DNA of 64,000 bases from Macrolepiota albuminosa (taxonomy: Eukaryota; Basidiomycota; Agaricomycetes; Agaricales; Agaricaceae), in assembly GCA_027475525.1 (NCBI GenBank), contig JAMWFC010000055.1:786212-850211 (forward strand). The letters are read 5' to 3'. The notes below the pieces were generated by a model. That model was not told the origin of the DNA. It saw nothing but the letters and a program-made list of their open reading frames with translations, and searched no databases. This document shows positions 1 through 64,000 of the stretch, in pieces (within the stretch, counting starts at the first letter, position 1; each line of letters starts with the position of its first letter). The translations under genes and the position numbers were made by a program.

Positions 1-1099
1 TCTACCTCTTGTTCGGTGGAGGCACATTATGCAACGAGGCAAGGAGCGAGCCAGAGACCAATCCGAGGGGTTATACGTGAGGCAGAAAAAGCCATGATGA
101 AAGAATTTAGAATTGAGTTATTAGCTGATGGGCATAAAGGAGAAAGACAAGCTGCCTAGTAGCTAATAATAAGCACTTCGATCAGGCTCGCGTGACGCAG
201 ACTTCGACCGTTTTTCTGACCGGCTCAATCTGTCTTTCAGGGCCTTGTAAAGAACTACGCGAATTACATATGAAGGTTACCTAACATCCGTTTACCCGAC
301 GATATTCTCAAGCATCAGACCCACTCAACGTAAGCTTAATGTTTAACAACTACACGATTTCCATAAACTATAGATAACTATCAATGACAATTCCTGGAGT
401 CGCGTTCCACACGCTTGGGCGTTGATCAGGCTGGACTGATGACGAGGGACGGACGAAATTGCAGAAACTGGGAGGTAAAATTATCGTGGTCTTTGACAAC
501 TGTTCTCAACTTGGCGTAGTTTCTGTGATTATGCAGAATTGGCCCAACTTCGTTATCTAATGCATTCGTGCGTTTCTCCATTATTCGACGCGCTAGAAGT
601 TTGTATCGGCGGGAAAAGGAGAGACAACCTTGCAACACTTTAGTGACCACTAGGTGATAAATGGCGCATCAGCGACACATGTAAAAACCTGTTGTAAATA
701 CTCGTCGGCAAGAACTTCCTCTGCCATATAGAGAAGGCGGGGAAACAGAAGTGCGAGCCTGAAGATAGCCATAAAGATCATTATTTGCAAGCACATGCGG
801 AAGCGTATGACCCCTGGTCAAAAACCTCCAAATTCCAGGATAATGTCGACGACCTGTGATGATCACGACCCGATGCAGTCAGTCGAGAATCGACACCGTA
901 AATTTGTGTACAATCAATGAGAGCAAACGCTCAGCGCTCCGCGCTTCAGCACTGGTTGGAGTTCAAAAAGGTCGAAGTCCCAGAACTCGGAATTTTGGCC
1001 AGTCACGTGCAGAAAGGAACAAAAGTTCTATTTTTATTTCGGCTGGGTCGATCTCACCGATATCCGATGATTTACTTGGACTAACTCTCTCCTCCATCC
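1..1099. other. No supported gene upstream of NAR1
   Basis: I see no convincing gene here. A plus-strand frame is open from the window edge to a TAG at 157-159 and could be the 3' end of a gene entering from the left, but it is too short to identify. The remaining open frames are short and lack recognisable motifs. The last few hundred bases presumably hold the NAR1 promoter; no element stands out. Confidence 0.5.
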
Positions 1100-3204
1100 A
1101 TGGCATTTTCTGGTGCCCTTGTAGGTTTACTCGCTAGTGATACCAAAGACAAGCTAAACCTCACTACCTTCAGACGCTTAGTGATCTAAATGATTTCATT
1201 ACGCCATCTCAGGCTTGTATCAAGCCCGTAACACAGGTCAACTCCTTGGGGCCAGAAAAAGATCCAGGTGCTGCTACAGTATGCATATATTATCTCTGGA
1301 CATCTCTTGACAACTCACTGATAACAGATTTTTCCAGACCGCGATTCAAATTGATCAGAATGGGGCTTACTTCGAGGTGACACAAGATGACAAATTCCAG
1401 GCTCCTGCCCCAGTGAAGAAACTGGAGCAAGCACAAGTAAATTTAAATGATTGCCTTGCATGTTCGTACGTCTTTCCCTTATCTTTTGAACTGTGTGATG
1501 ATTCAAGATCAAATCCAGTGGTTGCATCACTTCGGCCGAATCTGTCCTCATCACTCTTCAGTCACACACTGAAGTCCTAACCTTTCTCGAGTCTAACAAG
1601 AAAATACTAGATGCCTCATCCTCTGTACCCACCTCTGAACCTTACAAAATTCCTGTTATTTCAATATCTCCCCAAACCCTCGCCTCGCTTGCGGCAGCAA
1701 CAGCATCATCGTCTACACAAAAGCCAACTGTGCGACAGATCCTTCGCCGAATTCGCGCGTTCTGTGCAGAATCTCTCGGGTTCGCTTTTGTTTTTGACAC
1801 GACTTTCGCTCGTCATCTTGTGCTCCAGGAACATGTCGCTGAATTTCAAGAGCGGTGGCATGCTGCCAAGCAGGAATCGAGCGAGGTGACTAATGGCTTG
1901 GCTGGAGAAAGTGTGAAAGGACTCCCCATGCTTGCAAGTGCATGTCCAGGATGGATATGCTATGCCGAGAAGACACACTCGGAGATGCTTCCATTTATTT
2001 CGCGGACGAAGAGTCCACAACAAGTCATGGGTACACTAGTTAAAAATTGGATGAGTGCGCGTTGGGGCAAGGCGTACGTACTTATCATTGATCCCCTTTA
2101 AAGGTCGTTGATCTGTTCTCTAGACCAAGTGAGGTTTATCATGTCACAGTAATGCCTTGCTATGACAAGAAACTCGAGGCTTCTCGGGCTGACTTTTACA
2201 ACGACATGTACTCGACGCGCGACGTTGACTGTGTTATCACGACCGGCGAGCTTGAACGTCTGATGAACGAAAAGTCATGGGACATTACGCAGCCCGTCCC
2301 AGGCGAGCTCGACGACGATCTCCCGCTTTCTTCATCTGGAGCCTTTGATCCATTTCACAATTCCCCGCACTTGCACCCCACAAACTCTGCAGACGTACCC
2401 ACGATAAGCTTTCCTGAGCTCTTGGTACACCCAGGGTCGTCATCTGGCTCATACTTGCATGCTATTATTTCTCACCTTCAAGCGACCTCGGATGTTCCGT
2501 TGACGCTGAATGTCCAAGCCGTTCGCGGTACAGATTATGAGGAATACATCCTTACGAAAAGCACAGGCGAACCGGAAAATGGAGACGTCGTAGTGTTCAA
2601 GGGAGCTAAATGCTACGGCTTCAGAAACTTGCAGAATGTTGTACGGCGCGTCGGCCGAGAGAGGGGTCTCCAAACTGGAAGTGGAGCAGCAGGAAAGTTT
2701 CCAGGACGCTCAGGTGCTGGAGGTGCACGGCGCATAGCAGGTAGGAAGACGGCAGGGGACAAAGAGAAGAAAGATCGAGCGTACGATTACGTGGAGGTTA
2801 TGGCGTGTCCTGGCGGCTGTGTAAACGGTGGCGGTCAGCTGAAGCCCGTCGCTAGTCCGTCTAGTACTCCTGGACCGCCGCCAATGCCTGCAACAGACTC
2901 GGAGGGGTATCAGAGGAATTGGGAAGAAAGTGGTGTTGCTGTTTTACCGAAAGTGTCGGTCGATGTTGTACAAAATGCACGATGGGGTTCGAAGGAATGG
3001 ACCAAGAGGGTCGAGGAGGAGTATTGGCGTGAACCGTCCACAGATGTTCGCAATCAGCTCGCTGACGGGCTGGCCCGTCGGATATACGACGACATGTGTG
3101 GGTTCGGGGATGATATAGTAAGAGAGGAGACTCGACGGCGTTTTTTCCGTACGGAATACCGAGCGGTGGAAAGCGAAGTTTTGGGTCTCGCTGTCGTCTG
3201 GTGA
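1100..3204 (+). CDS. NAR1: Cytosolic Fe-S cluster assembly factor NAR1
   Basis: NAR1 is an iron-only-hydrogenase-like protein of the cytosolic iron-sulfur assembly (CIA) machinery, which passes Fe-S clusters to cytosolic and nuclear apoproteins. I read five exons: 1100-1120, 1174-1278, 1338-1465, 1519-2073 and 2124-3204, giving about 629 residues. All introns are GT-AG and the phases agree. The N-terminal cluster ligands are visible as Cys22 and the C-x2-C-x2-C of NDCLACSGC (Cys81, 84, 87). The C-terminal cluster ligands are visible in ACPGW (about 227), MPCYDKK (about 282) and CPGGC (about 498-502). The exon 3/4 junction must use the acceptor ending at 1518, because this restores C-S-G-C. 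Known from the family: both clusters are essential. The start is the ATG that opens MAFSGAL, typical of fungal NAR1. Identification is secure; exact splice sites are by eye. Confidence 0.95.
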
Positions 3205-4666
3205 ACAAGATAACAAACACATGGAAGGCTCGTGAAATTATCATATAGCAATTATTCAATAGATGTTACGGTCATACCATCGATATGTCACTATCTTAAT
3301 GGAGGGGTTTACTTTTCCGTTTATATAGCTTGCTTCAATCAATGTTGATGTTACATTGAAGCGGTATAATTACTAGTTGGTATTGTAAGAAAGCAATGAA
3401 ATCACGTAGAATATATATATAATATGGTCGAGTATCGAAATGCAGGAAAGCGTGATAGCGAGTATTGGTAAAACAATGTTGTACAATTCGAGGATGACGT
3501 CGATCGGTAACGCCGGGTGAATGGAGGGCGGGAGCTCGTAACGGTTCATTTTCTTGGTATCGAACCGAGACCTTTGTACCAATATTCGCAATTGTCGCAA
3601 TACTCTTTGGTGTCTTGTATTATTTTTTGCATGTAATCGGGGCCATAATACTGGAAACATGTGAATAACATAAAGATTAAGATCAAGATGGGAGATGTGT
3701 ACGCCAACTACGGCTACGCACGCGATTACAGTGGGGACAATGAGGGCAGTTCTTCATATGAAGACGAGAATGGATACAATACTTGGTACCACATTCCCGT
3801 TTTGCTACTTCACGAGTCTGTAGCGGAGTAAGTGACGCAATAGATCTCGAGAAGTACAATGTGAGGACAGACCACAACATAGTGACCACAGCCATATCGA
3901 ATGCCTTCCCTGGAGATAGAGTCAACTTGACGCAAAAATCAGCACCATGTAGACGGACTGACGTTGCAAGAGAGCACATCAAACACAGTCGTGTTCAAGT
4001 AGATGGAGTTATGAAAGTGGTCGCAGTTCGAGTGGTTTCCATAAGCGAGTGGCTGTACACCTGATGTCACTGCAAGTGAATGAATGAATTTTGGTTCTTA
4101 GCCGCCGGCAAGCTACTATGGTAGAGCTAAGAAGTGGGGTAATGTATCTAGTACACTTATGCCAATAGGTACCTAGACTGTCCGGCTGTATATGTCTGTT
4201 TTGTATAGTACTTCGCCTGGTGAACTGCCTGATCCAGAAGACATACAATGTTCCATTTATGTGTTGGCACTATGAAGAGTGTTTTTTTTTTTCAAATGTG
4301 CTGTGCGCATGTATCCAGCATATCGTCGGTCTTAATAGTTGCCTTGAACGCGTCTAAGATGTCTGTACTTAGAGGAGACAGGTTGCTCTGTATTTTCCCG
4401 AAGCCCAGAACTTGTCAAGCGTTGAACTCTATGGCCACTAAACTTCGATTCTAAGATAGGTACGATAGACAAAAGTCCACGGAAACACAATAACTACTAT
4501 ATATATTGGGAGTAATTTTCTGGAGCCCTATTATGTACAACTTACACTCCGCATTTTATTGCCCATTATATCAATCGTCTCTTCTGGGCCTTGTATTTTA
4601 AATACATATTCAATGATTAACATAGAAGGGATGAAATGATATCAACATGGATACGTGGTTGACTAG
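3205..4666. other. Intergenic, NAR1 to TLG2
   Basis: About 1.46 kb without a recognisable gene. Open frames on both strands are short and show no domain, splice-consistent extension or signal peptide that I can support. AT-rich runs occur near 3411-3425 and 4499-4506. It holds the NAR1 3' end and the TLG2 promoter; no tRNA cloverleaf was seen. Confidence 0.5.
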
Positions 4667-6176
4667 ATGACGGAGGGACAGCAAGTTAGGCACGTGCGCA
4701 GTATTATTTCGTCCATGTACTCCACGGGTACCTCCTCTTCAAGTATAACTCGCTCAAGGACTGGTTTATTTCTCTCATATCGCGAGTCAATACCCCGTAC
4801 GCGACGACAAACAAGCTATGGTGACAACGACGATGAACATGAACGCCTAATTTCAACACCACAGCACCTGACTCTCGATGCATCCCTACCACCCAAATGG
4901 CGAGTTTCCCTTGTCGTCTGTTCAGGTTTCATTATTGAGACCTCTTCATAAACCAGGGTAGACTTCTCGGACCAGGTGGAGATGATACTAGCGGACACGC
5001 GGGCCAAGAGTGAGTCAGGATATCGTCCACTCGTGATACTTCGATTCACAACAGACAGTAACCGCTCTTGACAAACTCCACGCAAAACACGTACTACCTG
5101 GTTTTGCCGACCGCACACAGGAAGAACGCGAAATCGAGGTTCTTACAACAGACATCACGCGCGACTTTCGGCAATGTCAATCCATAATACAAAAAATTGG
5201 GTCTCCACAACACTCTTTCCCACCATCCTCCCAGTCTGCGGCGGCGGCGAGCCAGCAGCATTCTGAATCCGTGGCGGCTAGAAATGTGCAACGTGGGCTA
5301 GCTGTGAAAATCCAGGATCTGAGTTCTGCGTTCCGCAAGAAGCAGAGGGTGTACATGGAGAGTGCGTAAGAAAGCCCCCACCCCAGTCCTGGACTCGACA
5401 AATGATGGCCTTGACCTTGCTACAGAACTTCAAGGTCATGCTATTAAGAACCAAGATCTACTCATTGCTTCAGGTGCTATCTCCTTAAAGGGGTCTGAAG
5501 GAACTAGTGCTGCCGACGACGACGTCGCCGCCGCTGTATGTTATCCTCCCCGCGTTCATCTTGCTTTTATTAACATAGCGAACAGAGGCATACTCAATCC
5601 CAGTCACTATCCCTCTCTCAATCCCAGACACAATTACTTGATTCGGGTACCTACGACCAAAACGCGATTAATTCCCGTATCCATTCCCTCAACGAGCTGG
5701 CAAATTCAATCTCCAACCTTGGAGACTTATTCAAGGACCTCTCCACCTTGATCATCGACCAAGGAACGCTCCTTGATTCCATCGAATACAATATCGAGCA
5801 GACTGCGGTACGAGTTGAAGAAGCAGTTGTTGAGCTCAAGCAAGCAAAGGGGTACCAAGGCCGTACAGGAAGGAGACGATGCATTCTACTCCTTTTCCTC
5901 CTGGTGATGCTGGCTGCTACGGCTGTTGTTATCAAGGTCAAGCGAGGGAGAGGGTCGAGACAGGGTACTCAGGTCCCTACTCCTTCTGTAAATGTGGGCA
6001 CTGTGAACGTTGATGCCACACCGGACCTTGTGATGTCAGAGAGAGATCTCGAAAGTTCAGAGCATGATTGGTGGGTACATAGACAATCGCCTGTAGCGTC
6101 GAGAATCTTCTCGAGGTCCAGATGGAGAGGGCAGAGACAGTTGGTGGGACCTGAGATGCGAGGTGTACGGACATGA
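4667..6176 (+). CDS. TLG2: Tlg2/syntaxin-16-type t-SNARE
   Basis: A Qa-SNARE of the trans-Golgi network and endosomes that drives fusion of endosome-derived vesicles. Exons read: 4667-4899, 4957-5009, 5059-5361, 5426-5535 and 5586-6176, about 429 residues. The N-terminal TRSRTGLFLSYRES and the LPPKWVD motif are typical of Tlg2/syntaxin-16. An Habc-like helical region follows (LDKLHAKHVLPGF), then FRKKQRVYMEKLQGH. The SNARE motif contains the central glutamine in IIDQGTLLDSIEYNIEQ, and a membrane anchor lies at about 332-350. About 79 residues follow the anchor in the lumen, an extension also known in yeast Tlg2. Intron 1 appears to be GC-AG (see findings). A downstream in-frame ATG at 4715 is an alternative start. 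It converges with the CBM1 gene, 243 bp downstream. Confidence 0.92.
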
Positions 6177-6419
6177 TATGGTTGACGCAGTTATATATAC
6201 TTGAGTACCTGGGCGTACTATTTCAGGAGACACTACTAGGACCAAGCTTAGCCTACCCTGTGATGTAATTTCATGCGGATAAGATGGATTCTTCGAAGAC
6301 ATGTACCTCTGACTAAAAGACAATTGTTATCATACATTTCTCGCACTTAGGAACGTATCCAGCACCAACAAGTTAAACTCATGGTTTAGAGGTGCAAATA
6401 AAAGTACATCAAGCGGAAG

Positions 6420-7238
6420 TTAGCACAAGCATGGCAAATGCATCGTTACAAGAGTACAACTACCAGCCGGTGCATCGTTCCCTTCCTGTAAATACACATC
6501 ATAAATGGTTGGGTCGTTGGTCGCGCACGCAAGGAAGTTCAGCTGGCGCGGGGATGTAGTGATGATTGTGTCACCCTCGAGCCCCCAGTCAGTCGTTGTC
6601 GCGGTAGCGTCGAGCGTCAGAGACTTATAGGAGGCTGTACCGCTAGTGTCAATATTCAGATACAGTTTAGAACCATCCGCATTGTTCAGGGAGATGGTGC
6701 TGCCGATGGTGAAGTATCCAGAGGAAGATTCGGGTCCAAGGACGGGGACGCCGTCTATTGAAAGTTAGGAAGAAAGTACGAGACAGTGCAGGATACCATG
6801 CGTACCGATGTTCTGGAGGTAGAAATGATAAACGGGGTCTTGTACAGTACGGATTTGAGAGCCAGTCGCTACAAGACTTGTTGTCGTAGTTGTCGCTGTG
6901 TCCCATGGCTGCTTTGTCGTGGTCGTGGTCACAACAGAGTCTGTGCTACTGGGTGACGATGTCGAAGTACCAGGAAGACACTGTGAGTAGTCTGCCATCC
7001 TCGTAATGTGAAATCAACGCGTATGGAGACACATGTAGACCATACAAGGATTGATATACGTGCAAACCGAGCCAGCAACGCAGGTCGTTGCGCCAGTCCT
7101 AGGGACATCTCATTAGTCGTGTATAAGCGACAGTCTCGAGAGAGGAATACCATCCAGTGCCTGACCCCAGGCGCCAGATTGGGCGTTAGCGACACTTAGC
7201 AGCGATACCGCAGTGGCAATAGGCAGAAGATGTTTCAT
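6420..7238 (-). CDS. Secreted CBM1 protein, probable frameshift in the CBM1
   Basis: Minus strand, four exons: 7151-7238, 7046-7098, 6806-6991 and 6420-6754. The start MKHLLPIATAVSLLSVANA is a clean signal peptide, so the product is secreted. A family 1 cellulose-binding module follows: GAWGQ, then TGATTCVAGSVCTYINP and YYSQCLPGT. Next comes a Ser/Thr-rich linker and an unrecognised C-terminal domain of about 110 residues. Oddity: the sequence between GQ and TGATTC should encode the conserved CGGxGW, but exon 1 is 7 nt too short. This loses the first cysteine and breaks the frame. Exons 2-4 are mutually in frame, so the lesion is local: either a true pseudogenising deletion or a sequence error. 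The gene shares a 174-bp divergent promoter with the chitinase. Confidence 0.8.
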
Positions 7239-7412
7239 CGGAGATGGCTGAGATGGGACAACATGGTATTACTTATATGGAGCTGGAAGATCGTCGGAGG
7301 CATGCTCTAAGAAAAGACCACGTGAGCATGGAGTACCTCCGAGGTGGCTGTGTCATAAATAAGGTTCCATTTCTACTACTAAGTATATGATATCGAGCAG
7401 CTAGCAGCTGGT
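7239..7412. promoter_or_regulatory. Divergent promoter, CBM1 gene / chitinase
   Basis: Only 174 bp separate the two divergent start codons (7238 minus, 7413 plus), so both promoters must overlap here. This arrangement would allow co-regulation of two secreted or membrane glycan-acting proteins. I see no binding site I can name. Confidence 0.5.
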
Positions 7413-9168
7413 ATGGCCTCGACGTACACTCGTCTCCCAACTGACGAGGATGCTGCCCATTCCCATCAGCCCAGACGACTCCGCCGACCAATTTTCTTTG
7501 TTCTGGCTGGTCTGTTGCTTCTTGGGTTTGTGTCATACAAATATAGTCACTGGGCATGGTCAGGACCGTCAGCCTCTCTTGACAAAATTATCCCTGTCCC
7601 CACGATCACCACTTCTTTATCTACCACCATCATCGTTACTCCCACTACCACCATCGATAGCTCTAAAAAGCCAAATAACACAGAATTATCTATGCCTGAA
7701 CAAGGAAAGGTCAGCGTCGGCTAGTAAGTGATTCGCTCTTGTTAGATCCACAGCATTGACGGCCTCTTCTTAGCTTTGTGAATTGGTGATTATGATGTCC
7801 GCCTAGACATATTCACCGTTCTGATTCTTTATCCGCAGGGGCATCTATGGCCGCAAGTTTCCCCCCTCGAAGATTCCAGCTCAGGACCTCACGTACGTGA
7901 ATTCCCCTTTGTTCGTTCATGACCCACTCACACGCGCTGTCAGCCACATCCTCTACGCGTTCGCAAATATCAGAGAGTCAGGCGAGGTTTTCTTATCCGA
8001 CAGCTGGGCTGACAAGGAAATTCACTACGAGGGTGACTCGTGGAATGACGTCGGCAACAACCTTTACGGCAATCTAAAAGCTATCTACAAGATCAAGAAG
8101 CAGAATCGCCACCTCAAGATCCTGTTGAGTATTGGCGGCTGGACGTACTCCCCGACGTTTCACCCTATTGTCGTCAACCCCGCCCTCCGCAAAGAATTCG
8201 TAAAATCTGCCGTGTGCGTCCTTGAGGATTACGGGTTTGACGGGCTCGATGTCGACTACGAGTACCCCAGTAACGACGAGCAGGCGCAGGGCTATGTCGC
8301 GCTACTCCGCGAACTTCGAGAGGCGCTCGACGAGCACGCACATAAGAAAGGCATCGACTATAGGTTCCTGCTCACTGTACGTTTCCTATCCTTTCCACAT
8401 CCACCATACACATTGACGTCCATCTCTCTAACAGATCGCAGCACCCTGTGGACCCCAGCATTACAAGAAATTACATATCGCGGACATGAACAAGTTCCTC
8501 GACCTTTGGAATATGATGGCATACGACTTCTGTCAGTATTATTTCTCCTTTACTGAACAAACGAAACTCGCCCTGACGCGGCAACGTCGACAGCGGGATC
8601 GTGGGAGACAATCGCGAACCACCAGGCAAATGTCCTTGGGAAACCGATCAACGCAGCGGACGCCATCCACTATTACACCCAGCAGGGCGTGCCACGCTCC
8701 AAGCTCGTCATGGGCATACCCTTGTACGGCCGCTCATTCATGCACACCGAAGGCCCAGGGACGCCGTTCAACGGCGTCGGCGGGGGCAGCTGGGAGGCCG
8801 GCGTCTACGACTATCGCGCCCTCCCGCTCCCGGGTACAAACGTGATGCATGACGACAAGGTGCTCGCGAGTTGGACGTACAACCACCAGACGAAGGAGAT
8901 GGTCAGTTTCGATAGCGAGGAGGTCGGCAAGTGGAAGGGCGAGTGGATCAAGAAAGAGGGTTTAGCAGGGAGCATGTTCTGGGAGCTGAGCGGAGATAAG
9001 GGCCAGGGTAGGGAGGGCATGGAAGGAGGTCCTGGCAAAGATGGACAGCCTGGTAAGAGCTTGGTGGCGGTGGTGAAGGAGGCGATGGGTGGGCTACGCT
9101 ACGACCAACACAATTGGCTCAGATACGAAGGGAGCCAGTTTGAGAATATGAGGAACGGAATGCAGTGA
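7413..9168 (+). CDS. Membrane-anchored GH18 chitinase
   Basis: A glycoside hydrolase family 18 enzyme that hydrolyses chitin beta-1,4 bonds; in a fungus it probably acts in wall remodelling. Six exons: 7413-7723, 7774-7785, 7839-7892, 7944-8376, 8435-8531 and 8594-9168, about 493 residues. The N-terminus has no cleavable signal but one hydrophobic anchor (about residues 27-43), followed by a Ser/Thr-rich stretch. This implies a type II membrane protein with the catalytic domain outside. The barrel begins at VGYFVNWGIYGR, whose middle is encoded by a 12-nt exon. The catalytic signature FDGLDVDYEYP is present, with Glu at about 232 as proton donor. The SIGGW, MMAYDF and MGIPLYGRSF motifs are also intact. 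The end at NMRNGMQ lacks a chitin-binding module. Confidence 0.93.
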
Positions 9169-9846
9169 TACCACAATGGTCATTAAGGCCTGACTAGGAC
9201 AGGTCGATAGTCTTTCATGTATACCAATCTTATGGACATCATACGAATTTCTGTCGTCTATCAGGGCTGAAGAACATTTGACGACTCCTTAGCCGCGGCG
9301 TTACATCACTCATTCTCCCAATCTCTACATAGCTAGGGTTTTCCATATCGCATGCCAGACTGGTAAGTACGTATACTTAGTCGAAGAAGCAGCTGTGAGT
9401 AAGAAAGAGTTCAGTCTGCTGTGGATGGTACGTAAATATACTCTGGATAACTTAAATTTCAAACCGGTCAATTAATCGAATACACGGGGTTGGGGTATCT
9501 GTGCTATATGCCTCGAGGGAAGTTAGAACAAGCGCGAATACGGTGAACGAGCGTAGAATGGGAATGGATCAAAGGAAAATGTTTCTAATGCAACTGAACT
9601 ACCAAGGCAAAAAAATCCATGAATAACATGAATCATACTCATACTCTTGAGATTATGAAGATAAGAACGACGAAAAAGCAAGTACAACTAGCCTAATGCA
9701 ACATGTGTCATGTCCTGACATCCATACCCATCTCTGTACAGGTCGGGCACTGGGCCACGACCTCGAGGGTATGCCCATGTGCGGGAGAATCACGTATTCA
9801 ACTATATACGCTTCGAAGGGGCGGGGGCTCCAGGCCCCGTTAATGC
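9169..9846. other. Convergent intergenic, chitinase and KRE6-like
   Basis: About 680 bp between two convergent genes. I see no coding frame with support, no RNA gene and no repeat. It contains both 3' ends. Confidence 0.5.
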
Positions 9847-12296
9847 TCAGCATTGACCAAGGAAACTGTTCTTTGGGAAGGGCTGCTTGTAGTCATCGAC
9901 CCATGTGGTAAGGTTTGGATTCGTGTACGCATCGATGTATCTAAAGTGACCGCGTCAACGTGAGTACCATAAGGAGGGGTAGATACAACGAACGTATTGA
10001 TATAATCCGCTGTCGGGAAATCTGGCGGGCTACATCCATAATTTATCGCGTCGGCTGGCTGATACACACGGATATAGTCGACTTTCATTTGTGTTGGGAA
10101 CGTTAAATGGTCAAAGTCAACCTTTCCGAAGTTCTCGGAGATGCCCAAGTTAATGATAATGTACTGTTGTCGATCAGCGAAAGGTGATTCTGTAGAACGA
10201 CCAACATACCATTGGTTCTTGTGGGACTGGACGCGCTGCCACTTGTACCGTAGGATCTGCGTCCATACCAGGTGCTCGGAACGTCCAAGAAGTTGCGTTG
10301 TCAGAAACCCATGTAATATACTGTGGAATTGGGTCAGTCACCCATACTCCGCGTAGGGCGATCGAAAAACTTACCCCGGTGTCAAACCCTGGATGTAGAT
10401 GTAAATAATCGAATCAACTGTACTGTAAAAAGAACATGCTGGCGCCATACCAGGTTTATACTAGCAGCATCATTCAGCGACATGAGCACAAACCAGAATC
10501 AATAATACTAACATCAAAACCATAAACCGAGAAACCCTGTCCATTCAACTCGTACGAATCTGGATTGGTCCATGTAAGCGCCGATGTCGTCATCTGCGTA
10601 GCACCGCCTATGTATGTGTTTAATTCTGTCTTCGTTGCATCATATATGATCAGATTGCTTGACGTATTCTTCCAAAAATAATTTGCATTGAAGGGCTGCA
10701 ATACACTCAATCAGTATATGTTGCATATCTTGACAAGGCACGTACCGCCCATTGAGATGATTGCGATACCTGGCCAGCGAGTTCGTCTGCGTTCACCTGG
10801 ATGGAGCATGGATGAGTGTGCCATTAAACCGACAGAGTCCAGAAAAACATACCAGGGCCTCGAAAATGTCAATCTCTGGGGCAGCGCGTCCAACGTACGA
10901 CCCATCGGTATGCACTGGTCCAGGATGGCTTTCCCCTTTGCATGTACATCTGGATAACCGTTGCCCAGGCAAGAAGGACAAATGACCATCATTGTAGGGG
11001 TCGCCCTCGGTGACTGCAGCTGCAGGCAGGCCATTGAAAGTCTGGTTGGGCGCCGTACCGACGTCGCACGCGTCGTACGAGTATGGCCACTATGACGCGT
11101 TAAGTATCTTATCAGGAATGGACGTCATGATAAGCATACCATGCCCTCAAGCGAAGCTCCATACCCCGCTCGTCCTAGATTTCCCATGGTCCAAATGGCA
11201 GGCCAAAGTCCTACGACATTGTTGGCCCCGGGAAGTTGTACACTAGTCTCAATATAACCGCCGGTAAAGCAAAATTTGTTCCTGGTCATGAAACCCTTAG
11301 TCGAGTTAATCGAAGGATAGAAGATGGGAAACAACACACCAGGTAGTAATCATACCTAGGAAAGGCATTCAATGGTACGCTCACGCTTTAGAGGTCGAAG
11401 TACAGAATACTTACCACCCATATAATTGAGACCGTGGTTTGGTGTTTTCGATAATGTGACAACAAGAGACCCATCCTTAGTCGTTACTGCTGAGGGATCA
11501 TACCACTCCAAGTTGTTGGTTTGCTGTATATACAAGGGGGTTAGTTGATATCCGGCATGGTAATAAATGAAAGGCGGACCCAGTAATGCAGATCGACTGC
11601 CTCCCAATATGGGTCGTCCCCGGGGTAGAATGTGCGTCCATCAGTATAGAACTCATCTGAAAAAACCAGCTGCAATTCTGATCCGCCCTCAGTCCGCGCG
11701 GACATCGTGTAGGCTTCCATTGGCGTTTTAAGGTCAATAAGCCCCCAATTACCAGGCAAGGATGGTATCTGTCGTGTTGTAAGACACATGAGGATGAAGC
11801 AAATGGAACATGACGTTTGTGGGGTTACCTGTCCAGTGGCATTGATACCTCCAAGGTTAAACCCTCCTTGAGTCGTTAGCTGAGTTTTCGTGAAATGACT
11901 GATAATTGGATATCCGGCACTGGGAAGGGAGCCTATGGCGTCAGAACAAGGAAAAATCCGTCTAACAATGACGAACTCACAAGAGTGTAATGAGCCCAAC
12001 ACCCAAGATGAACAAGCAACCAAAGTTCGCCACGCCTCGAGCTGAGCAAAAATTACCGCCACGCTCGACGCTCGTGGAGGAAAAGCCTCGTGTAGGGTTG
12101 TGGAGGTCGTCGTCTGGCTCAACGAGGTTGACCGATAGGTCCGACCCCCATTGTCTCGGGTCGGGTGAGAGGGAGTACTGATGACCGGTCAAGTTCGGGC
12201 AATGGGATACTGCACGTAAAAAGGACGACATACAGAAGCGGAGATGCCAGAGTGCTTGGAGAGTAATGTGGGATAGGGAGTTTCGGCATTTGAAGA
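9847..12296 (-). CDS. KRE6: KRE6/SKN1-type beta-glucan synthesis protein (GH16 fold)
   Basis: A type II membrane protein of the SKN1/KRE6 family, needed for beta-1,6-glucan in the fungal wall. Minus-strand exons: 12234-12296 (probable), 11981-12177, 11829-11919, 11580-11768, 11415-11523, 11340-11355, 11140-11281, 10853-11089, 10746-10796, 10513-10695, 10451-10460, 10375-10388, 10210-10320, 9994-10163 and 9847-9940. [14 protein letters not shown] precedes an anchor (about [13 protein letters not shown]). Then come [25 protein letters not shown], the GH16 catalytic-type APEIDIFEA, and the C-terminus [18 protein letters not shown]. Three exons are only 16, 10 and 14 nt long. Phases agree from 12177 to the stop (537 residues). 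The first exon or exons and the start codon are unresolved. Confidence 0.9.
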
Positions 12297-12791
12297 CTGT
12301 TTGGGGCATGAGTTTCAGAACAAGAAGAGATAAAATTTACGGACAATAGTACTGTTGGATTCACGGTAGCGACGGGCCCACATCCCGGACATAGGATGGA
12401 TGTAATGAGGGTATTCTAGTAAAGAACGTGAAGTGCGTTAGCAGTGGTGGTGCGAAGGGATGGATGATTTGTCAATCCAGAATTAGATAGTGATGGTGAC
12501 TGACAGAAAACTGTTGTAATTACAGACTCCGAAGTTGTTGTTAGCCTGTCCTGATCTTCAGCGTTCGTCTCGTCCAAACGACAAAATCCAACAAATAGTT
12601 AAATCAGTTTCAAGAAGTAGCGACGTGCTGCGAGGTCCAGACCGCTAGATCGAATTGGCAAGGAGGAGAACGGGAAGACGAAGAATTCAATTCACTGTGT
12701 CAACAATAGCTCCGGCGATCACATCAATCACCGATTGTATGTAATTATTACACAATTAATACAAGCAAAGTAAACCCACTGCTTCATTCTC
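12297..12791. other. Intergenic and unresolved 5' end of KRE6-like gene
   Basis: About 500 bp. It must contain the missing first exon or exons and the promoter of the minus-strand KRE6-like gene. A short open stretch ends at a possible donor near 12341, but I could not tie it to a start codon. No other gene is seen. Confidence 0.45.
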
Positions 12792-15437
12792 TCATAACAA
12801 TCGCGTTATCACTCCAAGGCCCTATTGACATAATTTCATTTCATTGACACGTTCGCCACTCACACGATATCAAGGGAGAAAGAGGAAAACCACGTACCTT
12901 AGTCTTGCCCTCGCGGAACAGCAGTTTCATACCCACTTTCACAAATTCTGGATGCGATATAAATTCGAATGTCACAGTGGCCCGGTCTCCGGTACGTAGC
13001 ACACCCTGGGGATGGTCCATCTCTAGTATTCGCACCGTCTGGCGCACAGCCTGTAGGTCGTATGTATATATATATCATCAATCTTTTTAAACCGAAAAAC
13101 GCACACCACAGTGGAGCATCGCCTGTCGTAGATTTTGATGAATTTGCGTGATTCACGATGAATAATCTACATACCTGGTAGTTCTTCTGCAAGGTGGTAT
13201 TGTGGCTGCGTGGCAGATATGTAGATGATCAGAGGAGATAATGATGACGAGAAAATTCACATACTACAGGATCAGTACTTGACCTTCAAATCGGCGAGTA
13301 GCTGTAAAGAACGGACTTGTCAAAGGGTGCCCAACGTTTTTCGACTTGCACGTACAGCGTGGGGGTGTCTCTGTTTTGTGTACCAGGACCATCCCCTTGC
13401 GCACTGAGGCTCGTAACACACGCTTCAATGCCAAAGACACGCACTGACCAGCCTCGGCTGCTGTAACAGTTGCCCTAGGCGCAGTGTTATGAGAAGTCTT
13501 CAAAAAACGTCACTCAAACACACCGTTTACGTTGCATACTCCTTATGATAGTTGGAATGTAATTTCCATTAGAGTCCGGGCCGATTAGCACTGCATCTCC
13601 AACCTTGACCCTTCCAGAGTTGAGGATTCCATTCACGACCGTACCTACATATGGTACAGACCACACTTCGGTTACGGAAAATTCGAGAGGTTGGTCAACA
13701 GCGAATTTCTCGTTATCGGCCTCGCTCGAAGGCAGGAGATTCAGAAAAATGCGAACCTGGCATTAAAGTTTGGAAACCACGAACATGTGAGGAGACAGAT
13801 ACTTTACATATTCAAGACCATTGCCTGTTACATTTGATATTTGGAAGATGGGGCAGATCCTGACAAGGTAATGAGACAACTGTCGTCAACATGCCCCTTG
13901 ATATCCTGCGTACCGATCAGAACCGAACGACGTCGCAAGCTCAATTGCAGTCTCGGTGTTGTTCACAAAGACGGGAGTTTTTCTATTTGAACGATGAGAA
14001 ACGGAACGAATTAACTGAAAACACTAATCACCTGCACCCTGGGCTTTTCAGGATCTTTACTACCTGGTTTATCGTTTCTGCAGTCTTGTTAGGTGGCGTC
14101 ATATCTATCTTTATGCAGATTATCAACCAAAACTATGGCTTGGAATAATTTGGAGATACCTTCGTTATGCAGACAACGATAGGAACACTCAGCGCAAGTG
14201 CGATCGCTAAATGTTCTTTGGACATCCCAATCAAGCCAGCGTTTGCACCGACTATAAGGACGACACAAGATGGAGCACCAGATGTTAAGCCATATAATGT
14301 CGTTTTCAAATATCGCTCATGTCCCGCCAGATCTGCGCACGAGCACCGTAAGTTGCAACTCGATATGCTTGTATTTCAATATACATACCGATGAAGGACA
14401 CAATCTTGGCGGCTTTAATAGATATCTCTTCCCATCCAAGCTTCTCGTGTCGCACAGAATCTGAGTCTGCAGAATTTGCCGTGTTCGGTAATATTGGGGC
14501 ACCGGAAGGTTCAAAACCAAGTATCTGTGATTGATCAACTCTCGTATCTAACTACGAAAGGGTTCCATACCTCCATGCCGACGCTGGATGTTCGCCCTGT
14601 CTCAATCTCATGCTTGTGACGAAATAGACCGACACGGGCACGACCACGCCCATCATCAAGTGCTCCTGAGGAGACGTCAACAACAAGAGCATAAGTGACA
14701 ACAATTCCATACCGCGCGTCAAGACCCCTAATGTCGTCGACTTTCCGCTGTCTACATTTCCAACGACCGCACATCGTACTTCAGGAGTGAGCGAGACGTC
14801 GGGCTGAGGCAGCCGTAGGAGCAGAGACATCCGTGGATGTCCAATGCGCGCCTCGAATAGTATAGAAATCTATTGTGTTGTAAATTAAACCGCAGATTGA
14901 GAGTGAGAATGCGACGCACCTTTCCTCCTACTTCTTCGGCTACTTTGGGTACTTGTTTCTTGAGTATGTCAAGCTCTTCGACAGTCCTTGGACTCCCTAT
15001 CCATCCGTCTGAGGCATCAGTCAAGCCTCCTTCGAATAGATGCGTGTGTGATGGCTGAGAACCAATCCGGAGTACATACTCCCCTTTGTGCTGCGTTAGA
15101 AGCCCTGCAATTAGATCGCGCGCTTCATCATGGTCACTACGCATATGCGAGAGGAGTAATGTCTGACGCAGAGATGAAAATTCCTTGAAGCATCTGTCAT
15201 CGTAGCAAAGATGCAAAAGCTCACCAGTATTTTCTCCTCGACTTCGCGTAACCCTGAACGTGCGTCCTTTTCCGCGGTAAACTCTGCGCCGTTGATGCGA
15301 CTCACATCCTTGGCCTTTCCTTTTGTTGGAGATAATGGCTGCCTGTTCTCCTTCTCGGCACCAGGTGCGCGTTGTTTTATTAATTCGCGGTGAGCTATCT
15401 CGTCAATCTCGGTTTGGAATGTCCGCAGAGTCGTCAT
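12792..15437 (-). CDS. GTPBP1/GTPBP2-like translational GTPase
   Basis: A member of the EF-Tu/EF-1alpha superfamily related to animal GTPBP1 and GTPBP2, which act on ribosomes and in RNA quality control. Minus-strand exons: 15225-15437, 14920-15183, 14713-14869, 14571-14665, 14389-14524, 14160-14332, 14032-14108, 13914-13982, 13808-13859, 13524-13756, 13356-13474, 13268-13301, 13175-13205, 12898-13050 and 12792-12821. All phases agree and give about 611 residues. G1 is GNVDSGKST (about 196-204). Switch region [20 protein letters not shown] matches GTPBP1, as do TSSVGMEILGFE, the G3 motif [12 protein letters not shown] and the G4 motif TKID. The C-terminal beta-barrel ends in [20 protein letters not shown]. 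An N-terminal extension of about 160 residues is less conserved. It shares a short divergent promoter with the next gene. Confidence 0.92.
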
Positions 15438-15717
15438 TGTTTGTGAGCTTAGTACCCAGTAAATGGATGAATTTATGCTGTTCCAAAACTGGTCAGACCA
15501 GTGAACGTCTCGTAGTCGTGGATGATGTACAATCAGAGCAGTCCAAAGCTGATCGTAATGATGACGGTCGAGTCAATCTAATCGGACGGTGGCTGTGCCG
15601 TGAATTCGACGCGGTTGAACAAAAGCAAGCACATGGCCTACCCTGACAACCGGTCTACAATTACAAGGCTGGTCCAATATATCTTTACGTCTGATTCTCA
15701 ATACGGCTTGTGTATCC
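15438..15717. promoter_or_regulatory. Divergent promoter, GTPase / coiled-coil protein
   Basis: The 280 bp between the GTPase start (15437, minus) and the next start (15718, plus) must serve both genes. I recognise no specific element. Confidence 0.45.
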
Positions 15718-17917
15718 ATGTTCAACTCCAGCGCGAGCTCATCAACCCTCCCCAGGCTCCTTAATCCTGGTGTACTTGACCGTAACCAGAACCAACGCAT
15801 TCGTCGCCATCCCGAATCTAAAATATCTTTCGCTTCATTCGACCCTCATACTGCCACCTCAAATCTGGTACTACCAGAATTCGAACAACTATCACTCAAG
15901 GCTGAGTTGAATCGCTCTACTCGCGTCGTGATCGAGACCTTACCCTCAGGCGTGAGCACCTGGCGTTTTGTGCCTAAAGCACAAAAAGCGGAAGGCATCT
16001 CAGACGAAGGCGCCTGGCCCAGAGTTGTGGAAATATTTGGGTTAGTACATCATACTGTATCTCTGCTCTTTGTTGTGTTGAGATAACTGCAGGAGTTTCT
16101 TTCTGTGTTCTCAAGAACAATGGGATATCTTTAAACTCGACCCTCTGTACAAGTGCTATATAAGACTCCAACCTGCTTGCCCTCTGATTACGAAACGCGT
16201 TGAACAACCATTTCAGGCTCACCGACACGTTCCACACAATCATGATCGACCAGCGAGTCCTTCACCAACCAAGTCGCGTAACAGAGCGCGTTTCCAAACA
16301 GAATCAGACTCAGAAGAAGAGCAGGATGAAGTGGAGGGTATGATTATTGATGATGAACATCCAGGACAGAAGTCGACCGGTCACAGTCTCCAGGAGAAAC
16401 AACGGAAAAGGGGGAAGATCGACCGAAAGATGCGACGAGAAAAGACTGCACGAAGAACGGGGAATCTATCGCGCGAGGATGATTCGACAGAGTCATCCAA
16501 GGCCGTTCCATCCGTCACAGAGGAATTCACGCCGGGTCCCTCAAACTTCACATTTGGCAGCACCTTGAATGGACGTTCCAAGAGCGCCCCAGCCCAACCA
16601 GCGCCTGGTAAGCGCAAAGGTATGGTTATGACATCGTATGGTTTCTTCCCTGATACACGATCTGCAGTCAATTTCTTGTTTGACTCTCTCCAAACGAATG
16701 GTAGCCATGATCCTGATGACACGCGCTCTCCGGAGAATACACCGCCAAAGGACGTTGCGGCGAATTACACTCCATCCAGGAAAAAAAAAGCGCGTACTGT
16801 TTCTCCTGATGAAATTCGCAAAACACTTAGGGCGAAGAGAGCTGCAATACGGCAGCAGAGGAAAGAGCAGAGGAAACGGGAGTTTGAAATGCGCAGAATG
16901 GACAGGGAAGAGGCTCTTCTGCGGGAGGCGCTCATGTCAGACGTGGAAATGCCTGGTGAGTATCCAAAGTCTTGGTTTTCATAGCGCCTAGTCCAAATCG
17001 ATTCTGCTTCCATTACGAAAACTTTAGACGCCACCTCAACGGAGCCTTTGCAGCCGCAGGGCACTGTTGAAATGAGTAGCCCTAGCCCCGAGCGCCAAGA
17101 GGTGCATGAAACAGATACTTTCGAGGAGAAGACGCCAGTCCCCGATGATGCCGTGGATGACGACAAAGCTGCGCATGCTGCGAAAATTGAGCAATCTAGG
17201 AGGAAGATGGCCGAGTTGGAAAAGGATCGGCCGCTGTGGAATGCAGCTGCTGCGCGGAGAATGGAGCAACAACGGTTGGAAGAGGAGGCTTTGAGATGTG
17301 AAGCTGCGGAAAGACAAGCTAGGAAAGCCCAACGCGAAATGGAAGAGAAAGTAAAAAGAGAGGAAGAGGAGCGAGCGAAGGAGGAAGCTCAGCGACACAA
17401 GGAAATCCAAGGTCTCATTGATCGGGAGAACAAGCGGCGACAGAGGCTTCAGCAGATGTTCAATTACTGGAGCTCTGCAGCTTGGAGTGCAACACTGGCT
17501 TTAGACAGATACCGCGCTCTGTTGCACGAATTTGGGCAAGCCAAGTTTGTCCCTGGAGTCATTCCACTTAGGACATGCGACATTCCATGGCCTGTGTTGC
17601 TGCGGGAATATACCTTGCAGTGTGTTACCTTGGGGGAAATTACCAAGTTTTTTGACACGATGCGGGCCATCTTGTCTATGGAGGACTATAGGGACCTTCT
17701 TAAGAAGAGCAGTCTCAGGTTCCACCCTGATCATTGGAGCATTCGTTTGGACAGTGTTGCGAATGAGGAAGAAAGAAGAGCTATTGCCGAAGGTATGCTT
17801 TTGTCTCTTGTTGGCGAATTTAGTAAAAGACTGATAACATATCTTTCAGTCAATGCAATGATCATCCAGCATCTCACGTCCTTGTTGTCGAATCAGGCCC
17901 GCGCTTCTAGATCGTAA
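15718..17917 (+). CDS. Unrecognised coiled-coil protein with J-like C-terminus
   Basis: I do not recognise a named gene. Four exons (15718-16040, 16093-16955, 17028-17792, 17850-17917) join in consistent phase into about 672 residues. The N-terminal ~140 residues look folded (STWRFVPKAQKAEG; CSQEQWDIFKLDPLYK). A long charged, low-complexity centre is rich in Lys/Arg, with likely nuclear-localisation clusters (SRKKKARTVS). A strong predicted coiled coil (about residues 460-530) is rich in Glu, Lys, Arg and Ala. The C-terminal segment SSLRFHPDHW followed by helices resembles the start of a degenerate J-domain, as seen in NFKBIL1-like proteins, but this is weak. Role unknown; nuclear location is an inference from the basic clusters. 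Confidence 0.82.
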
Positions 17918-18596
17918 TCTTCATATTTTTTTCTGCAAATGGGAGTAAGGTGTACATGTATGCATCAGTACAAGCTGTGAGCGTGATATCATGTCATGAT
18001 CCTGTCCAAAATACATCATGTGGTAAAAGAATTACCTCCACGTCGGCGTTAGCGACACATGCCATAATGTCAAATAGCGAAGTATGGATTACAGCGGAAA
18101 CGCACGATACCAACAGACAGAAAAAAATATATTGATCAGTGTAGCGTACTTAGGCTGCCCGCTTATTAGCTCGGATACTTACTTTGTAGCTTGCCGGCAG
18201 TTAAATTCCAAATTCATCCACGTCGGCGTTGAAGAGATTAATCAATCAATCCAGGGGTCCATGTGTAGGTATCCGGATTCCACGGTCAGTGTCTCAACTC
18301 CTTTTGTACAATCGGCACCATGGGCCTCAGGCCTCAAGGATCCAGGTTCCTATTTCTAGGCTGAAACGATGGATCCATTTGTGAGCAGATACCCAGGAAC
18401 AGTTCTTGAAACTCTTAAAATAAATTCAATGGGAGGGATTTTTTTTTGAAATTCTGATACATATATGTATGCGCAGCTTTAAAAAACTATATATAAGTAT
18501 GTACAACAGCTAGTAGTCCCTTCCCAAGTAGCTGACTCAGCATCTGATTGAGGTTGGAAGTCGCCAGGTTTACACTCCATTGTTTTTCCATCGACC
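17918..18596. other. Intergenic
   Basis: About 680 bp with no supported gene. The 14-nt word CCACGTCGGCGTTx appears twice (about 18038 and 18219), a minor local repeat. AT-rich sequence near 18421-18500 probably belongs to the RING gene promoter. Confidence 0.45.
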
Positions 18597-20742
18597 ATGC
18601 CAGAGCCTCAATTGGATTCTCAGCTTGCAACTGCCCTGCGACGGACCAGGTCAACTAGCGATATATCTCCACGGCTAGAACCGTTATATGGCCACATGCA
18701 CTCATTCAGCCCTACCGATGCTGGTGATCATATTCCTTCACCGAGATTGGTAGATGGTCCTCGGCGCTATCCTATCCAAGCGCCGGCTGCAGGTGGAAGG
18801 CGGTCGCCGTCTCTCGCCGTCCCGTCTGGGTCTCAAACTCGTACGCTGGGAGAGTCGAGCCGTTACGATCATCCAAACCAGGATAACAATAACGATGCCT
18901 CCTTTGTGCGTGATTCAACACCTCCAAGGCGCAGGTCAATGCGTCGAAACGTCATGCTGGCACTAGGGCTTGGCCGTGGAGCATCACGAAGGCGTAGAAG
19001 CCTCGTCGAGCTCATCTTGAATCTTATCTCAGGCTCTTCACAAGTTGTGTCCTTCGTCGTCTGCCAGCTAATTACCATTTATAAAGTTTAACATATAGAT
19101 TATAATTGCCACTATCGTACTTGCTTTGTCTGGAACTCGCTTCAGAAGCCCAACAGATCCGGAACTTACAGAATGGGCGGCTTGCAGCCGGCCGCTCGGC
19201 CCTTGGGCTTGTCTTTGGATCATCAGGGCGGTCATCGCTACCAGCTTGAACTTTTGGGGATTCAAACGAGAACGGCAGCTGTACGGGTCGCATCATGGGG
19301 TTCAACAATTATTGATCTAGTTTTGACAGGTTTGCACGGCGTGAACGACCACCTTCGGTTCCAGTTAATGGCGAGCTGCCTAGACGACTCGATGAGACCG
19401 CTCGCACCTCCCCGCGGGCCTTGGAAAATGCTGATCTTATCGCCCCAGATCAGGCCTCATTACCGAACACGCTGCTTTACTCTCGGTAGGTGTCTTTATC
19501 ACTGCTCCAGATAAAATTCTGAGTAGTTGTTTTTCTTTTGAAACCTTGTCGCTGCCTCTCGATAGGTTGACTCTCTTTTCTTCATTACTGACTCTCACTT
19601 GGTTCCTCACTGCTCATATCCTGGAATATACCTCAATATCCACTTGTCGCCAGTCTTCTCCTCATATCTGGTGGCTTGTCTTCGGTATCCTCTGCCTAAT
19701 GTACTTGATGATCTTGGAAGTTGTTGTTCTCGGTTTCGTTGTCTTTGTTGTTGCTCCAATTATTTTCGTGAGTATATTATGTCTCATGGCCATGGCCTAA
19801 CTGATGTCGATGCTCCTTCGCAGTTGTTCTGGAATATCTTTTTGTTTTGTGTGGGTCGACATCCTCTCCAGACACACAATACCATCAAACCTGAAATCGG
19901 AAAGCTTTCCAAATCAGTTGTTGACCGCATTCCTTTGGTCTTGTACCTCCCTCCGCCACCAGACAATATTACTCGGCAAAAGAAAATATCAGTTCCAAAA
20001 GCTGATAACTCTACTCCTGTGCCTGCATTGCCTGAACCAAAGAAACACTTTCAATTGATGAAGCATTTTGCATCATCCAATAAATCAAAGAAAGGAAGAA
20101 TTTCCGAATCTGAATCTAAGGAGGATAAAGATGTCGAAGAAATTGGAGAACCGCAGACTTGGGAGGAACACTGGGAGAAAGGAGAATATCCATTTGTTAT
20201 CCTCGAGGAGAACCGTGCTGCTTGCGCTATCTGTCTTTTGGACTTTGCCGAACCGAAAAGAATATGGAATAACATGAAACCTACTGAAACAAAACCAGGG
20301 GCCTCATTGGAGCCTGTTGAGAGAGCAGGAGAAGATTCGAATTCTATTACAAGAGAAACTTCTGTTACTGTTTCTAATTCTATCATTCAAGCTTCAAATT
20401 CTGTATCAGGAAACCTTGATCATGGAATAACCAAACTTATAGATGCAGGTGAAGGCACACAACCATTACGGCTTTTGGCATGTGGTCATGTTTTTCATGT
20501 CAGTAAAATGCAGACCATTTTTTTTGAAATAATAAAACTACCAGTGACTAATTTCTTTGTCAGAAAACATGTCTTGATCCTTGGATGCAGACCATTTTTT
20601 TTGAAATAATAAAACTACCAGTGACTAATTTCTTTGTCAGAAAACATGTCTTGATCCTTGGCTTCTTGACATATCAGGAAGATGTCCAGTTTGTCAACGT
20701 GTTGTTGGAGCTTCTGGAGATGAGAAATTAAGAAAAGGCTAA
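18597..20742 (+). CDS. Multi-span membrane RING-H2 E3 ligase
   Basis: A probable membrane-bound ubiquitin ligase of an Agaricomycete-typical family. Six exons: 18597-19043, 19099-19286, 19330-19485, 19566-19767, 19824-20498 and 20641-20742, about 589 residues. The N-terminal ~150 residues are polar and probably disordered. Several hydrophobic helices follow (IIIATIVLALS; LFSSLLTLTWFLTAHI; WWLVFGILCLMYLMI; VVLGFVVFVVAPIIF). The RING-H2 starts with CAICLLDF and, after an insert of about 80 residues, continues with ACGHVFHKTCLDPW and CPVCQ. All eight zinc ligands (C3H2C3) are present. The last intron contains a 77-bp duplication that repeats the acceptor and the first exon bases. Using the second acceptor (exon from 20641) gives an intact RING, so the gene is not broken. 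The 3' half is more AT-rich than its neighbours. Confidence 0.88.
20508..20661. repeat. 77-bp tandem duplication 1
   Basis: Two adjacent identical 77-bp copies (20508-20584, 20585-20661), covering the end of the last RING-gene intron and the start of its last exon. Likely an unmerged contig overlap (see findings). Confidence 0.95.
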
Positions 20743-21089
20743 CAAGTAGAATTGTTGGTGTTCTGAAGAAACTGAAGAAAAAATCCTCATTCTAGAAATT
20801 AATCATAGTATTAATTTCTGAAATTTCATTCAGTGTTTTCTATTTTCTTCATATTGGAGTATTATAATTGTGTACTTATTGAAAAGACATGATCTTGCAT
20901 ATGCTTGTTTATTTATATAACCTCTTACTGATTGGCTATATGCATATTGCAATTTTTTTAGAAGCCTCTTTACCAGTAGTTTCTATAAAGGTTGACTTGT
21001 ACTGAAAAGTTATTATCAAAAACATTTTTGAAGCAATAAATAATAATTCAGTCATGTAATTTGAAAAATTAATAGTTAATGTCTATGGC
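20743..21089. other. AT-rich intergenic, edge of repeat island
   Basis: About 350 bp of AT-rich sequence with no gene. It is the 3' flank of the RING gene and the last apparently single-copy sequence before the retrotransposon island. Confidence 0.6.
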
Positions 21090-21375
21090 TGTCATAACCC
21101 TCCTCAGGACACCCCTGGAACCCTATCTGGGGCTCCCTCGCTGGCCCCATGACAAAACTCCTGCCATCATGGCCATCCAAACTGCCATTACATGCATCAA
21201 CTCCTGCTATTACACACATACCCTGACAGCCCTGCATCACGGACTCTGGAACCACCTGCTGGCCACCCTGCAATCAATGACTAGATCACAGCAATCACCC
21301 TGGCTATCACACATCATGCATTACAGCCTTCTCTCCATGCCAATTGATTGTGCACTCCACATGTGCGATCTCTGG
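21090..21375 (+). repeat. Decayed D-family LTR fragment
   Basis: It starts TGTCATAACCC and aligns by eye with the first ~290 nt of the D LTRs at 54191 and 56703, including the shared stretch around CCAATTGATyGT. Many CpG sites of the other copies appear as TpG or CpA here, so this is an old copy. It stops where the E element begins. Confidence 0.7.
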
Positions 21376-21608
21376 TGATAGGCTTCTACTCGGGCTGAGC
21401 ACATCAAGGGACATTATAGGCCAACCGACACTTGACACACTGGAGACTCTAGTGACCAGCTTGAGTACAGAGCAGCCCTAGCTCTGTCACTCTATTACAG
21501 GACTTATCCATTTATCCTAGTCACCAGTTACCAGGCCTTCAGTACACCCCATTCACTTATACCAAGGATAATGGAGGCTCAGAATGTATAGCGCTAACAT
21601 GACGGCGG
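21376..21608 (+). repeat. Left part of E-element 5' LTR, split by C
   Basis: It begins TGATAGGCTTC, resembling the B LTR start (TGATAGGACCC), with a shared CATCAAxGG shortly after. It runs into the C insertion at 21609. The LTR resumes at 51296. The bases next to C are GGCGG here and GGTGG at 51291-51295, a 5-bp target duplication with one C-to-T change. Confidence 0.6.
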
Positions 21609-22107
21609 TGTAAGGGCGACCTCTAGAGGCTGTGGCTCAGTCACACAGCTGGCAGAGGGAGATCCAAAGTGTATTAGAATATATACTGACAATATCAAGG
21701 TAGCTACTCATCTGGCAGAGGGAGATCCAAAGAGAACAAGTCTAGGGATTTCCTATGCCAGGTTGGATGCTTCTGGGGCCTCTGAAGCATGGGAAACAAC
21801 TGTACAGTACAACAAAACCTTAAAAACTCGAAAATTGCCTACACAAATACTTGTACAAATAAGGGGCAAACTCTGGCAAACTCTGGCTTATATAAGCGGT
21901 CTGGAAGTGGTGCTGAGTGGGCCCACACTTGTCTGAATGGTGGCTAAAGAACCAGAGCATCTCAAGGGCTGAGAGTAGTACTAACAGATAGTGTTGAAAG
22001 AATAGAAACAGTGAAATGAAATAATGTCAGAAGAAATAAGAGAATGAATGGAAGGAGAGTGAAGAGATAAGGAGTGAGAAAAGGAAGAAATGAGGAGTCC
22101 CCTGACA
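21609..22107 (-). repeat. C 3' LTR
   Basis: 499 bp, TG...CA ends (TGTAAGGG to CCTGACA on the plus strand). It includes a palindromic CTTATATAAG TATA-like box near 21893 and an internal 21-bp direct repeat 63 bp apart. A purine-rich tract just inside (22108-22123, read on the minus strand) fits a polypurine tract. Confidence 0.92.
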
Positions 22108-22118
22108 TCACCCCCCCT

Positions 22119-23258
22119 CTAGAGCGCGGCGTCTCGATGTGCTGGATAGAAGTAGTTCTGGATGGCCTGGTCTACCTTAGAAAGAGAATAGAGGCCTCTG
22201 ATTGCCCGGGGAGCATTGGGATGCTGTTGATAGAATTCCCGGACTAAGGCAGGGGCATGGACATTCTCTTGTGGCTCCCAGGAGATGTCCTCAATTCCGT
22301 AGCCCTTCCACTTGACCTTGAACTGAAGCTTATTCCTAAAGAGTCGGCTGTCTAGGATCCGTTCCACTTTGTACTCTTCTTGGTTGTTTACCAGAACTGG
22401 TGGTGGAGGTGGCTGTGGACGTCGACCTGGGATTGGATCCTCTGGAGCTGGAGAAAGCTTCACCACATTGAAGACTGGATGGAGTCGACTCATTCCACTA
22501 GGCAGCTTGAGTCGATAGGCAAGTGGGCCTACCTGCCATACTATAGGAAAGGGTCCTAGACAACGGTGAGAAAGCTTCTGAGAAGGTCGGGTGGTAGCAA
22601 TGTCAGAGGCATCCAGGCAGACTTGATCTCCAGGCTTGTACTTGGGGGCTGGAGTTCGTCCATAATCATAGTAGTGGGCCATGTCATCCTTTGCCTTAGC
22701 TAAAGCTGCCTTGGCTTCCTCCTGGGCTGCCTTCATCTGATCTATGAACTCATTGACAGCTTCATTCTCTGAAGGTCGTCCACGAGGCTCGAATCCCATC
22801 CGAGGATGTCGACCAGTATCTAGAAGGAAAGGAGACATCTGGGTGGCAGCATGTACATGGTTGTTGTACTGGAACTCTGCCTCTGGTAATAGGTCGTTAG
22901 AAGGAAAGGAGACATCTGGGTGGCAGCATGTACATGGTTGTTGTACTGGAACTCTGCCTCTGGTAATAGGTCGTCCCAGTCATTCTGTCATTCATTGCAG
23001 AAGAGCTGGAGATACTATTCTAGCTCCTGGTTGACATGCTCAGTCTGGCCATCAGATTGGGGGTGGTAGGCTGTGGAAGTGTGGAGTTTGACATGGAGGA
23101 GGCGATACAGTTCTCTAGTAAACTCTGCCACAAACTGAGGTCCACGGTCCAAGACGTAAGCATCTGACAACCCATGGAGCTTCCAGACATGCTTTTGGTA
23201 CAGATTGGCAGCGCCCATGGCTGAGCAAGTAGTGTGTGTTGGAATAAAATGAGCACGC
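22119..23258 (-). pseudogene. C integrase C-terminal half with chromodomain
   Basis: Minus strand. From the B1 junction: AHFIPTHTTCSA, then DRGPQFVAEFT and SDGQTEHVNQELE (integrase core). The distal ORF 22119-22838 includes KWKGYGIEDISWEPQENV, a chromodomain typical of chromoviruses that steers integration to marked chromatin. The frame is broken by in-frame stops near 22985-23015 and by the 77-bp duplication at 22821-22974, which is probably artificial. Confidence 0.88.
22821..22974. repeat. 77-bp tandem duplication 2
   Basis: Identical copies 22821-22897 and 22898-22974 in C integrase coding sequence. 77 is not a multiple of 3, so it shifts the frame. Confidence 0.95.
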
Positions 23259-23584
23259 TGATAGGACCCCATACAGGTTAGGCGCATCAACGGCAGGCTC
23301 GGCACCGGCTCCGGAAACCTTGCCGCACTCGTTCCGAACTTAGCGCACGCGTTCTACCCATTTTAAGCCATTTCTGACGGCCGCGCACGGCAAGAAGCAG
23401 ATCCAATCAGTGATAGCGCCGATCGGCAGACAGAATGACAACTGACAGATGGCATCAGTCACTGACGACAGCGCTTAGCGAGAAGCTTGATGATCTATCA
23501 AAAACTGACGGACAGCTTGGCGTTTGACCTTGGCGTCTGACACCGCTTACCGTCTCGATTTGGCGCCCAACGTCGCTTAGGGGT

Positions 23585-23738
23585 TCTGACAGACAGAAGG
23601 GTGATGGAGTGATGGTTTAGCTTCGCGATCTGTCACCTGGCGTCGCTAAGGCTCTTGAATGTCTGACAGACAGAAGGGTGATGGAGTGATGGTTTAGCTT
23701 CGCGATCTGTCACCTGGCGTCGCTAAGGCTCTTGAATG
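23585..23738. repeat. 77-bp tandem duplication 3
   Basis: Copies 23585-23661 and 23662-23738 inside the B1 5' LTR; absent from the B1 3' LTR. Confidence 0.95.
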
Positions 23739-23765
23739 GGCGGTAGGGATCTGAAACCGTTGGAG

Positions 23766-23919
23766 CTACCCCTTTGAAATTTTCCAGTTTACCGCACTCT
23801 GGCGTCATTAGCCACTGGCGACGGTGAACTCCTTGTAGTATACTACCCCTTTGAAATTTTCCAGTTTACCGCACTCTGGCGTCATTAGCCACTGGCGACG
23901 GTGAACTCCTTGTAGTATA
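23766..23919. repeat. 77-bp tandem duplication 4
   Basis: Copies 23766-23842 and 23843-23919 inside the B1 5' LTR; absent from the B1 3' LTR. Confidence 0.95.
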
Positions 23920-24363
23920 TATTTACTTACCGACTTGTACATACAGAACAGCAGACGAATAGACCACAGTTTCCCCCTTACTTCAGTCTCCCTTACGCTC
24001 AAGAGCTCATTTACGCTACGGTCGGCAACGTCAAAACTCATCGGTAGTTACAGACGTTCGCCAACACTCGACATACTCGCGCCTTGCAACTACGGCAGGC
24101 ATTATCGACGCTTAGAACCTCGCTAAGCTTATCGTGCTCTTGCCGCTCACCCTTGCCGTGTTCACTTACCGCATTTCCTTAGGCGCTTTACCTTAGCGCT
24201 TACCACTTGCCGACCCCGTTACCGACTTTTACCCTTTTTCACAGACGCGTTCTCTGGGACCTGCCCGGGACTCCTCAACACACTTATAGCGCGCCCAACG
24301 CACACTCTTGGTTAGGTAACACTTTAGCTACATTTGTTACTGACCAAACTTTGGGCGTCATCA

Positions 24364-24743
24364 AATTGGAGCCCACCGCGAGGGATCTCTAGGGCAGAAT
24401 TCCGCCAGAAACCCGTCTCCAGCGTAGGCGCCGCCTGCTAGACCAGTCGGCAGAAGGCATTGCTCCTTCCCACCCATCAACTCCACAACCACCTGGTGCC
24501 TTACCGGGTCTCTCTCTAGCCCAGGAACTACAGAACGCCACTGTAGACGCTTTTCCTGATCTCTTCCCGCACTCCCTCGATTATAGTGCCGACGACCCCT
24601 TAGCGTCGCCCTTTGCCGTACCACAGTCAATCACTCCCATTACTCCGCTAACGCCTCTTTCACAACTCATTTCTCTTACCCCGTCGCCAATTTCTAGAAC
24701 TCCTTCCCCACTACCGCTAACCGAACTCGCCAACACAGTCGCT
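24364..24743 (+). other. B1 leader with primer-binding site
   Basis: A likely primer-binding site begins TGGAGCCCACCGCG at 24367, three bases after the LTR; the leading TGG would pair with a tRNA CCA end. The gag frame is open without ATG from 24393 (just after a TAG at 24390) through to the gag ATG at 24744. The encoded leader peptide is Pro/Ser/Thr-rich. Confidence 0.7.
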
Positions 24744-27062
24744 ATGGAACAACAAGTTCAGCGCATGCCGCCACGCAACCACTTCTCGGCACCGAAATGG
24801 GACGAGACCAAGCCACGGGAGCTCTCCCAGTATTTCAAGGAGTTGGAGTATTTATTCAGAGACTGTAACATTACCGACCACACGCAGATGAAGGAGTACG
24901 CGGCAAGATACGTATCGTACGACACGGCAGAGACTTGGACTGGTCTTTCCGAGTTTGCAGCGCTCGTTCCCGCCACGCCGACAGCTCCCGCCCAAGGCGC
25001 TTCGTATGAGGACTGGAAGACAGCAGTGATCCAGCTGTACCCTGGCGCTGAGGAGGCTACGCGATACACGGTAAACGAGTTGCAGAAATTAGTTCAGGAA
25101 TCTTTCGACAACGGCACTTCTTCTCTTGGCGCATTCTCTACGTATTACCGCGAATTCCAGAAAATCGCTAGGTGGCTTCTGCAGAACGGCAAGCTCTATA
25201 TTAACGAAGAGCGTCGCCTGTTCCAGCAGGGCATCCCGACTTCACTGTGGACGCGTATTGCTCGTCGCCTAGAGATAGTTCATCAGGCCCATCACCCTGA
25301 CGAGCCCTATAACGTTGCCGACGTCTTTGAAGCCGGTAAATGGGTTCTTAAGGGAACGGACACTGGCGTTGGACTGCAACGCGCTAGGATGAGCCCACCC
25401 CCTGAGCGAACTAACGGTATCATTCCCATCCCGCCTCCTGTTGCCGACTTCGTTAAGAAAGAGGAGCTCAATGCTGCTATTACCGCCGCTGTCGCTTCCG
25501 CGATGACACGTATCGAAACTATGATTACCACCAACCTGACTGCTAACCGACCCGCTAACGTACCCGCACCTGGCCCTTGCCACTTCTGTGGGGAAATTGG
25601 CCACACCATGACTAGAGGACGCTGCGCTACCCTCGAGAATTACGTTCGCCAAGGTAGAATTCGACGAGCTATCGACGGCAAGATAGTCCTCACCACTGGC
25701 GCCACCATCCCCAACTACCCAGACAAGAAGTCCTTCCAGGAGCGGGTAGATGAATGGCATAGGCGCAATCCAGGACAAATCGTTACCGGCACGCTATCTG
25801 GCAACGCCAACCCCGACCCGGAACAGGCGACCCAACAGCAGATGATTCACGAGGTCCTACATTTCGACAGCGTTGGCGACCACCCTACTTTTTCGCGGGA
25901 AGAGCGTATCGCCAAGCTGCAGCAGGAATTAGATTCGCTAAAGAACCAGGTCTTTGATGGGGTTGAAGTTAAGCAGCCTAAACAACCTCTTAAAGGATAC
26001 AAGCCGATGCCTCCCGCTAGCAAGTTACCGACACCTGCTCCTGCCGCACCTCCTGCCACTGCCCCTGCTCCTGCTCCTGCCTCAGAACCATCGTCGTCCG
26101 CTACCGCTCCCGAACCGCCCTTGCCGCCTCTCCATCCCTACTCAGGGATTCCCGACCGTTATCACGCTCCCGCACAACGAAACTTTGCCGCTCCCGAGAA
26201 ACGTCCTGAGGGTGGCTACCGACCTACTGCGCCAATATTCGATATCGAGAAATCCAACCACGTCTTTAACCGCATCATGAAAACCAATGTTACCTTATCA
26301 GTAGAAGAGCTTTGTAGTATTGCTCCCGACGTCCGCAACCAAGTCAAGACGGCAGTCACTCCTCGACGACCCTTGGCGACAGCCGTTGCCGAAGTTGATG
26401 AACTCGACGACGCGCTTCCTGGTTTCTCTGTTACCATCGACCCTCCCGACACTGAAGACACTCTTGCCGACCCCATCGCTAACGCCACCTCTGTGGACCC
26501 AGTGGAGACCTACCTTAGGTCAGTCGACCACGGCGAAGACCCAGCAATCCTTACCGTCGCCCAAGAATCACACGCTATCCGCTCGGTAGCGCTAACCGTA
26601 GACAACAAGCACGAGGTAGAGGCAATCGTAGATAGCGGGTCTCAGATTATTTCTATGGCAGCAGAAGTCGCTAATGATCTAGGCCTCATTTACGACCCTA
26701 CGGTGATACTAAACATGCAGAGCGCTAACGGTACGGTAGACAGATCCCTCGGCCTCGCCAAGAATGTGCCGTGCACCCTTGGCGACATTACCTTTTATCT
26801 TCAGATCCACATTTTACGCTCCCCAGCATACGACTTATTACTCGGCAGACCTTTTGACGTCTTGGCACGATCAGTCGTCAAGACGGTTACCGACGAGGAA
26901 ACGACCCTCACAATTAGCGACCCCAATTCCGGAATCCGACGAACGGTGCCAACGTTCCCTAGGGGACAACGAAAAGGCGCCCGCGCTAAGCCCCCGGAGT
27001 TTACCGACCAGCACGCCAACGAGCCTCCCCACCGGTGTTTTCACAGACCATCGAGGAGGTGA
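24744..27062 (+). CDS. B1 Gag-protease
   Basis: 772 residues from the first ATG; the frame is open further upstream. The N-terminal capsid-like region (PKWDETKPRELSQYFKELEY) is followed by a zinc knuckle CHFCGEIGHTMTRGRC (about 278-293). Its spacing is C-x2-C-x4-H-x6-C rather than the usual last x4. A Pro/Ala-rich linker leads to a retropepsin domain with the catalytic VDSGSQ (about 629-633) and LLLGRPF. Gag packages the element RNA and the protease matures the polyproteins. It overlaps pol by 73 nt in the -1 frame. Confidence 0.92.
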   Translation: MEQQVQRMPPRNHFSAPKWDETKPRELSQYFKELEYLFRDCNITDHTQMKEYAARYVSYDTAETWTGLSEFAALVPATPTAPAQGASYEDWKTAVIQLYPGAEEATRYTVNELQKLVQESFDNGTSSLGAFSTYYREFQKIARWLLQNGKLYINEERRLFQQGIPTSLWTRIARRLEIVHQAHHPDEPYNVADVFEAGKWVLKGTDTGVGLQRARMSPPPERTNGIIPIPPPVADFVKKEELNAAITAAVASAMTRIETMITTNLTANRPANVPAPGPCHFCGEIGHTMTRGRCATLENYVRQGRIRRAIDGKIVLTTGATIPNYPDKKSFQERVDEWHRRNPGQIVTGTLSGNANPDPEQATQQQMIHEVLHFDSVGDHPTFSREERIAKLQQELDSLKNQVFDGVEVKQPKQPLKGYKPMPPASKLPTPAPAAPPATAPAPAPASEPSSSATAPEPPLPPLHPYSGIPDRYHAPAQRNFAAPEKRPEGGYRPTAPIFDIEKSNHVFNRIMKTNVTLSVEELCSIAPDVRNQVKTAVTPRRPLATAVAEVDELDDALPGFSVTIDPPDTEDTLADPIANATSVDPVETYLRSVDHGEDPAILTVAQESHAIRSVALTVDNKHEVEAIVDSGSQIISMAAEVANDLGLIYDPTVILNMQSANGTVDRSLGLAKNVPCTLGDITFYLQIHILRSPAYDLLLGRPFDVLARSVVKTVTDEETTLTISDPNSGIRRTVPTFPRGQRKGARAKPPEFTDQHANEPPHRCFHRPSRR

Positions 27063-30000
27063 TTGGCGACGATCACGGAGATGTAGCGCTAACGCTGGAA
27101 TTTGACCATTCAACTGGTCTTGTAACTGTTTTGTCTACTGCTTTTCTTGACCAAGACGTTTTAACTACTTTACCCACTACCGACGCAGAACCTTCCCAGA
27201 AAAACCAAAATATTACCGACTCCTCTCTTGCCTACTTGTACCTTACCGCTTCCGAGTCATTTCAAAATATTGCGTCTACCGATACTTATCTCACCACTCT
27301 TCCCGGAGCCTCGTCTCCTGCCGTTCTTGGACTTGCCGCCCCTCAGGCTACAGTTCCCCTTTCCACCTCTGTGTATAACCAAGCTAACGCTCCCAAAAGG
27401 AAAGGGGTACAAGTTAAAAAGAAATATAAGCCAGTTGCGCTTAAAACAAAACCAATCGCTACGCACTCTCCCGAGACGTTTAGAATCGAGCGCCAGATCA
27501 TAGGCAACCCTCTTGCCGACCTGCCGACCTTGTCACCAAATCCGCCACCCTTTCAGCCCACAGGACGTTTTACCAAGGAACGCCAACAGCAGTTCGCCAA
27601 GGAGCACGACACAGGATTTTTGACCAAAGATGAGTTGAACGTCCTTACCGATCTTGTCGCTAAGCAAGACAAAGCCTTTGCTTGGGAGGACTCCGAACGC
27701 GGCAGTCTACGTACAGATTTCTTCCCGCCTGTCGTCATCCCGACCATCCCCCACGTGCCGTGGACTGAGCACAACCGACCGTTACCGCCTGGAATCGAAG
27801 CCGAGGTCTGCCAGATTATTAGGACTAAGATACAGGCTGGCGTCTACGAGCCCTCTAATAGTTCTTACCGCTCCCGTTGGTTCTGTGTTCTCAAAAAGAA
27901 CGGCAATCTACGCATAGTTCACAGTCTTGAACCGCTGAATAGAGTCACCATACGACACTCTGGCGTACCGCCTTTCCCTGACCACTTTGCCGAGTCCTTT
28001 GCCGGGCGTATCTGTGGCGCCACCCTTGATCTTTACGTTGGCTACGATGAGCGCTTGATTCACCCTTCTTCCCGCGACCTCACTACGTTTCAAACTCCGT
28101 TTGGCGCACTGCGCCTAGTCACCTTACCGATGGGCTGGACAAACTCAGTCCCCATATTCCATGACGACATCACATTCATCCTCCAACCCGAGATACCGCA
28201 TAACGTCCTTAGCTTCATCGACGATGTTGGCGTCAAAGGCCCCAAAGACTGGCGACTCGTAAACGGCTTACCGGCAACCCATCCCGAGAACTCCAACATT
28301 CGCTTAGCGCTATGGGACTTTTTCCAGCTGCTCAATCGAGTTCTCCAGCGTATGAAGTATAGCGGTGGTACGTTTAGCGGTCACAAACTCCTCCTTTTTT
28401 CCAGCTGCTCAATCGAGTTCTCCAGCGTATGAAGTATAGCGGTGGTACGTTTAGCGGTCACAAACTCCTCCTTGCGCGCCAAGGTTCAAATACTTGGTCA
28501 CATCTGCACTCCCGACGGTCGTGTTCCCGACGAGTCTCGCTTAGCACTCCTAGAGTGCTGGGGTCCTTGCCGCGACTTATCTGAAGTTCGCGCCTTTCTT
28601 GGCACCGTTGGCGTTCTTAGGATATTCGTCAAAAACTTTGCCCATCGCGCACACGCCCTTAACCGACTCACCCGCGCTAACGAGCCCTTCGAATTTGGGC
28701 CAGACCAGGTCACTGCCCAACGCGACTTAGTAAAAGCTCTGCAGGACGCCAAGCCCCTAGTCCCCATCGATTATACCTCTGCCGACCCTGTTATCTTGGC
28801 GGTGGATACCTCGTACATTGCCGTTGGCTATTTCCTGTGCCAGTGCCTTAGCGACAATCGGACCCTGTTATCTTGGCGGTGGATACCTCGTACATTGCCG
28901 TTGGCTATTTCCTGTGCCAGTGCCTTAGCGACAATCGAAACAGCGACGCTACAACCGCTTTGGGTCTATCACGCTAAACGACAGAGAGTCTCGCTACAGT
29001 CAGCCTAAGCTAGAGCTCTATGGACTCTTCAAAGCCTTCCGGTCGCTAAAGATGTATTTGATTGGCGTACGGAACCTTATCGTTGAAGTCGACGCTAGGT
29101 ACATCAAAGGCATGCTGCAGAATCCCGATATCCAGCCATCCGCTAGCATGAATCGGTGGGTAGTCGCCATCCTCATGTTCCACTTTGAGTTGGTACACGT
29201 CAAGAGCTCTTTCCACGGACCAGATGGACTCTCTAGGCGACCACGGCAGCCTGGCGACCCGGTAGTGGACCCTCAGGCTGATAGCGATTTCGAGGACTGG
29301 GTCGACCGACTACATGGTTTCGTGCACCTCATACAACAACCGATTCCCCTACTACGACGGCAACAGCCTACCAGCATATTTTTGCATCCCATTGTCCCTT
29401 ACCGCCCCGAGACCTTTAGCGCACCCCTCACATTCTACACGGCAAGCATCCTTGGACAAGACTTGCCTCCAGTAAAAGTCGTACAGGAACCCCAGTCGCT
29501 AAGAGAAGACAGCAGAAACCTGACCTACGATGCCGTCCCTTGCCTCCAGTAAAAGTCGTACAGGAACCCCAGTCGCTAAGAGAAGACAGCAGAAACCTGA
29601 CCTACGATGCCGTCCCCGATCCGCCAAGGCAAAGGCGGAAGACAGTCGCTTGTTACTAGTCGACCAATGGATACAAGACCTTAAGCGACCCCCAGACCTT
29701 ACCGACGAACAATACGCTACCTTTATCCGATACGCTACCCACTTCTTCTTTACCGACAACCGACTTTGGCGACGAAATCGAGATGGCGCCCACAAGTTGA
29801 TCATCAAGCCAGAAGGTCGCTTACGGGTCTTGCGCGCTATGCATGACGAGCTAGGACATCGAGGTCTGTACGCTACCCGAGCTTCTCTGCTAGAACGATT
29901 CTGGTGGCCACACGCTAGCGCCGACATCGCCTGGTACATCAGGACTTGCCACCTCTGCCAAATCCAACAAACGCGCCAAGTACTCATACCGCCAACCGTT

Positions 30001-31011
30001 GCAACGCCAGCTCCCCTCTTCAGCAAAATCTACGTCGACACCATGCATATGCCCAAGTCTGGTCGCTACAAGTATATCATTCAAGGTCGTTGTTCGCTAA
30101 TCCACTGGCCTGAATTTCGAATGCTCCAAAGAGAAAATACCGACGCGGTCGCCAAGTGGCTATTTGAAGACGTCATCTGCCGTTGGGGAGCGCTAAGAGA
30201 AATCGTCACGGATAACGGTGCGCCCATCATCAAAGCGCTAACTTACCTCGCCAAGAAATACAAAATTCACCACATTCGAGTATCTGGCTACAACAAGCGC
30301 GCCAATGGACTGGTAGAGAGACCCCACTTTGACGTTCGGCAAGCACTCTTCAAGGCAGTCGATGGCGACGAGTCTCGTTGGAGCGAAGCGACCTATTCAG
30401 TGTTCTGGTCGGAAAGAGTTACTATTCGTAAGCGCATGGGTTGTTCTCCCTACTACGCGGCTACTGGCACCCATCCTTTACTCCCTGCCGACATTATAGA
30501 AGCAACTTATCTTCAGCCAGCACCCAACAGCATCTTAGCGACTACCGACCTTATCGCCAGACGAGCTATTGACCTCCAACGAAGGAAAGAAGATTTGGAG
30601 CGACTTCACGAGGTAGTCTTTAGCGCCCGTCGCCAAGCAGCCCTGCGATTCGAAACCGAGCATAGCGCCACTATCAAAGATTACAACTTCCCGAGGGGTG
30701 CGCTAGTGCTTATGCGCAACTCCAAAATCGAAACATCATACAACAAGAAAATGCGCCCTCGCTATCTAGGACCTTTGGTAGTTATCTCTCGTAACCGTGG
30801 AGGCGCTTACGTGCTCTGTGAATTAGATGGTTCAGTACTACATCGACCTGTTGCCGCTTTTCGCCTATTACCGTATCTCGCCAGGGAACAAATCGACTTG
30901 CCGCTTGAAGCGCTAGATATCGACACCGCCAAGCTTAGGGAACTTGAAGAAACAGAATTATTGGACGATGATGACTTACCGACTCTAGTTGAAGAGGAAG
31001 AAAATGATTAG
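26990..31011 (+). CDS. B1 Pol (RT, RNase H, integrase), broken by duplications
   Basis: The frame opens at 26990, -1 relative to gag-pro, with no nearby ATG; expression by frameshift or re-initiation is inferred. RT carries FIDDVGVKG (the YxDD box, with both Asp present). RNase H has VILAVDTSYIAVGYF. The integrase has an HHCC finger (HDELGHRGL to CHLCQ), then YVDTMHM, VTDNGAP and GLVERPHF. Three 77-bp duplications (28319, 28784, 29462) shift the frame; together they add 231 bp, so the end is in frame again. The uninterrupted B2 copy indicates these breaks are assembly effects. Confidence 0.9.
28319..28472. repeat. 77-bp tandem duplication 5
   Basis: Copies 28319-28395 and 28396-28472 in B1 pol, just after the RT active site region; absent from B2. 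Confidence 0.95.
28784..28937. repeat. 77-bp tandem duplication 6
   Basis: Copies 28784-28860 and 28861-28937 in B1 RNase H; absent from B2. Confidence 0.95.
29462..29615. repeat. 77-bp tandem duplication 7
   Basis: Copies 29462-29538 and 29539-29615 in B1 pol between RNase H and integrase; absent from B2. Confidence 0.95.
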
Positions 31012-31430
31012 AAAAGACAGTACTGATAAGCTCCTATTTTTCTATTACTTACCTTACTTATCTTTCTTGCCGTGACTTACTATACTATATTCAACAGACA
31101 TTTCTTTACATAGTCAAGTCGCAGCGCTAGCGTGTCGCCAACACTTAGCGCCTTGCGCAACTCTCGCCAAGGGTTTTTCGCTATGATGATTTACTGAGCG
31201 TTTCCCTTTTCTCAAAAATTTGTCTAAGTCCCTCACCTACAACTCCTTTTGCTAAAACCTACTTCAGAATACTTGCTGCCTGCTTTACTTTCTCTGCTCT
31301 CTGCCGCTACGCTAACTCAGATTATTGGACTTATTCTTTCACGCGGCAGGGAAATGGCAATATATATAGAGGCGGTATCAAAAAAAAAAAAAAACTGTAC
31401 AGTAAACGACCTATCTACGCTAAGGTTCGT
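31012..31430. other. B1 convergent 3' interval, pol and gene X
   Basis: About 420 bp between the pol stop and the opposing gene X stop; holds both 3' ends. It contains an A13-A14 run near 31380 and TTRSCG words. No ORF of note. Confidence 0.6.
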
Positions 31431-33836
31431 TTAATCGCTCTCATCGTCCATCGGCAGGGAGTCGTCGGAAATCGGCAGCGAAGAGTCGCGAAGAGGAAGC
31501 AGGTCGCCCGGCAAGATGTTATTGGCGGCCTGCCAATCGATGGCGGCTTGGCAATCTGCCTGGTAGTCGCGAAGGACGCTAAGGCTACGACCAAGGTTGG
31601 CATAGCGCAACCTCAGCGCCATGAGCTGCCCTCGGACTCGCTCCCGTTCTCGCCCCATTGCCGCCTCCATCGTTGCCGCCCTCCTCGAAAACCGCTCCAG
31701 CATCTCCCGCGGGTTAAGCGCCACTACCGGGTACACGAGGTCTTGTCCCAGCCAGTTGAAGGCGTCGCCTGTGACCGTTGGCTGCGGTTGAGGCGTCCAA
31801 GCAGGATTGATCCTGGCGATTACGGGGCGCCTAGGCTCCAGACCGGCAACGTCCTCCGGGTCTGAAACCTCCCAAGGGGCCACGCTACTGTAGGGAGGTA
31901 GCCAGCGCCACTCAGGCTCCTCCCTGGCGACTCCTGCCGCTTCCTCGCCCTCTCCCGCTACCACCTCCTCGTCGCCTTGGCGCTGCGTCGCCAAGGTTTC
32001 ATCCACCTCCCCTTCAGCATCCTCATCCCCTCCCATTGCCGCCCCCTCTGCCTTCTCCTCCCCCATCTCGACGTCTGCAGGAGCGTCTTCCCGCTCCTCT
32101 TGAGGCGCCGAGTCGCCAACCGCTTCCCGTTCTCCTACCTCCTGCTCCTCACCAAGGGACCTCGCCGCCAAATGAATAGGCGACAGAAGGCCACTTGGGC
32201 CTGCCTCAGAATCGCGAGGAGGCAGGCGACTCGCCGCCAAGGCCTTTTCGAGATCGGCCATTTCGATGTCTTGAGGGGTTGGCGAGGGGGAAGGCGACGA
32301 CACTACCCGAGGTCGCTTGGCTTTGCCCTTCCCTTTGCTGGGGGAAGGGGCTTGTCGTTTTTCTGGGACCAAAGTCCCTTGGCGCTCGCCGGCGCCTCGG
32401 TTGCCGACTGTTTCTGATCCATCTCCTTGGCGCGTCGGCAACGCCAAGGAGGCTCGTCCAACGACTGCCATACCACCGGCAGCGACCTTCTTCCTCTGGC
32501 CCTCCACAAACTCCCTGGCCCTCCTCACCAAAACTGCGCGCGAAAATGTCTTCTCGACAAGTGCGTCTGGCGCGCCGCCACGCTCGCGACTTTTGGCCCC
32601 GTCGATGGTGCAAGCGCGCTTGAGGGCACCACAGCGATAGCAAGGCTGGGCCCCAGTCGGGAACCAGCAGCCTTCTGGGTCGTTATCCGCCCAGCACTTG
32701 TCACACTAGCGCTATAAGTCAGAGAAAGCTCAAAAAGATAGAAGAGTCACTTACCGCTCCCCGCGCCTCCTTGAATGCTTGCCGTGTCGCTAAGGAAACG
32801 GTCTTCTTCCCCTTCATTTCCTCCATTACGACCCCGGCCTCCTGCCCCTCATCCAGGACTGCCTCCTCGCGACGCGGCAACAAAAGTCCTTTGAGCTCCT
32901 TGTCGTCAAAGCTCGATTGTGTTGGCGCCTACAATGACTTAGTGATTTCAGGCCAAAAAGAAGAGTACCACTCACCGCGTATTGAGGAGCCGCCTTGCGA
33001 CTCTGTAAATGTCGTTAGCGACCGTCGGCAACGGCAAGCAAAAACAGCACTTACCTTGCGTTTGGAAGCACCTGCCGGCTTCCTCGGCGAGCCCGACTTG
33101 CTAGCCGGCAGCACTGGGCTCAAGGTGCTGCCGGCGCGACCTACCTTGCCGGATCCCTCTGCTACCGCCTGCCTCTCAACGGCAGGCGCCTTCCCCGCAG
33201 CCACTCCCTCCATCTCCTCCGCCAACTCCCTGACCCGCTCCCGCTCCTCCAGAGCCCTGGTGATCTCCCGGGCATCCTGAGACACTTCCTCTTGCCGCGT
33301 CGCCAGTTCCTCGGCCACTTGCATGCGCGCCAGAGGCGCCAACACCTCCTGTTTGCTATGGGGCGACAAGTCAGACCAAAGCTAAGTCAAAAGAATGGGT
33401 TAGGAATACTTACTCAGGCGCAGGCGCGCTTACCGTCATCGGCAAGGCACCCGAAAGGATATCCTCCAACTCGTCCTCAATGGTGGGGACAGGAGGAGGC
33501 GCCTAGGAACCCAATCAGCTAGCGACACGGCAAGAACTAGAAGCTACTTACAAATCGAGCATAGGGCGCTAGCCACTCTGCGCCACGATGATCCAGGTAC
33601 CGCGACCGGCACCATTCCCGAACCTCGATTTCGCGATCCCATCCCACGCCAAGAACGCGCACCTCCAGCCACCGCTCGTACAGCTTCATGACGGCAACCA
33701 CCAAATTTACTGGCGCGTCCGCGCCAACGCCTTCGATCCGCTTAAGAAAATTGTTCGCCTTTTCGATATAGGCCGAGGCGGCGTCTTGAGCCTCACGGGA
33801 GGGAACAGGTGGCGGAGTTGGAATGCGGAAAGACAT
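31431..33836 (-). CDS. Gene X of B1: antisense spliced Zn-Cys protein
   Basis: I do not recognise a named family. Minus-strand exons: 33552-33836, 33434-33502, 33055-33381, 32976-33002, 32755-32928 and 31431-32705. Every exon is a multiple of 3, so all introns are phase 0; the product is about 718 residues. Exon 1 is a compact domain starting MSFRIPTPPPVPSREAQ, with VREWC. Exon 3 is charged and helical. Exon 6 opens with six cysteines: CDKCWADNDPEGC, then CYRC and C, in the pattern C-x2-C-x8-C-x8-C-x2-C-x6-C. This is close to fungal Zn2Cys6 DNA-binding clusters but with a longer first loop. A basic REFVEGQRKK region, a Ser/Glu-rich middle and a C-terminal coiled coil (about 600-690) ending DDSLPMDDESD follow. 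Being antisense to the genomic RNA explains how introns survive retrotransposition. DNA binding is inferred. Confidence 0.85.
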
Positions 33837-34004
33837 TTTATTTAATTGAGCGCCAGGAAAAGATGGGGAGGAGAAACGAAGTCCACACTCATGCGCCAGG
33901 ACTATAAACCAAATCTCAAGAACGCACGGGCCACTTGTCACAAAAACGGTAACGGTAGCCTTATTTGGTGACTGAGGACAGTCAATTTTTCAGTTGGGGG
34001 AAGA
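33837..34004. promoter_or_regulatory. Gene X 5' region and B1 polypurine tract
   Basis: 168 bp between the gene X start (33836, minus) and the 3' LTR. The plus-strand tract GGGGGAAGA at 33996-34004 abuts the LTR and should prime plus-strand DNA synthesis. The gene X promoter must lie here and/or in the LTR read antisense. Confidence 0.7.
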
Positions 34005-34956
34005 TGATAGGACCCCATACAGGTTAGGCGCATCAACGGCAGGCTCGGCACCGGCTCCGGAAACCTTGCCGCACTCGTTCCGAACTTAGCGCACGCGTTC
34101 TACCCATTTTAAGCCATTTCTGACGGCCGCGCACGGCAAGAAGCAGATCCAATCAGTGATAGCGCCGATCGGCAGACAGAATGACAACTGACAGATGGCA
34201 TCAGTCACTGACGACAGCGCTTAGCGAGAAGCTTGATGATCTATCAAAAACTGACGGACAGCTTGGCGTTTGACCTTGGCGTCTGACACCGCTTACCGTC
34301 TCGATTTGGCGCCCAACGTCGCTTAGGGGTTCTGACAGACAGAAGGGTGATGGAGTGATGGTTTAGCTTCGCGATCTGTCGCCTGGCGTCGCTAAGGCTC
34401 TTGAATGGGCGGTAGGGATCTGAAACCGTTGGAGCTACCCCTTTGAAATTTTCCAGTTTACCGCACTCTGGCGTCATTAGCCACTGGCGACGGTGAACTC
34501 CTTGTAGTATATATATTACTTACCGACTTGTACATACAGAACAGCAGACGAATAGACCACAGTTTCCCCCTTACTTCAGTCTCCCTTACGCTCAAGAGCT
34601 CATTTACGCTACGGTCGGCAACGTCAAAACTCATCGGTAGTTACAGACGTTCGCCAACACTCGACATACTCGCGCCTTGCAACTACGGCAGGCATTATCG
34701 ACGCTTAGAACCTCGCTAAGCTTATCGTGCTCTTGCCGCTCACCCTTGCCGTGTTCACTTACCGCATTTCCTTAGGCGCTTTACCTTAGCGCTTACCACT
34801 TGCCGACCCCGTTACCGACTTTTACCCTTTTTCACAGACGCGTTCTCTGGGACCTGCCCGGGACTCCTCAACACACTTATAGCGCGCCCAACGCACACTC
34901 TTGGTTAGGTAACACTTTAGCTACATTTGTTACTGACCAAACTTTGGGCGTCATCA
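34005..34956 (+). repeat. B1 3' LTR
   Basis: 952 bp, TGATAGGACCCC to GGGCGTCATCA, followed by ACGC target duplication. By eye it holds 20 copies of TTRSCG or its complement, against about 2 expected. Confidence 0.95.
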
Positions 34957-34960
34957 ACGC

Positions 34961-35179
34961 TTGCCACAGAGATCCACTACCACCATAATTGCATCATATC
35001 CATGAGAATCAGGTAACTCAACAATGAAGTCTACCGAAGCCACACTCCAATGCTCAGCTGGGATAGGCAATGGATGAAGTTGTCCCATAGGAGGCTGATG
35101 ATAAGGCTTAGTCCAAAGGCAAAGATCGCAGGTGGAGGTGTAAGAGCCAATATACCGTGACATTTGAGGCCACCAGTAA
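34961..35179 (-). pseudogene. C integrase N-terminal part
   Basis: Minus strand. From the gap side: YWWPQMSRYIGSYTSTCDLC (part of the HHCC zinc finger), then VASVDFIVELPDSHGYD and DLCGKR. This continues directly into the segment beyond B1 (23258 downward). The start of the domain is lost in the N gap. Confidence 0.88.
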
Positions 35180-35279
35180 NNNNNNNNNNNNNNNNNNNNN
35201 NNNNNNNNNNNNNNNNNNNNNNNNNNNNNNNNNNNNNNNNNNNNNNNNNNNNNNNNNNNNNNNNNNNNNNNNNNNNNNN
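35180..35279. other. Assembly gap (100 N)
   Basis: Exactly 100 Ns, a conventional placeholder for a gap of unknown size. The missing DNA must include the rest of a B-family LTR or element (B4) and the C segment between RNase H and the integrase zinc finger. Confidence 0.99.
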
Positions 35280-35508
35280 GATAGATCATCAGGCTTCTCG
35301 CTAAGCGCTGTCGTCAGTGACTGATGCCATCTGTCAGTTGTCATTCTTGCTGCCGTCAGCGCTATCACTGATTGGATCTGCTTCTTGCCATGTGCGGCCA
35401 TCAAATATTGCCAAAAATGGTTAGTTAGCGCATGCTAAGGTATCCCGAGTCGGTGCCGCATTGCCGTCGCCTGCCGTTGATGCGCTAATCCCGTATGGGG
35501 TCCTATCA
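35280..35508 (-). repeat. B4: partial B-family LTR, inverted
   Basis: Read on the minus strand it starts TGATAGGACCCC at 35508 and matches the first ~229 nt of the B LTR, then enters the gap. It is a separate insertion between C RNase H and integrase. It is somewhat diverged (ACGGGATTAGCG in place of ACAGGTTAGGCG). Confidence 0.85.
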
Positions 35509-36128
35509 TTGCCACTCCTCAAATGACCGAATGATAGCTAGCATCTCCTTGTCATGGATCTCATAATTTCGCTCCACAGCATTGAGACTCTTGGAGTAGA
35601 AAGCCACAGGATGCCACTTACCATCCTCCCTTGACTGTTGAGAGAGAATGGCCCCAGTAGCAAAATCTGAGCTATCAGCTTCGACACGGAAGGGAGAGTC
35701 ATCGTCTGGGAATATAAGGACAGGCTTTGAAGTGACTGCCTGTTTGAGGGCATCAAAGGCTGTCTGCTGTGCTGCATCCCAGTGCCAAGGAGTGTCCTTA
35801 GTGGTGAGATCAAAGAGGGGCCGGGCATGGTGTGAGAAATCCTGAATAAACCTCCGGTAGAAGTTGGTGAAACCCAGGAAGGCCTGAACCTCCTTCTTGT
35901 TCTTAGGCTCTGGCCACTCCGCTACACCAGCCACCTTGACTGGGTCCATCTCAGCCATTCCATGAGAGATGATCAGTCCAAGATATTCAACCTTAGTCTG
36001 CTCAAACTCGCACTTCTCTGGCTTAAGATAGAGCTGGTGCTGGCGAAGATGTTCCAGTACAATGCGCATAATCTGACGATGCTCCTCTAGAGTCTTGGTA
36101 TAGATAAGAATATTGTCAAGGTATACGC
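35509..36128 (-). pseudogene. C reverse transcriptase C-terminal part and RNase H
   Basis: Minus strand: VYLDNILIYTKTLEEH, KCEFEQTKVEYLGLIIS, the palm/thumb and connection, then RNase H with VEADSSDFATGAILSQ, ending EEWQ at the B4 junction. The catalytic YLDD box reads YLDN, so one metal-binding Asp is lost. The ACGC target duplication of B2 lies at 36125-36128. Confidence 0.9.
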
Positions 36129-37166
36129 TGATAGGACCCTATACAGGTTAGGCGCATCAACGGCAGGCTCGGCACCGGCTCCGGAAACCTTGCCGCACTC
36201 GTCCCGAACTTAGCGCGCGCGTTCTACCTATTTTAAGCCATTTCTGACGGCCGCGCACGGCAAGAAGCAGATCCAATCAATGATAGCGCCGACGGCAGCA
36301 GGAATGACAACTGACAGATGGCATCAGTCACTGACGACAGCGCTTAGCGAGAAGCTTGATGATCTATCAAAAACTGACGGACAGCTTGGCGTTTGACCTT
36401 GGCGTCTGACACCGCTTACCGTCTCGATTTGGCGCCCAACGTCGCTTAGGTGTTCTGACAGACAGAAGGGTGATGGATTGATGGTTTAGCACCGCGATCT
36501 GCCGCCTGGTGGCGCCAAGGGTCCTCAAAGGACGGTAGGGATCGGAAACCGTTGGAGCTACCCCTATGAAATTTTCCAGTTTACCGCACTTTGGCGATGG
36601 TTGGTCACTGGCGACGGTGAACTCCTTGTAGTATATATATTACTTACCGACTTGTACATACACAATCATCAGATCAGACGAATAGACCACAGTTTACTCC
36701 CCTTACTTCAGTCTCTCCCTTACGCTCAAGAGCTCATTTACGCTACGGTCGGCAACGTCAAAACTCATCGGCAGTTGCAGACGTTCGCCAACACTCGACA
36801 TACTCGCGCCTTGCAACTACGGCAGGCATTATCGACGCTTAGAACTTCGCTAAGCTTATCGTGCTCTTGCCGCTCCATACTCGCGCCTTGCAACTACGGC
36901 AGGCATTATCGACGCTTAGAACTTCGCTAAGCTTATCGTGCTCTTGCCGCTCCCCTTGCCGTCTTCACTTACCGCTTCTTCCTAGGCGCTTTACCTTAGC
37001 GCTTACACTTGCCGGCACCCGTTACCGACTTTTCACCTTTTTCACAGACGCGTTCTCTGGGACCTGCCCGGGACTCCTCAAATTACTTTTAGCGCGCCCA
37101 ACGCACACTCTTGGTACGGTAACACAATTGTTACATTTGTTACTGACCAAACTTTGGGCGTCATCA
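36129..37166 (+). repeat. B2 5' LTR
   Basis: TGATAGGACCCT to GGGCGTCATCA, 1038 bp as given, 961 after collapsing one 77-bp duplication. TATA-like run near 36633. Dense TTRSCG words. Confidence 0.93.
36799..36952. repeat. 77-bp tandem duplication 8
   Basis: Copies 36799-36875 and 36876-36952 in the B2 5' LTR; absent from the B2 3' LTR at the same place. Confidence 0.95.
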
Positions 37167-37627
37167 AATTGGAGCCCACCGCGAGGGGATCTCTAGGGCA
37201 GAATTCCGCCAGAAACCCGTCTCCAGCGTAGGCGCCGTCTGCTAGAGCAGTCGGCAGAAGGCATTGCTCCTTCCCACCCATCAACTCCACAACCACCTGG
37301 TGCCTTACCGGGTCTCTCTCTCGCCCAGGAACTACAGAACGCCACTGTAGACGCTTTTCCTGATCTCTTCCCGCATTCCCTCGATTATAGTACCGACGAC
37401 CCCTTAGCGTCGCCCTTTACCTTACCGCAATCAGTTACCCCTATCACTCCGTTAACACCGCTTTCACAACTCGTCATTTCGCTCACCCCGTCGCCAACCT
37501 CTAGAACTCCTTCCCCACAACCGCTAACCGAACTCGCCAACCCAGTCGCTATGGAACAACAAGTCCAGCGCATGCCGCCAGAACTCCTTCCCCACAACCG
37601 CTAACCGAACTCGCCAACCCAGTCGCT
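37167..37627 (+). other. B2 leader with primer-binding site
   Basis: The same primer-binding site as B1 (TGGAGCCCACCGCG from 37170) and a Pro/Ser/Thr-rich leader frame. The 77-bp duplication at 37503-37656 repeats the region around the gag start, so two gag ATGs appear (37551 and 37628). Confidence 0.7.
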
Positions 37628-37656
37628 ATGGAACAACAAGTCCAGCGCATGCCGCC
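37503..37656. repeat. 77-bp tandem duplication 9
   Basis: Copies 37503-37579 and 37580-37656 around the B2 gag start codon; not duplicated in B1. Confidence 0.95.
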
Positions 37657-39940
37657 ACGCAACCACTTCTCAGCACCGAAATGGGACGAGACCAAGCCAC
37701 GGGAGCTTTCCCAATATTTCAAGGAATTAGAGTATTTGTTTAGGGATTGTAACATTACCGACCACACGCAGATGAAGGAGTATGCGGCAAGATACGTGTC
37801 GTATGACACGGCAGAGACGTGGACAGGTTTGACCGAGTTTGCCGCCTTTGTCCCTGCCGCCCCACCCGTTCCAGCCCAAGGCGCTTCGTATGAGGACTGG
37901 AAGACGGCAGTAATCCAGCTGTACCCTGGCGCAGAGGAGGCTACCCGATACACGGTAAACGAGCTCCAGAAACTAGTACAGGAATCTTTCGACAACGGCA
38001 CATCTTCGCTTGGCGCGTTCTCTACGTATTACCGCGAGTTCCAGAAAATCGCTAGGTGGCTCCTGCAGAACGGCAAGCTCTATATTAACGAGGAGCGTCG
38101 CCTATTTCAGCAGGGCATCCCGACTTCACTGTGGACTCGTATTGCCCGTCGCCTAGAGATAGTTCATCAGGCCCATCACCCTGACGAGCCCTATAACGTT
38201 GCCGACGTCTTTGAAGCCGGTAAATGGGTTCTCAAGGGAACGGACACTGGCGTTGGTATACAACGCGCTAGGACGAGCCCACCCCCTGAGCGAACCAACG
38301 GTATTATTCCCATCCCGCCTCCCACTACCGACTTCGTTAAGAAAGAGGAGCTCAATGCTGCCATTACCGCCGCTGTCGCTTCCGCCATGACACGTATCGA
38401 AACCATGATCACCACCAACCTCACGGCTAACCGACCCGCTAACGTACCCGCACCTGGCCCTTGCCACTTCTGTGGGGAAATTGGCCATACTATGACTAGA
38501 GGACGCTGCGCTACCCTCGAAAACTATATTCGGCAAGGAAGAATCCGTAGGGCTATCGACGGCAAGATAGTTCTTACCTCTGGCGCCACTATTCCCAACT
38601 ACCCCGACAAGAAGTCCTTCCAGGAGCGGGTAGATGAATGGCATAGGCGCAATCCAGGACAAATCGTTACCGGCACGCTATCTGGCAACGCCAACCCCGA
38701 CCCTGAACAGGCGACCCAACAGCAGATGATTCACGAGGTCCTACATTTCGACAGCGTTGGCGACCGCCCTACTTTCTCGTGGGAAGAGCGTATCGCCAAG
38801 CTGCAACAGGAGTTGGATTCGCTAAAGAACCAGGTCTTTGATGGGGTTGAAGTTAAGCAGCCTAAACAACCTCTTAAAGGATACAAGCCGATGCCTCCCG
38901 CTAGTAAATTACCGACGCCTGCTCCTGCCGCACCGCCTGCTACTGCCCCTGCTCCTGCTCCAGAACCCTCGTCGTCCGCTACCGCTCCCGAACCGCCTTT
39001 GCCGCCCCTACATCCCTATTCAGGGATTCCCGACCGATATCATGCTCCCGCCCAACGAAACTTTGCCGCTCCCGAGAAACGTCCTGAGGGTGGCTACCGA
39101 CCTACCGCGCCAATTTTCGACATCGAGAAATCCAACCACGTCTTCAACCGTATTATGAAAACCGCCGTTACCTTGTCAGTAGAAGAGCTTTGCAGTATTG
39201 CTCCCGACGTCCGCAACCAGGTCAAGACGGCAGTCACTCCCCGACGACCCTTGGCGACAGCCGTTGCCGAGGTTGATGAACTAGACGATGCGCTTCCTGG
39301 TTTCTCTGTTACCATCGACGCTCCCGACACCAATGAACCTCTTGCCGACCCCATCGCTAACGCCACCTCGGTGGACCCAGTGGAGACCTACCTTAGATCT
39401 GTGGACCATGGAGAGGACCCCGCCATCCTTACCGTCGCTCAAGAATCACACGCTATCCGCTCAGTAGCGCTAACCGTAGACAACAAGCACGAAGTAGAGG
39501 CAATCGTGGATAGCGGGTCTCAGATTATTTCTATGGCAGCAGAAGTCGCTAACGATCTAGGCCTCATTTACGACCCTACGGTGATACTAAACATGCAGAG
39601 CGCTAACGGTACAGTGGACAGATCTTTAGGCCTCGCCAAGAACGTGCCATGCACCCTTGGCGACATTACATTTTACCTTCAGATACACATCTTACGCTCC
39701 CCAGCATACGACTTATTACTCGGCAGACCCTTCGACGTCTTGGCGCGATCAGTCGTCAAGACTGTTACCGACGACGAGACGACATTAACCATTAGCGACC
39801 CTAATTCCGGAATCCGACGAACGGTGCCAACGTTCCCTAGGGGACAACGAAAAGGCGCCCTCGCTAAGCCACCGGAGTTTACCGACCAGCACGCCAACGA
39901 ACGACCCCACCGGTGTTTTCACAGACCATCGAGGAGGTGA
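37628..39940 (+). CDS. B2 Gag-protease
   Basis: 770 residues, about 95 percent identical by eye to the B1 protein. Differences cluster in the Pro/Ala-rich linker (two residues shorter) and near ETWTGLTEFAAF. Zinc knuckle CHFCGEIGHTMTRGRC and protease VDSGSQ are intact. It overlaps pol in the -1 frame as in B1. Confidence 0.93.
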   Translation: MEQQVQRMPPRNHFSAPKWDETKPRELSQYFKELEYLFRDCNITDHTQMKEYAARYVSYDTAETWTGLTEFAAFVPAAPPVPAQGASYEDWKTAVIQLYPGAEEATRYTVNELQKLVQESFDNGTSSLGAFSTYYREFQKIARWLLQNGKLYINEERRLFQQGIPTSLWTRIARRLEIVHQAHHPDEPYNVADVFEAGKWVLKGTDTGVGIQRARTSPPPERTNGIIPIPPPTTDFVKKEELNAAITAAVASAMTRIETMITTNLTANRPANVPAPGPCHFCGEIGHTMTRGRCATLENYIRQGRIRRAIDGKIVLTSGATIPNYPDKKSFQERVDEWHRRNPGQIVTGTLSGNANPDPEQATQQQMIHEVLHFDSVGDRPTFSWEERIAKLQQELDSLKNQVFDGVEVKQPKQPLKGYKPMPPASKLPTPAPAAPPATAPAPAPEPSSSATAPEPPLPPLHPYSGIPDRYHAPAQRNFAAPEKRPEGGYRPTAPIFDIEKSNHVFNRIMKTAVTLSVEELCSIAPDVRNQVKTAVTPRRPLATAVAEVDELDDALPGFSVTIDAPDTNEPLADPIANATSVDPVETYLRSVDHGEDPAILTVAQESHAIRSVALTVDNKHEVEAIVDSGSQIISMAAEVANDLGLIYDPTVILNMQSANGTVDRSLGLAKNVPCTLGDITFYLQIHILRSPAYDLLLGRPFDVLARSVVKTVTDDETTLTISDPNSGIRRTVPTFPRGQRKGALAKPPEFTDQHANERPHRCFHRPSRR

Positions 39941-42900
39941 TTGGCGATGATCACGGAGATGTGGCGCTAACGCTGGAATTTGACCATTCAACTGGTCTTG
40001 TAACTGTTTTGTCTACTGCTTTTCTTGACGAAGACGTTTTAACTACTTTACCCACTACCGACGCAGAGCCTTCCCAGAAAAATCAAAATATTACCGACTC
40101 CTCTCTTGCCTACTTATATCTTACCGCCTCAGAATCGTTTCAAAGTTTTGCGTCTACCGATACCTATCTTACCACTCTTCCCGGAGCCTCGTCTCCTGCC
40201 GTTCTTGGACTTGCCGCTCCTCAGGCTACAGTTCCCCTTTCCACTTCTGTATATAACCAAGCTAACGCTCCCAAAAGGAAAGGGGTACAAGTCAAAAAGA
40301 AATATAAGCCAGTTGCGCTTAAAACAAAGCCCATCGCTGCGCACTCTCCCGAGACGTTTAGGATCGAGCGCCAGATTATTGGCGACCCTCTTGCCGACAT
40401 ACCTATTTTATCGCCGAACCCGCCACCCTTTCAGCCCACGGGACGTTTTACCGCGGAACGCCAACAGCAGTTCGCCAAGGAGCACGACACAGGATTTTTG
40501 ACCAAAGATGAGTTGAATGTCCTTACCGATCTCGTCGCTAAGCAGGATAAAGCCTTCGCCTGGGAGGACTCAGAACGCGGCAGTCTACGTACAGATTTCT
40601 TCCCGCCTGTTGTTATCCCGACCATTCCTCACGTACCGTGGACTGAGCACAACCGACCGCTACCGCCTGGAATTGAAGCCGAGGTCTGCCAAATCATTAG
40701 GACCAAGATACAGGCTGGCGTCTACGAGCCCTCAAATAGTTCTTACCGCTCCCGCTGGTTCTGTGTCCTCAAGAAGAACGGCAATCTACGCATAGTTCAC
40801 AGTCTCAAGCCGCTAAATAGAGTTACAATACGACACTCTGGCGTACCGCCTTTCCCTGACCACTTTGCCGAGTCCTTTGCCGGGCGCATTTGTGGCGCCA
40901 CCCTTGACCTCTACGTTGGCTACGATGAACGCTTGATTCACCCTTCTTCCCGCGACCTAACTACGTTTCAAACTCCGTTTGGCGCACTGCGCCTAGTCAC
41001 CTTACCGATGGGCTGGACAAACTCAGTCCCTATATTCCACGACGACATCACGTTTATCCTCCAACCCGAGATACCGCATAATGTCCTAAGTTTCATCGAC
41101 GACGTTGGCGTCAAAGGCCCCAAAGACTGGCGACTCATGAACGGCTTACCGGCGACCCATCCCGAGAACCCCAATATTCGCTTAGCGCTATGGGACTTCT
41201 TCCAGCTGCTCAATCGAGTCCTCCAGCGTATGAAGTATAGCGGTGGGACTTTTAGCGGTCACAAACTTCTCCTTTGCGCGCCAAGGTTCAAAATCCTTGG
41301 TCACATCTGCACTCCCGACGGTCGCGTTCCCGACGAGTCTCGCTTAGCACTCCTGGAGCGATGGGGCCCTTGCCGCGACTTATCTGAAGTTCGCGCCTTT
41401 CTTGGCACCGTTGGCGTTCTCAGGATATTCGTCAAAAACTTTGCCCATCGCGCACATGCCCTTAACCGACTCACCCGCGCTAACGAGCCCTTCGAATTTG
41501 GGCCAGACCAGGTTACCGCTCAACGAGACTTGGTAAAAGCTCTGCAGGACGCCAAGCCCCTAGTTCCCATCGACTATAGCTCTGCCGATCCTGTTATCTT
41601 GGCGGTGGATACCTCGTACATTGCCGTTGGCTACTTTTTGTGCCAATGCCTTAGCGACAATCGGAAACAGCGACGCTACAACCGCTTTGGGTCTATTACG
41701 CTAAACGACAGGGAGTCTCGCTACAGTCAGCCTAAGCTAGAGCTCTATGGACTCTTCAAAGCCTTCCGGTCGCTAAAGATGTACTTGATTGGCGTGCGGA
41801 ATCTGATTGTTGAAGTCGACGCTAGGTACATCAAGGGCATGCTGCAGAATCCTGATATCCAGCCGTCCGCTAGCATGAATCGGTGGGTAGTCGCCATCCT
41901 CATGTTCCATTTTGAGCTGGTACACGTCAAGAGCTCTTTCCACGGCCCAGATGGACTCTCTAGGCGACCACGGCAGCCTGGCGACCCGGTAGTGGACCCT
42001 CAGGCTGATAGCGATTTCGAGGACTGGATCGACCGCTTACATGGTTTCGTGCACCTCATACAACAGCCAATTCCCTTACTACGACGGCAACAGCCTGCCA
42101 GCATCCTTCTACATCCCATTGTCCCTTACCGCCCCGAGACCTTTAGCGCACCCCTCACATTCTACACGGCAAGCATTTTCAGTCAAAATTCGCCTCCAGT
42201 AAAAGTCGTACAAGAGCCCCATCCGCTAAGGGAAGACAGCAGAAACTTGACCTACGATGCCGTCCCCCGATCCGCCAAAGCAAAGGCAGAAGACAGCCGC
42301 TTGTTAATCGTTGAACAGTGGCTACAAGACCTTAAGCGACCCGCAGGCCTTACCGACGAACAATACGCGACCTTTATCCGCTACGCTACCCGTTTCTTCT
42401 TTACCGACAACAGACTTTGGCGACGAAATCGAGATGGAGCCCACAAGCTGATCATCAAGCCAGAAGGTCGCTTACGAGTCTTGCGCGCTATGCATGACGA
42501 GCTAGGTCATAGAGGTCTGTACGCTACTCGAGCTTCTCTGTTAGAACGCTTCTGGTGGCCACACGCTAGTGCCGACATCGCCTGGTACATCAGGACCTGC
42601 CACCTCTGCCAAATCCAACAGACACGCCAAGTGCTCATACCGCCAACCGTTGCAACGCCAGCTCCCCTCTTCAGCAAAATCTACGTCGATACCATGCACA
42701 TGCCCAAATCTGGTCGCTATAAGTACATCATTCAAGGTCGTTGCTCGCTAATCCACTGGCCTGAGTTTCGCATGCTTCAAAGAGAAAATACCGAGGCGGT
42801 CGCCAAGTGGCTATTTGAGGACGTCATTTGCCGTTGGGGAGCGCTAAGAGAAATCGTCACGGATAACGGTGCGCCCATCATCAAAGCGCTAACCTACCTC

Positions 42901-43662
42901 GCCAAGAAATACAACATTCACCACATTCGAGTGTCTGGCTACAACAAGCGCGCCAATGGCCTGGTAGAGAGACCCCACTTTGACGTTCGGCAAGCGCTCT
43001 TCAAGGCAGTCGATGGTGACGAGTCTCGTTGGAGCGAAGCGACCTATTCAGTATTTTGGTCGGAAAGAGTTACCATTCGTAAGCGCATGGGTTGTTCTCC
43101 CTATTACGCGGCTACTGGCACCCATCCGTTACTCCCTGCCGACATTATAGAAGCAACCTATCTTCAGCCAGCACCCAACAGTATCTTAGCGACTACCGAC
43201 CTTATCGCCAGACGAGCTATTGACCTCCAACGAAGGAAAGAAGATTTGGAGCGACTTCACGAGGTAGTCTTTAGCGCCCGTCGCCAAGCAGCCCTACGAT
43301 TCGAAACCGAGCATAGCGCTACCATCAAAGATTACAACTTCCCGAGAGGAGCGCTAGTGCTTTTGCGCAACTCCAAAATCGAGACCTCATACAATAAGAA
43401 AATGCGCCCGCGCTATCTAGGACCCTTGGTAGTTATCTCTCGTAACCGTGGAGGCGCTTACGTGCTCTGTGAATTAGATGGTTCAGTACTACATCGACCT
43501 GTTGCCGCTTTTCGCCTACTGCCATACCTCGCTAGGGAACAAATCGACTTGCCGCTGGAAGCGCTAGATATTGACACCGCCAAGCTACGAGAACTTGAAG
43601 AAACCGAATTATTGGACGATGATGACTTACCGACTTTAGTTGAAGAAGAAGAAATTGACTAG
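39913..43662 (+). CDS. B2 Pol (RT, RNase H, integrase), intact
   Basis: One frame of about 1250 residues with no ATG at its start; it is -1 to gag-pro, and the overlap extends upstream to about 39868. RT FIDDVGVKG lies near residue 394. RNase H has VILAVDTSYIAVGYFL. The integrase zinc finger (HDELGHRGL ... CHLCQ) lies at about 860-900, followed by core motifs YVDTMHM, VTDNGAP and GLVERPHF (spacing from the second Asp to Glu close to 35). The GPxV-like C-terminal domain is LGPLVVISRN, followed by an acidic tail (LDDDDLPTLVEEEE). No chromodomain, unlike C. It supplies all activities needed for reverse transcription and integration. Confidence 0.94.
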   Translation: MFSQTIEEVIGDDHGDVALTLEFDHSTGLVTVLSTAFLDEDVLTTLPTTDAEPSQKNQNITDSSLAYLYLTASESFQSFASTDTYLTTLPGASSPAVLGLAAPQATVPLSTSVYNQANAPKRKGVQVKKKYKPVALKTKPIAAHSPETFRIERQIIGDPLADIPILSPNPPPFQPTGRFTAERQQQFAKEHDTGFLTKDELNVLTDLVAKQDKAFAWEDSERGSLRTDFFPPVVIPTIPHVPWTEHNRPLPPGIEAEVCQIIRTKIQAGVYEPSNSSYRSRWFCVLKKNGNLRIVHSLKPLNRVTIRHSGVPPFPDHFAESFAGRICGATLDLYVGYDERLIHPSSRDLTTFQTPFGALRLVTLPMGWTNSVPIFHDDITFILQPEIPHNVLSFIDDVGVKGPKDWRLMNGLPATHPENPNIRLALWDFFQLLNRVLQRMKYSGGTFSGHKLLLCAPRFKILGHICTPDGRVPDESRLALLERWGPCRDLSEVRAFLGTVGVLRIFVKNFAHRAHALNRLTRANEPFEFGPDQVTAQRDLVKALQDAKPLVPIDYSSADPVILAVDTSYIAVGYFLCQCLSDNRKQRRYNRFGSITLNDRESRYSQPKLELYGLFKAFRSLKMYLIGVRNLIVEVDARYIKGMLQNPDIQPSASMNRWVVAILMFHFELVHVKSSFHGPDGLSRRPRQPGDPVVDPQADSDFEDWIDRLHGFVHLIQQPIPLLRRQQPASILLHPIVPYRPETFSAPLTFYTASIFSQNSPPVKVVQEPHPLREDSRNLTYDAVPRSAKAKAEDSRLLIVEQWLQDLKRPAGLTDEQYATFIRYATRFFFTDNRLWRRNRDGAHKLIIKPEGRLRVLRAMHDELGHRGLYATRASLLERFWWPHASADIAWYIRTCHLCQIQQTRQVLIPPTVATPAPLFSKIYVDTMHMPKSGRYKYIIQGRCSLIHWPEFRMLQRENTEAVAKWLFEDVICRWGALREIVTDNGAPIIKALTYLAKKYNIHHIRVSGYNKRANGLVERPHFDVRQALFKAVDGDESRWSEATYSVFWSERVTIRKRMGCSPYYAATGTHPLLPADIIEATYLQPAPNSILATTDLIARRAIDLQRRKEDLERLHEVVFSARRQAALRFETEHSATIKDYNFPRGALVLLRNSKIETSYNKKMRPRYLGPLVVISRNRGGAYVLCELDGSVLHRPVAAFRLLPYLAREQIDLPLEALDIDTAKLRELEETELLDDDDLPTLVEEEEID

Positions 43663-44094
43663 AAAAGACGATATTGATAAGCTCTCTTTGTTTCTATTAC
43701 TTACTTTACTTATCTCTCTTGCCGATACTTACTGTACTATATCCAACAGACGATTCTTTACATAGTCAAGTCGCAGCGCTAGCGTGTCGCCAACGCTTAG
43801 CGCATTGCGCAACTCTCGCCAAGGGTTTTTCGCTATGATGACTTACTGAGCGTTTCCCTTTTCCTCGAAATTTGTCTAAGTCCCTCACCTACTACTCCTC
43901 TTACTAAAACCTACCTTACAAGGCTTGCCGCTTACTTTCTCTTAACTTTACTTGCTTCGCTCTTTGCGGTTGCGCTAAATCAGACTACTAGGCTTACCCG
44001 TCCACTCTGCAAGGAGGCGGCAAAAACAGATATATATATAACGACGGCAAAAGAAAATTATATACATAAGCGGCCACTCTACGCTAAGGTCCGC
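43663..44094. other. B2 convergent 3' interval, pol and gene X
   Basis: About 430 bp between opposing stops, homologous to 31012-31430 in B1 but without the long A run. No ORF of note. Confidence 0.6.
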
Positions 44095-46529
44095 TCAGTC
44101 GCTCTCATCTTCCAGCGGCAAAGAGTCGTCGGAAATCGGCAAAGAGGAGTCGCGAAGCGGTAAAAGGTCGCCCGGCAAGATGTTGTTGGCGGTTTGCCAA
44201 TCCATGGCGGCTTGGCAGTCGTCCTGGTAATCTCGCAGAACGCGCAGGCTGCGCCCCAAGTTGGAGTAGCGCAAGCGAAGCGCCATGAGCTGTCCCCGCA
44301 CCCGTTCCCGTTCCCGTTCCATCGACGTTGCCATCGTTGCCGCCCTCCTCGAATACCGCTCCAGCATCTCGCGAGGATTTAGCGCAATGACCGGGTAAAC
44401 GAGGTCCTGCCCCAGCCACTGGAAAGCGTCGCCAGTAACCGTTGGCTGTGGCTGGGGAGTCCAAGTGGGATCGACCCTAGCGATCACGGGGCGCCTCGGC
44501 TCCAATCCGGCAACGTCCTCAGGGTCTGAGACTTCCCAGGGGGCAACGTTACCGTAGGGAGGTAGCCAGTGCCACTCTGGCTCCTCCCTGGCAACTCCTG
44601 CCGCGCCCTCGACTTCCGCCACTACCTCCCTTGCCGATGCCTCTCCCTCACCCTCTCCCGCTACCGCCTCCATGGCGGGGGCCTCTTCCTCGTCACCTAC
44701 GCGCTGGGTCGCCAAAGTCTCGTCTGGCTCCCCCTCCGCGTCCTCGTCACCAGCCATAGCCATAGGGCTTCCCGCTCCCCTTGCTGCCATTGCCGAGGGT
44801 TCCACCTCCTGAGGATCTTCCCTTGGCGGCGGGTCCACTACCGCGTCGTCCTCATCGGCAGCAGGCAGAGAAACCCCCCTCAGGTGGATAGGGGAAAGTA
44901 ACTTGCTAGGCCCGGCTTCAGTGTCCCTCGGCGGCAGGCGGCTGGCGGCAAGCGCTTTCTCCAACTCCTCCATCTCCACGTCTTCAGGGGCAGAGGGAGG
45001 AGACTCTACCCGCGCACGTTTGGCCTTGCCCTTCCCCTTGGCGGGCGAAGGGACTTGTCGTTTTGAAGGGACCGTAGTCCCTTGGCGCTCTCCGGCGCCA
45101 CGGTTGCCGACTGTTGAAGACTCGTCCCCTTGACGCGTCGGCAGCGCCAGGGAACTCTTGCTAATTGTCGCCGCGTCGCCAGCGGCCTGCTTCTTCCTCT
45201 CCCCCTCAACGAACTCCCGCGCCCTTTTGACGAGGACGGCACGCTTGAAAGTGCGCTCCACTACCGCGTCGGGAGCTCCACCGCGTTCGCGACTCTTAGC
45301 GCCGTCCAGAGTGCAGGCCTGTTTAAGCGTACCGCACCGGTAGCAGGGCTGGCCACCAGTGGGGTACCAACACCCCTCTGGGTCGTTGTCGGCCCAGCAC
45401 TTGTCGCACTACAAGAATGTTAACGAAAACGGCAAGGAAAGCCAAAGTGCTTACCGCCCCTTGGGAGTCCTTGAACTCCCGCCTTGCCGCTGGGCTTGCC
45501 GTCTTCTTGTCCTTCATCTCCGGCAAGACCACCCCCGCCTCCATTCCTCCATCCAAAACCGCCTCATCTCGTCTTGCCACCAACAAACCCTTCAGCTCTG
45601 CGTCGCTAAAGGAGGTTTGCGTTGGCGCCTGTCAACTGGTTGGTTAGCAGGGAAAGTACCTTGGCGTAACGAACTTACCGTGTAACGAGGGGCGGCAGCC
45701 TTGCGAGACTTAGAATGGGATAAACGATAAGCGCCAGCGGTAACAACGCACAAACTTACCTTCTTCTTTAAAGTCTTGCCAGGCTTGACCGGAGAGCCCG
45801 ATGTGCTTGCCGGCAGTGCTGGGCTCTGGGCACTACCGGCGCGGGAATCCTTCCCACCAGACACCTGCCTCCTTGCAATTGGCGACCTCTCACTGGCTAC
45901 CAGGGTCTCGCCAACGACCTCTCGCTCCTCTAAGGCCTTGGTCCTCTCCTTGGCGTCACGGGAGGCCTCTTCCAGCACACTCTCGCGGATAGCCGCCATC
46001 TCAGCGTCCACCTGCAAATTAGCAAGAGGCGCTAACACCTCTTGTTTGCTATGGGGAGACAGATCAGACCACAGCTAAGTCAGAAATCAAAAATCAGAGA
46101 TACTTACTCAGGCGCGGGAGCGCTTACCGTCATCGGCAAGGCGCCAGAGAGGATATCCTCCAACTCGTCCTCAATGGTAGGAACAGGAGGAGGCGCCTAG
46201 GAACCTAATCAGCTAGCGACACGGCAAAGACTAAAAGCACTTACAAAGCGAGAAAAGGGCGCTAACCAGTCGGCGCCACGATTGTCCACGTACCGCGCCC
46301 GGCACCACTCCCGCACTTCGATTTCTCTGTCCCAGCCGACGCCAAGGACGCGAACTTCGTACCAGCGCTCCAACAATTTCATCACGGCAACAACCAAGTT
46401 TGGAGGCGCCTCCGCGCCCACACCCTCGATGCGCTTGATGAAATTATTGGCCTTGGCGATGTAGGAAGAGGCAGCGTCTTGAGCCTCGCGAGATGGAACT
46501 GGAGGCGGAGTTGGAATTCGGAAAGACAT
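44095..46529 (-). CDS. Gene X of B2: antisense spliced Zn-Cys protein
   Basis: Minus-strand exons: 46245-46529, 46128-46196, 45760-46074, 45679-45708, 45455-45628 and 44095-45408, all multiples of 3, about 728 residues. Exons 1, 2 and 5 have exactly the same lengths as in B1 (285, 69, 174). Exons 3 and 4 differ by whole codons. Cysteine cluster: CDKCWADNDPEGC, CYRC, then C, with the same spacing as B1. The exon 6 middle is diverged (extra Glu/Ala-rich segments), but the cysteine block and the coiled-coil end (REMLERYSRRAAT, SLPLEDESD) are conserved. Frame and splice sites are kept despite this divergence, which argues for selection on the protein. Function unknown. Confidence 0.86.
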
Positions 46530-46698
46530 ATTTTTTTAATAGAGCGCCAGGTAAAGAGGTGGAGGAGAGACGAAGTCCAAACTCATGCGCCAGGACTATA
46601 AACCAAATCTCAAGAACGCACGGACCATCTGTCACAAAAGCGGTAACGGTAGCCTTATTTGGTGACTGAGGACAGTCAATTTTTCAGTTGGGGGGAGA
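46530..46698. promoter_or_regulatory. Gene X 5' region and B2 polypurine tract
   Basis: Same layout as in B1. The plus-strand tract GGGGGGAGA ends at 46698, just before the 3' LTR. It also serves as the upstream region of gene X. Confidence 0.7.
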
Positions 46699-47737
46699 TG
46701 ATAGGACCCTATACAGGTTAGGCGCATCAACGGCAGGCTCGGCACCGGCTCCGGAAACCTTGCCGCACTCGTCCCGAACTTAGCGCGCGCGTTCTACCTA
46801 TTTTAAGCCATTTCTGACGGCCGCGCACGGCAAGAAGCAGATCCAATCAATGATAGCGCCGACGGCAGCAGGAATGACAACTGACAGATGGCATCAGTCA
46901 CTGACGACAGCGCTTAGCGAGAAGCTTGATGATCTATCAAAAACTGACGGACAGCTTGGCGTTTGACCTTGGCGTCTGACACCGCTTACCGTCTCGATTT
47001 GGCGCCCAACGTCGCTTAGGTGTTCTGACAGACAGAAGGGTGATGGATTGATGGTTTAGCACCGCGATCTGCCACCTGGTGGCGCCAAGGGTCCTCAAAG
47101 GACGGTAGGGATCGGAAACCGTTGGAGCTACCCCTATGAAATTTTCCAGTTTACCGCACTTTGGCGATGGTTGGTCACTGGCGACGGTGAACTCCTTGTA
47201 GTATATATATTACTTACCGACTTGTACATACACAATCATCAGATCAGACGAATAGACCACAGTTTACTCCCCTTACTTCAGTCTCTCCCTTACGCTCAAG
47301 AGCTCATTTACGCTACGGTCGGCAACGTCAAAACTCATCGGCAGTTGCAGACGTTCGCCAACACTCGACATACTCGCGCCTTGCAACTACGGCAGGCATT
47401 ATCGACGCTTAGAACTTCGCTAAGCTTATCGTGCTCTTGCCGCTCCCCCTTGCCGTCTTCACTTACCGCTTCTTCCTAGGCGCTTTACCTTAGCGCTTAC
47501 ACTTGCCGGCACCCGTTACCGACTTTTCACCTTTTTCACAGACGCGTTCTCTGGGACCTGCCCGGGACTCCTCAAATTACTTTTAGCGCGCCCAACGCAC
47601 ACTCTTGGTACGGTAACACAATTGTTACATTTGTTACTGACCAAACTTTGGGCGTCATCAACGCGCGCCCAACGCACACTCTTGGTACGGTAACACAATT
47701 GTTACATTTGTTACTGACCAAACTTTGGGCGTCATCA
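46699..47737 (+). repeat. B2 3' LTR
   Basis: TGATAGGACCCT to GGGCGTCATCA, 1039 bp as given, 962 after collapsing the terminal 77-bp duplication. Followed by ACGC. Confidence 0.94.
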
Positions 47738-47739
47738 AC
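47586..47739. repeat. 77-bp tandem duplication 10
   Basis: Copies 47586-47662 and 47663-47739, covering the end of the B2 3' LTR and the first two bases of the flank. Confidence 0.95.
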
Positions 47740-47741
47740 GC

Positions 47742-48408
47742 ACACAACACCTTCTGCTATGAGGTCTCAGAAAATGTCGTTCATCATGGTCTGGAAGGTG
47801 GCAGGGCTATTAGTGAGGCCAAAGAACATTACCAGAGGTTCAAAGAGTCCACGATTTGTTTGGAATGCTCCCTTCCACTCATCTCCTTCTTTGATGCGCA
47901 CATTGTTGTAGCCCCAGCGGACATCCAACTTGGTAAAGTAGCGTGCACCTTGGAGGTTGTTGACAAGCTCTGAAATGAGTGGTAAGGGGTAGCAATTCTT
48001 CACAGTCATCGCATTCAAGACTCGATAGTCCTGAACTAGATGTAGAGATCCATCCTTCTTCTTAATGAAGAAGACTGGAGAGGCCATCGGAGACTTTAAG
48101 GGACGGATGCGACCAGAGTCTAAATTCTCCTGCAAAAAGACATCAAGCTCATCCTGTTCTTTGGGAGAGAGTGGGTAGACCTTGCAGCTAGAGGGCTCAG
48201 CATCGGGCATAAGCTCAATTGCATGGTCCCACTGCTTACGCTCTGGCAGAGAGTCAAATGATGCCTTAGAGAAAACATCCTCAAAGTCTTGCAGGTGATG
48301 AGGAACTGCATCTCAGAATGACTTAGGAGCAGAGTTGGCAGCAAATGCCTGAGCTAGCCGCTGGGAGGTAGTTTGGCTAGCTCTAATCTCTGCTACAGTT
48401 GGTGGAGG
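47742..48408 (-). pseudogene. C reverse transcriptase N-terminal part
   Basis: Minus strand: [69 protein letters not shown], then a TGA where an Arg is expected, and DLIAEGVVC to the B2 junction. At least two more stops lie near 48313 and 48407. The continuation is at 36124 downward. Confidence 0.9.
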
Positions 48409-49411
48409 TCATAATGTAGTTGCATAAATCCTATCACCTGTCTCAATAGCCTCATCTGGAGACTCTGGGTTGGGAGTGCACCCAAATTCACCCTCATGTC
48501 CATCTTCCGTCTGGGCTTCACTCACTACACCTCGAACGTCCTCATAGAGGGCCTCTCTATAAGGGAACGCCAAGGGAGGAGGATCCAGTAGGTCGAGGTC
48601 TGCAAAGAGGAGGTGTCCAACTCGGCAAGCTTGGATAGCAGCATGCTCACGGACTGACTCTCTGCGCTCCTCTCTAACTTCCTTGGCACATGTGAAACAC
48701 CGTCGAGGGCAGCGGCTCATGCTCACCTTACCCCTGGCCCAGTCAATCTCAGGATTGTGATCACGCAGCCAGGAGAACCCAAGTATCATGTCCTGCTTTC
48801 CTAGGCTGGTAACCGCAAAGACTGCACGCTCCAAATGATTCTGATAATGAAGAACTAAATCCACCACTGAGCAGATGGATCCAGCTTCATTGAGCGTACT
48901 GTCAATGTTATAGACTGGAATAGGGTGAGAGAGGGGACGGGTAGTGAGCTGGTGTTGTTCCACATAATGGGTGTCTAGGAAGAGTCCAGTAGCGCCACTG
49001 TCCAAGAGAGCTATGACGCTTTGAGTCTGCTGAGTGTCAGTTGTCTCAATCTCCACATTCAGACGCAGAGAGTTGGGAGAGGGAGTAGAGGCAACAACAT
49101 AGCAATGAGGAAGGTGTTGTTCCCAAGCTGGAACACGTGGTTGTTGGACAGGGGAAGGAGAAGAGGAGGTCTTAGCTGAGGCTTGGACCAAGGGGGTATT
49201 TTGTATGTCGGAGGGGGTGCTTACAGTTTCAGTCAGAGAATCAGGAACAGGGAGGAGGCTTGGACCAAGGGGGTATTTTGTACGTCGGAGGGGGTGCTTA
49301 CAGTTTCAGTCAGAGAATCAGGAACAGGGAGCGATACATTAGAAGACTCTACTGATTGACATGTAAACTGATTAGCACCAGGCAGTGGAGGCGTACAACT
49401 CATCCGTCGCT
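48409..49411 (-). pseudogene. C protease region
   Basis: Minus strand. The retropepsin domain with ALLDSGATGLFLD and GFSWLRDHNPEIDW lies within 48409-49191. Upstream, a frame with SCTPPLPGANQ links it to gag in a different frame. The 77-bp duplication at 49178-49331 disturbs this link. A zinc-binding-like CPRRCFTCAK occurs after the protease core. Confidence 0.85.
49178..49331. repeat. 77-bp tandem duplication 11
   Basis: Copies 49178-49254 and 49255-49331, with one internal difference (TATGTCGG versus TACGTCGG). It is the only one of the fourteen that I found not to be identical. Confidence 0.93.
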
Positions 49412-50677
49412 CTATTGAAAACCCTCCCCTGCAGAACCAAAGGACACATCCGATGGTTCTGCTACAGCTTCCACAGGACCCAAGGACTCCTCCAAAGGTT
49501 CTGCTTCAGTCTGTACATCTGGGGAGGGGTTTCCTTGAACATCTCGGGCAGCAAGGAGCTGGAGAAGGAGCTCCTCCTGCTCTAAAGCTGAGAGATAGTG
49601 CACCTCTAACCCCTGGGGACAATACCAAGCAAAGTGACCAGGCTTTCCACAGCGACGGCAGAGGAGAGGAAGGGAGGAACGTTGACAAGAGGCATTGACA
49701 TCCATAGGTACTCCAAAAGGAAGAGGACGTGCTGCAGGTACCTGAGCTGGGGGTGGAGCGCAAAATGGAAGGGAGGGCTGGATGGGATGACGAGCAGAAA
49801 ACGATGCCTGTGAGGTGGAGCCAGGGGCAGTTCCATGGTGGAGCTCACGTCGTAACTCCATAAGCTGCCACTGATCATGTGCTACCTGATACCAGGTCTC
49901 AATACTTGTGTCATCAGGTTGTCCCTCAGCCATGCTGTCAATCCGGTCCATGAGAGAGGGAAGGAGGCCATCTCGGAAGGTGAGACAGAGCTGAAGACCA
50001 TCCGGATAACAGGCCTGTTCAGCAAGAGCTCTGAAGGAGTCGATGTACTCATCTAGGGTCCGCTTCCCCTGCCCATATCAATGAGGATCTCAGAGAGTGA
50101 GGGCTGCCACCTTAGCAGGGTCCAAGGGGAAGAACTCTGTCCGAAACTCCTTCTCAAACTGATCCCAACTTCCAAAACTCTCCACTCCTCCAGGGCGTTG
50201 AAAGACTCGTAGCGTGTATGTTGAAGCTCGCCCAGACTTCATGTAAGAAAGAACCCAAGCAATCTTGAGAGCATCAGAGGGGAAAGCCTCACCACTGAGC
50301 TGAATATAGGTGATGCAGGACTGCAGGAAATGCTCGCCTATTGCTCGGTCACCATTGAATGCGTCTGGGAGTGCTGGGCGAGGAAGATTGGCATGAACTG
50401 GAGGGGAGGCCCCAAAGCGAGGGACTGGGGGTGTGCCAGCCCTAACTGGAGGTGCCTGGAGAGGGGCAGGAGTGAGAGGGAGGCGCTCTAAGAGGGCCTG
50501 AAGGGAATGGGAGATGGTGTCTGTGGCCTGACATAATCCAGCAAGTTCAGTGGTGTGGAGGGTGAGGGAAGCTTGAGTAGTCTGCACCTGAGTCTCCAGA
50601 GCAAGCAAGCAACCCCAGGCATCATTCTGAGGGGCAGAAGCATCCAGGGGAGTGTCTGAGGGGGCTGGTTGGGTCAT
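49412..50677 (-). pseudogene. C gag
   Basis: Minus strand, start MTQPAPSDTPLDASAP at 50677. A capsid-like region (ALPDAFNGDRAIGEHFLQSC; AWVLSYMKSGRASTYTLRV) runs to 50090, where a TGA replaces the residue before YGQGKRTLDEY. The frame resumes with SFRALAEQACYPDGL and ends with a zinc knuckle CRRCGKPGHFAWYC (C-x2-C-x4-H-x4-C). The single nonsense change separates two otherwise colinear halves. Confidence 0.9.
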
Positions 50678-50791
50678 AGAAGCAACAGAGGGGCAGGGAG
50701 TAATCCAGTGGGGGAGGGACCTAAAGGGGCAAGAGAGGGCTCAAGCAGGCTGAAGGGGGCTCCCAGACTGAAATGTAGAGACTTGTTCTGC
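50678..50791 (-). other. C leader
   Basis: About 115 bp between the C gag start and its 5' LTR. I could not identify a convincing primer-binding site. Confidence 0.5.
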
Positions 50792-51290
50792 TGTAAGGGC
50801 GACCTATAGAGGCTGTGGCTCAGTCACACAGCTGGCAGAGGGAGATCCAAAGTGTATTAGAATATATACTGACAATATCAAGGTAGCTACTCACCTGGCA
50901 GAGGGAGATCCAAAGAGAACAAGTCTAGGGATTCTCTATGCCAGGTTGGATGCTTCTGGGGCCTCTGAAGCATGGGAAACAACTGTACAGTACAACAAAA
51001 CCTTAAAAACTCGAAAATTGCCTACACAAATACTTGTACAAATAAGGGGCAAACTCTGGCAAACTCTGGCTTATATAAGCGGTCTGGAAGTGGTGCTGAG
51101 TGGGCCCACACTTGTCTGAATGGTGGCTAAAGAACCAGAGCATCTCAAGGGCTGAGAGTAGTACTAACAGATAGTGTTGAAAGAATAGAAACAGTGAAAT
51201 GAAATAATGTCAGAAGAAATAAGAGAATGAATGGAAGGAGAGTGAAGAGATAAGGAGTGAGAAAAGGAAGAAATGAGGAGTCCCCTGACA
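50792..51290 (-). repeat. C 5' LTR
   Basis: 499 bp, the partner of 21609-22107, with the same TATA-like palindrome and the 63-bp-spaced direct repeat. Followed by GGTGG, the target duplication. I find no TTRSCG word in it. Confidence 0.93.
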
Positions 51291-51295
51291 GGTGG

Positions 51296-52133
51296 GAAGG
51301 GACTCTAACTAAACCCTGATCACTTCCAGAAGGAGTCAGCAGTAGTCACTGCCATTCGACGATGCACTTCAATCAGAAGTCTAAAGGGATCAATAACAAT
51401 GACACAGGATATACTTATACCTGACGGCTAGACTTGTCAGGAACTAGTACAATGAGTAGTGCTGATATTAGTGCTCACAGCATCTGTTGAGGATTTTCCA
51501 ACCATACCCCGGAACCGCCTGACCAATTGGAGTTATAATAAAAGTGAGCGGACCTGTATAAATTCTAAGTCAATAGAGAGTTGCCGTTGGTCGCTGTGGG
51601 TCATAATGCTGTTGGTCGCCATCAACCATGTGCAAAAGGTTGCCGTTGACAGGTCACCATTAGAGGGAACCACAAGGAGAGGTGCTAGGAGGTAGCGCTG
51701 CAGATGGACTTTCTACCTTGGCAAACACCGTAGCACATAGTATATAAGATAGCTACATTACATGTAAATAACAACAAATTGTACCCTCTTGAGTCCCAAG
51801 TTACACTTAGCGTTCAAACTGCACTAGCTTTACCTGACTTTGTCACTAAGTTGGATGCTAGCCTTGTCTATATTGTCTTCTTCGTTTACGGTGCCACCTA
51901 CAGGCACATTACGCTGTGCTCCTTGTTTTTCTTCTATATCTCTGCTTAAACTAAAACACTTACTACCTACTAAGTAGCACCCAAGACGCTGTAATCTAGC
52001 GCATCTTCCTATCACCTCTGCTCAAGCACACCAGGACCCTGTCAGGACTCCTCAAAACTACAAACGCCAAGCACTGGAGACGGCGTTGTACTGCGTATAC
52101 ATCCAGCGCACCCAACCACAGTTGGCCTCATCA
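51296..52133 (+). repeat. Right part of E-element 5' LTR
   Basis: It ends GGCCTCATCA at 52133, followed by TTTTGGAGCCCAC, which parallels the B LTR end and primer-binding site. With 21376-21608 it forms an LTR of about 1.07 kb. TTGCCG and TTGGTCG-like words persist but many CpGs are gone. Confidence 0.65.
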
Positions 52134-54190
52134 TTTTGGAGCCCACTGCCAAGGGTTCTTCTGAGACAGAATTCCGCTGGAAACTCGAGCCCAGCGACAG
52201 CACCGCCTCCTGTTGGAGAGCACTTTTGAACCAAGCACTACCGATTCACCACATTTACCAGGCGTGCTACCAAGGCAGACTTTAGACCAGGAGCTTGAGG
52301 CCACCCCAGACAGCCTAGCCAAAAGTTTCTTCTCTTTCTCCTGACCTTTTGAGTACTTAGCAGGCGAAAACCATACACTGCTTACTCCTTTAGAAGAGTT
52401 ATCTAGGTCATTATTGCCAGAACCTAGCGACTCAGAACTAACCGAACCCGTACCCACTACATCGACTCCAAGTAACACGAGTACCACCACCCTTTCTATG
52501 TCAACACACTCACCTGCCGATATGGAGCAGCCAAATAACCAGTGCATGCCACCCAGAAACTATTTCTCGTTGCCAAAATGGGACAAAATGAAGCCCCGTG
52601 AATTAACGCAGTATTTCAAGGAGTTGGAATATTTACTATGCGACTGCCACGTGACAGACAATACTCAGATGAAGGAATACGCTGCCAGATATGTCTCATA
52701 TGATACAGCTGAATCATGGATGGGTTTAAAAGAGTTTCAAGGACTTACCAATGATGCAGTGCCAAGGCCTTTTACCTATAATGAATGGAAGAAGACTATT
52801 ATTCATTTATATCCTGGCACTGAGGAAGCTACACGTTATACAGTAATGGAAATCCAGAAGCTAGTACAGGACACCTTTGCGGCAGGAATCTATACTTATT
52901 ATTGTGATTTTCAGCGGATAGCAAGGTGGCTCGTCCAGAATGGGAAGCTGTATGGAAACAAGGAACGTTGGCTGTTCCAACAGGGCTTCCCAACCTCATT
53001 GTGGACTAAGATTGCGTGACGATTGGAGATTATTATGCACGACCATCATTCTGAGGAACCTTACGACATAGAAAAAGTCTTTGAGGCAGGAAAGTGGGTT
53101 TTAAAAGGCATGGATACGGATATACTCTTACAGCGACCTGGTGCAGACCATGGAGGAATGGCATCTAAATTAGAGTCGCCAGCTCCTAGTGCCGCCAATG
53201 ACTGGAACAGGTTCGTCAAGAAGGAGGATTTGGAAAACACCATTAACAATGCGGTCGCTAGCATTATGAATAAACTGGAGACCTTGATCTTGACTAGTCT
53301 CTCAGCACCTAGAAGCAATGTACAGATAGGCCTTTGTCATTTCTATGGCGAGGCAGGACACACCATGACCAGGGGTTGATGCACTATTCTTGAACAGTAT
53401 TTGCGACAAGGAAAAGTGTGCCATGGGATAGATGGAAAACTAGTCTTACCTTTGGGTGCTAACATTCCCCTTTATCCAGAGCATAAGACTTTCCAGGGAC
53501 ATATTGACGAGTGGCACCGTCAAAACTCCAGGAACTTAGCAACAGGAAACTTGAATAGTACGGCGACAAACAAAGCAGAAGCGACTCCTCAACAAGCGCT
53601 AATTCACGAAGTACTCCAGCTGAACACCGTTAGCAAACGGCCTACGTTGTCACATGAAGAAAGGATTGAGACCCTGGAAAGGGAATTGAAGTTGCTGAAG
53701 AATCAGGTCTTTGATGGGGTGGAAATCAGAAAGGGCAAGCAGCCATTAAAAGACTATAGGCTCTCAGGAGCAACGACAGACCCCGCGTCAGCAAAAGCTT
53801 CAACTTCTAATGCTAACAATGACATACCAGAAGCAACTAAAGCACCGGTCACTATGGAGCCGCCGCTGCATCCTTATGCGGGCCTTGGGGGCAACTATGC
53901 CCCACCCCTCAATCGCAACTTCGGAACGCCAGACAAGCCTACAGGGGAATATCGACCCACGGCATCTATATTTGACCTGGAAAAGTCCAAGATAGTTTTT
54001 GATCGCATCATGCAGAGCCAGGTCACGCTATCAGTAGGAGAGTTATGCAGTGTGGCGCCAGACATCAGGAATCAGATGTGTACCGCTGTTACGCCTTGCC
54101 ACAACGTAGCTAACAATGTAACGACAATGGATGAATGCGACGATGCGCTATCTGGATTTGCTTGCATACATAACAGAGACGGTAGCACTG
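52134..54190 (+). pseudogene. E gag, decayed relative of B
   Basis: A primer-binding-like TGGAGCCCAC sits at 52137. Gag homologous to B follows (MPPRNYFSLPKWDKMKPREL; EYAARYVSYDTAESWMGL), from about 52414 to 54190. TGA stops occur at about 53017 and 53377. The zinc knuckle reads CHFYGEAGHTMTRG followed by a stop: one Cys is now Tyr and the last is displaced. The changes are C-to-T or G-to-A type. D is inserted after HNRDGST. Confidence 0.88.
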
Positions 54191-54953
54191 TGTCACGACC
54201 CCTCCCCTCTGGAACCTTCCTGGGACATCCCTGGAGCCCCATCTGGGAGCCTCTTTCGTCAACCCCACAACACGCCCTGCCCCCACAGCTGCCGACACTG
54301 CCATCACACGCATCAAAGACTGCCATCAGCCAGCCCCCCCAGGAACCCTGCATCACGGACCCCGGATCAACTGCCATCAACGATCGGATTGCGCAACTCG
54401 CTTCCAGCCATCACGCATCACGCATCACAGCCCCCTCCGCACCAATTGATCGTGTGCCCCACACGCGCGATCCAAGTATACAGTCCCTGCCCGCTACTCA
54501 ATGCCTCCTGGAGCCCATCCCAGACACCCTGGAACCCCAAGACCTGGCCCCATAGTACTTATAGTGTAGTTCCCCATTGTATTCGCTAGTCTTGATATTA
54601 ACTTGAATTGTTGCGTGCCCTCTGCTTGACTGGTACACATTGACTGGCACACATTGACTGGCATGCTTGGATAATTGCGTGCTCTAAGTTTGGTACGCAC
54701 TTTGTGACTTTTAATTTGTTAACCTGGTCTCATCTTAGAACCCCTGGTTCACGACTCAACCCCCACCCAACCCTCAGCTACCTAAAACCCAAAACCCCTG
54801 GACCAAGTCCCCTCTCCCAGGATTGCCCCTGTCCGTGTTTTGAACCCCGGAGTCTTAGCCCCAGAGTTCCAGACATCTGAGTATCTGTAGATCAAGTCCG
54901 CCTCGTAAGGGCATCGCTTTCTCAGAAAGCCTCCGACTCAGCGGAACCTGACA
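54191..54953 (+). repeat. D LTR 1
   Basis: TGTCACGACCCC to AACCTGACA, about 763 bp; related copies at 21090 (fragment) and 56703. Contains a triplicated TGACTGGxACACATTG-like motif near 54635-54665. Confidence 0.85.
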
Positions 54954-54983
54954 TAATATCAAGACTCCCTCCTTACACCATTC

Positions 54984-55529
54984 TTGATGGCTACATATAC
55001 TCATACCTACTACCCCACGGGCTACCAGACCGACCCTTACGGGCATCCGGTCCCTGATCACTACTCTGCACAGACCCCCCACCCCGCCTATCCACCTCTC
55101 TCATACGAACCCCAATACCTCCACCGCCACTGGGCCCCTGACCCATCTCTCTATAATCTGGAGCCCTCAGTCAGCTGGGCCTCTCCGCCCAACCTAGCCA
55201 TGGCACAACCTGTGGAGGTCCCCTTGTACTGGAGCATCCCCGGGGGCCTGCTGGAGACCCCACCAGTTCCCAGTGGACCTCGCCTGATTCCTCCCAGCGA
55301 GGGCCCCTTTGCACCCACCCCCTACTATGGCTACCAGCGCCCTGCCCCCCAACCCCAGGGACCTCCCAACCCTGGCTATCCCCCTCAACACTACCCAGCC
55401 GCCGCCCCACCCGCTCGGACCCCTCCCTCGCCAATGGGATGACAACGCCTCGAGGACTACGAACGGCAACGGGACAAAGTGCTCTGCTCGCTCAGGATCT
55501 TGCCGGAGGACTTCGCACAACGGGCAAGG
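54984..55529 (+). pseudogene. D gag, N-terminal part
   Basis: A Pro/Tyr-rich N-terminus (MMATYTHTYYPTGYQTDPYG) runs to PSPMG, where a TGA replaces the expected Trp before QRLEDYERQRDKV. The frame then runs to FAQRARAL at the solo LTR. After that LTR it resumes (56607-56702) as LIEFGHDDFEGTPEDWAHC. Confidence 0.75.
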
Positions 55530-55765
55530 GCGCTGATGAGCCTGCATTGTCGCTGGCTACCAATAGCACCAATACCCACACCTCACATTGGCCCACTAGT
55601 ACCACCAGAAGCGCCATGCTCTAGCGCTTCCAGTGCTATTTTTCTCATATTTTTACACTAATAACTCGCAGCTACAGACTCCAATTACTCTCAGACCACT
55701 TTTTATGGCACCACTTATTCTTCGCACCACTATTGACACCTCGCCGCACCTTGCCACTTGCACTT

Positions 55766-55919
55766 CAAGGCTATACATTTACACAGACACTGGGCATCAG
55801 TCAATCTGGCATAATGCTCTTAGCCAGTGGCAGCGCTTACAACAAGGCTATACATTTACACAGACACTGGGCATCAGTCAATCTGGCATAATGCTCTTAG
55901 CCAGTGGCAGCGCTTACAA
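55766..55919. repeat. 77-bp tandem duplication 12
   Basis: Copies 55766-55842 and 55843-55919 in the solo LTR. Confidence 0.95.
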
Positions 55920-56396
55920 GGGGAAATGATGAAGTATTTCCATGACAGCATCATTATGGACCTTTTTACTATACAATTCAATTCACCGCATTTACTTACA
56001 TTTTCATCAGTTTACCACCCTCTAGCGGCGCTTAACCTCTTAGCGTCGGCTAACTTTCTTTACTATAAATACCTACTTTTTGTTAGTAGTTCAGAGAATC
56101 AATTTAGCAGTAGGGATTGTATCCCAACATTTTGGTCTCCATACGCAACAGACTACCTCTTGTTGACCATGTCAAGCAAGGGGACTCTGCTCTAGTTTTC
56201 TACATCTCTCTCTCTCTAGTGCCTTGCAATTACAGCTTGGCTTTTGTGCTTAGATCTGCTAAGCAATCTCATCCTTTTATTATCACGTTCTAGGTGCTAA
56301 CACTTGGTGCCTCTTAGCGACCCTTTCCCGCACCTCTTAGCGCCTTTCTTAGCAACTTTCCCACACTCTTAGTGCTCCCCCTTAGCGACTTTTAGT

Positions 56397-56550
56397 GCCC
56401 TGTAGCCACATTTTGGAGCCTTATGCAAGTGCCTCCAATCACCCACTTTCCTTGCCACCAACCTCTTGCCTACGCCCTGTAGCCACATTTTGGAGCCTTA
56501 TGCAAGTGCCTCCAATCACCCACTTTCCTTGCCACCAACCTCTTGCCTAC
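56397..56550. repeat. 77-bp tandem duplication 13
   Basis: Copies 56397-56473 and 56474-56550 in the solo LTR. Confidence 0.95.
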
Positions 56551-56702
56551 CGTGTGTTCTCTGGGACCTGTCCAGGACTCTCTCACACACTTTTTGTGCG
56601 TCATCAGCGCTACTCATAGAATTCGGACACGACGACTTTGAAGGCACTCCAGAGGACTGGGCCCATTGCTTGGTCAAATTTGGGGATCGCCTCATGCAAG
56701 GA

Positions 56703-57430
56703 TGTCATGACCCCTCCCCTCCAGATCCACCCTGGGACACTCCTGGAACACCATCCGGGACCCTCCCTCCGACCCCACAGGACACGCCCCACCATCACGA
56801 CTACCGACACCGCCATCACATGCATCAAGGACCGCCATCAGCTGCCACCAGCCCTGATCAATGATCAGATCATGCAACTCGCTTCCGGCCATCACACATC
56901 ACGCATCACAGTTCTCTCTGCGCCAATTGATCGCATGCCCCACATGCACGATCCAAGTATACAGTCCCTGCCCGCTACTCAATGACTTCCGGAACCCATC
57001 CCAGACACCCCAGAACCCCAAGACCTGGTCCCATAGTACTTATAGCATAGTTCCCCGTTGTATTCGCTAGTCTTGATATTAACTTGGATAACTTGAATTA
57101 TTGCATGCCCTTTGCTTGATTGGTATGCACTGACTGGCACGCTTGAATAACTGCGTGCTCTAAAGTTTGGTACGTACTTCGCAACTTGTAATTTGCTAAC
57201 CCGGTCTCGTCTTAGAACCTCCAGTTCACGACTCGACCCCCACCCAACCCCCAGCTACCCACAACCCAAAACCTCCGGAGCAAGTCCCCTCTCCCAGGAT
57301 TACTCCTGTCCACATCTTGAACCCCGGAGTCCTAGCTCTGGAGTTCCAGACACCTGAGTATCCATAGATCAAGTCCGCATTGTAAGGGCGTTGCTTTCCC
57401 GGAAAGCCCCCGACTCAGCAGAATCTGACA
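56703..57430 (+). repeat. D LTR 2
   Basis: TGTCATGACCCC to GAATCTGACA, about 728 bp, colinear with 54191-54953. It lies inside the apparent D gag. The flanks (AAGGA and GGCCT) do not match, so a simple solo insertion is not proven. Confidence 0.8.
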
Positions 57431-58620
57431 GGCCTCCTCCTGGCAGGAATGAGCCCCTTTGGGACAACAGGCCTCCAGGGTGCAGACCCCCAGATGAGCC
57501 ACCTGGAGGAGGCCCTTCAGGCAGGTGAGGTCCTGCCCTTGGTGCCTTTCCTCTACAAGGAGGGGGGGGGTAACCATTATTACTACTACTACAATGCTGG
57601 CCCCCTCCCTGCAACACTGCTGGAGCAGATGATGCTCATGACGCCCTCGCCCGCGAAGGACATCTGGACATTCAAAAGCCCGATGCATTCATGGGCCGGG
57701 ACCCCTGAAAATGGTGTACATTCCTCACCCAATGTCTTAACACGTTTCAGGCAAAGCCACTCACGTTTCAGGTTGACAGCTCCCAGATAGCCTTTGCCGC
57801 CTCATACCTCCAGGGGATCGCCTTTGACTACTACATGGCCCTCATCCAGTTTGACCCCAACAACTCGGCACTCTCTCGCTGGCAAGCTTTCATCAACAAA
57901 TTCTCTGGGAAGTTCGGGATCTACGACACCGTAGCCAAGGCCGAGGACAACCTCTTCAACCTCCAGATGCGCTCTGAAGAACGCTTCACCACCTTCATCA
58001 TACGTTTTGAGAAGGAAGCTTATGAGACAGGCTGGAACCACAACACCCTCTGGTATGCCCTCCGCCATGCACTGCCGCAACATATCAAGGACGTCCTCCA
58101 ACTCACCCCAAAACAACCCTCCTATGATGGATATAAGGCCCTCGTCATGCAGATCAACCAACGCTACTGGAAAGACTGCAGCGAGTATTCGAACTCCTGA
58201 GCCTCCTGGAACCTTAGAGGAGGACCTCCATGGCCCTTTGGCGAGCTCCCCAACCTCCAAAATTGAAAACCCAGTCCCTCTGCGTTCCCTGGCGGCTGAC
58301 TCCCGGTGAGTCGTGGCCCATCCAATACTAACCCCTGCAGCGGCACCCACCCCCAGGCCCAACTCAATGCCACCATGGCCACCAACAACCTGGGCGACGT
58401 GCCAAACCCTGAGAAACCCCTGGAAGACCCTGAAGATCCCGACTTTGCCAATGAACAGGACGAAGAGGCCCTCCAGGCCAACCGGCTCTTGACAAAGGGA
58501 TGACCCTGGATTGAGGTTTTGAAGGATGTGCAAGAACGATGGAGAAGGGAAGGTGTTTGCATACTCTGTGGTGAGAAAGACCATTTCATCTCCGAGTGCC
58601 CTCAACAACAGGTTATGGGA
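57431..58620 (+). pseudogene. D gag, C-terminal part with zinc knuckle
   Basis: Capsid-like segment: IAFAASYLQGIAFDYYMALI, SRWQAFINKFSGKFGIYD, RFTTFIIRFEKEAYETGW and YALRHALPQHIKDVL, ending at 58200. A zinc knuckle CILCGEKDHFISEC follows in another frame near 58558-58600. Stops and frame changes lie between the parts. Confidence 0.82.
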
Positions 58621-59816
58621 TGTGCCACCTGGACCTTCAAAGGGGAGGATGCCACCTACAAGTATTTGGAAAACGACCCGGCGATTTAGACCCAGAAGAC
58701 GCCCTAAATCACGGAATTGACCCCAACGTCTTCTCCACCCCGGTCTCACATCTTTGTTCCACAACACTCGCACAGGACACCCTCACGGCTTACATACCCT
58801 CCTACTCTTCACACTCCCTCCTCCTCAAAACCCGCCTCACCCCCTCCGGAACCCCCTTCAACACCCTCGTTGACAGTGGCGCCACAGACAACTTCATCAA
58901 CGAGGCATGGTCTACCTTCGCCCCAGAACCCGCTCAACGACTCCCAGTCCTGGTGCGACTCTGCCTCTTCAACGGAGACGCCTCTACGGTGGGAGATATC
59001 ACTCACTTCATGTGTATGCCTGTTACTTTCGCCAACGGACAGACTCACACCCTCCAGGCGTTGATAACCAAACTCCACTCCTCTGCACCCCTGGTCTTAG
59101 GGCTTCTGTGGCTCCAAGACACCAACCCCCACATTGACTAGCGACATCTCACTCTTTGCCTGACCTAGGAGCCGACGTCCGACGACCAGCAACTCCCCTT
59201 TGACATCACCCACTCTTCGGACCCAACCCCAAAGGATCCCCTGGGCGGGCCCCCACCACCCCCCAGACTCCAGTCCTGCTCGTCCTGATCCTTTGTCATC
59301 AATGCCAGGTTGGATGGTGCCCTAGGACCGATATCGGCCCTCATCGACAGTGGAGCTACCGGAGTTTTCATTAGCGACACCCTTGACCTTCCCCTCGACC
59401 AACCCCTCCGCCTGCAACGCCTTGACGGCACCCCCTCCTCCTCCGGCCCCATCCAGAGGTCTCACTCAGGATGCGTGACCCTGGACAATGGCTACGAGTT
59501 CACCTTCTACTTCCTGGTCATGCGACTTTACAAATTGACCCCAATGGTGCTGGGACTACCCTGGCTACGTGACACGAACCCCAACATTGATTGGAGGACA
59601 CTCACCATGACCTTCCCAGGATCCAAAGACCACCCCTTGACCGCTGTGCACCTCCGGGCCCTAGGGAGCGACCCAGTGCCTGACGCCTCCAGGGCAGCAG
59701 CCACGCCCCCCACCCATATGCCGCCAACACCTGTCCAGACCCGCAAGGCCCCCAATCAACCCCCAAACATTCCTCGGAACAAGTACAAAGGACCAAACTA
59801 TCTGGACTGGTTTTAG
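58621..59816 (+). pseudogene. D: two tandem retropepsin-like domains
   Basis: The first domain (about 58800-59141) has TLVDSGATDNFINE and VLGLLWLQDTNPHID. The second (59310-59816) has ALIDSGATGVFISD and VLGLPWLRDTNPNIDW. Both carry the DSGAT active-site signature. They are separated by a region with a stop and a frame change. One Ty3/gypsy protease is normal, so this is either an internal duplication or two joined partial copies. Confidence 0.8.
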
Positions 59817-60002
59817 ACATGCGTCAAAACTGCTCTGGCCTGTGGGTCCGCGACCCCGATCGACCCGAATGCACTTGACATTAGGATTATTGGAGCTGCC
59901 CCCTTCACCCGCCTCATGAAGGACGGAACCCCCATGTTTCAACTACACATCTTGCCATCTCTCCTAGAAGAACACCTATGAGGGGACGCTATCCCCCCAG
60001 AA

Positions 60003-61378
60003 ATGAAAACCGAGGAGCAGATCCTCCGAGAAGTAGTTCCCCTGGAGTATCACGAGTTTGCTGATGTATTCTCCAAAGGAGACGCTAAGGAGATTTCCCC
60101 TCACCGCTCTTATGACCATACGATTGACCTCAAGGAAGGAGCCACCCCCTCTTTTGGCAAGGTATACAACATGTCAGAAGTCGAACTCTGGGCCCTCAAG
60201 GACTACCTCGATGAAATGCTTGGGAAGGGATTCATCTGACCCTCTGCCTCCGCTGCCAGAGCCCCAGTTCTATTCGCCAAGAAGAAGGACAGTTCACTCC
60301 GACTCTGCATTGACTACCGGGAACTCAATAAGATCACCAAGAAGAACCGCTATCTGCTCCCGCTCATCGGTGATCTAGTCAATCGACTCCACAGTGCCAA
60401 GGTTTACACAAAAATTGACCTCCGCTCCAGCTACAACAACGTCCGCATTGCCCCAGGACATGAGTGGAAAACCACGTTCCGCATGCGGTATAGTCTGTTT
60501 GAGTACCTTGTGATGCCTTTCGGAATGACTAACTCCCCCGCCATGTTCCAATACTTTATGAACATCTTCCATGACATAAGCAACATTTTTGTGATCGTCT
60601 ACTCCGACTCGAGGGAGGACTACCAGAAGCATGTCCAACAGGTCCTTGAACGTCTCCAGGAGCACAACCTCCATGCCAAGCCTGAGAAGTGTTCATTCCA
60701 CATGGAAGAGGTTGAGTATCTTGGCATCATCGTATTCCTGAATGGCGTCTGCATGGACCCCCACAAGGTCAAGGCCATCGTCAACTGGCCACAACCCCGG
60801 AATGTCAAGGAAGTACAATCCTTCTTGGGTTTCGCTAATTTCTACCAGAGGTTTATAAACAACTACTCCGGTATCACGAAACCCCTCAACCGGCTCACAT
60901 GCAAGGACGTTGCATGGAACTGGGACAGTAAGTGCCAGAGCGTCTTTAACCTGCTCAAGGAGGCTTTCACAGCTGCCCCCGTACTCTGGCACTACGACCC
61001 CACCCTCCCGATCATCCTAGAATGCAACGCCTCTGACTACGCCATCGCCGGGATTCTCTTGCAGATGGGATCCGACGGTGAGGAGCCCTGGCCAGTCGTC
61101 TTCTACACCCGGTCCATGATTGACGCTGAGCTCAACTACGACATCTACGACAAGGAGCTTCTCGCCATCATCGAAGCCTTCAAACAATGGCGAGCCTACC
61201 TCGAGGGAGCCCAGCAACAGATCCAGGTCTACTCAGATCACAACAACCTGCAGTACTTCACCACAACCAAGCAACTCAGTCGATGGCAGGCCTGATAGTC
61301 CGAGATCCTCTCGGAGTATGACTTCACAATCCAGTACCACCCAGGACAACTTGGAGCTAAACCTGATGCCCTCACCTG
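60003..61378 (+). pseudogene. D reverse transcriptase and RNase H
   Basis: VFSKGDAKEISPHRSYDHTI starts the RT region; a TGA follows GKGFI at 60238. Then LFAKKKDSSLRLCIDYREL, TKIDLRSSYNNVRI and MPFGMTNSPAMFQYFMN. The catalytic YxDD box is missing: VIVYSDSRED replaces the normal VYLDD-x3-YSDS arrangement. RNase H has LECNASDYAIAGILLQ and YSDHNNLQYF, with a stop after SRWQA at 61293-61295. B3 interrupts it at 61446. Confidence 0.87.
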
Positions 61379-61445
61379 ACGACCGGACGTCTACCCCAAG
61401 AAGTTGGTCGTTTGAGGCGGAACACAATGCGTTCAATCATTGCGT

Positions 61446-62368
61446 TGATGACGCCCAAAGTTTGGTCAGTAACAAATATAACTATAGTGTTACCGTACCA
61501 AAACCTTGCGTTGGGCGTGCTTTAAGTGATGTGAGGAGTCCCGGGCAGGTCCCAGAAAATGCGCCTAGGGAAGGAGCGGTAAGTGAACCTGGCAAAGGTA
61601 AGCGGCAAGAACCTGGTAAGCTTAGCAAGGTCTAAGCGTCAATAATGCCTGCCGTAGCTGCAAGGCGCAAATGTGTCGAGTGTTGGCGAGCGTCTGGCTT
61701 AGCAAGGTCTAAGCGTCAATAATGCCTGCCGTAGCTGCAAGGCGCAAATGTGTCGAGTGTTGGCGAGCGTCTGTAACTGCCGATGAGTTCAACGTTGCCG
61801 ACCGTAAATGAAATATTGGGCGTAAGGGAGACTGAAGAAAGGGGAGCAGGAAACTCTGGTCTGTTATTCTGTTTACAAGTCAGTAAGTACTTTTATACTA
61901 CAATGAGTTCACCGTCGCCAGTGGCCAATGATGCCAGAGTGCGGTAAACTAGAAGATTTCATAGGGGTAGCTCCAACGGTTTCAGATCCCTACCGTCCAT
62001 TCAAGAGCCTTAGCGACGCCAGGCAACAGATTGCAAAGCTAAACCATCACTCCATCACCCTTCTGTCCGTCAGAGCACCTAAGCGATGTCAGGCGCCAAA
62101 TCGAGACGCTAAGCGGTGTCAGACGCCAAGGTCAAACGCCAAGCTGTCCGTCAGTTTTTGATAGATCATCAGGCTTCTCGCTAAGCACTGTCGTCAGTTG
62201 TCATTCTGTCTGCCGTCAGCGCTATCACTGATTGGATCTGCTTCTTGCCGTGCACGGCCGTCAAATATTGCCAAAAATGGTTAGTTAGCGCACGCTAAGG
62301 TATCCCGGACCTGTGCCGTGTTGCCATAGCCTGCCGTTGATGCGCTGATCCTGTATGGGGTCCTATCA
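61446..62368 (-). repeat. B3 3' LTR
   Basis: On the plus strand TGATGACGCCC to TCCTATCA; 923 bp as given, about 846 after collapsing one 77-bp duplication, so roughly 100 bp shorter than in B1 and B2. Confidence 0.87.
61620..61773. repeat. 77-bp tandem duplication 14
   Basis: Copies 61620-61696 and 61697-61773 in the B3 LTR. Confidence 0.95.
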
Positions 62369-62538
62369 TCTCCCCCCAACTGAAAAATTGACTGTCCTCA
62401 GTCACCAAATAAGGCTATTGTTACCGCTTTTGTGACAAGTGGTCCGTGCATTCTTGAGATTTTGTTTATAGTCCTGGCGCATGAGTTTGGACTTCGTTTC
62501 TTCTCCCCATCTTTTCCTGGCGCTCAATAAAATAAAAT

Positions 62539-64000
62539 ATGTCCTTCTGTATTCCAACTCCGCCCCCTGTTCCCTCTCAAGCTGCTCAAGAAGCTGCGTA
62601 TGCCTACATCACCAAGGCCAATCGTTTTATTTGGCACATCAAGGGCGTTGGCGCCAAGGCATCTCAAAACTTAGTAGTTGGCGTGATGAAGCTGCTAGAG
62701 CGATGGTATGAAGTGAGAGTCCTTGGCATTGGGTGGGATTGCGAAATCGAGGTGCGGGAGTGGTGCTGCGCACGGTATGTCGACAATCGTGGCGCTGAGT
62801 GGTTAGCGCCCTTCTCCCGTTTTGTAAGTTGCTTTTGTTGCCTGCCGTGTCGCTTAGCTGATTGCTCCCTAGGCGCCTCCCCCCGTCCTCACTATCGAAG
62901 ATGAACTTGAGGACATTCTTTCTGGCGCGTTGCCGATGACCGTAAGCACATCGGCAACCGAGTAAGTAGCTTCTGACCTTCCCTTCTCTAGCTATGGACT
63001 GAACTATCTCCTCGTAGTAAGCAAGAGGTACTGGAGCCCCTTGCTCGATTGCAAATCAAGCAGGAGCAGGAGGAGGCTGCCGCCACTGCTGCCACACACT
63101 CCTTGGCAGTGGCAAGGGCAGAGCTCGCCAAGGAGCAGAAGAAGGAGTCCGTTGCTGAGGGTTCCAGCAAGGGGTCTCGCGCCGGCAGTGTTCAGAGCCC
63201 CACACTGCCGGCAAGCACAGGGGGTTCGCCTTCTAAGCCTGGCAAGGCTTTGAAGAAGAAAGTGAGTCTGCCGTCATTGGCGTTTCTTCTTACCAATGGT
63301 AACTTTTGCTAGTCTCGCAAGGGGAAGGGTCCTCAATACGAGGTATGCCATCATGACTCTTTGCCGACTTTCTACTAACTCTCTCCCAGCTCCCTAGTCA
63401 GACCACTTTCGACGACAAGGAGTTGAAGGGTTTGCTCTTGCCGTGCCGGGAAGATGTTGTTATGGATGAGGGCATCGAGGGAGGAGTGGAGTTGTCCGAG
63501 ATGAAGAATAAGCGCACGGTTTCCTTGGCAACGCGCCAAGAGTTTAAAGATTCGCGGGGAGCGGTAAGCAACTTATTCTTTATAACCTTTCTTCCACTTG
63601 ACTGGTCTTAGTGCAACAAATGTTGGGCTGACAACGATCCCAAGAGTTGTTGGTTCCCCACTGGTGCTCAACCTTGCTACCGATGTGGCACTCTCAAGCG
63701 TGCCTGTACCATTGATGGCGCCAAGAGTCGTGAGCGGGGAGGGGCGCCAGATATCGTTGTCGAGAGGACCTTTTCCCATGCCGTTTTGGTTAAGCGCGCT
63801 AGGGAGTTTGTAGAGGGGAAACGTAAGGAGGTTGCCGCTGGGAGAGCAGCGAAGATTAGCAAGTCCTCCTTGGCGCTGCCGACACGCCAAGGAGATGAAT
63901 TGGAATCAGTCGGAAAGCGTGGCGCTGGCGAGCGCCAGGAAAAACGCAAGGCCTCCTCCCCAAGCAAGGGCAAGGGTAAGGCCAAACATGTATGCATCGA
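62539..64000 (+). CDS. Gene X of B3, 3' truncated by window end
   Basis: Plus strand, exons 62539-62823, 62873-62941, 62992-63261, 63313-63342, 63390-63563 and 63612 to the window end. Exon lengths 285, 69, 270, 30 and 174 match the B1/B2 architecture; only exon 3 is shorter, by whole codons. All introns are phase 0. The start MSFCIPTPPPVPSQAAQEA aligns with MSFRIPTPPPVPSREAQDA. Cysteine cluster CNKCWADNDPKSC, CYRC, then C keeps the exact spacing while neighbouring residues vary. No stop is seen in any exon. The last few codons before the window end no longer resemble B1/B2. Confidence 0.84.

What the first reader, a model, noticed from the sequence alone, without database searches (positions are those of the whole stretch)
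31431..33836. LTR retrotransposons that carry an intact, spliced gene on the antisense strand
Seen: between pol and the 3' LTR, each of three B elements has a six-exon gene on the strand opposite gag-pol (31431-33836, 44095-46529, 62539-64000 partial). Exons 1, 2 and 5 are 285, 69 and 174 nt in all three; exons 3 and 4 vary only by whole codons; all introns are phase 0. Copies are clearly diverged in sequence yet have no stop. Inference: the protein is under selection and is part of the element, not a passenger. The antisense orientation also explains how introns survive an RNA-mediated life cycle. Extra antisense ORFs are known in some plant Ty3/gypsy elements; I know of no described fungal case with this protein, but could not search.
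Basis: partly seen in the sequence, partly recalled or inferred. Interest (0 to 1): 0.88.

Follow-up and report, generated by a model that had tools for sequence, protein, structure and literature searches.

The report
Hypervariable backward gene in fungal retrotransposon
A family of jumping genes in a fungus carries, facing backwards, an extra five-intron gene that evolution has kept working but that differs far more between copies than the rest of the element does, suggesting an unknown protein the element uses to manage its own activity.

Summary
Copies A and B of a young Ty3/gypsy element carry, between pol and the 3' LTR and antisense, a gene of six phase-0 exons (718 and 728 aa); copy C runs off the window. 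In 35 of 35 distinct copies read from this genome the 3' LTR starts 166-174 bp upstream of the ATG. 124 of 150 listed pol C-termini have exon 1 on the opposite strand, about 2.8 kb away. Median dN/dS is 0.13. So it is a gene of the element, not a passenger.

Gene dS reaches 1.41 where pol dS is 0.19-0.29, and exon blocks are reassorted.

Caveat: 40 of 40 perfect tandem duplications in the fetched loci have period exactly 77, probably an assembly mark, so linkage between gene type and pol type is unreliable. 104 of 136 copy pairs share no exact 77-base run inside the gene.

Protein: no Pfam or PDB match; outside this genome the homologues found are all Termitomyces. Best guess: a nuclear self-regulator. 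Kind: the known class of antisense extra genes (plants; Botrytis brtn), in a new variant.

The parts
33552..33836 (-). Copy A antisense gene, exon 1 (95 aa, predicted four-helix domain)
33434..33502 (-). Copy A exon 2 (69 nt)
33055..33381 (-). Copy A exon 3 (327 nt)
32976..33002 (-). Copy A exon 4 (27-nt micro-exon)
32755..32928 (-). Copy A exon 5 (174 nt)
31431..32705 (-). Copy A exon 6 (cysteine cluster C-x2-C-x8-C-x8-C-x2-C-x6-C, basic stretch, acidic low-confidence region, long C-terminal helix, stop)
33837..34004 (-). Leader between antisense ATG and 3' LTR: TATA-like GTTTATAGTCC, pyrimidine tract, invariant TGACTGTCCTCAGTCACCAAATAAGG block, and the PPT of the sense strand; probable antisense promoter
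23259..24363 (+). Element A 5' LTR, preceded by ACGC
24744..27062 (+). Element A gag and aspartyl protease ORF
27035..31011 (+). Element A pol (RT-RNaseH-integrase), reading frame interrupted in this assembly
34005..34956 (+). Element A 3' LTR, followed by ACGC
46245..46529 (-). Copy B exon 1
46128..46196 (-). Copy B exon 2
45760..46074 (-). Copy B exon 3
45679..45708 (-). Copy B exon 4
45455..45628 (-). Copy B exon 5
44095..45408 (-). Copy B exon 6
36129..37166 (+). Element B 5' LTR, preceded by ACGC
37628..39940 (+). Element B gag and aspartyl protease ORF
39913..43662 (+). Element B pol ORF, 1249 aa
46699..47737 (+). Element B 3' LTR
62539..62823 (+). Copy C exon 1 (element C lies on the - strand)
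62873..62941 (+). Copy C exon 2
62992..63261 (+). Copy C exon 3
63313..63342 (+). Copy C exon 4
63390..63563 (+). Copy C exon 5
63612..64000 (+). Copy C exon 6, cut by the window end
61446..62368 (-). Element C 3' LTR (79% identical to that of A)

Best explanation
The gene is a standing third gene of this Ty3/gypsy family. It is transcribed antisense from its own promoter in the ~170-bp leader beside the 3' LTR and spliced. Because its introns lie in antisense in the genomic RNA, they are not removed during retrotransposition. The product is a 700-730-aa protein: an N-terminal helical domain, a cysteine (zinc-like) cluster, basic NLS-like stretches, an acidic, probably disordered region and a long C-terminal helix. 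The layout suggests a dimeric nuclear DNA- or chromatin-binding protein. I propose that it regulates expression of its own element in the nucleus, most likely by promoting transcription or escape from host silencing, and preferentially for its own type; rare types would then gain, which keeps many old, reassorted types alive. Shown: position, exon structure in DNA, purifying selection, hypervariability. Inferred: promoter, splicing in the cell, nuclear site, DNA binding, direction of regulation, rare-type advantage.
For: Exons 1, 2 and 5 of fixed length in 34 of 34 distinct copies. Median dN/dS 0.131 over 66 pairs. A leader motif with the TATA-like block occurs at 389 places in the genome, up to 2 mismatches, against 0 for the reversed control; the TATA-like block and a 26-bp block are unchanged in 35 of 35 leaders. 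Hypervariability: mean divergence LTR 6.3%, leader 4.9%, exon 1 9.1%, exons 2-5 with introns 22.0%, exon 6 21.2% then 15.6%, pol 5.4% (16 of 22 long copies used). Gene dS/pol dS 1.0-5.7, median 3.8, in 28 pairs of 8 copies. Of 12 pol-anchored loci, L051, L053 and L058 have pol 96-97.5% identical to B, yet exon 6 only 49-54% identical to A and B in amino acids; L052 has the same exon 6 with a broken pol of 58-88% in pieces. Reassortment: L030 and L031 differ at 37 columns in the first 210 nt and at 2 in the rest of the gene; L030 and L032 are identical for 2490 nt after the first 210; L009 and L014 share exon 1 at 100% and are 65-75% identical in the next four bins; L061 mixes class II and class III parts (read by eye). 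Models: exon 1 four helices, pLDDT 86; exon 6 helix 332-394, pLDDT mostly 90 or more.
Against: No RNA, protein or localisation data. No Pfam, PDB-sequence or fold match, so DNA binding rests on layout alone. The cysteine cluster is not modelled confidently (pLDDT 34-38) and is not recognised as Zn2Cys6. No exon reaches dN/dS 1 in any pair with dS above 0.1 (maximum 0.76, in the 9-10-codon exon 4), so protein-level diversifying selection is not seen. The blocks of the leader named above do not change with gene type, so no co-varying target was found. The assembly seems to have k=77 joins, and collapse of near-identical copies could make pol look too uniform. One pol bin at +4900 also shows 27% divergence, at a place where A carries such a mark.
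Confidence: 0.42

Rival explanations
1. Self-restriction: the protein limits transposition of its own type (copy-number control like Ty1 p22, or antisense HBZ), so that elements with a new type escape.
For: Ty1 is a close parallel: the divergent gag behind p22 was acquired by recombination onto an older backbone, and restriction depends on the gag type present (PMC7055915, abstract and passages). The pattern here is the same: diverse module, common backbone.
Against: A self-harming gene should be lost from many copies, yet it is intact in 21 of 32 distinct copies (a sample that favours young copies) and under strong constraint. Pfam shows no gag domain in it.
Confidence: 0.2
2. Accessory replication factor: the protein works in particle or pre-integration-complex import, or integration targeting, and its diversity is incidental.
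For: Basic stretches and a long helix; strong constraint; PMC7264820 raises a role like retroviral accessory proteins for plant antisense ORFs.
Against: It should then co-vary with gag and pol, which are uniform; distances in exons 2-6a correlate only 0.37-0.42 with pol (exon 1 0.53, exon 6b 0.67).
Confidence: 0.18
3. RNA-level selection: overlapping sense and antisense RNAs make dsRNA, and nucleotide divergence here lets a copy escape small RNAs raised against other copies; the protein is only under ordinary constraint.
For: Divergence is mostly synonymous (gene dS up to 1.75, dN/dS 0.13) and its peak ends about 190 nt past the stop codon, where a transcript could end.
Against: Classes I and II also differ by about 0.2-0.4 dN in exons 3 and 5. 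No small-RNA data.
Confidence: 0.12
4. Assembly artefact: mosaic copies and uniform pol are products of a k=77 graph assembly.
For: 40 of 40 perfect tandem duplications in L009-L061 (some loci overlap) and 13 of 13 in the window have period 77. 32 of 136 copy pairs do share an exact run of 77 or more inside the gene.
Against: Per-position diversity does not depend on linkage. 104 of 136 pairs share no such run (winA-winB longest 29), so a k=77 graph could not switch between those types there. Several mosaic copies carry no mark in the stretch fetched (L009-L012, L014, L030-L032). Pol differences have dN/dS 0.03-0.09, so they look real.
Confidence: 0.08

Closest known systems
Antisense additional ORFs (aORF-3R) of plant Ty3/gypsy elements: Grande gene23, RIRE2, Retand, PvRetro13 (PMC7264820, parts 1-2 of 3 read; PMC11963269, passages)
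   Same: Between pol and 3' LTR, antisense, in most copies of a family, function unknown; Grande gene23 has its own promoter and a nuclear product according to PMC7264820.
   Different: Here a six-exon gene with a cysteine cluster; no TRP28 domain. The word 'intron' occurs 0 times in the main text of PMC11963269. Hypervariability of such an ORF is not described in the passages I saw.
brtn of Boty/BcGypsy1 in Botrytis cinerea (Zhao et al. 2011; only its title and citing passages seen)
   Same: A fungal gypsy-type element with an additional antisense gene.
   Different: An ascomycete element. I could not read the paper, so protein similarity and intron content were not compared.
HTLV-1 HBZ (its splicing and bZIP nature recalled; mentioned in PMC11963269, and HTLV's antisense promoter in PMC7264820)
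   Same: Works-like comparison: antisense regulator read from the 3' end of the element.
   Different: No bZIP match in Pfam; promoter probably beside, not inside, the LTR.
Ty1 p22/p18 copy-number control (PMC7055915, abstract and passages)
   Same: A diverged module on a shared backbone, spread by recombination; type-specific effect.
   Different: p22 is a sense, internally started piece of gag; this is an independent antisense gene.
VANC anti-silencing proteins of VANDAL transposons in Arabidopsis (PMC5735166, abstract)
   Same: Works-like comparison: transposon-encoded, sequence-specific regulators whose targets differ between relatives.
   Different: Other class of transposon, in a plant; no homology tested; no co-varying target found here.

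Membership tests
Ty3/gypsy LTR retrotransposon | RT-RNaseH upstream of integrase in pol | tested here: met
   RNaseH domain at residues 530-662, integrase zinc-binding domain at 850-904 of B's pol
Ty3/gypsy LTR retrotransposon | LTR pairs with short target duplication | tested here: met
   LTR pairs at least 99.4% identical per aligned piece in A and B; ACGC on both sides
Antisense additional ORF between pol and 3' LTR (aORF-3R) | position and antisense orientation | tested here: met
   35 of 35 distinct copies LTR-adjacent; 124 of 150 pol C-termini; none of the other 26 has exon 1 on the same strand, all 26 are undecided because the lists are cut
Antisense additional ORF between pol and 3' LTR (aORF-3R) | coding constraint in most copies | tested here: met
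   dN/dS 0.078-0.195 in 66 of 66 pairs; 21 of 32 distinct copies with intact frames
Antisense additional ORF between pol and 3' LTR (aORF-3R) | own antisense promoter | tested here: inconclusive
   conserved TATA-like leader, 389 places against 0 in control; no expression data
Retand TRP28 antisense protein | Pfam PF04195 domain | tested here: not met
   no Pfam family at E up to 1
brtn of Boty | homology to the brtn protein | not tested
   sequence not available to me
Fungal Zn2Cys6 transcription factor | Pfam Zn_clus match and C-x2-C-x6-C spacing | tested here: not met
   no Pfam match to Zn_clus; first spacing is x8, not x6 (family spacing recalled)
HBZ-like bZIP regulator | bZIP domain | tested here: not met
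   no bZIP match; long C-terminal helix only
VANC anti-silencing family | homology to VANC | not tested
   only a functional comparison

The most novel reading that the evidence does not exclude
An LTR retrotransposon family that keeps a polymorphic, reassorting antisense gene under rare-type advantage, in effect an immunity or recognition locus by which retrotransposon types in one genome tell self from non-self, while the rest of the element stays uniform.
Probability: 0.3. Interest if true: 0.88.

Novelty: new variant of a known kind. Interest (0 to 1): 0.72.

Why it matters
Antisense extra genes of LTR retrotransposons have been known for years with no established function (PMC7264820). 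Here many copies in one genome (389 leader motifs), a clear gene structure and an extreme contrast in diversity between this gene and its flanks give a natural experiment: they point to what selection acts on and allow direct tests of self-regulation, anti-silencing or RNA-level escape. It also suggests that a five-intron gene can be carried by a retrotransposon, and that fungal annotations (here Termitomyces 'hypothetical proteins') may count such genes as host genes.

Tried and rejected
Passenger or captured host gene: rejected for the sampled copies (dN/dS, position). A host progenitor outside elements was not found, but the hit lists are cut at 150, and only 124 of 248 exon-1 places have one of the 150 listed pol C-termini in place, so it is not excluded.

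Mutation hot spot: unlikely. Copies with an identical gene exist (18 of 231 pairs; 11 of 120) with pol differing by 0.3-6%, though assembly collapse could contribute, and divergence falls at both borders.

Chance ORFs: rejected. Protein identity by Pfam, PDB sequence and Foldseek: nothing significant (best Foldseek E 2.4 for exon 1; the exon-6 model was not searched). Relatives in viral contigs: none. Distribution: 40 of 40 protein homologues are Termitomyces, from two genomes (only 7995 candidates scored); their DNA context could not be fetched. Shared TGACTG/GTCAGT words in leader and LTR were chosen after the fact, a lead only. My first reading of reassortment between gene type and pol type was downgraded after the 77-bp mark was found. 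Searches for a printed description of this gene; none found in the listings; most subscription papers are not held.

Full report
WHAT IS THERE. The window lies in contig C90 of an unnamed 100-Mb, 129-contig genome. Element A (LTRs 23259-24363 and 34005-34956) and element B (36129-37166 and 46699-47737) are Ty3/gypsy elements: gag-protease, then a pol with RNaseH before integrase. Their LTR pairs are at least 99.4% identical per aligned piece and flanked by ACGC, so the insertions are young. Element C is inverted, more distant (LTR 79% identical to A) and cut by the window end.

THE GENE. Between pol and the 3' LTR, antisense, A and B have six exons coding for 718 and 728 aa; C has the first five and part of the sixth. 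Introns are 46-53 nt, GT-AG and phase 0. One search lists 35 rows, 34 distinct copies: exons 1, 2 and 5 are 285/69/174 nt in every one, and all but two splice sites are canonical (the exon-4 acceptor was shifted by 2 nt where the alignment missed it). Two copies run off their stretch. Of the 32 distinct copies that could be followed, 21 have an intact frame (one, L033, has a changed splice donor) and 11 are broken.

SELECTION. Among 12 distinct intact copies (the 21 with near-identical ones collapsed), dN/dS by Nei-Gojobori, my own script, is 0.078-0.195 in 66 of 66 pairs, median 0.131; exon medians over pairs with dS above 0.1 are 0.09, 0, 0.19, 0.32, 0.09, 0.12, and no exon exceeds 0.76 in any such pair. 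Pairs are not independent and no likelihood test was run. Third codon positions carry 4008 of 5969 differences in exons 1, 2 and 5; exon indels are multiples of three in 94% of cases, intron indels in 17%.

PLACE. One search found the LTR beside most copies and beside the rest: 35 of 35 distinct copies (32 in 30 fetched loci, 3 in the window), with a leader of 166-174 bp. Eight further diverged exon-1 loci: 8 of 8 have the LTR next to exon 1. Twelve pol-anchored loci, one of them B itself: 12 of 12 have antisense exon 6. In coordinate lists 124 of 150 pol C-termini have exon 1 on the opposite strand, median 2826 bp away; none of the other 26 has one on the same strand, and they are undecided because each list was cut at 150. 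The sample was chosen by similarity to A's exon 1 and favours young copies.

PROMOTER. The leader carries a TATA-like block and a 26-bp block with a dyad, both unchanged in 35 of 35 copies, and a pyrimidine tract. A 22-base motif of it occurs 389 times in the genome with up to two mismatches, its reversed control 0 times. Downstream of the stop, the gene strand has a T run and TATATATA, which may act in polyadenylation (inference).

HYPERVARIABILITY. In 16 of 22 long copies (6 dropped because pol or gene is rearranged: L015, L016, L019, L022_1501, L024_6001, L025), mean pairwise divergence is 6.3% in the LTR, 4.9% in the leader, 9.1% in exon 1, 22.0% in exons 2-5 with introns, 21.2% and 15.6% in the two halves of exon 6, and 5.4% in pol; in 100-bp bins it falls from 21% to 7% about 190 nt past the stop. 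One pol bin (+4900) stands at 27%, where A carries a 77-bp mark, and one (+4200) could not be scored. In 28 pairs of 8 copies gene dS is 0.24-1.41 while pol dS is 0.19-0.29; the ratio is 1.0-5.7, median 3.8; gag of A and B has dS 0.29. Introns inside the gene differ by 0.01-0.56 per site, so in diverged pairs the whole gene region, not only codons, is old. Among the pol-anchored loci, L051, L053 and L058 have pol 96-97.5% identical to B but exon 6 only 49-54% identical to A and B in amino acids.

REASSORTMENT. L030 and L031 differ at 37 columns in the first 210 nt and at 2 after that; L030 and L032 are identical over 2490 nt after the first 210. WinA and L014 share exon 1 at 100% and are 65-84% identical after it; winA and L010 share exons 1-5 at 99% or more and are 82-90% identical in exon 6. 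L061 mixes class II and III parts (read by eye).

CAVEAT. All 40 perfect tandem duplications of 25 bp or more in L009-L061 (some loci overlap) and all 13 in the window have period 77, in unrelated sequence. That is what unmerged k=77 contig overlaps look like, so I take it as an assembly mark, not biology (inference). It makes linkage over kilobases, above all between pol segments, unreliable, and 5 of the 11 broken genes carry a mark inside. It does not explain the diversity peak, which is counted position by position. Among 17 copies without a mark inside the gene, 104 of 136 pairs share no exact run of 77 there; 32 do (A-B longest 29), so a k=77 graph could not have switched between most types. 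Collapse of near-identical copies could make pol look somewhat too uniform.

PROTEIN. Exon 1 models as four helices (pLDDT 86) with no Foldseek match below E 2.4. Exon 6 models poorly (mean 58) except around helices 48-75 and 332-394. The cysteine cluster looks zinc-binding by eye but matches no Pfam family. Homologues: 28 of 28, then with a profile 40 of 40, are Termitomyces hypothetical proteins, 31-60% identical; of 12 aligned, 7 show all six cysteines and 11 the C-terminal region (counted by eye; several are partial gene models). Pol itself has at least 1265 relatives, the named fungi seen in the best 120 being Mycena and Agrocybe, so the antisense gene appears to have a narrower distribution than its pol, as far as these capped searches show. 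Whether the Termitomyces genes also sit in elements could not be tested.

MECHANISM. I favour a nuclear self-regulator that helps its own type to be expressed (0.42), over self-restriction (0.20), an accessory replication factor (0.18), RNA-level escape from silencing (0.12) and artefact (0.08). Low dN/dS with high dS fits old alleles kept by rare-type advantage as well as nucleotide-level escape; the data do not separate them.

WHAT IS KNOWN. [quoted passage not shown] Retand's mostly carry TRP28 (PMC11963269, passages), which is absent here. Ty1 offers a precedent for a diverged module on a shared backbone with type-specific restriction (PMC7055915, abstract and passages). I found no printed description of this gene in the searches listed. 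Hence: new variant of a known kind.

Noticed in passing
window 20508, 22821, 28319, 36799, 47586, 55766, 61620 and others; L013, L016, L019, L024, L061: Perfect two-copy tandem duplications, all of period exactly 77, in unrelated sequence: 13 of 13 in the window and 40 of 40 in L009-L061. Likely a mark of a k=77 graph assembly; it matters for any reading of reading frames or mosaic repeats in this genome.
   Followed up: yes
3' flanks of the LTRs in L009-L038 and the window: 27 of 33 copies with a readable LTR end have CG at positions 2-3 of the four bases after the 3' LTR (ACGC, CCGC, GCGC ...), and ACGC stands on both sides of A and B: a possible CpG preference of the integrase.
   Followed up: partly
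window 22122-22838 (-) and 48412-50677 (-): Remains of other gypsy-type sequence: chromodomain with Tf2-type SH3, a retroviral-type protease, and a DUF4939 match below its cut-off; stretches 21609-21908 and 50792-51091 are 99% identical.
   Followed up: no
window 33959-33984, 46653-46678, 62389-62414: Invariant 26-bp leader block with dyad TGACTG-TCC-TCAGTCA; related half-sites recur in the LTR. A possible regulator site, chosen after the fact.
   Followed up: partly
window 52540-52737: A stretch 72% identical to the start of A's gag, so a further, more distant relative of the family lies between B and C.
   Followed up: no
window 2152-3204 and 7897-8556: Host-type genes: an iron-hydrogenase-like (Nar1-type by recall) protein and a glycosyl hydrolase family 18 (chitinase-type) fragment.
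   Followed up: no
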